Of a stretch of 64,000 bases of DNA, positions 1 through 64,000 are shown piece by piece. Made by a program: the position numbers and the translations under genes. Under the pieces are notes generated by a model. That model worked only from the letters and a program-made list of their open reading frames with translations. It was not told where the DNA came from and did not search any database. How positions within the stretch are numbered: the first letter of the stretch is position 1; each line of letters begins with the position of its first letter. This stretch comes from Cladochytrium replicatum (taxonomy: Eukaryota; Chytridiomycota; Chytridiomycetes; Cladochytriales; Cladochytriaceae), in contig JAHLKD010000037.1 in NCBI GenBank assembly GCA_025526935.1, positions 351,392-415,391 on the forward strand, in the 5' to 3' direction.

Positions 1-1518
1 TGGGGCATCTCCTCAACCTGTATTCAGAACCCGTTAGCCTATGGAAAGTACTTTCGAACAATATTTCTCACCTGGGTGTTGTAGAAAGTTTCAATTTCAC
101 GAAGCATGCGGACATCATCGACGGTAACGAAGTTAATGGCGACACCTTTCCTACCGAATCGTCCACCACGACCGATACTGGCAAAGCATGGATTATTTCA
201 CATTTGTGAAACATACAACTTGAGACCTACCGGTGGATGTAGTTTTCTTTGTTGGTGGGAAGGTCGTAGTTAATTACAAGAGAGACCTGCTGCACATCGA
301 TACCACGGGCGAGAAGATCGGTGGTGATGAGCACACGAGAAGAGCCCGAACGGAACTCCTTCATGATGACCTCACGGTCGGCTTGGGTCATGTCACCGTG
401 CTTTTCAAAAAAAGTTATAACGTATATCAAAATACCAAATCCTTATTCCCTACCATAGCAGAAACTGTGAATTCGCGGGCGTGCATCTTTTCGGTAAGCC
501 AGTCCACCTTCCTGCGAGTGTTGCAGAAAATGACAGCCTGGGTGATGGTGAGGGTTTCGTAAAGGTCGCAAAGGGTGTCAAGCTTCCAGTCCTCCTTGTC
601 GACAGACACGAAGAACTGCTTGATACCCTCGAGCGTCAACTCGTCGCGCTTGACGAGGATACGGATAGGGTCGCGCATGAAGCGCTTCGTCACTTCCAAA
701 ACTTCAGCGGGCATGGTGGCGGAAAGAAGAACAACTTGGGTCTGGGGAGGGAGGAGCTGGAAGACGTTGTAGATTTGCTCCGAGAAACCCCGGGAAAGCA
801 TTTCATCGGCCTCGTCCAACACAAACATCTGGATGCTGTCCGCCCTCAGAGCCCTGCGGTTGATCATATCGTACACACGACCAGGGGTACCGACCACAAT
901 CTGCGCACCCTGCTCCAACTTCCGCATGTCCTCGCGAACGTTGGTACCACCAATGCATGCGTGGCACTCAATGTTCATGTAGTCGCCGAGGGCAACCACG
1001 ACCTTTTGAATCTGCTGAGCCAGCTCACGCGTAGGAGCCAGGATGAGAGCCTGGGTCTCCTTCTTCGCAGGGTCGATCTTTTGGAGGATGGAAATAGAGA
1101 ATGTGGCAGTCTTCCCGGTTCCTGACTGTGCCTGGGCAATCACGTCGCGCTCCTTCAACACCGGTACGATAGCGCGCTGCTGAATGGTTGAAGGGCGCTC
1201 GAAACTAAGGTGGGACAGCACATCAAAAACCGCCGAAAAGGGTGGTGCATTCAAGCAAACCATACCCGTAGGCGTAGATACCACGCAGCAACTCCTCACG
1301 AAGACCCATGTCATCGAATCGGTCCACAACCTCATCCCAGTTGGACTGAAAATGACGAAAATGTGAGCCAGTCGAATGGAGTCATCATTCAACTAAAATA
1401 CCTCAATGTCCCCCTCTGCAATGTCATTGAATTGGTTTTCGTCGCTATAATCGCCACAATGCGCGCATATCAGCGATGCTCCGTTTCTCACTCTGCCGTG
1501 GTGCAGCACTCACCTCAT
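1..1518 (-). CDS. TIF1: eIF4A, DEAD-box translation initiation helicase (3' end off the window)
   Basis: ATP-dependent RNA helicase of the cap-binding complex that unwinds 5' leaders for ribosome scanning. Predicted exons on the minus strand: 1514-1518, 1402-1444, 1266-1345, 454-1204, 231-400, 72-177 and 1-17. All junctions are GT-AG and keep frame, giving 390 residues; the family is about 395-410, so only the last few residues lie outside. The start rests on a 5-nt first exon (ATGAG) joined to exon 2, which yields MSDENQF and an acidic N-terminus. Visible motifs in order: [10 protein letters not shown] (Walker A), PTRELA, DEAD (in VLDEADEML), [21 protein letters not shown] and [13 protein letters not shown]. 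These match the translation-factor eIF4A branch rather than the related FAL1/eIF4A-III, although the latter is close. The opposite-strand reading frames across it are shadows. Confidence 0.94.
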
Positions 1519-1665
1519 GATTGTTGAGATGAAAAAAGCCGCTCGCACAAAAAGAAAATAATGGCCATTAGTCCCGATTTGGTAGCCCCCATCCTGTGGC
1601 GCACTGAATCATAACTGCCCTAACTGCCATGCACTAAGCGTGGGACGTGACGCGCGACGTGTCCC

Positions 1666-3060
1666 ATGCGAATCAGCGCACACGATGCAACATCTCAGGA
1701 TGACCATTCGCCAACGACACCACGACCACGGTCAATGCTAGTGGCGGATGCTGAGGATGACGACAAATCCTGGGCGGATTACCAAATTTCGGACCACCCT
1801 TTGAGCCACCAATCCGACGAAGAGCATGAACTTGCGGCCCAGTTCGACTCGGACACCAGTTGGCACCCCAAGATCCAGTGTTACTCTGCTTAATATCTGT
1901 GCAGATGTGGATGGAAACAATTCTGTCACCCATCACCGATATTCATTGACATCGAACCACGCAAGAGTTTCGACAACGATTTCGATATCCCTGGTGACGA
2001 CTCTCTACTTGCAGTCGAAACTTCTGCAACATGCAGCACTCCTAGCATCAGTCTCTATGGGCGTATTCCAATCTCCCCCACTCCGACTGTCTCACTACCA
2101 TCCTTCCATCCATGAAGTTTATAGGGTCCAGCGCTCTAGTGAAGGTGAAACATTTGAGGACCTTCACCTTCCAGAAGGAGTGCATTTGGTCAACTTGTAC
2201 AACTGCAGGAAAGAGAAGAAATCAATCTCCTTCATCTTCGCTCCATCGATGACAACAGCATGGATCAAGATATCTTTGACGGTCTTGAGATCTCAGACAA
2301 TCAACTGATTAACCTAAAGCAACCATCACGACAGTCTAATGTTCCTCTCAAAATTCTTGACAAGTTGTAGACGTCACGTTCGCCACGAGCGACCTTTAAA
2401 CTGCCCACTTCCCGTCACCTTGAGCTAGATGACCACTCCAGAGCTGCATCTGTCGCAAAACAGGCAGTAGAACCCTTTCAGCAAGTACGCCAACTACCAG
2501 AAAAGCCCGGAGGACAGCTGAATCTCACATTGCTTCAACAGTGCCTGTTTCCTGGCGCAGCGCCATAGGCAGAGGGTGTGCCGACCTGAACTTGGTTGAT
2601 CATCATCAAAAATAATGAGATCAAACAGTTATGGTGATGAAACGGAGTTGGATGCCTTGGACAATTTTGTTTGCACCGTTTCTTGGGGAGCTTGCTGCGA
2701 GGCAACATGTGTCTGAAAGAACTAGCTGAGAAACAACCTGGCCACCCTTTTGACATTCAGTTCATCGATTCTTCCTGCTGACGGTGAGACCCATTGTGAC
2801 CGGATTCGCCATTGGAGTAAGCAATAAACTGCACGGGCATGGCCACCAATGCATCACAATGACGAAAGGAACCAAAAATCAAAATTTGATCATTGTCAAT
2901 TCCCGAAAGTCATTCTGCCGATTGAAAATCCCCAAAAAGAATTGCAGAGACCGTTTCTGCCAAGAAGCGTGCTCTATTCTCTGCTCATAAAGGCATATGG
3001 TGGAAGGAACTTTGCGTTTGCCTACCGACTGTCCTGAAAGCTAAAAGATAACAAGTGCAC
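1666..3060 (+). pseudogene. Decayed Byr4/Bfa1-like mitotic-exit/septation GAP-subunit gene
   Basis: No intact frame exists, but short acidic patches in different frames look like scattered motifs of the fungal Byr4/Bfa1 family, the scaffold half of the GAP that restrains septation or mitotic exit. Seen: DDDKSWADYQISD near 1760, SFDNDFDIPGDDSLL near 1960, GETFEDLHLPEG near 2145, DQDIFDGLEI near 2265 and YGDETELDALDNF near 2630. The last resembles a family signature of the GTELDxFDDL type. Stops and frame changes lie between every patch and no consistent intron pattern joins them, so I read this as a pseudogene. The family assignment is from memory of motif style and is tentative; a multi-exon gene with poor splice sites cannot be fully excluded. 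Confidence 0.4.
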
Positions 3061-3402
3061 AAAGAAAAGCAATTTGTATTTCCTAATGCTCACACTACAA
3101 TTGAAGAATCTCAAAGGGCAAACTTGAAATGCCATTAAGCAAATCAACGAAAGGAGAAAACAATTGCCGGAGATTGTTAAAAGCTAAAAATCAAAAGCTG
3201 GTTGGAGGTTGAACTCGCCCGTCCCACCACACTATTCGAAATAGAGAAAAGTCACCAAGGTCCCCTTCCACGTGCAAAATATACTGTGAAAGATTTAAAA
3301 GAAATCTGATCTCTGGTGTAGTAACTTCCACGTCACACTATCAGTGGTTAATATCGTCCCTGGAATACAATCAGCCTTCAATGAAAGCTGTCCTGTTGAT
3401 CC

Positions 3403-5561
3403 TTACCAAGTGCGTCCTTTTGTATCTGTGAGGTTGATCGGCGCGGACGTGTTCGAAAAGTACCCCGCCGCAATCTTTGCGTCGATCTCGACTTTTGAGT
3501 CCGGCGGCAGGTAGTGGTCCGGTATAGGCACGCGCTCCAAGATCGGAATCCCCGCTCCAATAATCGCATCGTATTTCTACAAAAACCACCACGCACAAGC
3601 ATTAGTTATAACAAAACCTCCCTCCCGCTCTACAAAAATCACTCTTTACCATATTACTCATGCTGATCATGCGGTCAATCTTTTCAATCCCAAACCAATG
3701 CAGCACGTCCGGCATGGTCGCCTGGAACCGCATGTCCTTGACGCCCGCAATGTCCTCCGTGCGAAGGAAATACGCTTCGGCCGTGTCGCCGCCCTCGGCG
3801 CGCTTGCGCGCGTTGTACACGAGATATTTGGTCACCTCGCCGAGTGCGCGACCCTCTTTGCGGAAGTACACGATGAGCCCGACGCCGCCTTGCTGCGCTT
3901 GGCGCACGCATTCTTCGATACCAAAGATCAGGTACGGCCTGCAAGTGCACTACAGGACAGACATGTGAGATCCAAATATTTTCATCAGACGCTTTTCTCC
4001 GTGTGGGAAACTCACAATGTCGGAACCAAACACGTCGGAACCGTTGCACTCGTCGTGAACCCTGAGCGTGAGCTTCTTTGTCGGGTCGGCGATGTACTCC
4101 GGGTTGCCAAAAATATAGAACGAGATCCCTCCTATAGGAGGCAGAAAGACTTTGAGGTCGGTGCGGGTGACGAGCTCGGGGTACATCCCGCCCGTGTCCT
4201 CGAAGAGGCAGCGGCGGAGGGTGGCTTCGTCCACTTGGAAGCGCTGGGCGACCCCTGGGAGGTACCATACGGGCTCGATGGCCCCCTTGTGAGAGGGAGG
4301 GTGTCAGGTGGGAAATCAAGGAAACGGTATTCATGACCGGGCAGCGGTCTTATAGTGAAGGAACGTTGCGAAGCGGCAAGTGTTGTCATGGCACTTATTG
4401 TCATGTCACTTAATATGCCGCAGAATTGCCATGTCAACATCGGCGTTTCGCACCGAGGAATGCTTACTTGGCATGTCATTTAATTGGCATGCCACAGAAT
4501 TGCCATGTCAGCATCGGCGCTTCGCGCCGAGGAACGCTTACTTGGCATGTCACTTAATTGGCATGCCGCAGAATTGCCATGTCAACATCGGCGCTGTCAT
4601 AATCAATGTTTTCCACCGAGCATACCTTAGTGACCATGAGTTCGCCCTCATTGTTGAGCACGACGGTGCCATCGACGTCGAGTTTCTTTCCCTTGACGGC
4701 GGCCTCGATCTCGGCGACTCTCATATGAGCCTTAGTGACGGAAATGGTGGGCCGAACATCAATGTCCTCCTTCAAGTACTTTGCAAAGACGTCCGCGACC
4801 ATGTGACCCCAAGGATCCATAGAAACGATTTTGGTGGGATCAAACCAAGACTTGTAAGGGCCAATTTTGATGACGGGTTCAGTGTTTGTGAGGTTGGGCC
4901 TGTGGGTCGGTTCCAAGTCGCGGATGGCGACGGCGAGAGCGCGATAGACCGAGTACGAGCCGCCGTGGGCACCGATGGCGTTCCTGACTTTGATCGAGTT
5001 TGGGATGCGCGACGCGATGATAGGCCCACGCGTCTGGGAGTCCGGAGCTCCCCATTGGAGCGGGACAGGTTTGATTCCAACTTGGTTTGGGTAGGTAGTG
5101 AGGATGATACGGTGGTTGTAGAGGGAGGGCGGAGCGGAAGCGGCGAGACGCGGGGAGGGCGGGGTTCCGCGGGTAGAAGGAGAGGTGCCGTAGATTGGGT
5201 TAGTGCGGCGGGAGGAGAACTCCGAGTCCGACTCTGACTCCTCGTGGCCGCCCTCCGGTAGGAATGGGTGGGTAGAGTGGGGATCTGTAGGGTTGACATT
5301 ATGACAAGGTCAACAGCAACAAGCAACATACCACCGGAATGGACCTTGTAGGCAGAAGAGGAAGATTTGGGGTCGACTTTAGCGGCGAGACGAGCGAGTT
5401 GGTCATTCGACTCTTTGCGGTACAGATCGAGCTTTGGAGAGGTGAGACACACCGCTCACCACAGATACAGTTGAAGAGCACGGTACCTTTTCAGCAATGG
5501 AGGTGTTCTGCTTTGCTAGAGCGGAGAGCAGTGCCACGATCTCGGTCGAGCGGTCGGCCAT
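3403..5561 (-). CDS. URC1: Urc1, GTP cyclohydrolase II-like uracil catabolism protein
   Basis: Member of the RibA/GTP cyclohydrolase II superfamily that is required in the fungal URC route for using uracil as nitrogen source. Predicted exons (minus): 5487-5561, 5332-5431, 4626-5284, 4016-4285, 3650-3949 and 3403-3576; frame is kept throughout, giving 525 residues. The start MADRSTEIVALL follows a stop-rich leader. The GCHII-like core is in the second half: RVHDECNGSDVFGSDI joined across an intron to CTCRPYLIFGIEEC supplies the three zinc-type cysteines, and YFRKEGRALGEVTKYL corresponds to the RibA GTP-binding stretch. The long N-terminal half and the alanine in EGRALG separate it from true riboflavin RibA. 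It faces a uracil phosphoribosyltransferase gene 192 bp away. The third intron (4286-4625) is much longer than the others and holds a minisatellite. Confidence 0.93.
4404..4599. repeat. Minisatellite (70-74 bp unit, about 2.7 copies) inside a URC1 intron
   Basis: Three successive copies begin TGTCAyTTAATwGGCATGCC-like at 4404, 4474 and 4548 and continue through GAATTGCCATGTCA, CATCGGCG and GAGGAAyGCTTACTTGGCA. The first copy lacks four bases. The GGCGCTTCGCGCC part can fold into a hairpin. The array fills most of the 340-bp intron and ends 27 bp from the 5' splice site. Confidence 0.9.
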
Positions 5562-5753
5562 GAGTCGCGAGTAGTAGAAGGAATGGGTGAGAGATTTTGA
5601 TCGTGTATTATTATCTATCGCTCGGCTTGGCTGGGCACAGAGCGTGTCACATGTGCACATCTCACGGTCACCTGATGATGGTTATCGCTGCTTTTGCTTC
5701 TGCACTGCCATTATTTGCTTTTGTTTCCGTTGTGCTGCCTTGCTGTTGCTGTG
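5562..5753. promoter_or_regulatory. Shared divergent promoter of URC1 and the uracil phosphoribosyltransferase
   Basis: Only 192 bp separate the two predicted start codons, which point away from each other, so both 5' leaders and promoters must overlap here. CT-rich tracts lie near both starts. I could not identify a specific transcription-factor site. Co-expression of the pair is an inference from layout and shared pathway. Confidence 0.55.
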
Positions 5754-6762
5754 ATGGCAACCGCTGCTCTGCCTCTGCCGTCCACGCTGACCGTCGTCGA
5801 CCACCCGCTCATCAGGCACAAGCTGTCGCTGCTGAGAGATGCCAGAGTAAAACCAAAACAATTCAGGGAACTCGTCACCGAAGTCGCGTCCCTCGTCGGC
5901 TATCCCGTCACCGCTCAACTCGACCTGATCGAAACTAAAATGGTGAGTACTATAATCCATTCTCTTCTTTGCTAATCTCTCCTCTCGCCCTTCAGCTGGA
6001 CACTCCCGTCGCTCCGTTCCAGGCTGTCAAACTCAAGGACGAGATTGCTCTCTTCCCAATCTTGCGTGCTGGTCTCGGCCTTGTCGATGGTATTGTATGA
6101 CCTGCCTGTACGGTGTCTGTGATTGATTGTCCATCTTTGCGCCCGTGACTCAGGTTTCTTGCACTTGTTGCCTTCCGCTCGTGTCTACCACCTCGGCTTG
6201 TACAGAGATAAGGTGAGGAATATATCAGTGCGACTTTGGCTTGGCGAGCTTTGCGCTCAATCAGCGAGATTGACTCGAGACACATTGTTGCTTATCGACC
6301 CATCGTTGCTTGTACTGGCTGTGTCGCTGGCAACAAATCAACAACTCACTGACTGACATGCTCATGGGCTACGGATTTCTTTTTGTAGACCACGCTGCTG
6401 CCCGTAGAGTACTACAACAAACTGCCCCCTCAGTGCGGCGTAGACCTCGGAATCGTTCTCGACCCCATGATCGCAACTGCTGGTAATCGCACCCTCCACT
6501 CTTCCTGTTATCATTGGCTTATCACACTTGCGCAGGAACCGCCATCGCTGCCGTCAACGTCCTCAAAGACTGGGGTCTCAAACGCATCAAGCTTGTCGGC
6601 GTCGTCGGTTCCCGCCACGGCGTGGAACAGTTCTATGCCGCCCACCCGGACGTCGAAATCTATCTCGGCGCCCTCGACGACGACCTCACCAACCACGGTT
6701 ATATCTCACCCGGTCTCGGTGACGCCGGCGACAGACTCTTCAAGACCTTCCACGAACACTGA
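5754..6762 (+). CDS. Uracil phosphoribosyltransferase (Upp/Urc6-like)
   Basis: Converts uracil and PRPP to UMP. Predicted exons: 5754-5942, 5996-6089, 6154-6212, 6389-6482 and 6536-6762; GT-AG introns keep frame and give 220 residues, close to the usual 210-220 of this family. Visible: VVDHPLIRHKLSLLRD at the N-terminus, FPILRAGLGLVDG (uracil-side loop), the PRPP loop as DPMIATAGTA around residues 140-149, and the C-terminal GYISPGLGDAGDR that contacts uracil. Most relatives have DPMLATGGS at the PRPP loop, so the second glycine is alanine here. The gene is divergent with URC1. In yeasts with the URC pathway a UPRT (Urc6) is one of its members, so it may serve catabolism, salvage, or both; sequence alone does not decide. 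No URC4 gene was seen nearby. Confidence 0.92.
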
Positions 6763-7809
6763 TTTAGAGACAATTGGAACTTTTTGCTTTATTATGTGTA
6801 ACGAATGCTTTGAATGGACGGACAGTGCACTCTACAAAATGGGTGGTTGGATCGATCAATTTAATGTGGGTATCTTGAATCAATCACAGTGCTCGGAACT
6901 TAGAATAAACCACTTGGTGGTTGGATCACGATTGAGTATCAGCACCAGTGGCAGTGTCAGCTTATTTCCAAATTAGTCTAATGTGACGCGTACCTTGTTC
7001 TTCGCTAAACACATGGCGACCATCGCCCTCATACTCTCCAACTCAAAACAGAACAACGTCCCTTCTCACAGATCATTATCAACCAAAGCATTTGAGAACC
7101 ACTCCGTTGCTGTTCAACATCCTCCTACCAACAAAATGCTTCCAGAACGACTTTGACAACGCCACACGTGACACTCTGCTATATTTGCAAGTGCAAACCC
7201 GACCAGGTCAGTTGCAGTGCAAACGAGCCAGCCAGCCCGGCTGGTGACGCGCATTGAAGTGCAAAACGAGCGGGCCAACCCAGCAGTTCCATTGACCTAG
7301 TCGCGAGGGTTCTGCAAACCCGTGCTGGTGACGCGCATGCAGTACAAAACGAGCCAGCCAACCCGCAGTTCCGTCGACCTAGCCCCAAGCGTTCTGCAAA
7401 CCGAGCTGGTGACGCGCATAGTGACGAGCTTGCCAACCCTGCTTGCACAAATCGTACTCCCAATGTGCCAGCTATCCGAGCAATTTGTATGTGCTGATCA
7501 TCCTGCAAGCTGGAGCTCCTCAGAAATGTTGAAATGTTGCTTGGCTAATTTTCGTTAATCAGAAACAGTCAGGAAGTCTTCAAGATTTAACACCACAAGT
7601 CGTATCGCCAAAATCCTGATGGTGGATCATGGTGTTTAAAAATGAATGTGTTTGTGGTGTTTGCTTGTGGGTCTGCGAGTACTTTTTATCTTCCAATTAT
7701 TCCAATCAGCAGGGCATTAATGATTCTTTGGCTTCTGGTGAAAACTAATTCTTCTTTTCTGACTTGATCTATCTCAGTCTTGTCCAGCAGTCCAAGCCAT
7801 TTGTAATCC
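6763..7809. other. Intergenic region between UPRT and the Clr2-like gene
   Basis: No supported gene. Apart from the imperfect tandem repeat at about 7240-7445, I see only short unconnected frames and A/T-rich leader sequence before 7810. Confidence 0.7.
7240..7445. repeat. Imperfect tandem repeat, 81-84 bp unit
   Basis: GCTGGTGACGCGCAT recurs at 7240, 7324 and 7405, each followed by diverged copies of AAACGAGC, CCAACCC, AGTTCC, GACCTAG and GTTCTGCAAAC. The last copy is partial. A weaker related stretch (ACCAGGTCAGTTGCAGTGCAAAC) precedes the first. Confidence 0.85.
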
Positions 7810-10800
7810 ATGGTTGTTGGCGGTGGTGCGAACGGGAACGGCGACGGGGTCATCGAGCTGCTGCCGGCACCAAAGGAGATGGACACGACATCGCATAACT
7901 TTGTGGAGCTGGCTACACCGTCGAGGTTCACCCATGGCGTGCAGAAGCTCGGAGTGTCCGGGTATCCGAGAGGTTATTGCCTGTTCATCCACTGGTAAAT
8001 AGTGCTCAAGTCCTTGTTTCGCAATCTGACTTTGTAATGTACAGGTTTGTGACGAAGCTCGTCAAGCAGCTCATGGAGAAAAACGAACCCATCGATCAAC
8101 ACATCGTCAAATCTCAGAATCTCGAGTTAGTATTACAACCCTTTTCGTATCAGGTTACTTACACAATTCGTTATATTTTGGGCAGACCCCGAAACGGAAC
8201 CTTTTACCGCACAGATCCGTACATATACGGGCACCCCTCCGGGCGGAAGTACCGCTCCTTTGTCGAGTTCACCCCTCACCTGAAGTTCCTCACATCCGCA
8301 ACCTCAGCGCCGAAGAACTACACGTATTGCGTATGCGTGTTCTGCGCAGATTTGGTCAAATCCAACCGCATGCTCTACCGCCAACTCACGAATCTCCGTG
8401 TTCCCAGCTCCGTCCCGACAAAATCAGTGTCTGCGCTGTTGTTCCGAAAGGGCGAGGTCGTGTGGGTATCTGTCAGAATCGATGGAGGCGAGTTGGTGGG
8501 CATCGAGATGCCGAGGATGGGTGTGAAGATGTTTGAAGACGTTGAATCGGATCTTGGATTCGAGGGGTTCTTCTGGCCCGCACGGATTGTGTCTCGCGAA
8601 ATTGTAAAAGATGGCGATAGTGGTGGTGCTGCGGAGTACCCTGATGCAATGTACACGGTCCGACTCTTATTCCGAAGCACAATTTTGAACATCACAGCCT
8701 CGTCGCTCCTCCCCTTCTCACGCCGCTTCCCAATCCCGACGTACCAGCTACCAGCATCCCTCGAAACCCAGGTCGAACTCGCGACCGCGTACCTCTCCGC
8801 GATTTCGCACGCCGGTGCTATCGCAAATACCTGGGCGGTCGCCGACCCACACCCCGTCGCGAACCTCGAAGCGCAACATAACCCCGACCCTGCGACCTCT
8901 GCGTCCGACGGTAAGACCGGGTTCGAGTACGGGATTCTGAGGCTCGGGGCAGAGTATATTCGCGAAGGGGACTTTGTGCGGGTGCGGTTCGATTCTGAGA
9001 CCGACTTGCTTGGTGTCTGCAGACACCTTGACGATGGGCGTGTCATTGAAATCGTGCAGGGACCGCCAGGGACGGGCGTAGATTTTCCGATGCAGGAACC
9101 GGCGGGGCGGTACATTATGCGTGTGAACAGGGTTTACGCTGTTGACGAGGGGGAAGGGTTGCAGCAGCCGACTGTAGCGTCGTGGAATGTCAAAGTTCGA
9201 GGGACGGTGTATAAGCAGCAACCGGAGGGTTATGAAGTGAACGTGAAGGGTGAAAATGGGGACACGGTCGTTTTGCCGGCTTGGGCGACACTTCCGGGTC
9301 CGGTGACGGTGCCCTTGTGCGCTGTCAGAGGTGTTTATAGGCTCATGAAGCGGCGGGTGGATGTGCGGAAGGCACCAGAGAGAGCGGTGAAGGAGGGGAG
9401 GTACTGGATGCATCCGGGCGTGAAAGGGGACATTGAGGCCGTGGATGCGTATGCAAGGAGCGTGGACCCGGAGACCGCGATGGGGAGGGGGAGGGAGATG
9501 TGGGGTTCAACTGATATGCCTATTAGTCGGAAGCTTGAGGGGGAGTGGAGGGAAAGGAGGGTCGGGGAGATTGTGAGTGTGCCACGCGACCCGTTTGAGA
9601 CAGTGGAGTGGGACGAAGGCGTGGATTTGAACCAGGATCGGTTTGAGGAGAACAAGATCCGCGGTGTCGCATCGTCACCTGGCGGGGGGCACCGACGTGC
9701 TTCAGGGTTCCCATCCTCCCCTCGCGCGAAGCCCAAATCCAAACAGGACGTGTCGGAACGTGCATCTGTCGGACCATCGACACCGACTCTCAACAGGAAA
9801 AAACGCATCCGCGGATCGAGTTTCTATAGTGACGCTTTCGAGCGCGACGTTCCATTACTCGTGCTCAGCCCGCTTCGAAACCCACTGAAATCAATCCAAA
9901 CCTCCTCGAGATTCAACGCTGAGGACGAAGACGAAGAGGAAGAAGAGCAGGTCGAAGCCGGTTACGTAGCTTCGCGAGTCGGGCCAATGTCTCGCGCTTG
10001 CGGAGAACGCACTGCGTCCTCGCAACCACACGAACCACGATCGACGCTCACTGAGCTCGAGCGCGTGCAGATCGTGGAGCTCCTGCACCGTCTCGAATCC
10101 TCGCGCTACGCCCCGCCATTCCTAAACCCCGTCGACGAGATCCGTGACAACGCGCCCGAATACCACGCGATCGTCCTGCACCCCGTCGACCTCTCTACAA
10201 TGTCCCTGCGCCTCCAGGGCCTCGCCGAGCCGTCGTACACGCGTGTTGAGGATTTCGTGGAGGACATGCGGAGGATGAAATCGAACGCGGAGTTGTATAA
10301 TGGCGAGGAGCACTGGGTTGCAAAAGCGGCGGGGCAGATGTGGAAGCGGTTCGTAGGGTTTTGTAGGGTTGCGAGGTGCGAGGGGTGGTTAAGGGAGGGT
10401 GAGCTTACGCAGAGTGCGGGGGAAAAGGGGGGAAGTTCAACGCCGAAGGTTAGGAAGAGGAGGAAGACAGGGTCTGGGACAGGTAGTCGGGCGGAGAGTG
10501 TTGCAGAGAGTGTGGCGGCAAGCACATCTGGAGAACTGGATGTGGGAAAGCATGACGAGGTTGTTGCTGCTGAGCAAGATATGCGGCAAGGTGAAATTCG
10601 TGAGAGTGCAGGAGTTGAGGAGGTGGTTGAGGTGGAGTGGATGCATGAAGGGGAAACGACGAGTTTCTGTGTGGGAGTGAGAGCGGTTACGAATGCGGTT
10701 GTGACGGAGGAAAAAGCGCGGAAGATTGTAGATGCTGTGAAGAGGGAGAAGGTGCGGATGATGGATGTTGCTAGAGTGGCAGATGCCGCGGGGTATTTCG

Positions 10801-11199
10801 ATGGGGTTGGGAGACGCGGGATCGTTGGGTGTCATCTGAATGTACGTGCTGGCTCAGAGAATAGTCGAGATGAGGAGTGTTTGCAGAGGTGGAAGACGTG
10901 GTTCAGACGATTCGATGCGGTGAGAGTGTACACTGATGTGATCTCAAGGCCAAAACGCTCATGTACTTTTGGGTTTTCAGTTTGCGCTTGTGAAAACAGA
11001 GTCATATTTTGGATTACTTGGAGTCGATTCTGATGACGAAGAGACCGATGATCGCGAAGTTTCGAATCCATTTGCCATGATCCTGTGGCCGAAAGACGAG
11101 GGACATTCGGGCGACAGGATGCTGCGAGGGGACGATCATTTACCCGACGAGATGGCGAGTCTCGAGGTCGAGCCTCCAGTAGGGTCCTCACCTTCCTGA
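7810..11199 (+). CDS. Clr2-like transcription-silencing protein with BAH-like region and bromodomain
   Basis: Chromatin protein, predicted nuclear. Exons: 7810-7994, 8045-8125, 8186-10919 and 10981-11199, giving 1072 residues. Around residues 88-130, right after the second intron, lies PRNGTFYRTDPYIY followed by HPSGRKYRSFVEF, the signature I know from Clr2-family (cryptic loci regulator 2) proteins. In fission yeast Clr2 is part of the SHREC silencing complex. Residues about 335-475 (RLGAEYIREGDFVRVRF onward) look like a BAH fold. Residues about 710-815 look like a bromodomain: FLNPVDEIRDNAPEYH, then HPVDLSTMSLRL, and NAELYNGEEHWV, where the usual acetyl-lysine-binding asparagine falls in NAELYN. 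The C-terminus is acidic and low-complexity. The last intron is needed: reading through it ends soon after in a non-conserved tail. A clear bromodomain on a Clr2-type protein is unusual in my experience. Confidence 0.84.
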
Positions 11200-11340
11200 T
11201 GAACGAGTCCAAATCGGTTTGTTGTGGTCGAACGCTCGTTAATTTCGGCCCAACTCTGTGTCATATGCTGTATTATATTTCCCAAACTTGAGTGTAAATT
11301 TCCACGTTTGATCTGCTGTGCAAGAAAGTGTTCGTGCTAT

Positions 11341-11959
11341 GGCCATGTCAGCGATGCACAAATTCGCAGCGACGGCTCAGTTGTTCCACCCGACAATAGA
11401 AAGGGTTTGCGTCCGAGGTGGTGGCTGCAAATGGAGGGCGGTGTTCATCCAGTTACGATCGACCACTGTGTTTTGACAGGTTTGTGAATGTCGGTGCAGT
11501 CGATCTTCACAATTGTTTTAATTTTGACGCAGAAACAATCACGGCACATCTCGGTCTTCTCCGTCGATTCGATGACCTCACTCAGGATATTAAGCTGGAA
11601 TACCTTATTTGCGCCGCCGGGCTGCTGGACGAAGGGGATGCACGTCAGCTTTCAACTGATGGAAAAGCTGAACTACGGGAGCGGACAGAGATGCTGGAGT
11701 GGGCATACTACTGCTGCGCTGAGCTGCGATACATCAAGTGGCTTCAGCTCCTGAAGCGCTACGGTAGGCATTGTTTGGCTACAATGTTGCAGTTTCCTTT
11801 TGGTGACATTCAACATTAGGCCCTGGAACAACTAGTTCCTCCGCGATCCTTCCTCCACTGGATGTCGCACTATTTTGGCATGCGCACATGTACGTATTGC
11901 ACTGGAGAATGCATCGAGTATACTCACCCTTTGATAGGTTGAATCCGCTCCGGTACTAG
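11341..11959 (+). pseudogene. Truncated DUF1399/glycine-rich-domain-protein-like gene remnant
   Basis: Short exons splice in frame: up to 11479, 11533-11763, 11820-11889 and 11938-11959. Together they encode an alpha-helical stretch (AELRYIKWLQLLKRYG) followed by ILPPLDVALFWHAHMLNPLRY. The (I/V)PPxDVxLxWHxHMLNPxRY pattern is the hallmark of DUF1399/GRDP proteins found in fungi and plants, whose role is poorly known. A stop (TAG at 11957) comes directly after LRY, where the family normally continues for several hundred residues, and no downstream exon is visible. I therefore read it as a 3'-truncated remnant. The first exon start is not fixed; ATG codons at 11341 and 11431 are candidates. Confidence 0.5.
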
Positions 11960-12298
11960 GTGCATGTGCTGCAGCTGACGCTAAAGTGAGCGGATTCTTA
12001 TTTTGTGGCTCGAGGGGTGGGAAGGGATATATGGACCCAAACGAAGAGAGGGTCGAGGACTTTCTCCTTTCCCTTTCCAGTGAGGCGGATTCTGTTTTCG
12101 GCAATTGGTACAGTAGAAAATATTTTATTTAAGTTTTAAAGAACGGATCTGAACCATGGGTTTGGCTGCATGAATGTGAGAGCTGTGTCGCATTTTATAA
12201 TATGAAAGGATCACGTTTAGCTCACAAGTTGCTTGTTGTGCTTTATCGACTACTTCGGCATTGTCACCACACAGATGCGTGCGCCGAAACTTTAACCA

Positions 12299-12323
12299 CC
12301 CCCCCCCCCCCCCCCCCCCCCCC
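12299..12323. repeat. Homopolymer of 25 C
   Basis: An uninterrupted run of C sits between the two pseudogenes. Such runs are unstable in sequencing and replication, so the exact length should not be trusted. Confidence 0.95.
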
Positions 12324-12339
12324 AACCCAACCGCCCCAT

Positions 12340-13420
12340 TCATGATATGCTGAAGTCACGATCCAAAATGTCGTCACTACAAGAGTATGTTCCTCCGTCG
12401 GGGATGAGGGCCGTGTGTTGTATCAGAGCATCTCTCACCTCGCTTGCAGAGCAGTGTATCAAACGGATATTGATGAATCGCTGGGTAGCGGCTTTGAATA
12501 GTGTTTTTCCAAAACACAAGAATCTAGCATTTTGGACGTAGTCCCACATGTGACGACTGTTACCACCACTGAATATTTTTTCATCTTCGGGCTACAATGA
12601 AAACCCCTTTCACTTTAGATTCGGCAGTCGGACGTGCACGTTTCGCCCCTCCTAAATATGCGATCTTTGCTTGTTTTCCTTCATTTGGCGAGGCAGTGCC
12701 GGGCTGCCGATGATCATGTGCATGTCTCAGGGTTAGAACTTCACACTTGTCCCATGTTTCGGTGGCGACAGGACCCGGAGAATACACAATGATGCCGCCT
12801 TCTTTCAGCTCCTCAGCTCGAAGTTTGGTATCCACAACACAAAAGCAGATCAGAATTCGCTTTTGGTGACCATTTTACACGAATCGAGGCAATTCTACCT
12901 GATCAAACTTTGAGAGAGTGAGGGGTCCAGCAATCGCCTCCTCGGAAGTTTTGACCACGAAGCTGCCTGTATTTTGCAAAGTCAAGATCTTTGGTGTGCA
13001 GGTGCCTGATCGAGCTCGAGTTCACGGCCCTGCCGCATCCAGATACGCAGCTGTGGCGATCTCCGAGATCATGGGATGTCCTAGCAGCCGTCCCAGGGTT
13101 GCACTCCAACAAAGCGGCTCTGGCTCCTCACCGCTAGCTCAAAGAACCTCCTTCTGCACTCTTCACCGTCTTTAAGCTCGCCATATCGCATTGAACGAAA
13201 TGAATGCCCTCAAATCCAGTCTCCGAGCGAACCGAGTCGACCACAGCTTGTTTCTTCACCGCATTCGACCCAGAACATAATCCTTTTGAGCGTCAGGAAA
13301 GCGAATTACTTTGCGTCCCATTTCCAGCCTGAAGGTCGATTCAGTTGGTGTAGTGGCAGCGAAACTTCTGTCCCTACCTGTGATTAAGATTGTCTTGTTT
13401 TGCACTATTGGGGATCAAGC
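12340..13420 (-). pseudogene. Decayed short-chain dehydrogenase/reductase (SDR) gene
   Basis: Pieces in the order of an SDR of the retinol-dehydrogenase/WWOX type lie in different minus-strand frames. About 13250-13130 has AVVDSVRSETGFEGIHFVQC then DMASLKTVKSA, like the cDLaSlkSV segment. About 13000-12900 has PKILTLQNTGSFVV, a candidate for the LxxNAG strand. About 12830-12770 has AEELKEGGIIVYSPGPVATE, like the C-terminal PGxVxTe motif. 12549-12340 has FGKTLFKAATQRF and PDGGTYSCSDDILDRD, like the family's end. Stops and frame changes separate them, and the TGxxxGxG nucleotide site and a clear YxxxK were not found. Call is tentative; it is certainly not an intact gene. Confidence 0.42.
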
Positions 13421-13561
13421 ACTAACATATGTATGCTTTCCTTCATTTTTTTTGTTTGTTTGTAAATGTTTTTGGAGCTGCTACAAAGGTATCAGAAGCA
13501 TAGGCATCCAGCAGGCAAGGAAAAGCAGCAAGAAAACAAATTGTAGGTTTGAGTCCGACAT

Positions 13562-15605
13562 CTAAATCTTAATACGACCACCCCAAAGCTGCTCCAGGTC
13601 GTAATCACCTTCAGCTCCCAAAGAGCTGTTTCCCTTTTTCAAACCGCCAGCAGTCGGTGCAAGATCACTCAACTCGAACTCCACCCATTTCGCTGTCGGA
13701 TCTTCAGAAGTATAGAACTTTTCGAGCTCCGGCTCAAGCCCTTTGCCCACATCCATTGCCGAAACAAGTCGCTGCAGGAACGCACATGCACCGAGAATAC
13801 CCAAAGCCTCCACGATTGCGTGAGGGGGTTGTATGAGCGCAGTTGCCCTGGACGTCAGGGGAACCAGCGAAGCTCGATCGCGTCTTGCCTCAAGGTACGC
13901 CATTGTGTACAAAAACGAGAGTGCGGTGTGGGATTTCGGAGGATCGTTTCGTCTCGCCACAGAAAGTGCGGAGCCCAGCATGCTCGATGCAGATTCGGGG
14001 AACCGAGTGTGGAAAACATAAGCAAAGTGACGAGCCAGAAGCCCATTAGACCCGGAGACGAAATACACGAACGCCATGAGAAGTTTGGTCTCAAGCGCTA
14101 TGTGAGCGCGTGAGGCGGGATAACCTGGAGGAGGAGATATCTCGCCCTCCACTGCCGGCAGGGCACCCTTCAGCAAATGCGATTCAAAAGTGAACGCGAC
14201 ACAGTGTTTGAGGGCAGGTTCAAGCAGATCGGAACCGTATGTTCGAGGCACAAATCCAAGTTCAGATTTGTACCAATCGTCGATTCCAGCAGACGTGAGT
14301 GGGACATCAGTTTTGGGACTCCCCGCGTTGGCTTTTGGAATGTTCACGAACAGATCAATAATGTCTGTGATGGGATTTGAGCCGATTGTTCGAGTAAGCC
14401 AAGACGTTGCGAAGTCCGGAACGGATGGATCATGGTACGGAGAGTACGCGTGAGACGATCCCCATGGAGGAACTGCACCGGCGTTCACAGCCCAATTCGT
14501 ACCAGGCTCGCCCAGAACCTTCTTAGCAAATTCATAACATTCTTCCTCGATCTCAGCACCCATCGTCTCCATGATGGTTGAAAGATAGCCTAATGAACAG
14601 AAATTAACGTTTAACTACACATTCGCTTCCCTTTTTTTCGTCTCACCGATCAAAATCATTGGCTTAATCACGATTTGATAATTGGCCTCGCTTCCCAGAT
14701 CCGAAACAGCTTTGTTGCGGATTTCTGGAGTCATTTGCGAAGGAACTTTTACGGAAGCAACAACGACCCGGATAGCAGCACGTTCTTGCACCGTCATCTC
14801 CTTGAGAGCCAACGGAAACGGCTTTGTCTGCCCTTTTTTATGCATCAATCCTCCACGAAAGACATTACCGAGGCCACAGTTATGGGCCTGATGAGAAGCC
14901 GATCATTAGAGTCACGGTGAACAAGAAAATCACAGTTACGTACAGTACAGTATCCTGATGAATTGAAGAGCGTCAGCTGAACTTCTAACGGAGGAAATCA
15001 TCAAGCGAACTTACCACACTCTGCTACCATAGCGGTGGTGGTTTGAACCAACCGGCGCATTTGAGGTGTTAGGACTCCGACACCTATGATGAAAAATTAG
15101 CATCAAGACTTTTTTCAGACTTTTGAAAGATATACCAAGGTCGCAAACCGGGCTGTGGTTCATGCACATTGCCACTTTCCCAACCCAGTCCGCTTCAATG
15201 AGCACAGCGAAAGTCAATGCCGAGCACAGCAAACATATGAATCCCCCAAACCTGTAGGAGGGTACAGCCCCATAGTCGTCATTGTCTGAGGATACATCCC
15301 AAGCAGCCTTGCAGCGCCAAATGGACGTTAATCGATAAATATACAGTCTTCTTCGGAGCATACCTCTTCACCATGAACATGCTGCCTTGGTGCGTTGGAA
15401 AGTAATCTTCATCAGGGATGCGGTATGGTGCAAGCTGACCTGCAATCAACGGAGCATCAGCAAACCTGACCACAGCAGGAACGCGATAACCTTGCAAAAG
15501 ACAAAAGACGCAGAGAACAGCAGGGAGAGCCAATCGATACTTACGGTACAGCACGAATTTGAATGCATCAACGCTTTCATTCTGCTCAACAGCTGTGTCG
15601 ACCAT
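13562..15605 (-). CDS. AhpD-like (carboxymuconolactone decarboxylase fold) protein
   Basis: Predicted exons (minus): 15545-15605, 15364-15490, 15252-15307, 15136-15192, 15015-15083, 14944-14954, 14647-14887 and 13562-14589; all GT-AG, frame kept, 549 residues. Splicing through the 11-nt exon 6 creates ECGYCTAHNCGLG, with Cys123, Cys126 and His129, the CxxCxxH redox motif typical of AhpD-like proteins. No single exon shows this motif, which supports the splice model. AhpD proteins act in thiol-based peroxide defence; in fungi most relatives are uncharacterised, so the substrate is unknown. The large last exon is alpha-helical and may be a second, degenerate AhpD-like half without the cysteines. 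The start MVDTAVEQNES is the first ATG in frame. Neighbours do not suggest a function. Confidence 0.84.
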
Positions 15606-16295
15606 CGGTCGTTAAGGCGGTCCGAAAATTTTATGTGGACGAAAATTTGAGGCGCGTTGTCCCTTCAGGCGAGTGAAGCATGGAGTTAAGATATTTCATT
15701 ACATCTAGATTCTTTATTCAATGGCAACCTCGTTTGCAACCTTGCTTCATACCAGCGAAATCAAAACATGAAACCAGAAGTTTCGAGAAAGACACATGAA
15801 AAAGCAACTGATTTGAATGTCGAACTTTTGAGTAACCGTTTAACAAAACAAAAGTTGGTGACTTGCATGCTAACACAATAAATGTTTTGCACAAGTAATA
15901 AAGTATCCTATGTTTCTTGCGGGCCAGATCGTCAAATGAAAAGATGATAACAATAAAGAACAACGAAAGGACGATATGCAAAAAGGTTGAGGAGCAAGCA
16001 AACCGAAACCAAAACGACTGACTGCAAAACAGAATGCAGCAACAAGTCAGCAAGAAGTGGATCGAGCTCAGATGGAGAAGGGGAACAATACAAATGCAAG
16101 ACCGAAAAACACCCAATGGCAGCCCCTTATGATACATTTAACGATCGTTGAAGAAAAGCAGCGAAAAGAAAATAATGAACGAGATTATACAAGTCAATTT
16201 GGACAACCGCTGACAAAACAAAGCACAACAAATACTGATTTCAATGGTAATTCTTGGGAATGACAAAAGCGAGTGAACACATACGACACCAACTA
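15606..16295. other. Intergenic, A/T-rich
   Basis: Upstream of the AhpD-like gene and downstream of the Nrg1-like gene. I see no gene, repeat or RNA here; it probably holds the AhpD-like promoter and the 3' end of the zinc-finger transcript. Confidence 0.6.
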
Positions 16296-17837
16296 TCATT
16301 GCTCAGGAAGTGGATAAGCATCGACATTCGGATTAGAAGACGGACTATAATACAACTGTGACGGGCCAGCCGTGACTGCATGATGACTCGGATAGGCGTT
16401 TGTGTGAGTATGAACATACGGATGCTGTGGCGACATAGGCAACGATTGATGGATCGAAGGAGGTTGCATAGAGTACATGGAGTATTGAGTGTGTTGGATC
16501 GGAACTGTTGTAATCGGGTTGGAATGAATCTGATGAGAGGAAATCCACCCAGGATCCGGTAGTATCGGGGTGCTTGCACTAGTGGGCGTCCTGGAAGCAG
16601 GTGTAGTCGGCGTCCTAGTCCTGCGATCCGCTCTCACGGGTGCACTCAGATCTGGCGGAGTCGGCGGCCTCACCATCAAACTACTCGTCCCACATCTCTC
16701 GAGCTTCTTCTGATGCGAGCGATAGTGCTGCATCATGTTATCCTGCCTCGAGAAGCGGGAGGTGCAGCCCTCAACTAGGCACTGGAACGGTTTCTGGCCA
16801 GTGTGGATGCGCGCGTGGCGTGCAAGGTGTCCGGATGTGGTGAATGATTTTCCGCATTCCTCGAGATGGCATGTGAACCGCTTTTGAGCTTTAGACTGTC
16901 GGCGTGTACGCCGTGACGCGGTAGCTGGAGCAGGAGAATTTGGAGTTTCTTCGGTTCCCGCGGTGGAGACACTGGTTGGAGGGGGAGGAAGGGGTAGCGA
17001 GGCGGGAGAAGGGGCGGGATATTCGGAGGTTTCACTAGCTGTCGAAGGATTATCGGAAGCGGTGTAACTCGTTGTTGATGGTAGCTCCGACACTCCACCT
17101 GTGGACGGACTTCGAGCTGGCAGTGGGCTCTCCTCCGACAATGGAACTGCGAGGGAGCTCATGGTTATATGAAGAGCTTCCCCTTCGGCGTCTGGCGGGG
17201 TTCCTTCCTGTTTGTAACGGTGCGACGGACTCCGGGCAGGGCTCAACCAACCTACAGTTGTCCCAACAGCTTTTCCATCAACCCCGACTGCCCCGTCAAT
17301 GCCATTTGAAAATCTCTCTGTCGCAGTGCAGCTGCCGGGTCCATCACTGGCTTCTCGCTTAAGGGAGGCAACAACAGCACTGGACGCTGAAGATGACATC
17401 GGAGCATAGTCATACTCAGTCCTCATTGCGGCGATCGCTGGTTGAGATGCTGCTTGCCAGGTCGACGTGTCCATCTGCAATACATGCGGGGGTGGGTAAT
17501 GTGGAGGCGGGAGAGGTGGATCTGGGCAGTAAGGTTGTGCGAACGATGGCAAGCTGACTGATGGTGATGCATCAGAAGGATAAGAAACAGTTACCATGGC
17601 CGGATTGTGTGGAGGGGCAAAGTAGTGATTTGCGGTTATCGGACTGAAAGTGTGAGGATGATGATGAATATAATGGATTGGAGGGTAATGCAGAGGTGTA
17701 TGTTGCACTTGTGTGTGTACCGGTGTCGTACCGGAACTGCGATCAATCGGAATCCAGTGACTGTAGTACTGTGGTTGTTGGTGGGCAGCTGTGGGATAAA
17801 TAGCGGGCCCTTCTTGCTGGGCCGTCTGGTTGTTCAT
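16296..17837 (-). CDS. Nrg1-like C2H2 zinc-finger transcription factor
   Basis: Single-exon gene, 513 residues, predicted nuclear DNA-binding protein. Two adjacent C2H2 fingers occupy about residues 320-378: FTCHLEECGKSFTTSGHLAR, then HARIHTGQKPFQC, then a second finger with GCTSRFSRQDNMMQHYRSH. The TTSGHLARH and SRFxRQDNxMQHYR contacts are those of the Nrg1/Nrg2 group of fungal repressors (glucose, alkaline and stress responses), rather than Msn2 or Mig1. A basic stretch, RRTRRQSKAQKR, directly precedes the fingers. The rest is proline-, serine- and histidine-rich and likely disordered. Role as repressor or activator in this organism is inferred from the family only. Confidence 0.87.
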   Translation of the reverse strand: MNNQTAQQEGPAIYPTAAHQQPQYYSHWIPIDRSSGTTPVHTQVQHTPLHYPPIHYIHHHPHTFSPITANHYFAPPHNPAMVTVSYPSDASPSVSLPSFAQPYCPDPPLPPPHYPPPHVLQMDTSTWQAASQPAIAAMRTEYDYAPMSSSASSAVVASLKREASDGPGSCTATERFSNGIDGAVGVDGKAVGTTVGWLSPARSPSHRYKQEGTPPDAEGEALHITMSSLAVPLSEESPLPARSPSTGGVSELPSTTSYTASDNPSTASETSEYPAPSPASLPLPPPPTSVSTAGTEETPNSPAPATASRRTRRQSKAQKRFTCHLEECGKSFTTSGHLARHARIHTGQKPFQCLVEGCTSRFSRQDNMMQHYRSHQKKLERCGTSSLMVRPPTPPDLSAPVRADRRTRTPTTPASRTPTSASTPILPDPGWISSHQIHSNPITTVPIQHTQYSMYSMQPPSIHQSLPMSPQHPYVHTHTNAYPSHHAVTAGPSQLYYSPSSNPNVDAYPLPEQ

Positions 17838-18042
17838 GATAAGCGCGTTCGAGCACGCGAAGTTAGGATGCGCAAGGGTTCAAAGGAGAAGCCAACCTCA
17901 GTTGGTCACGACAGGGTTCAAGAGGGGCACTAACTGGAACAGGAAAAACAAACACAAAAACAGCTGTGTGGTGGCAAGGCGACGAAAATTTGTATCAGAC
18001 ACATCAGGTCACGTGGGACTGCATGTCCGCACGCGCACGGTG

Positions 18043-18087
18043 ACTGGCGACGGGCGACGGGGGACGGGGGACGGGGGACGGGGGGAC
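18043..18087. repeat. G-rich minisatellite (GGGGGAC / GGCGAC units)
   Basis: Seven-base units GGGGGAC repeat about four times, preceded by two GGCGACG-like units. The plus strand carries several runs of four or more G within 45 bases, so a G-quadruplex is possible. It lies about 210 bp upstream of the Nrg1-like start codon. Confidence 0.85.
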
Positions 18088-19363
18088 AAGTGGGCTGTAC
18101 ATGTTAGCAAAAAACGCAGTGGAAGCAGATTCACTCATATCGATACTGGACGGTAAGCCGTAGATGGCTGCCTGGGATGTATCCACCAGCACCACAAAAC
18201 GGGGCTGTGTATCAAATCTGCACGTAGAGCGGCACGGGTAAATTTTTATCCAATGCCATTACTAATGTGCCCTGAACATTTGGATCGTTTCACCTCGGTC
18301 TGCGAAAACCAATGGTGACATGAGAGAGAGTGTGAGTGAGTGTGAGGGCAAAGACCTGCCAAGGAATCTTGTATCCAAAATAACTCGCGGCGTCGGACTC
18401 AAACTGGTTTGGTGCACATGTATGATGTCCCATAAGATGACGTTGATAAAGGTTGATTTTTATCACCAACCATCAACAAAGTGATTGGTGTGTCTTCTAA
18501 CAATTTTCGTTTAAATTTTGGATGATCGCTCGCCCACATCCCTTTGATCTATCATCTCAAAAATGATATTCATACGCACACGCGTTACTTCATATCCGTT
18601 TTGGTAACATTCCGTGCTAGATACTATGAATATTTCACTTACAGGATGTTTGGGTAAAAATGCAATACTCTACGTTCGAATGACAGGAATACATTTGACA
18701 GAGAATGAATTAATTTAGATTGTTCGGTAAGCTTATTGGCGAAGTAGTGGTATGGCCAATCGATGAAGCTGCCCCTGGTGAACTATTGACAAGGTCATCA
18801 AATATCAGAAACCACAAACGTTATGCTTACCGTCCATGATCAAATGTTCCAATTCCTTCTCTGGGAGCTTGGCGCCGTATTAGTTTTAGAATTCATTGTG
18901 CTCTGAAGGATTTGGCTGATTATTGCATCGGTGTGTTCAGGTCTTCAGTATCATTGATCCCAATATCAATCCAAAGGAATCAAATGCAGTGATAGGCTAG
19001 CGCTTCACATACAGTTTGGATGAATTCTAAGCTAGCGTTGGACGAATCCCTGTTTCTGAGGCCAGCTGCATTCCTTCAACTATATAACACGGCTCTTTCA
19101 AGCAGTCCTCCGACCATGTTATGCAATACCGCTTTCTTGCAACAAGATCCTTTGTTTCTTAGCTAATAGGAGAAATAGGGTAAGATTATGTCTGTCTCTA
19201 CTAAGGTGTGGTTGCTTCTTTGACATACCAAAGAGATACTTCATTTTGTTTTCGAATAGATGCACTTTGACTTTGTGCTGATTGACCAAAATTGAGTCTC
19301 TGATGATTCCCCTCCAACGGCGTAGTATCTGCTGTGAGAGGAGAGCGTGTTTCAATTGCTTCT

Positions 19364-19371
19364 GCTGAAGA
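19364..19371. repeat. Left target-site duplication GCTGAAGA
   Basis: The eight bases directly left of the hAT element are repeated exactly at 25907-25914, directly right of it. Eight base pairs is the standard hAT duplication length. Confidence 0.9.
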
Positions 19372-19575
19372 TATGGATCGGCGGGTTTTAGGGTCTTTCG
19401 GGTCGGGTCCAGGTCCATTGACTAAATGTACCCGACCCGAGTGCCGGGTTTTCATGGAAAATTTTCGGGTCGGATCCGGGTCGGGTATCGGGTCCAGTAG
19501 GAAAACCCTTCTCGGGTCAAAAGTCAGACCCGAGTAAAACCCGATGTGATAGAGAATCTAAAACGAAGCTATTGT
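19372..19575 (+). repeat. GGGTC-rich left terminal region of the hAT element
   Basis: After the short TIR the sequence is dominated by GGGTC/GGGT(C/T)CGGG words and their complements GACCC, in both orientations, up to TAAAACCCGATG at about 19545. The same region, inverted, forms 26540-26731, and shorter versions occur at the right ends. Confidence 0.85.
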
Positions 19576-19673
19576 TCTTTCTGTCCACGCGGACACTTTC
19601 CAAGAAGACGCAATATAAGTTTTGTATGTATCAAACAATTTTGCATCACAACAGACATCGAGGCATGTATTTT

Positions 19674-20470
19674 CTGTCCACCCGGACACTTTCTCAACTC
19701 ATTGATGTACTTCAGTTATCTCTACCCAATACAACTAACCTCTCTATCAATGTTACTAGCAATAAGATTCTGTCCACCCGGACACTTTCTTAACTCATTG
19801 ACGGTACTTGAGTGATCTCTATCAAGTACAACTAACATCTCTATCAATGTTACTAGCAATAAGATTCTGTCCACCCGGACACTTTCGTAACTCATTGACG
19901 GTACTTGAGTGATCTCTATCAAGTACAACTAACATCTCTATCAATGTTACTAGCAATAAAATTCTGTCCACCCGGACACTTTCTCAACTCATTGACGGTA
20001 CTTCAGTGATCTCTATCAAGTACAGCTAACCTCTCTATCAATGTTACTAGCAATAAGATTCTGTCCACCCGGACACTTTCTTAACTCATTGACGGTACTT
20101 GAGTGATCTCTATCAAGTACAAATTAACATCTCTATCAATGTTACTAGCAATAAGATTCTGTCCACCCGGACACTTTCTTAACTCATTGACGGTACTTGA
20201 GTGATCTCTATCAAGTACAAACTAACATCTCTATCAATGTTACTAGCAATAAGATTCTGTCCACCCGGACACTTTCTCAACTCATTGACGTACTTCAGTT
20301 ATCTCTACCCAATACAGCTAACCTCTCTATCAATGTTACTAGCAATAGGATTCTGTCCACCTGGACACTTTCTCAACTCATTGACGTACTTCAGTTATCT
20401 CTACCCAGTACAACTAACCTCTATCAATGTTACTAGCAATAGGATTCTGTCCACCCGGACACTTTCCAAG
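19674..20470 (+). repeat. Subterminal satellite array, about 97-bp unit, 9 copies (plus orientation)
   Basis: CTGTCCACCCGGACACTTTC starts at 19674, 19770, 19867, 19964, 20061, 20159, 20257, 20353 and 20447. Between these, each unit reads ...CTCATTGACGGTACTT.AGTGATCTCTATCAAGTACA.CTAAC.TCTCTATCAATGTTACTAGCAATAAGATT with few changes. An outlying CTGTCCACGCGGACACTTTC lies at 19581. The heart, TGTCC-ACCC-GGACA, is an inverted repeat and so a candidate protein-binding site. Confidence 0.93.
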
Positions 20471-20586
20471 AAGTCACAACGGAAGTTCTGTAACAAACAA
20501 TTTCTACCACGACAGACCTCGAGAGCTGTGCTTTCTGTGCACCTGGACATTAGAGTCGGTAACGTTCCAGCCACACCACAGCAAAA

Positions 20587-23026
20587 ATGGACGCCGCCTT
20601 TGTTAAACCAAAGCGTAAGGCAGCGTCCAACGCAAGCCAAAGACTGGTGGACAGTCATCCGCTTGACACACGGAAGCGAAGTCTGCCAGCCCCCCAAATT
20701 TCAGAGGCGTCCAGCGAGGGGAACATCATGCAGGACAAACGCAGACGTGTATCAGGACACGGTGGCAACAACAGCGCTCGAGAGCCGAGCTCCACATCTT
20801 CTTCCAATGACTCCAGCGAGTTGGGCCCGGCTTCTCAGCATGCACCAGAGCTTCCTGCCGACGTTAGTTTTGCTGACTCTTCAGTGCGACAGGAGCCTGC
20901 AGCTGGATCAGTTCAACCATCAATGCTTTCATCAGACGCAGATGTTGATAGCATGTCGGACTGTAGAGGTAGTCGAGGCGGCATAGCGAAGGATTACTAT
21001 AAGGTTGATAATGGTCTGAGAACATGTTTGGTTGCAAAATGCAAGTGGAGCCAGAAGGTCGATAAGACGGGATCAACAAAAAACTTCCTCCGGCATCTGA
21101 AAAACCACCATGGAAGTATTGCCAGGTCGCTTGGACTGTTGGACATCGTCCCTAAGGGACGGACAACAGACATTGAATTTCGGCTCGCAGGAGAAGGAGC
21201 AAAACTTTGTGTTCAATCCAGACGTAGCGTGGCGATCGATTTTGGACTGGATTGCTGCAGACAATCAGGCTTTTACTGTTGTGGAGAACGAGTTCTTTGT
21301 CAGCATGCTGAAGACTTTTCAGCCAAACTATACACCAAAGACAGCAAAAGCAGTGAAGCAAAAGGAGATGGATCTTTACGATAGGCAGAAGGTGCTCATT
21401 AAAGGTCTGATTGTTGGTTCACCTTCAAAAGTATCAATAACAGCTGACTGTTGGACATCGAAGAACCATATTTCTTTTCTTGGAATTACTGCCCACTTCA
21501 TCACGAAAGATTGGGAGCCGCAGGACTTGCTGCTGCAGATGATTCCGATGGTTGGAAAGCATGAAGGCGTCGCCATGGCTAGTCAGCTTGTCAAGTGTCT
21601 GGATGAATTTGGCATGCTATCGGGTGAACGCTTATTGTGCATTACAACCGACAACGGTTCAAACAACTTTACCATGAGTGCTAAGCTGGAGACGCTCTTG
21701 GAAGATAGGGATATTGTGTGGTCTGCAGAAACTCAACACATGCGGTGTATGGCACACATTATCAATCTTGCAGCAAAGGATTTTATCGATACATTCGCGC
21801 CCGCAGGGGACACAGTCGCAAATGACGATAACTCCGGCGTTAATGTCATAAACCTTCTTCGACAGCTAGTCAGAGGAATCCGGTCTTCCCCAAAACGACG
21901 AAGCTCATTTATTGATTCGTGCCGATTTGTGAAACTGGTTCCTCTATTACCAATTATCGATGTGACAACTCGCTGGAATAGCACGTTCTATATGGTCAAA
22001 CGAGCCTTACAGCTACGAGAGGCAATGGACAAAATATGCTGGATTGAAGATTCTTTGAAAGATTGGTCAATAAATCCAAAGCAATGGGAGGTCCTACAGA
22101 AGATCTGGGATGGTTTGAGTGTTTTCGAGGTTATATCAAAGGCAATCGAGGGGTCTAGATATCCAACACTTCCGCTTGTTATTCCATTTTACAACGATCT
22201 TATCGATCAACTGGAGGACCTAGAGGATGCAGAATTAGATGAAACTTTCACCAAAGCATTTCGAAATGCACTAGATAAGCTGAGAATATATTACTCAATC
22301 GCTAAGAGCCCGTGTTTAGCAGTTGCTACGGTACTCGATCCTCGTTTTAAGGATCAATATTATCGATTTTCAAAGGCTTGGGAGAAAGATGTAGGAAGGG
22401 ATCAGGTCACCCTAGTGCGGAAAGTCTGGGAGGAATCGTATAAGTCACGGAAAATCAAGAACAGTGGTGCCGATGTTTTTGGAAACACGCCAGAACGTCG
22501 ACACGATTCGAGCGGAGCTTCCGGTGATAGACAGAAAAAAACGGACGCTGAACGCTTGAGAGCCATTAGATCCGTTTTCATCTGGCAAGAAGAGATTCCT
22601 GAGGAAAAAGATGAGCTGGATCGCTATCTTGGCGATCAGGTACTCCGCGGTATTGATTCTGATGGGAAGCCAATCAATATTATGGACTGGTGGAAGACCG
22701 TTGGAAGTGTGAACTTTCCAGCCCTAAGCCAGATGGCAATGGACTATTTAGGAATACCAGCAACAAGCGCTCCAGTCGAACGAAAGTTTTCAGCCGGGGT
22801 TGATTTGGTACCTGCAACTCGCAACCGCCTTGCTCCAAGAACAATAAATGCGTTGATGTGCCGTCATGACTGGTTGCATCAATTGAGTGCTGAAGAACCG
22901 TTCAAAAATGATTCCCTAGATTCCAAAAGTGATGTTAGTGAGGATTTTGTAAAGGTGCATAATTTTGGCGAGGATTTTGATGTGGTATTAGAGTTGGAAG
23001 CAACTGATGATAACCCACTCTTTTAA
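20587..23026 (+). CDS. hAT-family transposase with BED-type zinc finger
   Basis: DDE-type transposase that cuts and pastes the element. The N-terminal part has a serine-rich region and a BED-like finger (CLVAKCKW ... FLRHLKNHH). The main part has ITADCWTS and CITTDNGSNN (two catalytic aspartates), MRCMAHIINLAAKD, TTRWNSTFYM, and the C-terminal dimer region with LGIPATSAPVERKFS, where the family's glutamate and dimerisation residues lie. The reading frame changes once between about 21110 and 21190. A 43-bp intron (21148-21190) would give 798 residues. A single-base frameshift is the alternative, and is favoured by the family-like QQTLNFG just upstream of 21190 in the second frame. Otherwise the gene is uninterrupted. 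Confidence 0.85.
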
Positions 23027-23057
23027 GTATAAATTGTTGTTTAGACTGTTCATCTGT

Positions 23058-23510
23058 TGAAGTACCGTCCAGGAGTTGAGAAAGCGACCGCCTGGACAGA
23101 ATCCTATTACAAGTAGTATTTGTAGAGAGGTTGGTTGTACTTGATCGAGATCAGTGAAGTATCAGTGAAGTACCGTCAATGAGTTGAGAAAGTGTCTGGG
23201 TGGACAGAATCTTATTGCTAGTAACATTATTAGAGAGGTTAGCTGTACTTGATAGAGATCACTGAAGTACCGTCAATGAGTTGAGAAAGTGTCCGGGTGG
23301 ACAGAATCCTATTGCTAGTAACATTGATAGAGAGGTTAGTTGTATTGGGTAGAGATCACTGAAGTACCGTCAATGAGTTGAGAAAGTGTCCGGGTGGACA
23401 GAATCCTATTGCTAGTAGTATTTGTAGAGAGGTTAGCTGTACCTGATAGAGATTACTGAAGTACCGTCAATGAGTTGAGAAAGTGTCCGGGTGGACAGAA
23501 ATCTGGGAGA
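23058..23510 (-). repeat. Satellite array after the transposase, minus orientation
   Basis: About five units of the same 97-bp family in inverse orientation (GAAAGTGTCCGGGTGGACAGAATC and variants), the first one more diverged. Together with the left array it brackets the transposase gene in inverted orientation. Confidence 0.9.
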
Positions 23511-23534
23511 CTGAGTGTCACTGTGTCTGTCTGG

Positions 23535-23790
23535 GTAGAATAGGATTCTGTCCCCCCGGACACTTTCTCAACTCATTGACGGTACTTGAGTAATTTCTAT
23601 CAGGTACAGCTAACCTCTCTATTAATGTTACTAGCAATAAGATTCTGTCCACCCGGACACTTTCTCAACTTATTGACGGTACTTCAGTGATCTCTATCAA
23701 GTGCAGCTAACCTCTCTATCAATTTTACTAGCAATAAGATTCTGTCCACCCGGACAGAATCCTCTCTATCAATGTTACTAGCCAGTTTCT
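23535..23790 (+). repeat. Satellite units between the spacer and ORF2, plus orientation
   Basis: Three units start near 23545, 23647 and 23742; the last is cut short. A spacer of roughly 50 bp (CTGGGAGACTGAGTGTCACT and following) separates it from the minus-oriented array. Confidence 0.88.
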
Positions 23791-23923
23791 TCCCTAGCTT
23801 ATTATTATTTTCAGATCGGGTAGAAAACTATAGTGTCAGGGAAGTATTATAGCATACATTCCTGTAACATTCCGGCTAAGAACACCGGGCCAGTATCTTC
23901 CCACGACAAACAGTACAAACACC

Positions 23924-25606
23924 ATGCCTCGAACTACAAAGAAGCGAGCGTTAAAACAATCCAGACCATCATCTGAAAGAGAATCAAGTGCAGAACCTGT
24001 GACTGCACCTGAAACATCTCTGGCATCGGGTTCTGAAGTGGAAGAAGCAGAAGTTGGCCTTGATGTCAAATCGACAGATGTCAAATCGACAGCTCCTTCA
24101 AAGAAACCGGCGCGACGTGGTACTAAAGGGGATGCTGACTATTTGCTCATCGACGGACTCTGTCCTGCTTCAGACATACGACTTTGGTATCGAAAATTCA
24201 AAGCGAGCGGCCACAGCTACGACTCAGAGGACTTCATCAGCAACTGTCAAACAAATCGTGATGAATGCGGCCCAAGATTTGTTCTTCAAGGGTTGATCGA
24301 CCGACTTAACTCTGACAGCAAGCTAGTTCGTCAGCCCTGAACGAAATTCACGATGAATGCAGTGGACAAACGGAGTTCATAACAGCAGCAAACGCCTATC
24401 GTATGGAGTGCTTGAAAAGCTCTTCCTTTCAGAAGGAAACAACATTTCTGGACTTTTACAGGCGGCAGGGACACAAGTACGGCATTTACAGAGGAATGCC
24501 TGTCACTGCAAAGGTTGACGAGTTCCAAGCGACCATCAAACGAGCAGATGAGGACTGTGAAAGGACAAAACAGGTCCTCAAACAGTCAGAACGACTGTTG
24601 AACATGACAAAAGATCTTGAAGAGACTGCAATGAACGAGAGAAGGACCCGCATCGCAGCAGAAGTGCGAGAGAAGGCTCTCATTGATGAATTGGGCCAGG
24701 GCGGGTGCATTGATTCAGCATGGCGAGCACGAAGAGCTAGCAAGATTCAGGGAGATCACCGCTGCAATGGAAAGGGAGAAGCAGGCAACTTCCCAGGAGA
24801 TTTCACAATGGAAATCACGTGTGACTGCCCTGGAGGGAGAGCTTGCTGCTCTGAAACGACAGGCTGGTCATTCAGAAGCTGCAGCACCTGCGGCGCCAAC
24901 ATCAACAGGCGGCCTAATAAGCATATCGTCGGCTATCAAGGGGATTGGTAGAATTCCGAAGGTACATCGAACCAGTTCTCCAACGAGTTCCCTTGCATTG
25001 CTTAGCCTGCAGCAGCATCGTCGTACGGCTATCCTTTTGGTGAAAGAGGTCATCCAGGGTATCTGCTTCCAGATGCATAAGATCAATGAGGTTATTTATG
25101 ACCTTAAATTGCCGTCTCTTCCACCATCAATCAAGTACGTCAATGTAAACTACGAAGTCCTCTCCTGAAATGAGTTTTTACGGCCCATATTTGTTGAATC
25201 AGACGACCGCTCAAGCCGAATATCAACTTCAAGTAGCAGTGCTCGGAGCAGCCTTACTCTTCTTAGGGTGCACATTTTGCTCGGAAACTGGATACGGCAC
25301 AATAATTCGCTAAGTACGTCTGCCACTATCTATCACATGTTCAGGGCATTAGTGGATGCATATCCTTCTGAGTGGCTAAGGTTCTGGACGGCATACATCG
25401 GGCATCTTTCGTCCATAACGCTCCCTGAGGTGGATTGGAAACCTTGGAAGACAGGTTTAGCCAAGGATTTCATGCTTTCAAATGACGACATTGATCGGTT
25501 CATCAGGACTGGGTTGGCGAAGGACGTAACCAGTGGTGGATGGGACTCTGACGATATGAACCAGATACAGAAGCTGATTTGGGCTGTTCCACCTATCAAC
25601 TTGTGA
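23924..25606 (+). pseudogene. ORF2: unknown hAT-borne gene, frameshifted copy
   Basis: I do not recognise the family. The first block (MPRTTKKRALKQSRPSS...) is basic and then serine/acid-rich. After it comes a conserved block around ADYLLIDGLCPASDIRLWY and SYDSEDFISNCQ, then FYRRQGHKYGIYRGM, then a long charged stretch with heptad character (KRADEDCERTKQVLKQSERL ... AMEREKQATSQEISQWKSRV), likely coiled coil. The C-terminal part has AYPSEWLRFWTAYIGHL and WDSDDMNQIQKLIWAVPP. Compared with the second copy at 47357-49001, this copy has a one-base deletion near 24334 and a one-base insertion near 24698, plus a further disruption near 25168 or 25300. About 560 residues would be expected if the frame were unbroken. 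The basic start and coiled coil would fit a DNA-binding accessory factor, but that is inference. Confidence 0.72.
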
Positions 25607-25734
25607 TTGCTCAGTGGAGTTTTGTTTCTTTTTACGATAGTGTTTCTAAAATACACACTGTCCACACAGACACAAAGTGTTCATGTAAATATCCGTGGTC
25701 TAACTCAAAATTCAATCAATCCTCTCCTGGGCAG

Positions 25735-25906
25735 CAAAAACCCGGCGGGTCAGGGTCGGGTACGGGTTTCAACCACTTCGGGTCCGGGTATTCCCTTTGT
25801 ACCCGTCAGTGACCCGGCGGGTCCCCAGACAAACACGACCTGACCCAAAGGGTTTGGTGTGGGTCGCCACTGAAACCCGGACCCGACCTGGACCCGCCGA
25901 ACCTTA
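25735..25906 (+). repeat. GGGTC-rich right terminal region of the hAT element
   Basis: Dense GACCC/GGGTC words end in GACCCGCCGAACCTTA, whose inverse TAAGGTTCGGCGGGTC matches the left TIR at most positions. The matching end of the second copy is at 47057-47225, inverted. Confidence 0.88.
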
Positions 25907-25914
25907 GCTGAAGA
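25907..25914. repeat. Right target-site duplication GCTGAAGA
   Basis: Exact copy of 19364-19371, marking the right end of the hAT element. Confidence 0.9.
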
Positions 25915-25922
25915 TGACAATG

Positions 25923-26332
25923 TGTGGAATGTTGCGGTAGATCTAACATGATTGAGTAGAATGGATACTGAGACTCACACACGCCATCCAATCAGCATTG
26001 CATACTCTTATATAGCAGTATGGCTTGATTACTAAACTACTATTCCCAATATGTAAATATTACTGTGATTACTAGCTGGTGCTTCAATCAGACAATGGAT
26101 TCTTTGTTCCTAAAGTAGTAAACGGGAAAAAGAATACCTTTGGACTGATGCAACGAGTAATGTAAGTAATACGTATTTGGTAACAACGTAGAAGACCGTA
26201 TTTGGTAACAACGTAGAAGACCGTATTTGGTAACAACGTAGAAGACACGTAAGTACGCATTTCCACCATCTTAAATACATATTACTCTTCCTGAGTAAAC
26301 GATTGTTATCGCCTTAACAATTATAACCGACA
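25923..26332 (+). repeat. Solo LTR (family shared with 35177-35502)
   Basis: Starts TGTGG, ends AACAATTATAACCGACA, with a TATATAG stretch near 26010. It aligns along its length with 35177-35502 (for example GCTTCAATCAGACAATG and ATTACTCTTCCTGAGTAAAC). It carries an internal 25-bp unit (CGTATTTGGTAACAACGTAG+AAGAC) three times at 26172-26246, absent from the other copy. No flanking duplication was visible, so exact ends are uncertain. Confidence 0.7.
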
Positions 26333-26731
26333 GGTCTCTCTGCATCCTGCATAGAGAACACCCGGAGGTCTCCAGTCCATCTGTTCATTACAAATCCTAT
26401 ATTGCACCTTCTTGGAATGTCCTGGTGGACAGAAAACACATGTCTCAATTTCTGTTGTGAAACAAATTGTTTGGTACAAAAACTTATATTGCGTCTTCTT
26501 GGAAAGTGTCCACGTGGACAGAAGGAACAATAGCTTCGTTTTAGCTTTCTTATCACATCGGGTTTTACTCGGGTCTGAATCTTGACCTGATAAGGGTTTT
26601 GCTACTGGACCTGATTCCTCGCCCAGATCCGACCTGAACAAATTTTCTTGAAAACCCAGCTATCGGATTGGGTACATTTGGTCAACGGACCCAGACCCAA
26701 CTGGAAAGACCCAAAAACCCGCCGATCCTTA
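26333..26731 (-). mobile_element. Truncated hAT left end, inverted
   Basis: On the minus strand this repeats 19372-19690 with diverged GGGTC words, CTGTCCACGTGGACACTTTC and AAGAAGACGCAATATAAGTT. The outer end is TAAGGATCGGCGGG at 26731. Its inner side is cut off by the solo LTR. No transposase sequence remains. Confidence 0.85.
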
Positions 26732-28257
26732 ATCTCTGTCCCCCTAACCCCTTCACCGAGACAGGACCGTGGGCCCTCACTACGTCGATCACGGCTAAAT
26801 GAAAGGCGAAGGTGGTTCACAAGCACCTGCACATGCTGAATGGCACATACAATTGTTGCATCACACGTGTGACTAGCGGGCCACATCTCCTCTTTGCTTG
26901 CGTTCCTGTGGTCTCTCAGATCCAACGGCACCAGATGATCCTCTGGTAGCTAGATGTTCACAGGCACTGCAACACGGTGCCCGCTCTGCGACTACGACAA
27001 CCCCAAACATCGCACGACCTGTGCACACCTTGTTGATTGTTCTGATCCAATGGTATTACTGTGGGGGTGGCCTCTGAAGTTGCAGCATCAGACCTGGCCC
27101 CTTTCAATGCGATTGATGCAGCTCTTGACCTGCTACCACTGATGCCTCTGATCCCTCCTCTGCCGGTCTTTCCTTCTCCTGGCAATCTGGCTGCTTGGTG
27201 TTCCAACTGCAATGCCATCAATGCAACCACTCACCATCTCTGGACTGCCACTGCCAAACTCCTTGACCTGATCTCTATCCACCACCTGGGCTACATCGAC
27301 GCTGAATTGTGGTGATCTTCTTTTGGTTGGTTCTTTGTACAAATTGGCACTTGGTTCACTGCTGGGAACCTATCGTGGCCTGCTTTCGGCTCTTTGTTTG
27401 CCGCCTTGGGTCTGCTGCCTTAACAGCTCGATTTAATGACCTTTAGGTTCTTTGGTTTGTTTTCCTGAGCACATGGACGTTTGGGACTGTTTTCTTGTTG
27501 GTTCCTGGACACACTGGTGTTTTGATTGATTTCAGCATGCTGGACTCATCAATATGACGCTGGTAATAGCCTCTGTGCAGCGCTGGGGTAAATAAAGATC
27601 TTTCTTAAATTCTAAATGGATATAGCGTTGCACAAGTTTAGACACTCAAAAATACCCGGAAGGCAACCAGTATGGCATTTGGGACAAGTTCCATTTAACT
27701 CTGATTTCTCTTCTGTTGTTTCTGGTGTTAATGTTTGTATACTAGGGGATCCATCTATTCCTCCTAATGTTTGTTGTGCCAAGGATATCTGGCGGACAAT
27801 AAAGGGACGTGTGGGTGTTGTGGCAGCAGATGCAGAAGACTCCATGGCAGAGTATGAGGTATCCAATCAGGAAGACACCTAGAGCATCAACATTTGTCAG
27901 GATAGTGCACCTGCTTTTCCTTCTTCCCCTGACCATGTTTTATTGGGCCACAGTTCTGCTTGACTGTTTGAAGAAGATGACGCATTATTGGATGGTGAGT
28001 ACTGATGTGGAAAAAATGAGCACAATATATTGATATTCATCGCGGCCATAGGGCCAGACCAACACTTAATTGAGAATTATTGGTTTCATAGGCCATCCGG
28101 TCCATCCCCCCTTCCCTGGCCCAAAGCGACGATGAAGCAGAGAGCCAGCCAATCCAGAATGGGCTGAGTACAGGCAATATCCAGAAGGGAAAACAGCAGT
28201 TGCGTCACAAGCAAAGGCTTCAACTGGGAAGGCTGTGTGAAGTTTCGTGACTATAAT
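26732..28257. other. Repeat-derived DNA, possibly the 3' end of a LINE-type element
   Basis: No intact gene. Around 26960-27050 the plus strand encodes CPLCDYDNPKHRTTCAHLVD followed by C, which resembles the C-terminal Cys/His motif of fungal non-LTR retrotransposons; GPHLLFACVPVV lies just upstream in another frame. A long non-coding stretch follows and ends with TAAATAAAGATC near 27590, like a 3' UTR. From 27600 to 28257 I see only short frames of no known kind. Confidence 0.3.
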
Positions 28258-28700
28258 TAAGGCTCAGCAGGTCCGGGTCAGGTCTGGGTTAGAGAATCAA
28301 CCAGAAAAAGAACCCGAATGTCGGGTCGTGTATGTCCAGGGACCTGCCGGGTCCCTATGTAGCAGCGCCAAACCCGGACCCACAGTTATCGAAACCCGTA
28401 CCAGACCCTGACTCTGTCCATTTTGGTGTTTAGCTTGAACTAGAAGAAGGTAAAACAAAATCTTGATTTTGTCTTCTTGGAAAGTGTCTGCGTGGACAGA
28501 AAGTGCAGCTCTCGAGGTCTGTTGTGGATAGAAAAAGTTTGTTACAAAACCTCGATTGTCATCTTGGAAAGTGTCCGTGTGGACAGAAATACAAATGGCT
28601 TCCTTCTATCTTTTCTTATGAGATCGGGTTTTAATAAGGGTCTAAAGCTCGACCTGATAAGAGTTTTGCTTCTGGACCCGATAAGGGTTGCTTCCGGACC
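28258..28700 (-). mobile_element. Deletion derivative (MITE-like) of the hAT family
   Basis: Begins TAAGGCTCAGCAGG, a diverged right end like 47057, then GGGTC words to about 28420. It continues directly with left-end sequence (inverted CTGTCCAC.CGGACAC motifs at about 28495 and 28585 and TTTTATTACC-like tail words). Both ends are thus joined with no coding sequence between them. The outer left TIR is not recognisable near 28700, so it is old or truncated. Confidence 0.65.
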
Positions 28701-29430
28701 CCTCTGACAAAACCTCTGCAGTCATCGTTGATCGCCCAACTCCGTGATCTAAAGGATATTTAAGAAAATTTCCTCGCGCCGCCGAAATCAGCAACGAGGA
28801 ATTCGCGTTTTCAATGTGACAACTTTTACTCACCGATCCCCAGGGACACGGCAATACCAGTTCGTCGATCTTCACTTTCGTGTGCAAAAGGCTTTTGATG
28901 ATCAACCAGAATAATAGCAACGACCGTTAAGTGCAGCGACAAGGAGATCCACGTTGACGGTCGATCCTTCCTTTTGTAAGCAAGGCACTGATACTTTTTC
29001 AGCTTTTGTACATAAATGCATCTTGGAAAATTGAGAATTATTTTGTCGACAGTTTCAACTGCAATGTTGCAAAGGGTTGTAATAAGGAAAGGACGTCAAA
29101 GCCGAACTTGTTTCATACAGCTTGTGTCTTCGATTGAGTAACTATTGAAAGAATTTTGGCTCTGGAGTAAGTTCACAGAAATGCATTGAATCATGCACAC
29201 CAATCCGTAACACCCTGGCTGTTTGATTCGAGTCCGATATCCCATTTTTAGAACATCGTGTTCAAAAAACGAGGGAATGTTTTTGGACACCACTTCTGCA
29301 ATCGAAGATTTATCGTTGATCGACTGTTCGGTAGAGAAAGTGACGCTGATAAAACGTGCCATAGACAAATTAAGTCGCTCCTTGCTCGGAAACATCTTCG
29401 AAACTCTTCCCAAACCTGTCACCAAATTAG

Positions 29431-32341
29431 ATGGCTGACCCGATACTCGACCATTCCCATGTGGTTAAAATCTCATCGACGCCCCACTCCCGCACAGGAT
29501 CAGGCCGTCCAAACGACGATCCACAGTATGGCATAATCGCACACGATACCGACTCCACGTTCAACTCGCTCCACCACAACAATTCATCAAGCCTGGGTCG
29601 CTCATACCATTACCGCTCCGGATCTGCAAGCTCTCAGGGAGCTGGCGCGAGTACGGGCTCAAACGGCACCTTGCAGCCCTCCATGATCCCACGTCGATCA
29701 GGTTCATCTAGCGTGCTCTCCAGCGGATCAAATTCGGATCAAAGGTCTCAGCAAAAACAACAGCAACAACCATTCAGCCTGCGTGCGGCAGCCGGTGCCC
29801 TTCTGTCTCGCGGAAAGAGACCCGACAAGTCTGACCAGGATCTTTCAGGCTCGAATGGCGAAGTTTCAGGCCCGAGACAAGGGCAAAGCTATGCGGACTG
29901 GTTAGCAGAGCAAAAGGGACCTGAGCGAAGAACACGGAAGGGGAGTGCTGACGTCGAAGCGTGCGGGTCGTCTCGATCCAGACCAAATACCGGCTCTGGT
30001 GGTGGTAATATCGTTTCCAATCTGATTCGACGTAGAAGTGCAGAGAAAATTGCAGGAGGAGGTGCAGCTGATTCCGAGAATCTCGGTGTAGCATTTGGAT
30101 CCGACAACAACGGTGGAAGTAGTTTCTCTCAGAAATTAAAGAGAAGCATTTCTTCGATCAGCACGCTCTCGCACAGGTCGCTTTCTTCACATTCACTCGC
30201 ACCAACACAGAACCCGAACAGCGGAAGCGGCGGTGGTGAACTTACTTCACCACAGCGTCAGGGCTTAGGAACATCAAACAGTGAGCTGAACGGATCGTCA
30301 GGTCGTGTACGAGGGCAAAGCCGTTCAAGGCCAACGACGGCGGCAAGTGGGAGGATGGACAGCACAATGTCGGCTCACGGAGATAACCCGTCTGTAAGTG
30401 TTGTCGTGACCGAAGTGTCTCCACACGGCTCGCTTTCCACAGTGTACACCGCCGGTGGGGCTAATTCCGCTAAAACGAGAAGCATGTCGGTGCTGCACGA
30501 TACGCAATCGGGCAGCGGCGGACTCAACAGAGTGCGGAGCCACATATCCGCCGGGAACGCACTGGTTGGCTCTACCCCGTCGCAAGAGGAGCTCGATCAG
30601 GTCAGTGAGCTGAGTCTCTCGCGTGCCCCAAGTTCCGTCGGACTCGCGCCGGCTGGAACCGGATCATCTCGAAGCTCGCATGGAGATCTCAATTCTGTGA
30701 AACCAACGGCAAGCTCACTACCTCGCATCGCTCCACACGGCACACAGGCACAGTCAAATCTAAACTCGCTGAAAGCGGCATCCCAGATATATCAACGACA
30801 AAACCGAGTGGGGCCAAAAACATCATTGTCAGTGACTCATGTGAACCAAGCTGCTCAATCCCTCTCCACACAGATCTACAATGGATACTTGGATCCGTCG
30901 CCAGGATTGCAGGTCCCTGCATCTGGCCTCACCTCCTCTGGAAAATACCTCTCAGCAGCAAATCTCAACTCGGGTTACAACAGTATGCTTTCCGCAAGTT
31001 CCCAGCAATTGAGCGGTGGAGGTGGTGGTGGAGGGGGAGGGATCGGGGGAAGTACATTCGCGCTTTCGTCTCCCGAAGCCAGTGCACAGGCGTACATGTC
31101 CATCAAGACCAACCAACTGGGGAAGCAAACCCGCACGGGAACAATGTCAGCATATGAGATCGGTCCGCCTTCTCTTACTCGAGACTTCACTCTGGATGAT
31201 TTCCATCTTATCAAGCGGGCAGGGAAAGGCGGATTTGCAACAGTGTTTTTGGTCCGACTCAAAACGTCTTCGGGGAGGTACTTTGCGCTAAAAGCGATCA
31301 AGAAAGCGGATGTGGTGAAAGTGAAGCAGGAAAAACAGGTTCTGAACGAGAAAAATATACTCAAGGCCGTGAAGCATCCGCTCATCGTGGAACTGTACAG
31401 CACATTCCAAGACACATATCACCTCTACATGGTGATGGAGTATGTTGCTGGGGGTGACCTGTTTTCGTACTTGAGGAAAGTCAAGGTACAATTGTTGAAT
31501 GGTTAGAGAAATGCATGCCAAACAATGACATTTGCTCTTTACAGCGATTCAGCGAAGAAGACGGAAAGTTCTACATCTGCGAAGTAATCGTCGCACTGGG
31601 CTACCTACACTCCGAGAATGTGATATACCGTGATCTGAAACCAGAGGTATCATTTGACATACGAGCATCGTTTTGCGTCATACTCATCTATCCCAGAACA
31701 TCCTCCTTGATACAACTGGCCACATTAAAGTCGCCGACTTCGGTTTCGCAAAGCGAGTCACGACCACCACCGCCTCGTTCTGCGGAACACCAGACTACAT
31801 TGCTGTCGAAGTGGTACTCTCCCGCGCGTATACCAAATCCGTCGACTGGTGGTCCCTCGGTGTACTCGTCTTTGAGCTCGTGTCCGGCAAAACACCGTTT
31901 GGGGACGAGTCCTCCGACCGAGTGTATGAAAACATCGCCGCAGGCAAGATCAAATGGAATCCCTTGCTCAAAGGCGCATGTCGTCTCCTAATCCGCTCGC
32001 TTCTCGAGCCCGACGCAAATGAAAGGCTTGGAGCACCGAAAAGGGGCGGGGTTGAGGAGATCAAGGCTCACACGTGGTTTAAGGGGGTAGTCTGGAAAAA
32101 GGTGGAATGCAGACAAACAACGCCGCCGTACATGCCAGCATGCGATGCACCGGAAGTGATTGAGAGGGAAAGAGCTAGGGCGGTGAGCGAACATAACATG
32201 GCGGCGCTTGGTGGTGGGCAGGCAGCGGGTGGGAAGCCATTGCCGATCGAAGACTATGCAGATCAGTTGAAAAATCCGAAGGGGGCGCACCATAGTTTGC
32301 CGGGAGTTGATCCATACCGAGAGCTTTTCAAAGACTTCTAA
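29431..32341 (+). CDS. PKA-like AGC serine/threonine kinase with long disordered N-terminus
   Basis: Exons 29431-31485, 31545-31646 and 31697-32341 give 933 residues. Residues 1 to about 585 are rich in Ser, Gly, Asn and Gln (including a run of nine Gly) and likely disordered. The kinase domain follows: [11 protein letters not shown] (glycine loop), YFALKAIKK (lysine), YRDLKPEN (joined across the second intron), [21 protein letters not shown], and [18 protein letters not shown]. The C-terminal tail ends YRELFKDF, giving the FxxF end typical of cAMP-dependent protein kinase catalytic subunits. The activation-segment APE motif reads AVE, a rare change at a normally invariant proline. Activity is still likely as all catalytic residues are present. 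A cAMP-pathway role is inferred from the family. Confidence 0.9.
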
Positions 32342-32543
32342 ATGGGATTGGTGATATCAGTTTAAAAGATTCTTAGACAGACCGTCGGTGTAAAGGCAGC
32401 CATTCATTTATATTAATTTAGATATTACTTTCAACGACATCGAGTCGCAAGTTTTCCGAACTTGTACCCATTTGTCAGTCCTCAAAAACATACACAACAA
32501 AGAAGCCAACGTGTCGCTCATCAACGATGCCTTTCCCCCAACA

Positions 32544-34639
32544 TCACACTGTACGAATGAGAACCCACACTTTCCACCACGCTGGCGTCCTTGCCCTTTC
32601 GATGTACCCACCGCTCTCCACTGCACGAATCTCGCCCGCAATCTTCCAGTATATATCACTCGCAGCGATCACTCCACGAGAATAACAACCAGGGAGTCCT
32701 TCCAAGGCTCCACGACGGCTCGAGTAGACCAACGGTTCGGCAAGCTGAAGAAGGCGTTCTGCCAAGGCACGGACTTGATCACGAGGGTAAGTGTCGGGAT
32801 TCCCAACGAGATCCGAAGGTGGAAATTCGGCTTTAAACCAGGAGCTCGGAACGTAGACTCTTCCAATACGTGCGTCGGTGACAATGTCGCGTGCGCAGTT
32901 GACAAACTGGAAAGCGACACCCATGTCTCTGCAGGAAATTAATTAGAAAATAGTTGCGGGACGAGGAGGGAAACGTACCTTGCATGTTTGACCAGATCAT
33001 TCAACGGGCATCGACATGCCGCTCCGTTCTTCGGATGGTAACGAGCATTATCTCCACCAGCTTTGTTACCGCAAACGTACCCTCCGAATTCCGGATTGGC
33101 TGTACAGAAATGATGGTGCATCAACAACACCATCCCTTCGCCCACGCTTGCTGCCACTTGCTCAGCGTACTTCACAACATCATCGTCCGTCAAAATTTTA
33201 TCGAGGGCGGGCTTCTCATATCCACTTCCTTTTGCACCTTGCTCTCCCAAATCGAAGTAATAACCCCTAAAAAGCTCCGCTACAGGTCCGAAACCAACAA
33301 TTCGTGGTCCATTCGAGTAAGCCCAGAGACGAAGGATTGCCGCGGCGTTGCAGTTCGCAGCCGTTACCAGATCAAGCGCCGACTCGAATTGAGCATCCGT
33401 ATCGCGGTTCACGTCCTCAACACTGGATGGCCGGACGCAGCGTATTACGTAAGGAAGTTTCTCAGACTCTGTTTCTTTCGAGCACGCATCGATATCTTCC
33501 AGAAGCGTTCGAACAGCGTGGAGGAGCGTGCTGCGGCGCTCACGAGGGACTTCCTCCTCATCGACAATATCGTCAGTGATTCGACAGATGCCGTAAAATG
33601 CAATAACGTCCATCCATATCTCCTCCGGATAAATCTGCAGGGCGGCGGAGAACGACAGCGACCCTTTCGACATAGCTTGGACTGCTGCCCACAGATCAGA
33701 GAGAATCTGAGAATCAAGATCACGAGGTTCCACTACAAACCAAGTCGCCTTCATAGTTTCGAGCGTCGACGGGGTGAATTTCAGTCTTCGCCAGTCCTTA
33801 AGTCGCGTAGTTCTGTCACCAACCAAGTCATGCCGGCACTCTTTGAAGGATTGAAGGTTCAGAACGCTGCCAACGGCGACCGCACGATCAAAGGCGAGGT
33901 ACCCAAAGACCACGAGACAATTCGTCGCCAGGAAGAAGAGTGCTTCTTCTATGGGGAGATGATCGGACAACGCGAATCCAGTGGTGTAGCGAGGAGAGAT
34001 GATCCAGATTCCCTGCTGGATTGCAAGGTGATCGGCGACCCAGAAGTACACGGTCGGGACCGCGACGGCGAGGAACGCCCGATACGGACGCACGGCAATG
34101 AAGGGACCAGCGAACCACCATTGCCAGGCAAGCACAGGAGACACCCACCACACTATCATTCCGAGATAGAAAGTGGAATCCGCCGAAACTGCAAGATAGG
34201 CACCGATGGGCAAACCACAAGCCAAAATGATCGTTGGAACCCAGCGCAATAAAAAGTATGATCTCTCTCGATGCGCAGCAAGATAGCACTCTTTAGGATT
34301 TCCCCATCGGAAGATCAGAAGGGACAGAAGAGCGACTGAGGTGGTTTGGATGACAAAGAAGAAGTACTCTTCGATGGGGACGTAACCGATTACGCCAATA
34401 ACGTTGTGAGGCTCATAGGACCAAGCGCCAGCAGCGACGATGAAGTTGTCCCACAGAGTAGTGTACAGAACAGCGGCGACCGAGAGGAAGACGATTTTCG
34501 CTCTGTGCACGCTGGATAGGAACCTTCTGCAGACGAGCAAGAGGAAGAAGAAGATGGGCACAGTGAACACGAGATGAAATCGAGCGTACGAGCCCTCCTT
34601 GGGGATCAGCCCCGACAGCGACAGCGAGGGGACCAGCAT
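32544..34639 (-). CDS. carRP: Bifunctional lycopene cyclase/phytoene synthase
   Basis: Makes phytoene from two geranylgeranyl diphosphates and cyclises lycopene to beta-carotene; membrane-bound. Exons (minus) 32979-34639 and 32544-32928, 681 residues, joined as KHAR|DMGVAFQFVN. The N-terminal cyclase part (to about residue 240) has several membrane segments and the motifs TTLWDNFIV, GYVPIEEYFFFVIQT and LPIEEALFF. The C-terminal synthase part has DDIVDEE at about residue 355 and DIVTDARIGRVYVP at about 568, the two aspartate-rich substrate sites. This cyclase-then-synthase fusion is specific to fungi. The start at 34639 is chosen over an upstream in-frame ATG because known relatives begin close to the first membrane helix. 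It is convergent with the PKA-like gene, 202 bp apart; no other carotenoid gene is in the window. Confidence 0.94.
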
Positions 34640-35176
34640 TGGGAAACAAAGCTCGCGTAACTCTAGCGGGGGATCAGCGCTGGTTATAAGTGTGGGGCGG
34701 GTGGTCTGTGCGTGGGAGCATTGGGTTGCATGTGAATGTGGGGCAGCCACACAACGGTGGTGCTGCGTCAATATTCTAATATTCTGCTGATGCAAGATAA
34801 AACTATCAATACTATCGTGTTGTTAAGTATTCCGATTGAGGTTCGCATTTGGGTCAACACGTTTATTATATTATGGAAGGACATTCGCCCTCCTATGTAT
34901 CGGACATGTGATTTACGTCTATATTTTGCAATTCCTCGAACGGACCTCGTTATGATTAAATGAGAGAGGCATAAGTTTACAAAGACTCTGCGAAAGAATT
35001 GTTTCCTTGTCCTTCGGCTTTAGGAATAAAAAGAGTGATGGACGTTTTTCACTTCTGAACTTCGATGCCATTCTTTGTTCGGTTGTTCTTGAGCGGGGCA
35101 TTATGACATTGGCCCTCATTAGATGGTACACGTGATTTACGCCTATATTTCATACCCCCTCGAATATGTAGAATAG
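34640..35176. promoter_or_regulatory. carRP upstream region and repeat-flank
   Basis: The 5' region of carRP must lie here. A roughly 50-bp segment with GTGATTTACGyCTATATTTy occurs twice, at about 34907 and 35131, followed each time by CCTCGAA. This suggests a decayed duplicated repeat rather than a promoter element. I could not identify light-response or other factor sites. Confidence 0.4.
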
Positions 35177-35502
35177 TGTGGTGAAGTCGAGTAGGGTATA
35201 CACTGTTCGAAGTGATTGAGTAGAGTGTCAATCCTGAAACTCATACACACCACTCAACAATCGTAAACTACTATTATATAGTAGTATGGCTTGATTACTA
35301 AACAGTGCTTCAATCAGACAATGAATTCTTTGTTCCTAACCGGGAACAACAAATACCCTTGGACTGGAGTAACACAAAATATAAGTAATATTATATGAGG
35401 TAACATCATGTAAGATATGTAAGTGCACTTTTCCACCATTATAAATAAGTATTACTCTTCCTGAGTAAACGATTGTTATCGCCTTAACAATTATAACCAA
35501 CA
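35177..35502 (+). repeat. LTR of the family at 25923-26332
   Basis: Starts TGTGGTGAAG and ends AACAATTATAACCAACA; contains TATATAGTAGTATGGCTTGA and GAGTAAACGATTGTTATCGC as in the other copy. It lacks the triplicated 25-bp unit. Confidence 0.7.
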
Positions 35503-35996
35503 TATCCTTTTTTTCTTCTTGGTTTTGATGCCACAGTGAGGCATTGAGTTCATGTTCTACTAACAGCATGGATACAACAGACACAAAAACAATGAAAGTC
35601 ATATCAAACATCTCAAACGAAATGGTCAGCCTGAAACAAATCCCCCTTCCACACAACCCGACAGCTGCACAGTTGCCTGCCACCGAAAGAAACCAAAGGT
35701 ACAATCCCACAACCTCCTGACATGCTAATGAGAAAAACCCACAACGGAGAGAAAACTGAAGACATGCCAGTCCATAAACACATAAACAAAATCCTGAAAT
35801 CCAAGTTGGTACTAACTTTTGTGTTTTGTTTAAATATTATTGTTTTGAGAAAAGTACTATTATTAGTTCAGTTGGCTAAAGCCTAGCGCTCAAAGCTAGA
35901 GTCTTCAGGGTCAAAACCTGTCTGGAGCAGTTCACTTTGCGAGTCCTGTCACATGTCTGACAGAGTAGGAATGGGTGCGCCTCTGCACCTGCTTGC
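35503..35996. other. Possible retroelement leader remnant and tRNA-like stretch
   Basis: Directly after the LTR, an ATG at 35569 opens a 50-codon frame (MDTTDTKTMKVIS...) that could be a gag N-terminal remnant; it stops at about 35721. At 35864-35930 the sequence is tRNA-like: a D-arm-like TAGTTCAGTTGGCTAAAGC, a five-pair stem CTAGC/GCTAG around GCTCAAA, and a B-box-like GGGTCAAAACC. No acceptor stem pairs, so it is not a functional tRNA and may be a SINE head. Confidence 0.3.
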
Positions 35997-36303
35997 CAGA
36001 CGCGCTATTCCAATAGCGGTGTATGGCTTCTATTCGGCTTTGGGGTGCGTGTCGCGCGCCGGTGCTGTTGAGTTGGAAACCAACTCAAAAGTTTGCAAGG
36101 TACGGACCATGAAAAGTCACGTGACCGCCAGATTAGGATCGGTACGTATCTGTAGCAGCTGGCCAGACTCGATATTCCAATAGCAGTGTATGCCTTCTAC
36201 TGGGCTTGTATGGGGTGCCAGTCGCGCGCGTGTGGTTGAGCAGGAAACCAACTCACAAGTTTGCAAGGTACAGACCTTGAAACTCACATGACTGCCAGAG
36301 TAG
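35997..36303. repeat. Tandem duplication, 167-bp unit, about 1.8 copies
   Basis: CAGACGCGCTATTCCAATAG at 35997 recurs as CAGACTCGATATTCCAATAG at 36164. Both copies go on with TCGCGCGC, GGAAACCAACTCA, AAGTTTGCAAGGTAC and CAYGTGACYGCCAGA-like words. No coding frame spans it. Confidence 0.8.
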
Positions 36304-36599
36304 TACACACCTCAAACAGTCACGCGACCTGCCAGCCCAGTTTTTCAGTCACCAGAAGGTTAGGACAGTCTATGTCACCCCTCAATCGAGTGAATTCAAT
36401 TGCCTGGTGACACCCTTGTCTTGGTCGACACTGTGCTCTCTGCTAGGACAGTTGGTACTTAATTTTCCATGGCTAACCTGGTGGAGTCACGTGATTTTCC
36501 AGAAGCTGGTACAGATTTGTACCGGCTCCTACACGTTTGCAACATCACGCTGCAAGCAATCCTGCTCAGAGCTCCAGAAAGCTTGTTAAATTACCCAAA

Positions 36600-36891
36600 G
36601 GGCACTTTAATCTTTTTACGCAAAAAGTTTTCGTCAGGACTCAAATATTTGGCGAATAGCAAATAATTGACAAATCAAATAGGCAAATGTCTCTTTTTCA
36701 TATAGATTTGGGCAAATCAAATATTTGTAAAGCATTTGACAAGTGGTCCTACAGAATGTTATATCAAATATTTGGCGAGTCAAATGGGGCGTCTGGCATT
36801 TGACTGGCGAGTCAAATCAAAGGAGGGCACAAATGGTCACAAGTCAAATATAGCAAAATATTTGACTTGATTTGACTAGTGGCAGACCCTG
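36600..36891. repeat. TCAAAT-rich transposon end
   Basis: The words TCAAAT, CAAATATTTG and their complements recur at least fifteen times in both orientations. The right boundary reads GGCAGACCCTG, whose inverse CAGGGTCTGCCAC is a typical-looking hAT inverted-repeat start. The partner end was not found. Confidence 0.5.
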
Positions 36892-37571
36892 TTTGTATCA
36901 AACAAATTCCATCACAACAGACATCGAGACATGAATTTCTGTCCGCCTGGACACTTTCCAAGAAGACGCAATATAGACGAAATGTAAGATTTGTAATGAG
37001 CAATTTGTATCACAACAAACTTAGAGAGCTGTATTTTCTGTCCACCCGGACGCGTTCCAAGAAGTCACAATGGAAATTCTGTAACAAACAATTTCCACTA
37101 CAACAGACCTTGAGAGCTGTGCTTTCTGTCCCACCAGGAAACTTCAAGTCTGTAACGTTCCAGCCACACCACAACAAAAATGGACGCCGCCTTTGTTAAA
37201 CCAAAGCGTAAGGCAGCGTCCAACGCAAGCCAATGACTGGTGGAGAGTCATCTGCTTGACACACGGAACCGAAGTCTGCCAGCCCCCTGAGTTACAGAGG
37301 CATCTAACAAGGGAAACAGCATGCAGGACAAAAGCAGACGTATATCAGAACACGGTGGCAACAACAGCACTCGAGAACCTGGCTCCACATCTTCTTCCAA
37401 TTACTCCTGCCAGTTGGGCCAGGCTTCTCAGCGTGCACCAGAGCTTCCTGCTGATGTTAGTTTTGCTGACTCTTCAGCGCAACAGGAGCCAGCAGCTGGA
37501 TTGGTTCAACTATCAATGCTTTCATCGGACGCAGATGTTGATAGCATGTCAGACTATAGAGGTGGTTGAGG
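36892..37571 (+). pseudogene. Truncated hAT copy: leader and start of the transposase gene
   Basis: Matches 19628-19700 and 20447-20960 of the intact element: two diverged CTGTCC-motif units, the leader GTAACGTTCCAGCCACACCA, and the start MDAAFVKPKRKAASNASQ at 37181. An in-frame stop follows directly and small indels shift the frame. It ends after the GACTATAGAGGTGGTTGAGG region, before the BED finger. The satellite array is missing. Non-functional. Confidence 0.85.
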
Positions 37572-37792
37572 CGGCATTTGAATTACAGCCTTCTCTCACC
37601 AAATCAACAAAATGTCCATTGCATTACTGGTGCAACTGCTCAACTCTGAAACTCATGGTTGAGTTCATGGCGGGCGAAAGGTTTGCACAATTGCCCTTGC
37701 GCGTAAACCAAAGAATGCCAAAGCGACTGCACGCTTTCCTTTGCTGAAAAGGCTTTCGAAGGAGAGGTGTGAAGAACTTCTTCAACCTCTGT

Positions 37793-38915
37793 CGTTTGAC
37801 ACTCCCCCACGCTGAACAAATGTAAAAGCATAGAGAAATAAAACTAAGAATAGTGGTCAAAGAAATATATCGGCAATGAAGAATCATAGAGCTCAAAGAA
37901 ATGGAAGAGCAATTATTGTCTTTTGCCACAAAAGAACTAAAGCCCAATCATAGAATAAAATACATACTGGTTCTCTTCCTGACATCATTGGCCAACTCGT
38001 GATCTTCAACGGGTAGAAGGCATTGAAGTTCCCCCTTTGGACAAGGAAGTCATATAAAAAATATCTGCGAGAGATCGGAGAGCAAGGGCGTTGCGGTGTT
38101 TGGTGAACTGAATACAGCATGAGTTTTGGTGAGGGTGTCGGCCACATTCCTGGAAGAGGAGATTTTGGTGAGTAATTGATAATTGGGATTAGAAAATTTT
38201 AAACAAATTAGTGAGAGCTAATAAAGATAGAGAAATAACATTGAATCCAGCTCTCGAGCAATATGCCGGACTTCCAAACATACACCACAAATAGTTGGGA
38301 CCTAGCTAGCGAACAACTGTCCGAAAGAGAGACAGTTGGCCCCTGAACGTTGACTTTCTAATGAACATTTTCCCAACTCCACAACACCATCGAGATGCTG
38401 CTTAAATACCAGTTTGAGCGCTGTGACTTTCATCATTTGAGGCGTTACCCCCTCCCACGGTAGTGCCGGCATTACCCACTACCACAGTGGTGCCAGAGGG
38501 TCTGTTTTCCACATTTTGCCTGTATACGGGTCCAGGGCCATGATAATTTTTGGTGTATTCCCTCCAACATAGAAGGCTAATGAGCAAGGTTTTGTTCGAG
38601 CTAACAGAAGTAGAGTCGCATTGGTGAACAAATGACTTTATAGGGTTGAAAATTGATTTAGCTGTCCAGAGTGCCATCATCCTCGATGCCAGGATGACTT
38701 TGTTGTGTCCAAAATGAGCAGAGACCATGGGCGATGGCGATTTTCTGGATGTTGGAGTGCCAGGTAATCCAGCTGGATCCATCAGTCCGCAGGATAATCT
38801 GCTTGCCCTGCAAGTTGAGCGTAGTGGATAATGGTGCTGATGCTCTGGGTTGTTGGTTTTGGTTCAATGGGGGCAGATCTGCCTGTTGCTGTTTCGAGTA
38901 GAGCGGGAGCGACAC
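37793..38915 (-). mobile_element. Deleted Copia-like retrotransposon remnant
   Basis: On the minus strand, a gag-like start (MSLPLYSKQQQ... with RTDGSSWITWHSNIQKIA) at 38915 is followed by broken gag frames. Near 38140 comes NVADTLTKTHAVF, which resembles the ADxLTK motif at the end of Copia RNase H. A purine-rich GCGTGGGGGAGTGT lies at about 37800-37813, where a polypurine tract before a 3' LTR would be. Most of pol is missing. It differs from the two other Copia families here. Confidence 0.5.
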
Positions 38916-39566
38916 TGTCCTGCCAGTTTGGAGCTTGATTTGGAGCAGAGCAGTGCTGATAACGTGAGAGTCTCTGCCAGCGCTGTGTGTAGATGGAATA
39001 TTAACGGCACATTTGAGCAGAGCGCCCTTTCGAAATGACTACAATAGATGTGAGCCTAGAAATCGCTATTTGCCAGGCATGCCTGCCCATGCCCAGGCCA
39101 ACCGTCCCATTTTTCTGCAATATTCACATTAATCTGGTCCGGCTGGGCTAAACTCTTCAACGTGCCACCTCCACCAGCCCACCAGCGAACCTGAGACCGA
39201 CCGACCGCACACCCGACCCCCATTCATTCATTCATTCATTCGCCTCTGCATCCCCTCTCAAGGTATCCATTCATTCCTACAGTTACAGTTCGCGTGTCCC
39301 GACGCTGACCGAGCCTTCTTATCGCTTATTGTACTAATATCGTTGCGTGGACGACTCCTCTAGAGATTGCTTTTGTCGGCTTCAACATACATACCCGCTC
39401 CATTATGTCATTGCCTCAGTGATTCCAACAATACTCACACCACCTTTACCAACAACGATTTCACCTCACGGAACCGAGGGTGTAACGGAATCTACCCAAA
39501 ATACTCTAGACATTCGACTGCCGACAGTCACACCTTCGCAACCACTTCAACCTCATCCAGTCTCAA
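38916..39566 (+). promoter_or_regulatory. Upstream region of the arrestin-like gene, with a CATT microsatellite
   Basis: Holds the 5' leader of the arrestin-like gene. (CATT)5 lies at 39221-39240. C/T-rich stretches precede the start codon. I identified no factor sites. Confidence 0.45.
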
Positions 39567-42500
39567 ATGTCTGAAGGCATCAGCGTTGTCATCCTGCCAC
39601 TCGAAGGCCGAAGCTCTCTCTTCATCGGCTTGAACGGCAGAGGTCCGCTGGAGCTCCGTGGTCGGGTTCGTCTCAAAGTCCGTCCGACCTTAAATAAAGG
39701 TGTCCCTGTCATGGGTTACACCAGAACCATCCAGGGGCTCCGCATCGTCTTCGAGGGGCTCACCCGCACATATGTTCGCGAAACCGCTGACTCGGAGATC
39801 CTCTGCTCGGTCCCATCCGATATCCAGCTCATGCACCCTGGAAAAGCAGGAGGCATCCACTCAGCTCGACCCGCTCTCCCTCACGAGCCAGTACACTTTC
39901 GACCGGGAGAGTACGAATATGACTTTGCTCTCTTGTTACCAGAAAATCTGCTCCCATCCTGCTTTCTGGACTCTGACATTCGCAACGGTGCACCGTTGCA
40001 GGAGGACGACACGACGAGCTCGGCATCGAGAAATCCGGCAGCAGAGCAACTTGCGCGCGCCGCTGGGATGGATCCGATCGTCATGGATAGACGCCCGATA
40101 GAAGCAAGCTCGTTTGCTGGGGAGACCTATTACAGGCTCATTGTTAAATTCAGGGAGAACTCGCTCGTGGGCGACGAGTTCACCACAGAGGAAAGGGAAG
40201 AACCGTTCCTCATGGCGCCAATGACAATGTGGAATCAGGAGACTCTCTTATCGTTGGTCCACCCGACTCCGCATCGCTGGCTAAACCAGAATGTATACCC
40301 GCCGCTCCCGATCGAGTACGACATCGAAGTAGACCGGACATTTTTGGGACCTGAGGACTCGTTCAACGTCACCTTCACCGTCGTCCCACGATTGGATAAT
40401 GTTATGATACAAGATATTTGCGTTGCCCTCGTCGAGCGATTTACGGTCGCGGCGGCGGCTTCAAAGGCACAAGGTGCATCATCCAAAAAATTGAGAGTGA
40501 AGGGCATGAAGCGCGTGGTCGAATGGACTTTAAAAGAGGAGCAACCGTTCGATTTCTGCATCAGGCAAACGCACCAGATTACAGTGCCGCCTGCCCCGAT
40601 GGTGAACCCGTCCGGAATCTGGGGCCAAAATCGGCTTGTCGAAATCGAACACTACCTGTCAATCAAAATCACTTTGCGCAACCCGGGGACTGTCATCGAA
40701 GTTCCAAACCAGAGAGTATTCGTTGCCTCTGTGAACCGCGCGGCTTCTTTGGTGGTTATCGGGAACGCTGCGCAGAGCGAACCGTCGTTATCGGCTGGTG
40801 CAATGTCGCCAGGTGGGGATCTCGCGAGGCAACAGCTCCAGATGCGACAGATGCAGCAGCAGTTACAGTTTGCGCAGATGAAGGTGCCGGCATCGTCAAT
40901 GCAGCAGCAACAGCAGCAACAGCAGTACCTACAGATGCAGAGAGCTGCGTCAATGCCTGTCCAGAGCTGGCTGACGCAGCAACAGTCACCCCAGCCGTTT
41001 TCGCCCATCGGATATGTTAATCAGCAACAAAACGTCCAACAGTTCAGCGCTCCCTACGGTGGTTCGGTCCAGCCACCGTCTATGATGCAGTACGGATCTT
41101 CACCCATCACCTACGGCTCCATGAGAAACCCTGCCAGCCCACCTCAAGCGTACACAACTCCACCGGGAATGTCGCCTTCAACATTCTCACCCATCGCCGC
41201 AGCCAATTCGCGACCCGATGTGCCCGTGCGATACGACACCATTTCGGCTCGCGGCGGTGGACCCAGTGTACCCCCGCGCACTCCTACGATGAATATGACC
41301 CCCGACAGCCCACCGCGCGTTTCGCGCTCCGGAAAGTCGGATCGTGTGCTAAAATGGCTTAAAGCAGTGGATACGAATGAGATCGCCTCGACCCGGTCGG
41401 GGCTTCCTGCTTCGCCTTCGTCACCGCCTCAGTACGGATACCTCGGTGCCGCCGCTGCGACGGATGTCTATTCGGACGTGGACTCCATCATGAGTCCACA
41501 CACTGTCGTCACGCAGCAATTGTCATCCGTCGGATCCAATCTCCGAAAAACACCAACTGAAGTCTCCTATGCAACCGCCGTACCGTCCTACCGCTCTCCA
41601 ACGGAAGTGTCCTATGCGTCAATGCACAGCGCAGTCCCGTCGTATAAGTCCGGGTCGACAGCGACACCGACAGGCACACCGGTGCGGAACAACGACGGTG
41701 GATTCCAGCGCAAAGCGAGCCTGCCGCAACTCAAGTTCGACACCGACGGTGCAACCCCGCCGCAGCTGATCCCGGGGATCGTGAGTCCGTCCGTTTCGAC
41801 GTTCTGGCAAGGTCCGTCGTCGTTCCAGGGGACGAATAGTGACGGGTCGCCGAACATGTCGAATGCGGCGCTCAATAGTTCGGTCGATACGACGGGATTG
41901 AGCGCAGCCGATGAGGAGGAGAAGAGGCGTACGGTGTTGAGTTTGATGTCAAGCAACACGGGGTCGATGCTGCTCGATGTGAGCGTTTTGATGCAGGGGA
42001 TCAAGATGATGCAAGGTGGTGCAGGTGGGGGAGGTGCGAATGGAACCCATAGGCCGTCACCACTTGGACAGGAGGTCGGGAAAGATACCAAAAAGGGAGG
42101 TGATAAAAAGGATGAGGAAAGCTCGAAGTTGATGGTGGAGAGGCTTTTGACTATGCTTCCGCAAGTCGAGGAGTCATCGCCGGTAAGTCTATCGACACTT
42201 CTTTTTCCTGGAACTGTTATTGATGTAGTTTTGATTTTGTAGAAATCAGCTCGGCAACGCTCCATGACTTTACCGTTAAAATTGCAGTCACCAGCCATTT
42301 CTCTTCCACCTCCTCCGACATCGCAGCCACCACCACATTCTGCGTATGCTGGACAAATTGGAAGTCTTCCAAGATCTCCCAAAGAGCGTACTGGGCCGGG
42401 GTTTCCATCAGGTCCATATTCGGTGTCGCAACCTAACCTATCGACACCTTCGACAAATCAACAACCCGCCCAATCCGCGCAATCCGTAGTGATCATGGGA

Positions 42501-44294
42501 CTCCCTCAACCGCTCGTATTCACCGCCGTCCCACAGTCAAGCACGACCACACAGATTGAAAACCCTCCTCGAGTCGGATACACCTACCATGGCAACGAGT
42601 CCGCGGGAACATTGAAATCAACCGAGTCGCTTGTTAGGCAGCCGTCTGTTTCATCCGGATCCGCGATCGGAACTCCGTCTCTCCACGCCGCTTCGACCCC
42701 GCAGTTAGCGGCCGCAGGCATCGATGTAGGGTCGCACCTGCCTGCGCACCTAATCCCCGCTCGCAACTCGTCAGGACCGAAGCGTTGGCAGCACACAAAG
42801 AAGCCGAGCTTGCCATCTCTGGCAACACAGTCCGCACCGTCAACGCCACTGAAAACAACCGCAGGGATGGAACTCCCGCTCAGGAAAGAATCGTTAAGTC
42901 AGCCTGAAGTTCCGCCTGTACCGCCTCCGAAAGAGTTCTCCGGTTTCGGCTTACTTGCGAGGCCGGATGGGGAAGTGGAGATGGGTGTGTTGTACGGAAA
43001 TAAAGGGAACAACAACACTACAAACCAACCAACAACGGCTGTAAGGACCACTACGGCGGATTCCCCACCTCCCCCAACAATGTCGCCTGTCGTTGTTGTA
43101 CCCGACCGCTTGCTTCCCATGGGCCGCAAACGCAGCGAAGGCGCTCTTGGTTCGCCAATTGTGCCACCGAAATCAGCAGCGAGGAGCTCGGTTTTGTACG
43201 CGAATGTGATGCAGCACCAACGGGGGTCGATCGGTGGGACATTCCATTTCGAGGTGGACGAGGTGGAGAACAAAGGCAGCGCTGGACCCGCGTCGCCCGA
43301 AGCGGAGCCGCTGTTCTCGAGACGAACATCGAAGGCGAGTGAGAGTGCAGATGGCGCTGAGGATAGGTTTGGGATGTCGCCTGGAGCTGACGGAACCTTG
43401 ACCAGCCGAGCAGGAAATCGTAACAGCGAGAGCGAAAGCAGCAATTTTTTTGCAGCGATCGCGGCAGCTGTGCTTGCTGAACAAGGCGTTGCCGACGAGG
43501 ACGAGGAAATTGGCGGGGGTGAGGACGACGGAGTATTTCCGAGATGGAAAGTCAGACTTACATTTTCGGGCGGAGAGGGCGAGGAAGTTGCTGGAGAAAC
43601 GGTGCAGGCTGTGATGAGCGAATATGATCTAGCTGTGGATCCACGGAACAGCATCTACACGCTCACGACGATGCCACGACATAAAGGCGAGAGGGGGAGC
43701 TTGCGACGCCGTAGTAGCGCGCCAGATTTCCACCTCGAAGAGTTTGAGGAGGAGCGGAATGGAGAAGGGGATAAGAGCAAGGAGTCTCTCGGGCAGCAGG
43801 CGGCGATGCTGAAGCGAGTGAGCTCCATGGGACGGCGAGGTAGTGGGACGAGCGCATACTGGGCTCGTCGGATCAACGCTCTTGCAAAGGAGTACGGCGA
43901 TGGGCATGGAGGCGTGCGACGGCCTTCGAACGGGTCAGCGACGTTCAGACAGTTGCATGGCGGTTCGGATGCACTTGGTGGCTCGAATCTTTTGGGTGTG
44001 TCAGTCGCGGAGTCGGACGTGTCGAGCGCGGGTACGCCAAACATGGGACTCACAGACGACATTCTCAACATGTACGATGGGGAGGAGGAGGGAGAGTTGG
44101 CAAGAAGCGCACATTTGAGGACGGAGGCGATGCTGTATGGGAAGACGGCAGCGGTAAAAGAGGATGCGGTTGCAGTGTTCCAGCGAGCGCTTGGGATCGG
44201 GCGTGGTGGGAGCGGGGTTGGGAACTGGATGGCTTCGAGGAATGGGCCGGCGACTGCGTCCAAAAGCAAGTTGGTCAGTAATCGGGTGTCCTGA
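39567..44294 (+). CDS. Arrestin-fold protein with very long disordered tail
   Basis: Exons 39567-42182 and 42243-44294 give 1555 residues. The first 390 or so have the look of the alpha-arrestin fold: N-lobe strands (SLFIGLNGRGPLELRGRVRL, then VMGYTRTIQGLRIVFEG, and FRPGEYEYDFALLLPENLLP), and a C-lobe with YPPLPIEYDIEVDRTFLGPED and IEHYLSIKITLRNPGT. Alpha-arrestins usually act as adaptors that direct transporters and receptors to ubiquitin ligases and endocytosis. From about residue 400 on, the protein is Ser/Pro/Gln-rich with glutamine runs (QQQQQQQQ) and many RS, SP and RRxS sites, so strong phospho-regulation is plausible. I did not find a clear PPxY motif. The second exon is in frame only after removing the 60-bp intron. 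Start and family call are fairly firm; the role is inferred. Confidence 0.82.
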
Positions 44295-44462
44295 GCTTGT
44301 CTTTAAAGAAATCATAAAATATAGCGCAGATGTCAATATGAGAGTGTGGTATTTTCACGAAATAAGCTTGCTTTAAAACTTGGCAATGGTGGTTCAATTC
44401 CGGTGCCTCTCTTGTCACAGAAACTCCTGTCGTATTATTATTGCCTCAGCACTTCCCCAGTG

Positions 44463-45076
44463 CTACTCTGATCTTGGATCCTGATCTCCACTAAGTTCAA
44501 CATCTTTCTGTTTCTGTTTAGCTAAAAAGAGAAGATATGCATTGTCATCCATCACTGTTTCAGATGTTACATCAGATATACTGACATCCATTGGCGTATC
44601 ACTGTCATCTGGTTGAGTGGTTAACAGCATACAATTTGAGTTCATAGAAGCACTAGAATTTGCTTCTGCAATGGCGGTTGGCTCGATTGATGCAAAGAGA
44701 TAGTACAAATCTCTGATCCGCCTACCTATTTTAGTACATTCTTCAGTCACACTGTCAGTGAGGAAAACAGAATCCTTAGTGAAACTAACAATATCTCCAC
44801 TATCCCCAATGATTCTATAGACAGACACAAGAGCATCTTCTAGGTCAGGAACGTAGAGTGCATTGTGAATGTGTTTTAAAGAACCATTCCCTAGAACTAA
44901 ATGGACATCTCCATAACCACAGATTGGTGGTGTTCCCATTTGCCCATTCAACAACCTGGTTGTCATTCATATATTCAAGCTTTGAAAATACATGACGTTT
45001 GGGAGACATCCAAACAGAAGCTCCAGAATCAATAAGTCCACGACGCTTGGTCTTGACATGAATGACAGTATCGGAT
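44463..45076 (-). mobile_element. Older Copia family (family 2): protease-region fragment
   Basis: Minus-strand remnant with the protease motif LIDSGASVWMSPKRH near 45030, then NALYVPDLEDALVSVYRIIG and SGDIVSFTKDSVFL, all closely parallel to the family-1 polyprotein at 57481-62682 but clearly diverged. A frame change lies near 44960. The fragment is cut at 45076 by an inverted LTR-like sequence. Confidence 0.85.
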
Positions 45077-45690
45077 TGTTAAGTATTTCGCTTGATGGAC
45101 CTGGCTAATCCAGTCATTGATAGTACAAAACACAAACAGCCTGATATACAGAAATGTCACTCTTCACCGAGCAACTTTTCTAAGTATTGAACTAAAGCAT
45201 ATAGATGATGATCTATTACGAGTTTGGACACCTCCGGTTATTTCTTCATGGGTTATATTTATTTTAGCCACAGGTATAGTGAACTGTCATTACTTTTCTA
45301 TTATCCACTTGTAGAAGTGAAGCCCGGATCAGATCAGAGTAGAAGTGAAGCCTGGATCAGATCAGAGCAAAGGTTTACATATGATTACCACGTTTGTGGG
45401 AATCATGTGCAACAACAATCCTGTTGAGGAGAGCCAGATCTCATTCACAGCTTAGCATGATTATGCTTTGCTACGCCTGTGAGAAGAGCAGTCAAACCTT
45501 ATCGCTGCGATCCTGAGCTTCCGGAAGGTAAAAGCCAACACAACAGTACACTCATTTAAGGAGGGTTCGTGTCTCCAATCACGCTCTTGCGCCACAGCCA
45601 CCCAAAATCTCATATCGCCACAGGCTCTTTGAATTGTGCAAACAATTCAAATATACTGTCGTTTCGGCTTTTATAATTAACCTGTGACTA
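45077..45690 (+). repeat. Diverged Copia LTR sequence, inverted relative to family 1, mosaic
   Basis: From 45077 (TGTTAAGTATTTCGCTTGAT) it follows the inverse of the family-1 LTR, with many changes and a tandem AGAAGTGAAGCC.GGATCAGATCAGAG. Near 45620-45690, GCCACAGGCTCTTTGAAT and TACTGTCGTTTCGGCTTTT run in the direct orientation instead. The segment is therefore a rearranged mosaic of LTR pieces. Confidence 0.65.
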
Positions 45691-45904
45691 GAGATTTATA
45701 GGAATATCTGATATAAACGAATAGAGAGATATAGATCCAAGTGATCGTTCACAATAACCATTGTGAGCAGAACATGAAGATTAGCTATAATCTTGTCTAC
45801 AATGACATGTTCTCTATGAGAAATAAGTATGTAGTACCTTGCATTAATATCATACGAGATGTACTCGAGTATGATATAACTGTCAGCAGCAAACTGATTA
45901 GCAT

Positions 45905-46105
45905 CACATTCTTTCTCAAACGCGTGATCACTCTCAGAACTCTACTAGATTCCAATGAGTAAAGGAGGATGTCTTCATGACCAATAGTTAGAAATGCCAG
46001 TTCTTTCATGTAATGTATGATTACGCATGAACTTGTCCCAGACTTCTCTGGTAAGGCTATTTCCCCTCAGTGTCGGTAGTGGATGAAGACTGGAGTAGCT
46101 AGTTC
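45905..46105. repeat. About 200-bp segment repeated inverted at 56560-56750
   Basis: CAAACGCGTGATCACTCTCA through AGACTGGAGTAGCTAGTTCC is the inverse of 56560-56750 with few changes. It adjoins gag here and reverse transcriptase there, so it belongs to the older Copia family but marks rearranged copies. Confidence 0.8.
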
Positions 46106-46110
46106 CATAT

Positions 46111-47056
46111 TTGTGCATGCATCAACCTTTTGAGAGCCGCCATTGGGAAGACCGTTTTAAAGCTCTAGCTAGCTCCAACGGTGAAGATGCACTTGAAGTC
46201 AAATCATTTATTGCTGACCTGATTCAACTCACCGAGGAAAAGCTTTCAACCCAACCGGCTGAAGCTGTTATTCAGGAACTTCTCACTCGAGTTAGCCCAA
46301 AGATCAGTGAACCTGATACCAATCTACAATCTTTTTCAATTTTACTCAGAGACACTCAATGGATACTTTCACAAAGTATGAACCTGATCTACTTGATGAT
46401 GAGGATGATTCTGGTCAGAAGATACAATCAGAACACCATTACCTGAGAACAATGCAGAACTCGCTTGCTGAGATGAGAGAAATCATTCAAATAGATGTAA
46501 CTCGCGATTACACTCCTTCAGATTCACCTCAAATCAAAGGCAAAGCCATGCGAGCAAAGACCAAAAGACTACCGAAAGCTCATGCTGCTCATGAGATTTG
46601 TGTTTTACATCCCAACTCTTCTCATTCTTCTGCAGAGTGTAAATAACTCAAATATTTGATTGAGAAACATGCTTCCTCACATAAAGGAAATGCCAACAGT
46701 AGGACTGCAAACAATCGTGCCGCATCAATATCAAAGGATGCGAAGAACAACAAATTCTCTTGCGATTTCTGTGGCAAATCTGGCCACACGCAGAATTTCT
46801 GCAGGAAACGCAAACTAGCCAAAAGTTTGAATGATGAGGAATGGAAACAGATAAAAGCATCTCGTGCTTCCTCCTCAACATCCCAGAACATGGATATCGA
46901 TTCTCAGGAATCAGAACCTTCCAGCAAGGTACAATCAATCAAATCCTTCTCTTCAATCTTCAAAGCTAACAATATTGTGGATTTTACACATCCCTCTATT
47001 ATCACAGCATTGAAGAGTACCAACTGCAATCTACACGTAAATGCCAAACCTCTCGG
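46111..47056 (+). pseudogene. Family-2 Copia gag remnant
   Basis: Coat-protein gene of the older Copia family. Seen: EVKSFIADLIQLTEEKL, then a frame change near 46340, ICVLHPNSSHSSAEC directly followed by a stop, then the CCHC zinc knuckle CDFCGKSGHTQNFC near 46765. It ends at CNLHVNAKPL, where a hAT copy is inserted. Stops and shifts make it non-functional. Confidence 0.85.
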
Positions 47057-47356
47057 TAAGGTTCGGCGGGTCTGGGTCGGGTCCTGGTTTCAGTGGCGAC
47101 CCGCATCAAACCCTTTGGGTCGGGTCGTGTTTGTCCGGGGACCCGCCGGGTCACTGACGGGTACAAAGGGAATACCCGGACCCGAAGTGGTTGAAACCCG
47201 TACCCGACCCTGACCCGCCGGGTTTTTGCTGCCCAGGAGAGGATTGATTGAATTTTGAGTTAGACCACGGATATTTACATGAACACTTTGTGTCTGTGTG
47301 GACAGTGTGTCATTTAGAAACACCATCGTAAAAAGAAACAAAACTCCACTGAACAA

Positions 47357-49001
47357 TCACAAGTTGATAGGTGGAACAGCCCAAATCAGCTTCTGTATCT
47401 GGTTCATATCGTCAGAACCCAGTCCTGATGAACCGATCAATGTCGTCATTTGAAAGCATGAAATCCTTGGCTAAACCTGTCTTCCAAGGTTTCCAATCCA
47501 CCTCAGGGAGCGTTATGGACGAAAGATGCCCGATGTATGCCGTCCAGAACCTTAGCCACTCAGAAGGATATGCATCCACTAATGCCCTGAACATGTGATA
47601 GATAGTGGCAGACGTACTTAGCGAATTTTTGTGCCATATCTATCCAGTTTCCGAGCAAAATGTGCACCCTAAGAAGAGTAAGGCTGCTCCGAGCACTGCT
47701 ACTTGAAGTTGATATTCGGCTTGAGCGGTCGTCTGATTCAACAAATATGGGCCGTTAGAACTCATTTTGGGAGAGGACTTCGTAGTTAACGTTGACGTAC
47801 TTGATTGATGGTGGAAGAGACGGCAATTTAAGGTCATAAATAACCTCATTGATCTTATGCATCTGGAAGCAGATACCCTGGATGACCTGTTTCACCAAAA
47901 GGATAGCTGTACGACAGTGCTGCTGCGCTAAGCAATGCAAGGGAACTCGTTGGAGAACTGGTTCGATGTACCTTCCAAATTCTACCAATCCCCGTGATAG
48001 CCGACGATATGCTTATTGGGCCGCCTGTTGATGTTGGTGCCGCAGGTGCTGCAGCTTCTGAATGACCAGCCTGTTGTGTCAGAGCAGCAAGCTCTCCCTC
48101 CAAAGCGGTCACATGTGATTTCCATTGTGAAATCTCCTGGGAAGTTGCCTGCTTCTCCCTTTCCATTGCAGTGGTGATCTCCCTGAATCTTGCTAGCTCT
48201 TCGTGCTCGCCGCGCTGAATCAATGCACCCGCTCTGCCCAATTCATCAATGAGAGCCTTCTCTCGCACTTCTGCTGTCCTCTCTCGTTCATTGCAGTCTC
48301 TTCAAGATCTTTTGTCATATTCAACAGTCGTTCTGACTGTTTGAGGACCTGTTTTGTCCTATCACGGTTCTCATCTGCTCGTTTGATGGTCGCTTGGAAC
48401 TCGTCAACCTTTGCAGTGACGGGCATTCCTCTGTAAATGCCGTACTTGTGTCCCTGCCGCCTGTAAAAGTCCAGAAATGTTGTTTCCTTCTGAAAGGAAG
48501 AGCTTTTCAAGCACTCCATACGATAGGCGTTTGCTGCTGTTATGAACTCCGTTTGTCCACTGCATTCATCGTGAATTTCGGTCAGGGCTTGACGAACTAG
48601 CTTGCTGTCAGAGTCAAGTCGGTCGATCAACCCTTGAAGAACAAATCTTTTCGGCCGCATTCATCACGATTTGTTTGACAGTTGCTGATGAAGTCCTCCG
48701 AGTCGTAGCTGTGGCCGCTTCCTTTGAATTTTCGATACCAAAGTCGTATGTCTGAAGCAGGACAGAGTCCGTCGATGAGCAAATAGTCAGAATCCCCTTT
48801 AGTACCACGTCGCGCCGGTTTCTTTGAAGGAGCTGTCGATTTGACATCTGTCGATTTGACATCAAGGCCAACTTCTGCTTCTTCCACTTCAGAACCCGAT
48901 CCCAGAGATGTTTCAGGTGCAGTCACAGGTTCTGCACTTGATTCTCTTTCAGATGATGGTCTGGATTGTTTTAACGCTCGCTTCTTTGTAGTTCGAAGCA
49001 T
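47357..49001 (-). pseudogene. ORF2, second copy, frameshifted at other places
   Basis: About 95 percent alike to 23924-25606 by eye. It keeps the frame where the first copy breaks (LVRQALTEIHDEC and IDELGRAGALIQ). It has its own lesions: a two-base change near 48655, a 10-base loss near 48275 and an extra base near 47630. Since the two copies are broken at different points but agree elsewhere, their shared ancestor very likely had one long frame. A short hydrophobic stretch (VAVLGAALLFLGCTF) occurs near 47690 in one frame of both copies; whether it is translated is unclear. Confidence 0.72.
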
Positions 49002-49139
49002 GGTGTTTGTACTGTTTGTCGTGGGAAGATACTGGCCCGGTGTTCTTAGCCGGAATGTTACAGGAATGTATGCTATAATACTTCCCTGACACTATAGTTT
49101 TCTACCCGATCTGAAAATAATAATAAGCTAGGGAAGAAA

Positions 49140-49586
49140 CTGGCTAGCAACATTGATAGAGAGGATGCTGTCCGGGTGGACAGAATCTTATTGCTAGTAA
49201 AACTGATAGAGAGGTTAGCTGCACTTGATAGAGATCACTGAAGTACCGTCAATGAGTTGAGAAAGTGTCCGGGTGGACAGAATCGTATTGCTAATAACAT
49301 TGATAGAGAGGTTAGTTGTATTGGGTAGAGATTACTGAAGTACCGTCAATGAGTTGAGAAAGTGTCCGGGTGGACAGAATCTTATTGCTAGTAACATTGA
49401 TAGAGAGGTTAGCTGTACTTGATAGAAATTACTGAAGTACCGTCAATGAGTTGAGAAAGTGTCTGGGTGGACAGAAATCTGGGAGACTGAGTGTCACTGT
49501 GTCTGTCTGGGTAAAATAGGATTCTGTCCCCCCGGACACTTTCTCAACTCATTGACAGTACTTCAGTGATCTCTACCCAATACAAC
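49140..49586 (-). repeat. hAT satellite array of the second copy
   Basis: Four minus-oriented units (GTCCGGGTGGACAGAATC), the spacer CTGGGAGACTGAGTGTCACT in the same direction as in the first copy, then a single plus-oriented unit cut by the Copia LTR. Confidence 0.9.
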
Positions 49587-50183
49587 TGTTGAACAAAGCT
49601 GTGGTCTGGATCCTCAGGTTGTGTGTGTTGCTAATTCACGGGTTAATGTTTCTAAGAGATGAATAAAGAAGATTGCGAGTCACAAGTACTAGCGCAAGAG
49701 AATGCTCCTTGTGTGTATCGCCACAGGCTCCTTAAATAAGTGTACTGTCGTTTTGGCTTTTCCTTCCGGAAGATCTGGATCGAAGCGATAAGGTTTGACT
49801 CTTCTTCTCACAGGCGTAGCGAAGCATAATCATGCTAAGCTGCGTGAGATCTAGCTCTCCTCAACAGGATTGTTCTCACACATGATTCCCACGAACGCGT
49901 TAATCATATGTAAACCTTTGCTGTGATCTGATCCGGGCTTCACTTCTACAAGTGGATGATAGAAAAGTAATGACAGTTTACTATACCTATGGCCGCAATA
50001 AATATAACCCATGAAGAAATAACTGGAGGTATCCAAACTCGTAATAGATCATCATCTATATGCTTTAGTTCAATAGTTAGAAATGTTGCTCAGTGAAGAG
50101 TGACATTTCTGTATATCGGGCGTTTGTGTTTTTGTACTATCAATGACTGGATTGGCCAAGTCCATCAATCGAAATACTTAACA
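49587..50183 (-). repeat. Copia element 1, 3' LTR
   Basis: 597 bp, ending in TGTT...AACA inverted termini (TGTTGAACAAAG / ATACTTAACA). Nearly identical to 55542-56140. Confidence 0.95.
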
Positions 50184-50310
50184 CACCCCCTCAGTCATTA
50201 GATAGGTACAACCGAGAGTATCACTCAACCGATCATAACTTTCTGTAAATGCTGAAGTTGATATTCTATTGAAATAAAGGTGAGTTGTATGGACATCGCC
50301 AGCCGGTCGT

Positions 50311-53300
50311 TCAAGATAGTATATTAAGTGAAGACTGACTGACTAGCCCCAACGAGCCCCTGTGTTTAAGGTATAATTTACTTCCAAGAGGTTTAGTTAA
50401 GATGTCCGCGATCATATCAGAAGTATCCATATGGTGTAACTCCTGATGTTTCTGTTCAACTTGGAGATTCACAAATCTCTCGCGAACGTCCATGTGTTTA
50501 GTCCGTTTGTTGTTGAACAGATTGTTTGCGATAGACTCGGTGGATTGATTGTCTTGCCATAAACAGAGCGGATTGAACGACGTAATTCCGATACCCGTCA
50601 TAAGATTTTTCATCCACTTCATCTCACGCGATAGTTCGTTCAGCGCATACAGTTCGGCTTCTGACGACGAGGCTGCAATAGTCTGTTGTCGAATCGACTG
50701 CCACCTGATTGCCGCATTAGCGAACATTACCACGTAACCGGTTCGTGAGTATCTATCTGCATCGCCCGCCCAGTCTGCATCGGCATAACCTTGTGGGTTG
50801 TTAGCCGAATCAAACATGTAGAGACCGTCGGGTCTTAGCATCGGAGACGTGATACCAGTCCGTGTATAGTGTAAACCGTAATCCCAAGTACCGAGTAAAT
50901 ATCGTTGTAATCGATAGAGAGCCTTTGATTCTGACTGTCGAGGATCAATCTGATGTTGTGCCAAAATATTGACTGCGAAATATCCGGTCGTGTCTTAGTC
51001 GCCACGTACGATATCTTCATTAACATTGATCGAAATTGTGTTGCCTCGGCATCGGACAGTGTTGGTGTGGTCTCATCAAAGATATATGATTTTGACATCG
51101 GTGTTTTGGTCGGTTTGATGTTGGTACCCCATAAATTTGATTCTTCGAGAATCTTCTTTACGTACAATGCATTGCTAAGGAAATATCCTTCCGTTGTCTG
51201 CAATAACTCCATTTTCAGAATCCATTTCGCCTTCGAAGTACTACCTACTGTGAACGAAGTTTCCAAATCGGTCTGAAACCGATGATATGTGTTTGGATCT
51301 GTGGAAAAATGTAGTATATCATTGACATGAACGGTAGTGTGTTCGCGGGTATTATTTGTTGGATTGTATCGCCAGAAATGACAGATGTCTGCAATATTCC
51401 GCACGAAACCAACACTGTGATATTGTTTCCAAAGAGTTTTGTACCATTCTCGAGCTGCCTGGTGTAGACCGTACAGACTTTTGATAAGTCTGCAGATGAT
51501 GGGTCGATTCCGGAAATCTACTCGTCCGAAACCATGAGGGAGTTCGACGTAGTTCTCTTCTTCCAGTATCGCATTGAGATATGCACCCTTGATATCAAAC
51601 TGGAATATGATCATGCCGACTAATGCTGCTAATGCAATCAGAAAACGGATCGTGGACGTTTTCGTAACTGGAGAATAGGTTCCATCGAAATCCAATCCTT
51701 CAATCTGTGAAAATCCTCGTACGACCCATCGTGCTTTGAATCGAGTAACATTGCCATGTTCGTCAAGCTTATATGTGAAAACCCATTTGCCCGATAATAA
51801 ATTCCGTCCATCAGGTAAAAATGTTTCGGCCCAAGTATTGTTGCCGACTAGTTGTGTGACTTCCTCCTTCATCGCCGCTAACCAGAATGGAGCCTCATTG
51901 GATCGTGATAAAGCCTCACGAAGAGTCTTTGGTGCAGTCCGTAAATTTCCATTCGCAATTGGTTGTGTTGGATATGAGGAATCGGCCTTCAGGGTCCAAT
52001 CGATATTAGGAACGGACCGGGTAAACAAGGAATTTTGTTTCCTTTTGGCGTTCGACAAATTTGCACTTGCTTGACGTTTTCGTTTTCTTGCTGCATACGC
52101 TTCGTCGACATCTTCTCCAATGAATTGAAGATCACTTTCGAGTTGTGCATCATATTCCTCTACAGGAGATACAGAAGACAAATTCAGAGATTCTTCAGTA
52201 ATGGATTGTGGAGTCGATAAATCAGCATTTGGATCATAATCAGCATCGTCTGGGTCATCATCGTCTAGTCCATGTAAATGTTCAACAACATGCATGTCAC
52301 CGGCTTCTTCTAAGCGGTAATATATGGGGTCGTCGTTTATATCCTCATCGATTTCTTCGTCTGCAACGGTAGAAATCGGGAAATTGTCTGAGACAAACTC
52401 AACAGTCGTCTCTTGCACCCCCTGATCCCCGGTTGGTATTTGATCAACATCGAAATATGTCCCGGCCTTCAGTGGATATTGTACCGTAAGATCGTCGAGT
52501 AACTGTCGGGTAGGATTATAACCAACAAAAACTCCCTCGTGGAACGTAACATGGAAGTATTCGCCTATTGTGTTTGTCCGAAAATTGAGTGCTATGACGA
52601 TCTTCAGGTCTTCACCCTTGTATCCGAGAAACAGACCTAGTTCAGACTTGTCTCGGATTCTGCGCGCCAACCTTTGTTCGTGTGAGATCCACAAACTAAC
52701 GAGTGTTCCAAAGGCGTGGATAGTTGCCAAATCTATCCGCTTGTCAAGGTAAGCACAGTACGGAATCGCATTCACAGCTGAATGGAAAGTAGCGTTCTTG
52801 ACGACCGCAGCGTATAGGATGGAGAGTTGCACGAATTGAAGTGTTCGTGGTAGTCCAGCTTGTAGCAGCATCGCGTCCGACATATACTTGATCGATTGTA
52901 TATTCCGCTCTGATAGACCATCGAGTTCCTTTACTGACGGAGGAGCTGGGTGGACGTGGATGCGAGGAATCTTGGTATTGCACCATTGGATCAACCGTTT
53001 AGTAATCAATTCTCCTGAATCGGAACGTAGTTCAGCAACGTGTAATGGGTGATTGCGATTTTCCACATCAGCGATATGTCGAATCATACTATCCACCGCA
53101 TCACTCTTTCGATTCAGGAAGTAGATTGTGATGAAACGAGGTTGTTCGTCGACAATGATCTGCCAATATCTCTTCTTCTGTCCGTCGTAGATTAAACGTA
53201 CGACATCGGAAAACAGACGGAAAAGTTTCCTCGGAGCTCGACTTATTGTAGAATAAATCGGCTTCTGCTTCAGCTTCGTGCGACTACAGACCAAACAATT

Positions 53301-55508
53301 CTGCATAATTGATTTGTTGACAAGATTGAATGCATCCGGTTCAACCTTGGGCATTTTGATGTTGAGCTTCTCTGCCGTTCGAAAGATTGTCCGTAAGTGG
53401 ATGTGACCAAACTGCTGGTGTAACTTTGCAAGTTCGTGTACTGTCACTGGCGATAAGTTGGTGCTCACTCCAACTGTATCTTGAGATGCTCGTTGACATT
53501 CATCATCGTTCGTTTGACGAATGTTGTTGTCTGACATTACATCGAGACCCATCGCGTGAGAAGATCGTACACCGGACGTAAAGTCCATCGACTGATCGAG
53601 ACCTTCTGCGGATACCGCTACTGCTTTAGCTCGTTGAGCAATCACATGCCGCGGTTGGTGAGTTCCGACGGTACTAACATCAGCATAGAGATAGTACAAA
53701 TCTCTTTCCCGTCGCCCAATAATAACGTGTTCATCCGTATCACCATGCGTGAGGATAACCTTGTCTTTGGTGAAACTCACAATGTCCCCGGAGTCTCCAA
53801 TGATACTACACACTGATGCAAGTGTGTCTTCGAGATCAGGAACATAAAGTGCGTTGTGTATTATCTTAATTCGCCCATTGGGTAAAACTACAGATACATC
53901 TCCAAAACCACAAACTGGAATTGTATGACTATCCGCTAGTTCCACCACGTCCTCGTCATTCGTATACGTCAGCGAACTAAAGGCATGACGATTAGGTGTC
54001 ATCCAAACAGTTGCGCCTGTATCAAGCAAACCCACACGATCCTTTGCTTGAACATGTACACGGACAACCTTCTGTGCCGAGTGTGCGTTCACTATCGAAA
54101 ACATATTTCCGATGTATGTGTCAGCATCTTTATCAACAGAAGTAGGTTGGGTAAGGTCAAAGATTACCTTCTTGGTCAACACCGGTTTGGCGGTAGATTC
54201 GTCCTCCGACGAATCATCACCTGCATCGCCACGGCTGGCAATGAATGCACGAAAATCCGTGTCTAAACAAAGACTCTTTGCAGTGAGATAGCGTTTACAC
54301 GCCGACTGCTTGTGTCCTCGTTTGCCACAGAAATTGCATGTGAGATCTGTCTTCTTTGCAGAAGAAGATGTGGACGACCTGGAGTCCTGCGACTGCCTGG
54401 TCCGAGTGGAACTGCTACTCCCACCGCTACTGCCTGAGCCACCCGAGGCACCCTGCTTACGGCATTGAGCATTGGTGTGAGATGAGTTCGGATGCAAGGT
54501 ACAAATATCCTCCGACTTCGCAACCTTGGCTTTCGCTTTCGCCTTCGCTTTCTTCGCCTTTGCCTTCATGGCCTTCTTTGTCCCATTCGGCCCACCGGCA
54601 TCCATGGTGACGTTGAGTTGGACCAATTGGTTGAGGTCGGTCAAGATATTTGACACTGTTTCGAAGTAATGCGTTGGCTTTTGGTGGAATGGTCGCGGAG
54701 CATTCGGATTTGCAGCATCAATTGGATCTTGTATTAACGCCGGTTCCCATTCGGCATACGCAGAAGTGATCATTTTTCCGAGAAAAGGTACGAGGGTCCG
54801 TAGTTCAATTGTCTGCATCGTGATTTTTGCGACTAACCGGTTTAGTAGATCCTTGATTACGAGTTCGTCCGGTAAAGAGTTCAGTTTGAGTTCGAATAAC
54901 TCAGTGAGGTCGGTCACAAACTGCTGAACGCTTTCTGCCGACTGACCGTTCGTACATTTCAGATCTACCAGCCGTTGCTCCCACATAGACGATTCGATCG
55001 GAGCTTGACCGCCAGCACTGAAAATTCGGCGAAGTCCATCGACTTTGCCTTTTGCTGACGCATAAGCTCTGACTCGATTCATGTCGCGTTTTGGGAAACA
55101 TTCGCATAGAATTCCAACTGCGACGTTATTGTCCGCTTGTTGTGCACGGTAATCTTGCATCTCAGCACGATATTGCGTACGTAAGTGACTGTTGTGTGTG
55201 ACGATCGCCAAATGTTCACGTAGTTCTGCTTCCCATTGTGCTCGTGCTTCGTTAGCAGCTCCGCCAGCAGCTCCGGCGATGACTATCGGACGCTGTGGGC
55301 GATTTCCTTCCGCCTCGTAATTCGGACTATCAGGAAGAGCCATTGGTTCTTGGAGAAGCATAGTGCCAGCGCCGCCACGTAAGTTTGCGTAAGTCTGCAC
55401 TTGTTCCATGTACAGATCGAAATCCTGCAGCGTTTTACCGGTGAATGGCTTCGGCCGCGAAGATGTGGCGTCATTCGATCCTGAACCCATCTTGTCGTTG
55501 TTGTCCAA
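50311..55508 (-). pseudogene. Gag-pol polyprotein of Copia element 1, disrupted
   Basis: Same gene as 57481-62682, about 99 percent alike. A 4-bp deletion after position 50976 (GACTGC|GAAAT versus GACTGCGTATGAAAT) shifts the frame between reverse transcriptase and RNase H, so the last 217 codons are out of frame. The reverse transcriptase site HVDD is changed to HVND (codon at 51321-51323, GAT to AAT) and the conserved DFDETYSP reads DFDGTYSP. The gag, zinc knuckle, protease and integrase parts remain open. Confidence 0.93.
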
Positions 55509-55541
55509 AGAAATGTGTTAAGCAACGATTCGTAACTATTG

Positions 55542-56140
55542 TGTTGAACAAAGCTGTGGTCTGGATCCTCAGGTTGTGTGTGTTGCTAATTCACGGGTTA
55601 ATGTTTCTAAGAGATGAATAAAGAAGATTGCGAGTCACAAGTACTAGCGCAAGAGAATGCTCCTTGTGTGTATCGCCACAGGCTCCTTAAATAAGTGTAC
55701 TGTCGTTTTGGCTTTTCCTTCCGGAAGATCTGGATCGAAGCAATAAGGTTTGACTCTTCTTCTCACAGGCGTAGCAAAGCATAATCATGCTAAGCTGTGC
55801 GTGAGATCTAGCTCTCCTCAACAGGATTGTTCTCACACATGATTCCCACGAACGCGTTAATCATATGTAAACCTTTGCTGTGATCTGATCCGGGCTTCAC
55901 TTCTACAAGTGGATGATAGAAAAGTAATGACAGTTTACTATACCTATGGCCGCAATAAATATAACCCATGAAGAAATAACTGGAGGTATCCAAACTCGTA
56001 ATAGATCATCATCTATATGCTTTAGTTCAATAGTTAGAAATGTTGCTCAGTGAAGAGTGACATTTCTGTATATCGGGCGTTTGTGTTTTTGTACTATCAA
56101 TGACTGGATTGGCCAAGTCCATCAATCGAAATACTTAACA
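55542..56140 (-). repeat. Copia element 1, 5' LTR
   Basis: 599 bp. Differs from the 3' LTR by GCG/GCA at two places and a TG insertion. The internal sequence beyond it (CAATAGTTACGAATCG on the minus strand) should hold the primer-binding site; I could not match it to a tRNA. Confidence 0.95.
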
Positions 56141-56754
56141 AAATAGTTGCATCATTTTTGGATAAAATAGGCAAGCTTGTGTCATGTTTGTAGTGAGAAG
56201 AAATAGGTGTTTTGGCTGGTTTAAGATTGGATTCCCATAATTTCAATCTCTGCAATATTTCCTTTGCATATTGAGCATTGGTTATGAAATAACCGTGAGT
56301 AGTTTTGATCAATTGCATTTTCAGAATCCATTTGGCTGTAGAGTGACTTCCAACCTTGAATGAGGAATTCAAGCCATCCATGAAGTCTTGGTAGCCATTT
56401 GGGTCTGGAGAGAAATGAAGAATATCATCTACATGAACAGTAGTGTGTTCACGTATTTTCACAGTGGAACTGTGAGTAGATGGTTTCATTTGCCAGAAAT
56501 GACAAGCAACTGAAAGATCACGGATGTATCCCATTGTTGATGCATCCACATATATGGAACTAGCTACTCCAGTCTTCATCCACTACCGACACTGAGGGGA
56601 AATAGCCTTACCAGAGACGTCTGGGACAAGTTCATGCGTAATCATGCATTACATGGAAGAACTGGCATTTCTAACTATTGGTCATGAAGACATCCTCCTT
56701 TACTCATTGGAATCTAGTAGAGTTCTGAGAGTGATCACGCGTTTGAGAAAAAAT
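56141..56754 (-). mobile_element. Family-2 Copia reverse-transcriptase fragment between the two elements
   Basis: Minus strand 56579-56141 encodes GYIRDLSVACHFWQMKP, REHTTVHVDDILHFSPDPNG, KWILKMQLIKTTHGYF and PAKTPISSHYK, the RT palm and downstream part of the older family. It stops at SKNDATIL where the LTR of element 1 begins. 56560-56754 is the 200-bp segment shared, inverted, with 45905-46105. Confidence 0.88.
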
Positions 56755-57353
56755 TGTTGAACAAAGCTGTGGTCTGGATCCTCAGGTTGTGTGTGTTGCT
56801 AATTCACGGGTTAATGTTTCTAAGAGATGAATAAAGAAGATTGCGAGTCACAAGTACTAGCGCAAGAGAATGCTCCTTGTGTGTATCGCCACAGGCTCCT
56901 TAAATAAGTGTACTGTCGTTTTGGCTTTTCCTTCCGGAAGATCTGGATTGAAGCGATAAGGTTTGACTCTTCTTCTCACAGGCGTAGCAAAGCATAATCA
57001 TGCTAAGCTGTGCGTGAGATCTAGCTCTCCTCAACAGGATTGTTCTCACACATGATTCCCATGAACGCGTTAATCATATGTAAACCTTTGCTGTGATCTG
57101 ATCCGGGCTTCACTTCTACAAGTGGATGATAGAAAAGTAATGACAGTTTACTATACCTATGGCTGCAATAAATATAACCCATGAAGAAATAACCGGAGGT
57201 ATCCAAACTCGTAATAGATCATCATCTATATGCTTTAGTTCAATAGTTAGAAATGTTGCTCAGTGAAGAGTGACATTTCTGTATATCGGGCGTTTGTGTT
57301 TTTGTACTATCAATGACTGGATTGGCCAAGTCCATCAATCGAAATACTTAACA
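56755..57353 (-). repeat. Copia element 2, 3' LTR
   Basis: 599 bp with TGTT...AACA ends. Shares GGCTGC and AACCGG with the LTR at 62716-63314, where element 1 has GGCCGC and AACTGG, so LTR pairing is clear. Confidence 0.95.
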
Positions 57354-57366
57354 CACCCCCTCAGTC
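57354..57366 (-). other. Polypurine tract of Copia element 2
   Basis: Read on the minus strand, ACTGAGGGGGTG sits directly before the 3' LTR, the usual plus-strand primer position. The same tract lies at 50184-50196 in element 1. Confidence 0.8.
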
Positions 57367-57480
57367 ATTAGATAGGTACAACCGAGAGTATCACTCAACC
57401 GATCATAACTTTCTGTAAATGCTGAAGTTGATATTCTATTGAAATAAAGGTGAGTTGTATGGACATCGCCAGCCGGTCGT

Positions 57481-60400
57481 TCAAGATAGTATATTAAGTG
57501 AAGACTGACTGACTAGCCCCAACGAGCCCCTGTGTTTAAGGTATAATTTACTTCCAAGAGGTTTAGTTAAGATGTCCGCGATCATATCAGAAGTATCCAT
57601 ATGGTGTAACTCCTGATGTTTCTGTTCAACTTGGAGATTCACAAATCTCTCGCGAACGTCCATGTGTTTGGTCCGTTTGTTGTTGAACAGATTGTTTGCG
57701 ATAGACTCGGTGGATTGATTGTCCTGCCATAAACGGAGCGGATTGAACGACGTAATTCCAATACCCGTCATAAGATTTTTCATCCACTTCATCTCACGCG
57801 ATAGTTCGTTCAGCGCATACAGTTCGGCTTCCGACGACGAGGCTGCAATAGTCTGTTGTCGAATCGACTGCCAACTGATTGCCGCATTAGCGAACATTAC
57901 CACGTAACCGGTTCGTGAGTATCTATCTGCATCGCCCGCCCAGTCTGCATCGGCATAACCTTGTGGGTTGTTAGCCGAATCAAACATGTAGAGACCGTCG
58001 GGTCTTAGCATCGGAGACGTGATACCAGTCCGTGTATAGTGTAAACCGTAATCCCAAGTACCGAGTAAATATCGTTGTAATCGATAGAGAGCCTTTGATT
58101 CTGACTGTCGAGGATCAATCTGATGTTGTGCCAAAATATTGACTGCGTATGAAATATCCGGTCGTGTCTTAGTCGCCACGTACGATATCTTCATTAACAT
58201 TGATCGAAATTGTGTTGCCTCGGCATCGGACAGTGTTGGTGTGGTCTCATCAAAGATATATGATTTTGACATCGGTGTTTTGGTCGGTTTGATGTTGGTA
58301 CCCCATAAATTCGCTTCTTCGAGAATCTTCTTTACGTACAATGCATTGCTAAGGAAATATCCTTCCGTTGTCTGCAATAACTCCATTTTCAGAATCCATT
58401 TCGCCTTCGAAGTACTGCCTACTGTGAACGAAGTTTCCAAATCGGTCTGAAACCGATGATATGCGTTTGGATCTGTGGAAAAATGTAGTATATCATCGAC
58501 ATGAACGGTAGTGTGTTCGCGGGTATTATTTGTTGGATTGTATCGCCAGAAATGACAGATGTCTGCAATATTCCGCACGAAACCAACACTGAGATATTGT
58601 TTCCAAAGAGTTTTGTACCATTCTCGAGCTGCCTGGTGTAGACCGTACAGACTTTTGATAAGTCTGCAGACGATGGGTCGATTCTGGAAATCTACTCGTC
58701 CGAAACCATGAGGGAGTTCGACGTAGTTCTCTTCTTCCAGTATCGCATTGAGATATGCACCCTTGATATCAAACTGGAATATGATCATGCCGACTAATGC
58801 TGCTAATGCAATCAGAAAACGGATCGTGGACGTTTTCGTAACTGGAGAATAGGTTTCATCGAAATCCAATCCTTCAATCTGTGAAAATCCTCGTACGACC
58901 CAACGTGCTTTGAATCGAGTAATATTGCCATGTTCGTCAAGCTTATATGTGAAAACCCATTTGCCCGATAATAAATTCCGTCCATCAGGTAAAAACGTTT
59001 CGGCCCAAGTATTGTTGCCGACTAGTTGTGTAACTTCCTCCTTCATCGCCGCTAACCAGAATGGAGCCTCATCGGATCGTGATAAAGCCTCACGAAGAGT
59101 CTTTGGTGCAGTCCGTATATTTCCATTCGCAATTGGTTGTGTTGGATATGAGGAATCGGCCTTCAGGGTCCAATCGATATTAGGAACGGACCGGGTAAAC
59201 AAGGAATTTTGTTTCCTTTTGGCGTTCGACAAATTTGCACTTGCTTGACGTTTTCGTTTTCTTGCTGCATACGCTTCGTCGACATCTTCTCCAATGAATT
59301 GAAGATCACTTTCGAGTTGTGCATCATATTCCTCTACAGGAGATACGGAAGACAAATTCGGAGATTCTTCAGTAATGGATTGTGGAGTCGATAAATCAGC
59401 ATTTGGATCATAATCAGCATCGTCTGGGTCATCATCGTCTAGTCCATGTAAATGTTCAACAACATGCATGTCACCGGCTTCTTCTAAGCGGTAATATATG
59501 GGGTCGTCGTTTATATCCTCATCGATTTCTTCGTCTGCAACGGTAGAAATCGGGAAATTGTCTGAGACAAACTCAACAGTCGTCTCTTGCACCCCCTGAT
59601 CCCCGGTTGGTATTTGATCAACATCGAAATATGTCCCGGCCTTCAGTGGATATTGTACCGTAAGATCGTCGAGTAACTGTCGGGTAGGATTATAACCAAC
59701 AAAAACTCCCTCGTGGAACGTAACATGGAAGTATTCGCCTATTGTGTTTGTCCGAAAATTGAGTGCTATGACGATCTTCAGGTCTTCACCCTTGTATCCG
59801 AGAAACAGACCTAGTTCAGACTTGTCTCGGATTCTGCGCGCCAACCTTTGTTCGTGTGAGATCCACAAACTAACGAGTGTTCCAAAGGCGTGGATAGTTG
59901 CCAAATCTATCCGCTTGTCAAGGTAAGCACAGTACGGAATCGCATTCACAGCTGAATGGAAAGTAGCGTTCTTGACGACCGCAGCGTATAGGATGGAGAG
60001 TTGCACGAATTGAAGTGTTCGTGGTAGTCCAGCTTGTAGCAGCATCGCGTCCGACATATACTTGATCGATTGTATATTCCGCTCTGATAGACCATCGAGT
60101 TCCTTTACTGACGGAGGAGCTGGGTGGACGCGGATGCGAGGAATCTTGGTATTGCACCATTGGATCAACCGTTTAGTAATCAATTCTCCTGAATCGGAAC
60201 GTAGTTCAGCAACGTGTAATGGGTGATTGCGATTTTCCACATCAGCGATATGTCGAATCATACTATCCACCGCATCACTCTTTCGATTCAGGAAGTAGAT
60301 TGTGATGAAACGAGGTTGTTCGTCGACAATGATCTGCCAATATCTCTTCTTCTGTCCGTCGTAGATTAAACGTACGACATCGGAAAACAGACGGAAAAGT

Positions 60401-62682
60401 TTCCTCGGAGCTCGACTTATTGTAGAATAAATCGGCTTCTGCTTCAGCTTCGTGCGACTACAGACCAAACAATTCTGCATAATTGATTTGTTGACAAGAT
60501 TGAATGCATCCGGTTCAACCTTGGGCATTTTGATGTTGAGCTTCTCTGCCGTTCGAAAGATTGTCCGTAAGTGGATGTGACCAAACTGCTGGTGTAACTT
60601 TGCAAGTTCGTGTACTGTCACTGGCGATAAGTTGGTGCTCACTCCAACTGTATCTTGAGATGCTCGTTGACATTCATCATCGTTCGTTTGACGAATGTTG
60701 TTGTCTGACATTACATCGAGACCCATCGCGTGAGAAGATCGTACACCGGACGTAAAGTCCATCGACTGATCGAGACCTTCTGCGGATACCGCTACTGCTT
60801 TAGCTCGTTGAGCAATCACATGCCGCGGTTGGTGAGTTCCGACGGTACTAACATCAGCATAGAGATAGTACAAATCTCTTTCCCGTCGCCCAATAATAAC
60901 GTGTTCATCCGTATCACCATGCGTGAGGATAACCTTGTCTTTGGTGAAACTCACAATGTCCCCGGAGTCTCCAATGATACTACACACTGATGCAAGTGTG
61001 TCTTCGAGATCAGGAACATAAAGTGCGTTGTGTATTATCTTAATTCGCCCATTGGGTAAAACTACAGATACATCTCCAAAACCACAAACTGGAATTGTAT
61101 GACTATCCGCTAGTTCCACCACGTCCTCGTCATTCGTATACGTCAGCGAACTAAAGGCATGACGATTAGGTGTCATCCAAACAGTTGCGCCTGTATCAAG
61201 CAAACCCACACGATCCTTTGCTTGAACATGTACACGGACAACCTTCTGTGCCGAGTGTGCGTTCACTATCGAAAACATATTTCCGATGTATGTGTCAGCA
61301 TCTTTATCAACAGAAGTAGGTTGGGTAAGGTCAAAGATTACCTTCTTGGTCAACACCGGTTTGGCGGTAGATTCGTCCTCCGACGAATCATCACCTGCAT
61401 CGCCACGGCTGGCAATGAATGCACGAAAATCCGTGTCTAAACAAAGACTCTTTGCAGTGAGATAGCGTTTACACGCCGACTGCTTGTGTCCTCGTTTGCC
61501 ACAGAAATTGCATGTGAGATCTGTCTTCTTTGCAGAAGAAGATGTGGACGACCTGGAGTCCTGCGACTGCCTGGTCCGAGTGGAACTGCTACTCCCACCG
61601 CTACTGCCTGAGCCACTCGAGGCACCCTGCTTACGGCATTGAGCATTGGTGTGAGATGAGTTCGGATGCAAGGTACAAATATCCTCCGACTTCGCAACCT
61701 TGGCTTTCGCTTTCGCCTTCGCTTTCTTCGCCTTTGCCTTCATGGCCTTCTTTGTCCCATTCGGCCCACCGGCATCCATGGTGACGTTGAGTTGGACCAA
61801 TTGGTTGAGGTCGGTCAAGATATTTGACACTGTTTCGAAGTAATGCGTTGGCTTTTGGTGGAATGGTCGCGGAGCATTCGGATTTGCAGCATCAATTGGA
61901 TCTTGTATTAACGCCGGTTCCCATTCGGCATACGCAGAAGTGATCATTTTTCCGAGAAAAGGTACGAGGGTCCGTAGTTCAATTGTCTGCATCGTGATTT
62001 TTGCGACTAACCGGTTTAGTAGATCCTTGATTACGAGTTCGTCCGGTAAAGAGTTCAGTTTGAGTTCGAATAACTCAGTGAGGTCGGTCACAAACTGCTG
62101 AACGCTTTCTGCCGACTGACCGTTCGTACATTTCAGATCTACCAGCCGTTGCTCCCACATAGACGATTCGATCGGAGCTTGTCCGCCAGCACTGAAAATT
62201 CGGCGAAGTCCATCGACTTTGCCTTTTGCTGACGCATAAGCTCTGACTCGATTCATGTCGCGTTTTGGGAAACATTCGCATAGAATTCCAACTGCGACGT
62301 TATTGTCCGCTTGTTGTGCACGGTAATCTTGCATCTCAGCACGATATTGCGTACGTAAGTGACTGTTGTGTGTGACGATCGCCAAATGTTCACGTAGTTC
62401 TGCTTCCCATTGTGCTCGTGCTTCGTTAGCAGCTCCGCCAGCAGCTCCGGCGATGACTATCGGACGCTGTGGGCGATTTCCTTCCGCCTCGTAATTCGGA
62501 TTATCAGGAAGAGCCATTGGTTCTTGGAGAAGCATAGTGCCAGCGCCGCCACGTAAGTTTGCGTAAGTCTGCACTTGTTCCATGTACAGATCGAAATCCT
62601 GCAGCGTTTTACCGGTGAATGGCTTCGGCCGCGAAGATGTGGCGTCATTCGATCCTGAACCCATCTTGTCGTTGTTGTCCAA
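57481..62682 (-). CDS. Copia gag-pol polyprotein, 1733 residues, uninterrupted
   Basis: One frame encodes all retrotransposon functions. Gag: residues 1 to about 450, with a Lys/Ala repeat at about 312-330, CTLHPNSSHTNAQC, and the zinc knuckle CNFCGKRGHKQSAC at about 391-404. Protease: LLDTGATVWMTP at about 497. Integrase: about 700-890, with HQQFGHIHLRTIF and CLVC as zinc-binding part, LRSDSGEL and PSVKELDGLSERN as later catalytic region. Reverse transcriptase: FKARWVVRGFSQ, DIKGAYLNA and the active site HVDD at about 1395 (YVDD in many relatives). RNase H: YADADWAGDADRYSRTGY at about 1580 and DMIADILTKPLGS at the end. Order protease-integrase-RT marks Ty1/Copia. Gag and pol are fused without a frameshift, so the Gag:Pol ratio must be set in another way. 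Confidence 0.95.
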   Translation of the reverse strand: MDNNDKMGSGSNDATSSRPKPFTGKTLQDFDLYMEQVQTYANLRGGAGTMLLQEPMALPDNPNYEAEGNRPQRPIVIAGAAGGAANEARAQWEAELREHLAIVTHNSHLRTQYRAEMQDYRAQQADNNVAVGILCECFPKRDMNRVRAYASAKGKVDGLRRIFSAGGQAPIESSMWEQRLVDLKCTNGQSAESVQQFVTDLTELFELKLNSLPDELVIKDLLNRLVAKITMQTIELRTLVPFLGKMITSAYAEWEPALIQDPIDAANPNAPRPFHQKPTHYFETVSNILTDLNQLVQLNVTMDAGGPNGTKKAMKAKAKKAKAKAKAKVAKSEDICTLHPNSSHTNAQCRKQGASSGSGSSGGSSSSTRTRQSQDSRSSTSSSAKKTDLTCNFCGKRGHKQSACKRYLTAKSLCLDTDFRAFIASRGDAGDDSSEDESTAKPVLTKKVIFDLTQPTSVDKDADTYIGNMFSIVNAHSAQKVVRVHVQAKDRVGLLDTGATVWMTPNRHAFSSLTYTNDEDVVELADSHTIPVCGFGDVSVVLPNGRIKIIHNALYVPDLEDTLASVCSIIGDSGDIVSFTKDKVILTHGDTDEHVIIGRRERDLYYLYADVSTVGTHQPRHVIAQRAKAVAVSAEGLDQSMDFTSGVRSSHAMGLDVMSDNNIRQTNDDECQRASQDTVGVSTNLSPVTVHELAKLHQQFGHIHLRTIFRTAEKLNIKMPKVEPDAFNLVNKSIMQNCLVCSRTKLKQKPIYSTISRAPRKLFRLFSDVVRLIYDGQKKRYWQIIVDEQPRFITIYFLNRKSDAVDSMIRHIADVENRNHPLHVAELRSDSGELITKRLIQWCNTKIPRIRVHPAPPSVKELDGLSERNIQSIKYMSDAMLLQAGLPRTLQFVQLSILYAAVVKNATFHSAVNAIPYCAYLDKRIDLATIHAFGTLVSLWISHEQRLARRIRDKSELGLFLGYKGEDLKIVIALNFRTNTIGEYFHVTFHEGVFVGYNPTRQLLDDLTVQYPLKAGTYFDVDQIPTGDQGVQETTVEFVSDNFPISTVADEEIDEDINDDPIYYRLEEAGDMHVVEHLHGLDDDDPDDADYDPNADLSTPQSITEESPNLSSVSPVEEYDAQLESDLQFIGEDVDEAYAARKRKRQASANLSNAKRKQNSLFTRSVPNIDWTLKADSSYPTQPIANGNIRTAPKTLREALSRSDEAPFWLAAMKEEVTQLVGNNTWAETFLPDGRNLLSGKWVFTYKLDEHGNITRFKARWVVRGFSQIEGLDFDETYSPVTKTSTIRFLIALAALVGMIIFQFDIKGAYLNAILEEENYVELPHGFGRVDFQNRPIVCRLIKSLYGLHQAAREWYKTLWKQYLSVGFVRNIADICHFWRYNPTNNTREHTTVHVDDILHFSTDPNAYHRFQTDLETSFTVGSTSKAKWILKMELLQTTEGYFLSNALYVKKILEEANLWGTNIKPTKTPMSKSYIFDETTPTLSDAEATQFRSMLMKISYVATKTRPDISYAVNILAQHQIDPRQSESKALYRLQRYLLGTWDYGLHYTRTGITSPMLRPDGLYMFDSANNPQGYADADWAGDADRYSRTGYVVMFANAAISWQSIRQQTIAASSSEAELYALNELSREMKWMKNLMTGIGITSFNPLRLWQDNQSTESIANNLFNNKRTKHMDVRERFVNLQVEQKHQELHHMDTSDMIADILTKPLGSKLYLKHRGSLGLVSQSSLNILS

Positions 62683-62715
62683 AGAAATGTGTTAAGCAAC
62701 GATTCGTAACTATTG

Positions 62716-63314
62716 TGTTGAACAAAGCTGTGGTCTGGATCCTCAGGTTGTGTGTGTTGCTAATTCACGGGTTAATGTTTCTAAGAGATGAATAAAGAAG
62801 ATTGCGAGTCACAAGTACTAGCGCAAGAGAATGCTCCTTGTGTGTATCGCCACAGGCTCCTTAAATAAGTGTACTGTCGTTTTGGCTTTTCCTTCCGGAA
62901 GATCTGGATCGAAGCGATAAGGTTTGACTCTTCTTCTCACAGGCGTAGCGAAGCATAATCATGCTAAGCTGTGCGTGAGATCTAGCTCTCCTCAACAGGA
63001 TTGTTCTCACACATGATTCCCACGAACGCGTTAATCATATGTAAACCTTTGCTGTGATCTGATCCGGGCTTCACTTCTACAAGTGGATGATAGAAAAGTA
63101 ATGACAGTTTACTATACCTATGGCTGCAATAAATATAACCCATGAAGAAATAACCGGAGGTATCCAAACTCGTAATAGATCATCATCTATATGCTTTAGT
63201 TCAATAGTTAGAAATGTTGCTCAGTGAAGAGTGACATTTCTGTATATCGGGCGTTTGTGTTTTTGTACTATCAATGACTGGATTGGCCAAGTCCATCAAT
63301 CGAAATACTTAACA
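62716..63314 (-). repeat. Copia element 2, 5' LTR
   Basis: 599 bp; differs from 56755-57353 by three transitions, each at a CpG. Confidence 0.95.
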
Positions 63315-64000
63315 GAATCGGATGATGTTGCCATCTTCATCAAGTTTATATGAATAAACCCATTTGCCAGTGAGAAGGTTGTTTCCATTTGGCAAGATGC
63401 GTTTGTTCCATGTTCCCAAATCGATAAGTTGTTGATTTTCTTCACACATGGCTGCAAGCCAGTATGGCCATTCATCAGGTCGCGACATAGCTTCCTGGAC
63501 TGTTTTGGGAATACTTCTCAAGTGTCCTTGAGGTATAGGAATGTCAGGTGTACTCGATCTTGCTTTCTCATTTACATTGACATTGGGGATATTACGTCTC
63601 AACAAAGGATGTCTTTGCTGGGGATGAAATCTGTTTGTTGGAGTAACCATAGGTTGTTTGCCTTTAAGTTTGCGACGCTTGGCTTTGTGTGCAACAAATC
63701 CATAATCGTTGTCATCATCTTCACCAATCCATTGTAAATCTTCCAAATCACTTTGGGAATCATCTTCACTTTGTTCTTGTACGTGTTGTACAGAGAGTGG
63801 TACATAAGTGTCATCGTTCATGTTTAACGAATGGTTATAGTCGTTGGTGGTATCATGCTCATCATCAACATTTGAATCATGTTGGAACATAGGAGTAACA
63901 TGCATTTGTGAGATATCCATTCGATGATAAAATCGTTGATTGGGATCCAACTCCTCATCAGATGCGGTGTTAGTGCTATCATCAGAATCTGAGTCTGTAG
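63315..64000 (-). mobile_element. Family-2 Copia pol fragment, upstream part, continuing off the window
   Basis: Minus-strand frame open from the right edge to 63315: an acidic linker (SDLEDLQWIGEDDDNDYG), then SIPKTVQEAMSRPDEWPYW, LAAMCEENQQLIDLGTW and GKWVYSYKLDEDGNIIRF, the start of the Copia reverse-transcriptase domain. It breaks off there at the LTR of element 2. The next piece of the same domain, with about 140 residues missing, is at 56141-56579. Confidence 0.88.

Follow-up and report, generated by a model that had tools for sequence, protein, structure and literature searches.

DNA transposons of the hAT superfamily rank among the most widely distributed, and as a rule they are regarded as systems of a single gene, familiar examples being Hermes, Ac and Tol2, which combine one gene with subterminal repeats. 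CACTA elements are recognized by their CACTA ends and 3-bp target-site duplication (TSD); one of them, En/Spm, encodes two proteins, TnpA and TnpD, and bears repeated short binding motifs near its ends. The VANDAL elements carry a transposase of the Mutator-like superfamily. In Arabidopsis, according to the available part of the published account, VANC proteins bind short motifs in tandem repeats located in the non-coding parts of their own elements and remove methylation, the motif of VANC/VANDAL21 being YAGTATTAY (PMC5735166). In a survey of openly accessible literature for multi-gene hAT elements or hAT accessory proteins, the one such element noticed among the papers listed was Shanks, a hAT-like element of the haptophyte Tisochrysis lutea that is assigned to hATv in Repbase and has, in the accessible portion of its description, ORFs of approximately 793 and 580 aa (PMC10138859).

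We analysed a window of 64,000 nucleotides from the chytrid Cladochytrium replicatum (contig JAHLKD010000037.1, positions 351,392 to 415,391; all positions below are those of the window), in which a 6535-bp hAT-type unit occupies positions 19372-25906. The unit had been described in an initial annotation made from the letters alone, and its ends, transposase, 97-bp tandem arrays and downstream second gene (ORF2) were all recovered here. The element is a hAT transposon with two genes that is present in many copies and was active recently: the unit, consisting of terminal inverted repeats (TIRs), an 8-bp TSD, CGGGT-rich subterminal regions, the transposase, ORF2 and arrays of a palindrome, is well supported and is found at many places in the genome. 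The initial annotation had regarded hAT elements as normally one-gene, a generalization to which Shanks is a published exception, at least as far as its description is accessible (PMC10138859). The two elements are likened by architecture alone: Shanks is described as about 6.8 kb long, with short non-identical TIRs, many non-autonomous copies and recent activity, and its ORFs of ~793 and 580 aa compare with 811 and 560 aa in the chytrid element (PMC10138859). They differ in that Shanks has a 7-bp TSD and 26-bp TIRs, against 8 bp and 15 bp here, and in that neither of its ORFs matched Pfam or HHpred, whereas ORF1 of the chytrid element contains PF05699; the part of the description available makes no mention of motif arrays (PMC10138859). 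Given the 7-bp duplication and the lack of a recognized domain in Shanks as there described, membership of hATv cannot be claimed for the chytrid element; and since a two-ORF hAT-like element has already been described, the two-gene hAT architecture is not a new category.

In the window copy, the 8-bp sequence GCTGAAGA stands immediately before the unit (19364-19371) and is repeated without a mismatch immediately after it (25907-25914), as the initial annotation had reported. The "matching ends" that it had also noted hold as imperfect terminal repeats: the left TIR, TATGGATCGGCGGGT (19372-19386, plus strand), agrees with the right TIR (25892-25906) at 13 of 15 positions in the window copy and at 14 of 15 in an intact copy, with almost no agreement beyond position 15. 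The terminal 15-mer has 458 exact matches in the assembly (50.5 Mb in 198 contigs), and its reversed control has none. Among the left ends compared, those of copies other than the window copy begin with TAAGG, except for AAAGG in copy L028. Perfect 8-bp duplications flank 8 of 19 two-gene units (7 of 18, plus the degraded copy L039), three of four units that carry ORF2 only, and the one 534-bp unit; two further two-gene units, L029 and L030, have reciprocally exchanged duplications, and no perfect duplication was present in the flanks of the remaining nine. Inside the TIRs lie subterminal regions rich in CGGGT/ACCCG (left, 19372-19578, plus strand, with at least 40 genomic copies; right, 25735-25906, plus strand, closing with the right TIR). 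In the outer 250 bp of the intact copy L027, this motif occurs 14 times on the left and 15 times on the right, compared with ~0.5-0.7 in shuffled sequences. The TAAGG ends and the 8-bp TSD set the element apart from CACTA elements; the 8-bp TSD, the subterminal repeats and a Dimer_Tnp_hAT transposase are shared with Hermes, Ac and Tol2, from which the chytrid element differs by its second gene and its internal palindrome arrays.

The transposase gene (20587-23026, plus strand) is broken in the window copy into two overlapping frames, split near 21.1-21.4 kb, but forms a single frame of 811 aa in 16 of the 22 copies checked. Its assignment to hAT by the initial annotation is borne out by a match to the C-terminal dimerisation domain PF05699 (72.7 bits against a cut-off of 21.4; E ~2e-20) and by similarity to the Hermes chains in PDB (E ~2e-12). 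The first D, RW and E regions, whose residues we take to be catalytic, align with Hermes, and the last stretch alone is significant by itself. The hAT RNase-H model PF14372 scored 23.6 bits, below its cut-off of 27, and zf-BED 7.8 bits, below 20.6; the Pfam models matched by the transposase are of hAT type, apart from this sub-threshold zf-BED, as opposed to the Mutator-type transposase of VANDAL elements. Two variant transposase loci were listed elsewhere in the assembly, at C19:486973 and C27:284541. No viral relatives of either the transposase or ORF2 were confirmed among viral contigs (viral_contigs).

ORF2 is, as first annotated, a separate gene downstream of the transposase, between it and the right end (23924-25606, plus strand). 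In the window copy its frame changes twice, near 24.33 and 24.70 kb, and is cut short by a stop near 25.17 kb, lesions of which none occurs in the other 26 aligned rows; with both of its genes broken, the window copy of the element is dead. Of the 26 distinct near-full loci aligned (27 rows, one of them a duplicate locus), 15 have ORF2 intact as a single 560-aa frame.

Is ORF2 part of the element? The assembly holds at least 69 transposase copies (69 of 1148 first-look candidates being scored) and at least 87 distinct near-full copies of ORF2. We analysed with their flanks the best-scoring 20 of the 68 transposase copies outside the window, a sample that, being drawn from the top transposase scores, leans to young copies with an intact transposase. 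In these 20 and the window copy alike, the stretch from the transposase to the right end contains ORF2 sequence (21 of 21, low-identity copies being hardly sampled); ORF2 is complete in 18, split by an insertion in one and without its 5' part in two, and no transposase-only unit occurs among the 21. One of the copies read, L022, also includes part of a second, opposite-strand transposase copy with a piece of ORF2 on its far side, and seems to be a younger element inserted into that copy. On coordinates alone, a listed transposase end lies upstream of ORF2, on the same strand and at 0.3-6 kb, for 57 of the 87 listed ORF2 copies, versus 2 of 87 in a downstream control. Some of the other 30 are true ORF2-only units, and in others the transposase may be unlisted or decayed. 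Conversely, a listed ORF2 follows 34 of the 69 listed transposases, which leaves 35 without one; six of the latter were read (L021, L023, L028, L032, L033 and L034), and all six contain ORF2 sequence, missing from the lists because it is broken or partial. Both genes are intact together (811 and 560 aa) in 8 of the 19 copies with both ends read. The search for copies holding both genes between the element's ends, which the initial annotation had proposed, thus supports its view that ORF2 belongs to the element: with ORF2 present in every sampled copy and intact alongside the transposase in 8 of 19, ORF2 is a standard part of it.

A standard part could nonetheless be an idle one. ORF2 might be a passenger: the ancestor of the burst could have picked up a gene from the host or from a foreign source, which was then amplified with it although dispensable. 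The evidence for selection on ORF2 (below) is weak, the libraries searched yielded no relatives, and intact pairs (8 of 19) are fewer than intact transposases (16 of 22) in a sample ranked by transposase score; moreover the copies are young, so that an idle ORF2 could still be intact. We nevertheless consider a passenger very unlikely, as ORF2 accompanies the transposase in 21 of 21 sampled copies (of which hardly any are of low identity), has an intergenic array of its own and is open in 15 of 26 distinct loci, and as L039, a degraded copy picked by its ends and lying outside the 21, also keeps both genes.

The initial annotation had named, as the finding that would count against a single unit, an ORF2 bounded by its own TIRs and duplication. 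Units with ORF2 only do exist: in L041 (2560 bp) and L043 (2838 bp) the duplication is perfect and ORF2 is open over 559 and 555 aa, respectively; L010 combines a perfect duplication with a broken frame; and L040 lacks both a perfect duplication and an intact frame. A still shorter unit of 534 bp has a perfect duplication, both ends (75-77% identical) and two palindromes. Such TIR-bounded units with perfect 8-bp duplications (L010, L041 and L043) might suggest that ORF2 is a separate element inserted into a one-gene hAT. They use this element's own left and right ends, however, and the left end is joined to ORF2 inside the 97-bp repeats, as deletion between direct repeats predicts; in addition, no end sequence was found on the transposase side of ORF2 in the sampled two-gene copies, and none of the 21 sampled units is transposase-only. 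For the copies read, a nested element is on these grounds rejected, and we give it next to no credence. Since the ORF2-only units bear this element's ends, internal deletion accounts for them, and they look like deletion derivatives from which the transposase was probably lost by recombination between two arrays running in the same direction.

The arrays are built from a palindrome, TGTCC-N4-GGACA, repeated in 97-bp units. In the window copy a 5' array precedes the transposase (19581-20549, plus strand; core array 19672-20466), and two intergenic arrays follow its stop, one in inverted orientation (23053-23500, minus strand) and one in forward orientation upstream of ORF2 (23539-23756, plus strand). 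A single imperfect palindrome, with one arm mismatch, lies just inside the right subterminal region (25658-25672, plus strand), as it does in L039 and L040. Across the whole window there are 32 matches with at most two mismatches, against 0.09 expected, so that the palindromic arrays of the initial annotation stand. Some of the window's sequence outside the unit is related to it: a second, older, left-truncated copy (47057-49587, minus strand; ~95% identical) that retains the right end, a broken-frame ORF2 and some of the intergenic arrays; diverged fragments from the ends of related elements (26418-28683, minus strand; ~70-85% identical), in which the palindrome is kept with one or two mismatches to the 15-mer; and an old fragment (36890-37577, plus strand; ~90% identical) in which palindromes accompany a 5' portion of the transposase gene. 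A fused lycopene cyclase/phytoene synthase gene, of a type that suggests a fungal host, is also present in the window, and an Rfam scan returned nothing that reached the gathering score.

In two-gene copies whose transposase start was found, 7-10 exact palindromes lie upstream of the transposase, while the number between the genes ranges from 6 to 37 in 16 copies and is 4 in the decayed L039. In every one of the 16 copies in which both gene starts could be located, the exact palindromes are confined to the front of the transposase and the intergenic region, and in L027 they occupy zones separate from those of the terminal CGGGT/ACCCG motif. Across the assembly, a 20-mer spanning the palindrome is present 2389 times (reversed control, 0). 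The arrays change by whole units. Among the 15 copies above 6.6 kb, the other 14 all exceed the shortest, which serves as reference, by whole multiples of 97 bp to within 0.06 unit, forming a ladder of 1 to 27 units. Below 6.6 kb, and hence outside this set, the window copy falls at -1.95 units, and three deletion copies, L034, L023 and L039, do not fit the ladder (-8.38, -11.31 and -13.61 units). Within the unit, the palindrome is the best-conserved 14-column window: with a 3' 25-base anchor its mismatch is 0.053, compared with ~0.156 for the next window and an average of 0.233 for the other columns (102 distinct units); anchoring on the 5' side leaves it in first place with less contrast, its mismatch being 0.105 and that of the adjoining 14 columns 0.167 (95 units). 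Mismatch also climbs with distance from the anchor, so the palindrome's edge over its neighbours is just 1.6- to 3-fold, and since the units are in addition related by duplication, this is conservation of the palindrome and not a formal test of selection. The palindrome arms are also present in the 534-bp derivative and in diverged relatives, part of this comparison using units that were chosen by their arms.

What might read these arrays? The main rival to the reading that we favour below is that ORF2 is a transposition cofactor similar to TnpA of En/Spm, which would bind the palindromes and pair the ends or load the transposase, the arrays being transposition machinery and not regulatory. 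The two systems share the presence of two proteins and of repeated short motifs. Consistent with such a role, all five of the shorter TIR-bounded derivatives read (L010, L040, L041, L042 and L043, the 534-bp one included) retain at least two palindromes, and one palindrome borders the left subterminal region on its inner side, as the imperfect one does on the right. The repeated motifs of En/Spm are subterminal, however, whereas most palindromes of the chytrid element are internal and beside genes, their intergenic number varies from 6 to 37 in otherwise similar copies, and the motif that is repeated near the ends is CGGGT. We regard a cofactor as somewhat unlikely.

The profile search that the initial annotation had recommended placed ORF2 in no family of Pfam, NCBIfam or PDB: matches were either of coiled-coil type or far below cut-offs, and no DNA-binding domain was recognized in the same three libraries. 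The basic start that had been ascribed to it is only weakly so, residues 1-75 containing 14 K/R and 12 D/E; the calculated pI of 9.1 reflects a basic C-terminal part together with a slightly basic N-terminus. The coiled coil survives in the form of generic sub-threshold matches and low-confidence helix. Structure prediction for two pieces of the window's ORF2, made without relatives, gave mean pLDDT values of 43.5 and 52.5, with low-confidence helices in models too poor to use. Instead of ORF2, the transposase or a host factor could read the palindromes, and ORF2 might function independently of the arrays, for example as a transposase inhibitor, in nuclear transport or as a silencing decoy. 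The missing DNA-binding domain in ORF2 and a possible zinc-finger-like stretch in the transposase (the sub-threshold zf-BED match) are in line with an array-independent role, which we judge to be unlikely; on the other side, the array adjoining ORF2 and the constant company of ORF2 in the 21 sampled copies suggest, without proving, a link between the two.

The copies also bear a record of mutation. Private C-to-T and G-to-A changes in ORF2 concentrate at CpG, with 44 at 166 CpG positions and 21 elsewhere (odds ratio 10.8), and five DNA-methylase stretches in the genome score above the Pfam cut-off; together these make methylation-driven decay of the copies likely. The decay shows a methylation-like mutation process, and not that ORF2 counters methylation. 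Private changes in ORF2 (32 rows) comprise 89 nonsynonymous, 33 synonymous and 9 stop changes, which fit the neutral expectation of 88.4, 35.3 and 7.3. Changes common to several copies, which may include recurrent CpG hits, comprise 18, 15 and 1, and are more synonymous than the private ones (Fisher P 0.036); no such difference was found in the smaller transposase set (21 rows, P 0.73). Judged from these alignments, the signal of selection on ORF2 is weak.

For its possible function, ORF2 may be compared with VANC. As far as the available account extends, VANDAL21 and the chytrid element both combine an extra element-encoded protein with a tandem short motif in non-coding regions and copy-number change of the array, in a methylating host, as measured there and as we infer here (PMC5735166). 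The difference is that binding, demethylation and the motif were demonstrated for VANC in that account and are proposed for ORF2 (PMC5735166). We hypothesize that ORF2 is a regulator, encoded by the element itself, that works through the palindromes in a manner like that of VANC, though without VANDAL membership; as a whole this is our best explanation, held with somewhat less than even confidence. It is preferred because the arrays adjoin both genes, the dyad motif is conserved and the decay is methylation-like. The transposase would cut and paste the element, recognizing its TIRs together with the subterminal repeats rich in CGGGT; ORF2 would be a trans-acting DNA-binding or bridging protein that dimerises via its putative coiled coil and has as its targets the TGTCC-N4-GGACA arrays that precede each gene and follow the transposase; and it would keep the element transcribed despite host CpG methylation, or otherwise regulate its two genes. 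In favour of a regulator we counted the structure of the unit, the intact pairs (8 of 19), the placement of the palindromes (16 of 16), the 97-bp ladder, palindrome conservation, CpG decay and the synonymous lean of ORF2, and against it the lack of a recognized DNA-binding domain, the weak selection and the modest contrast of the palindrome with its neighbours. A more specific version, on the unlikely side in our estimation, is that this hAT evolved a sequence-specific means of anti-silencing independently: the orphan coiled-coil ORF2 would recognize the palindrome, multiplied in 97-bp units beside both genes, and sustain expression of the family in a methylating fungus, the number of units would set the strength, and ORF2-only derivatives, arising by recombination between arrays, would continue to provide the activity in trans.

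This young and abundant family, with its intact two-gene copies, its ORF2-only and 534-bp derivatives and its graded array lengths, amounts to a natural experiment, and could show whether an accessory protein and arrays of its binding sites aid hAT elements in escaping silencing or in moving.

L038, a copy of the two-gene hAT element located elsewhere in the assembly, reaches 9342 bp through expansion of its intergenic array, the 97-bp tandem units between the transposase gene and ORF2, to 37 exact palindromes. Within ORF2, a 15-bp unit is repeated in tandem and in frame in the window copy (window 24062-24092), so that DVKST is encoded twice. Among the matches listed across the assembly, ORF2 copies have open frames of 585, 590 and 595 codons, which may correspond to one, two or three copies of this repeat.

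The window also contains a pair of retrotransposons that closely resemble each other and share one orientation, at 50311-55517 and 57481-62691 (the second with a single 1736-aa open frame carrying RVT_2), which we take to be Copia-type, and, on the minus strand at 32939-34822, a fused lycopene cyclase/phytoene synthase gene (PF18916 and PF00494), a fusion typical of fungi. Elsewhere in the assembly, DNA-methylase stretches (PF00145) are found on contig C140 at 40675-41019, within a 1414-codon open frame, and on contig C25 at 340831-342025.

On contig C101, two hAT copies, L029 (element 507-7230) and L030 (element 2768-9587), lie inverted relative to each other and about 10 kb apart, with their 8-bp duplications, GCCAGTAC and GCCGTATC, reciprocally exchanged; the arrangement looks like an inversion via recombination between the two copies. 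At one of them an older ORF2 copy is split, its pieces sharing an 8-bp overlap. Older same-family copies likewise enclose or adjoin the young elements at L020, L022, L032 and L038; across these six loci the remnants include ORF2 pieces (88-97% identity), and at L038 they are transposase pieces. Such nesting of young elements in, or directly beside, older family members means that the hAT family often inserts into itself.
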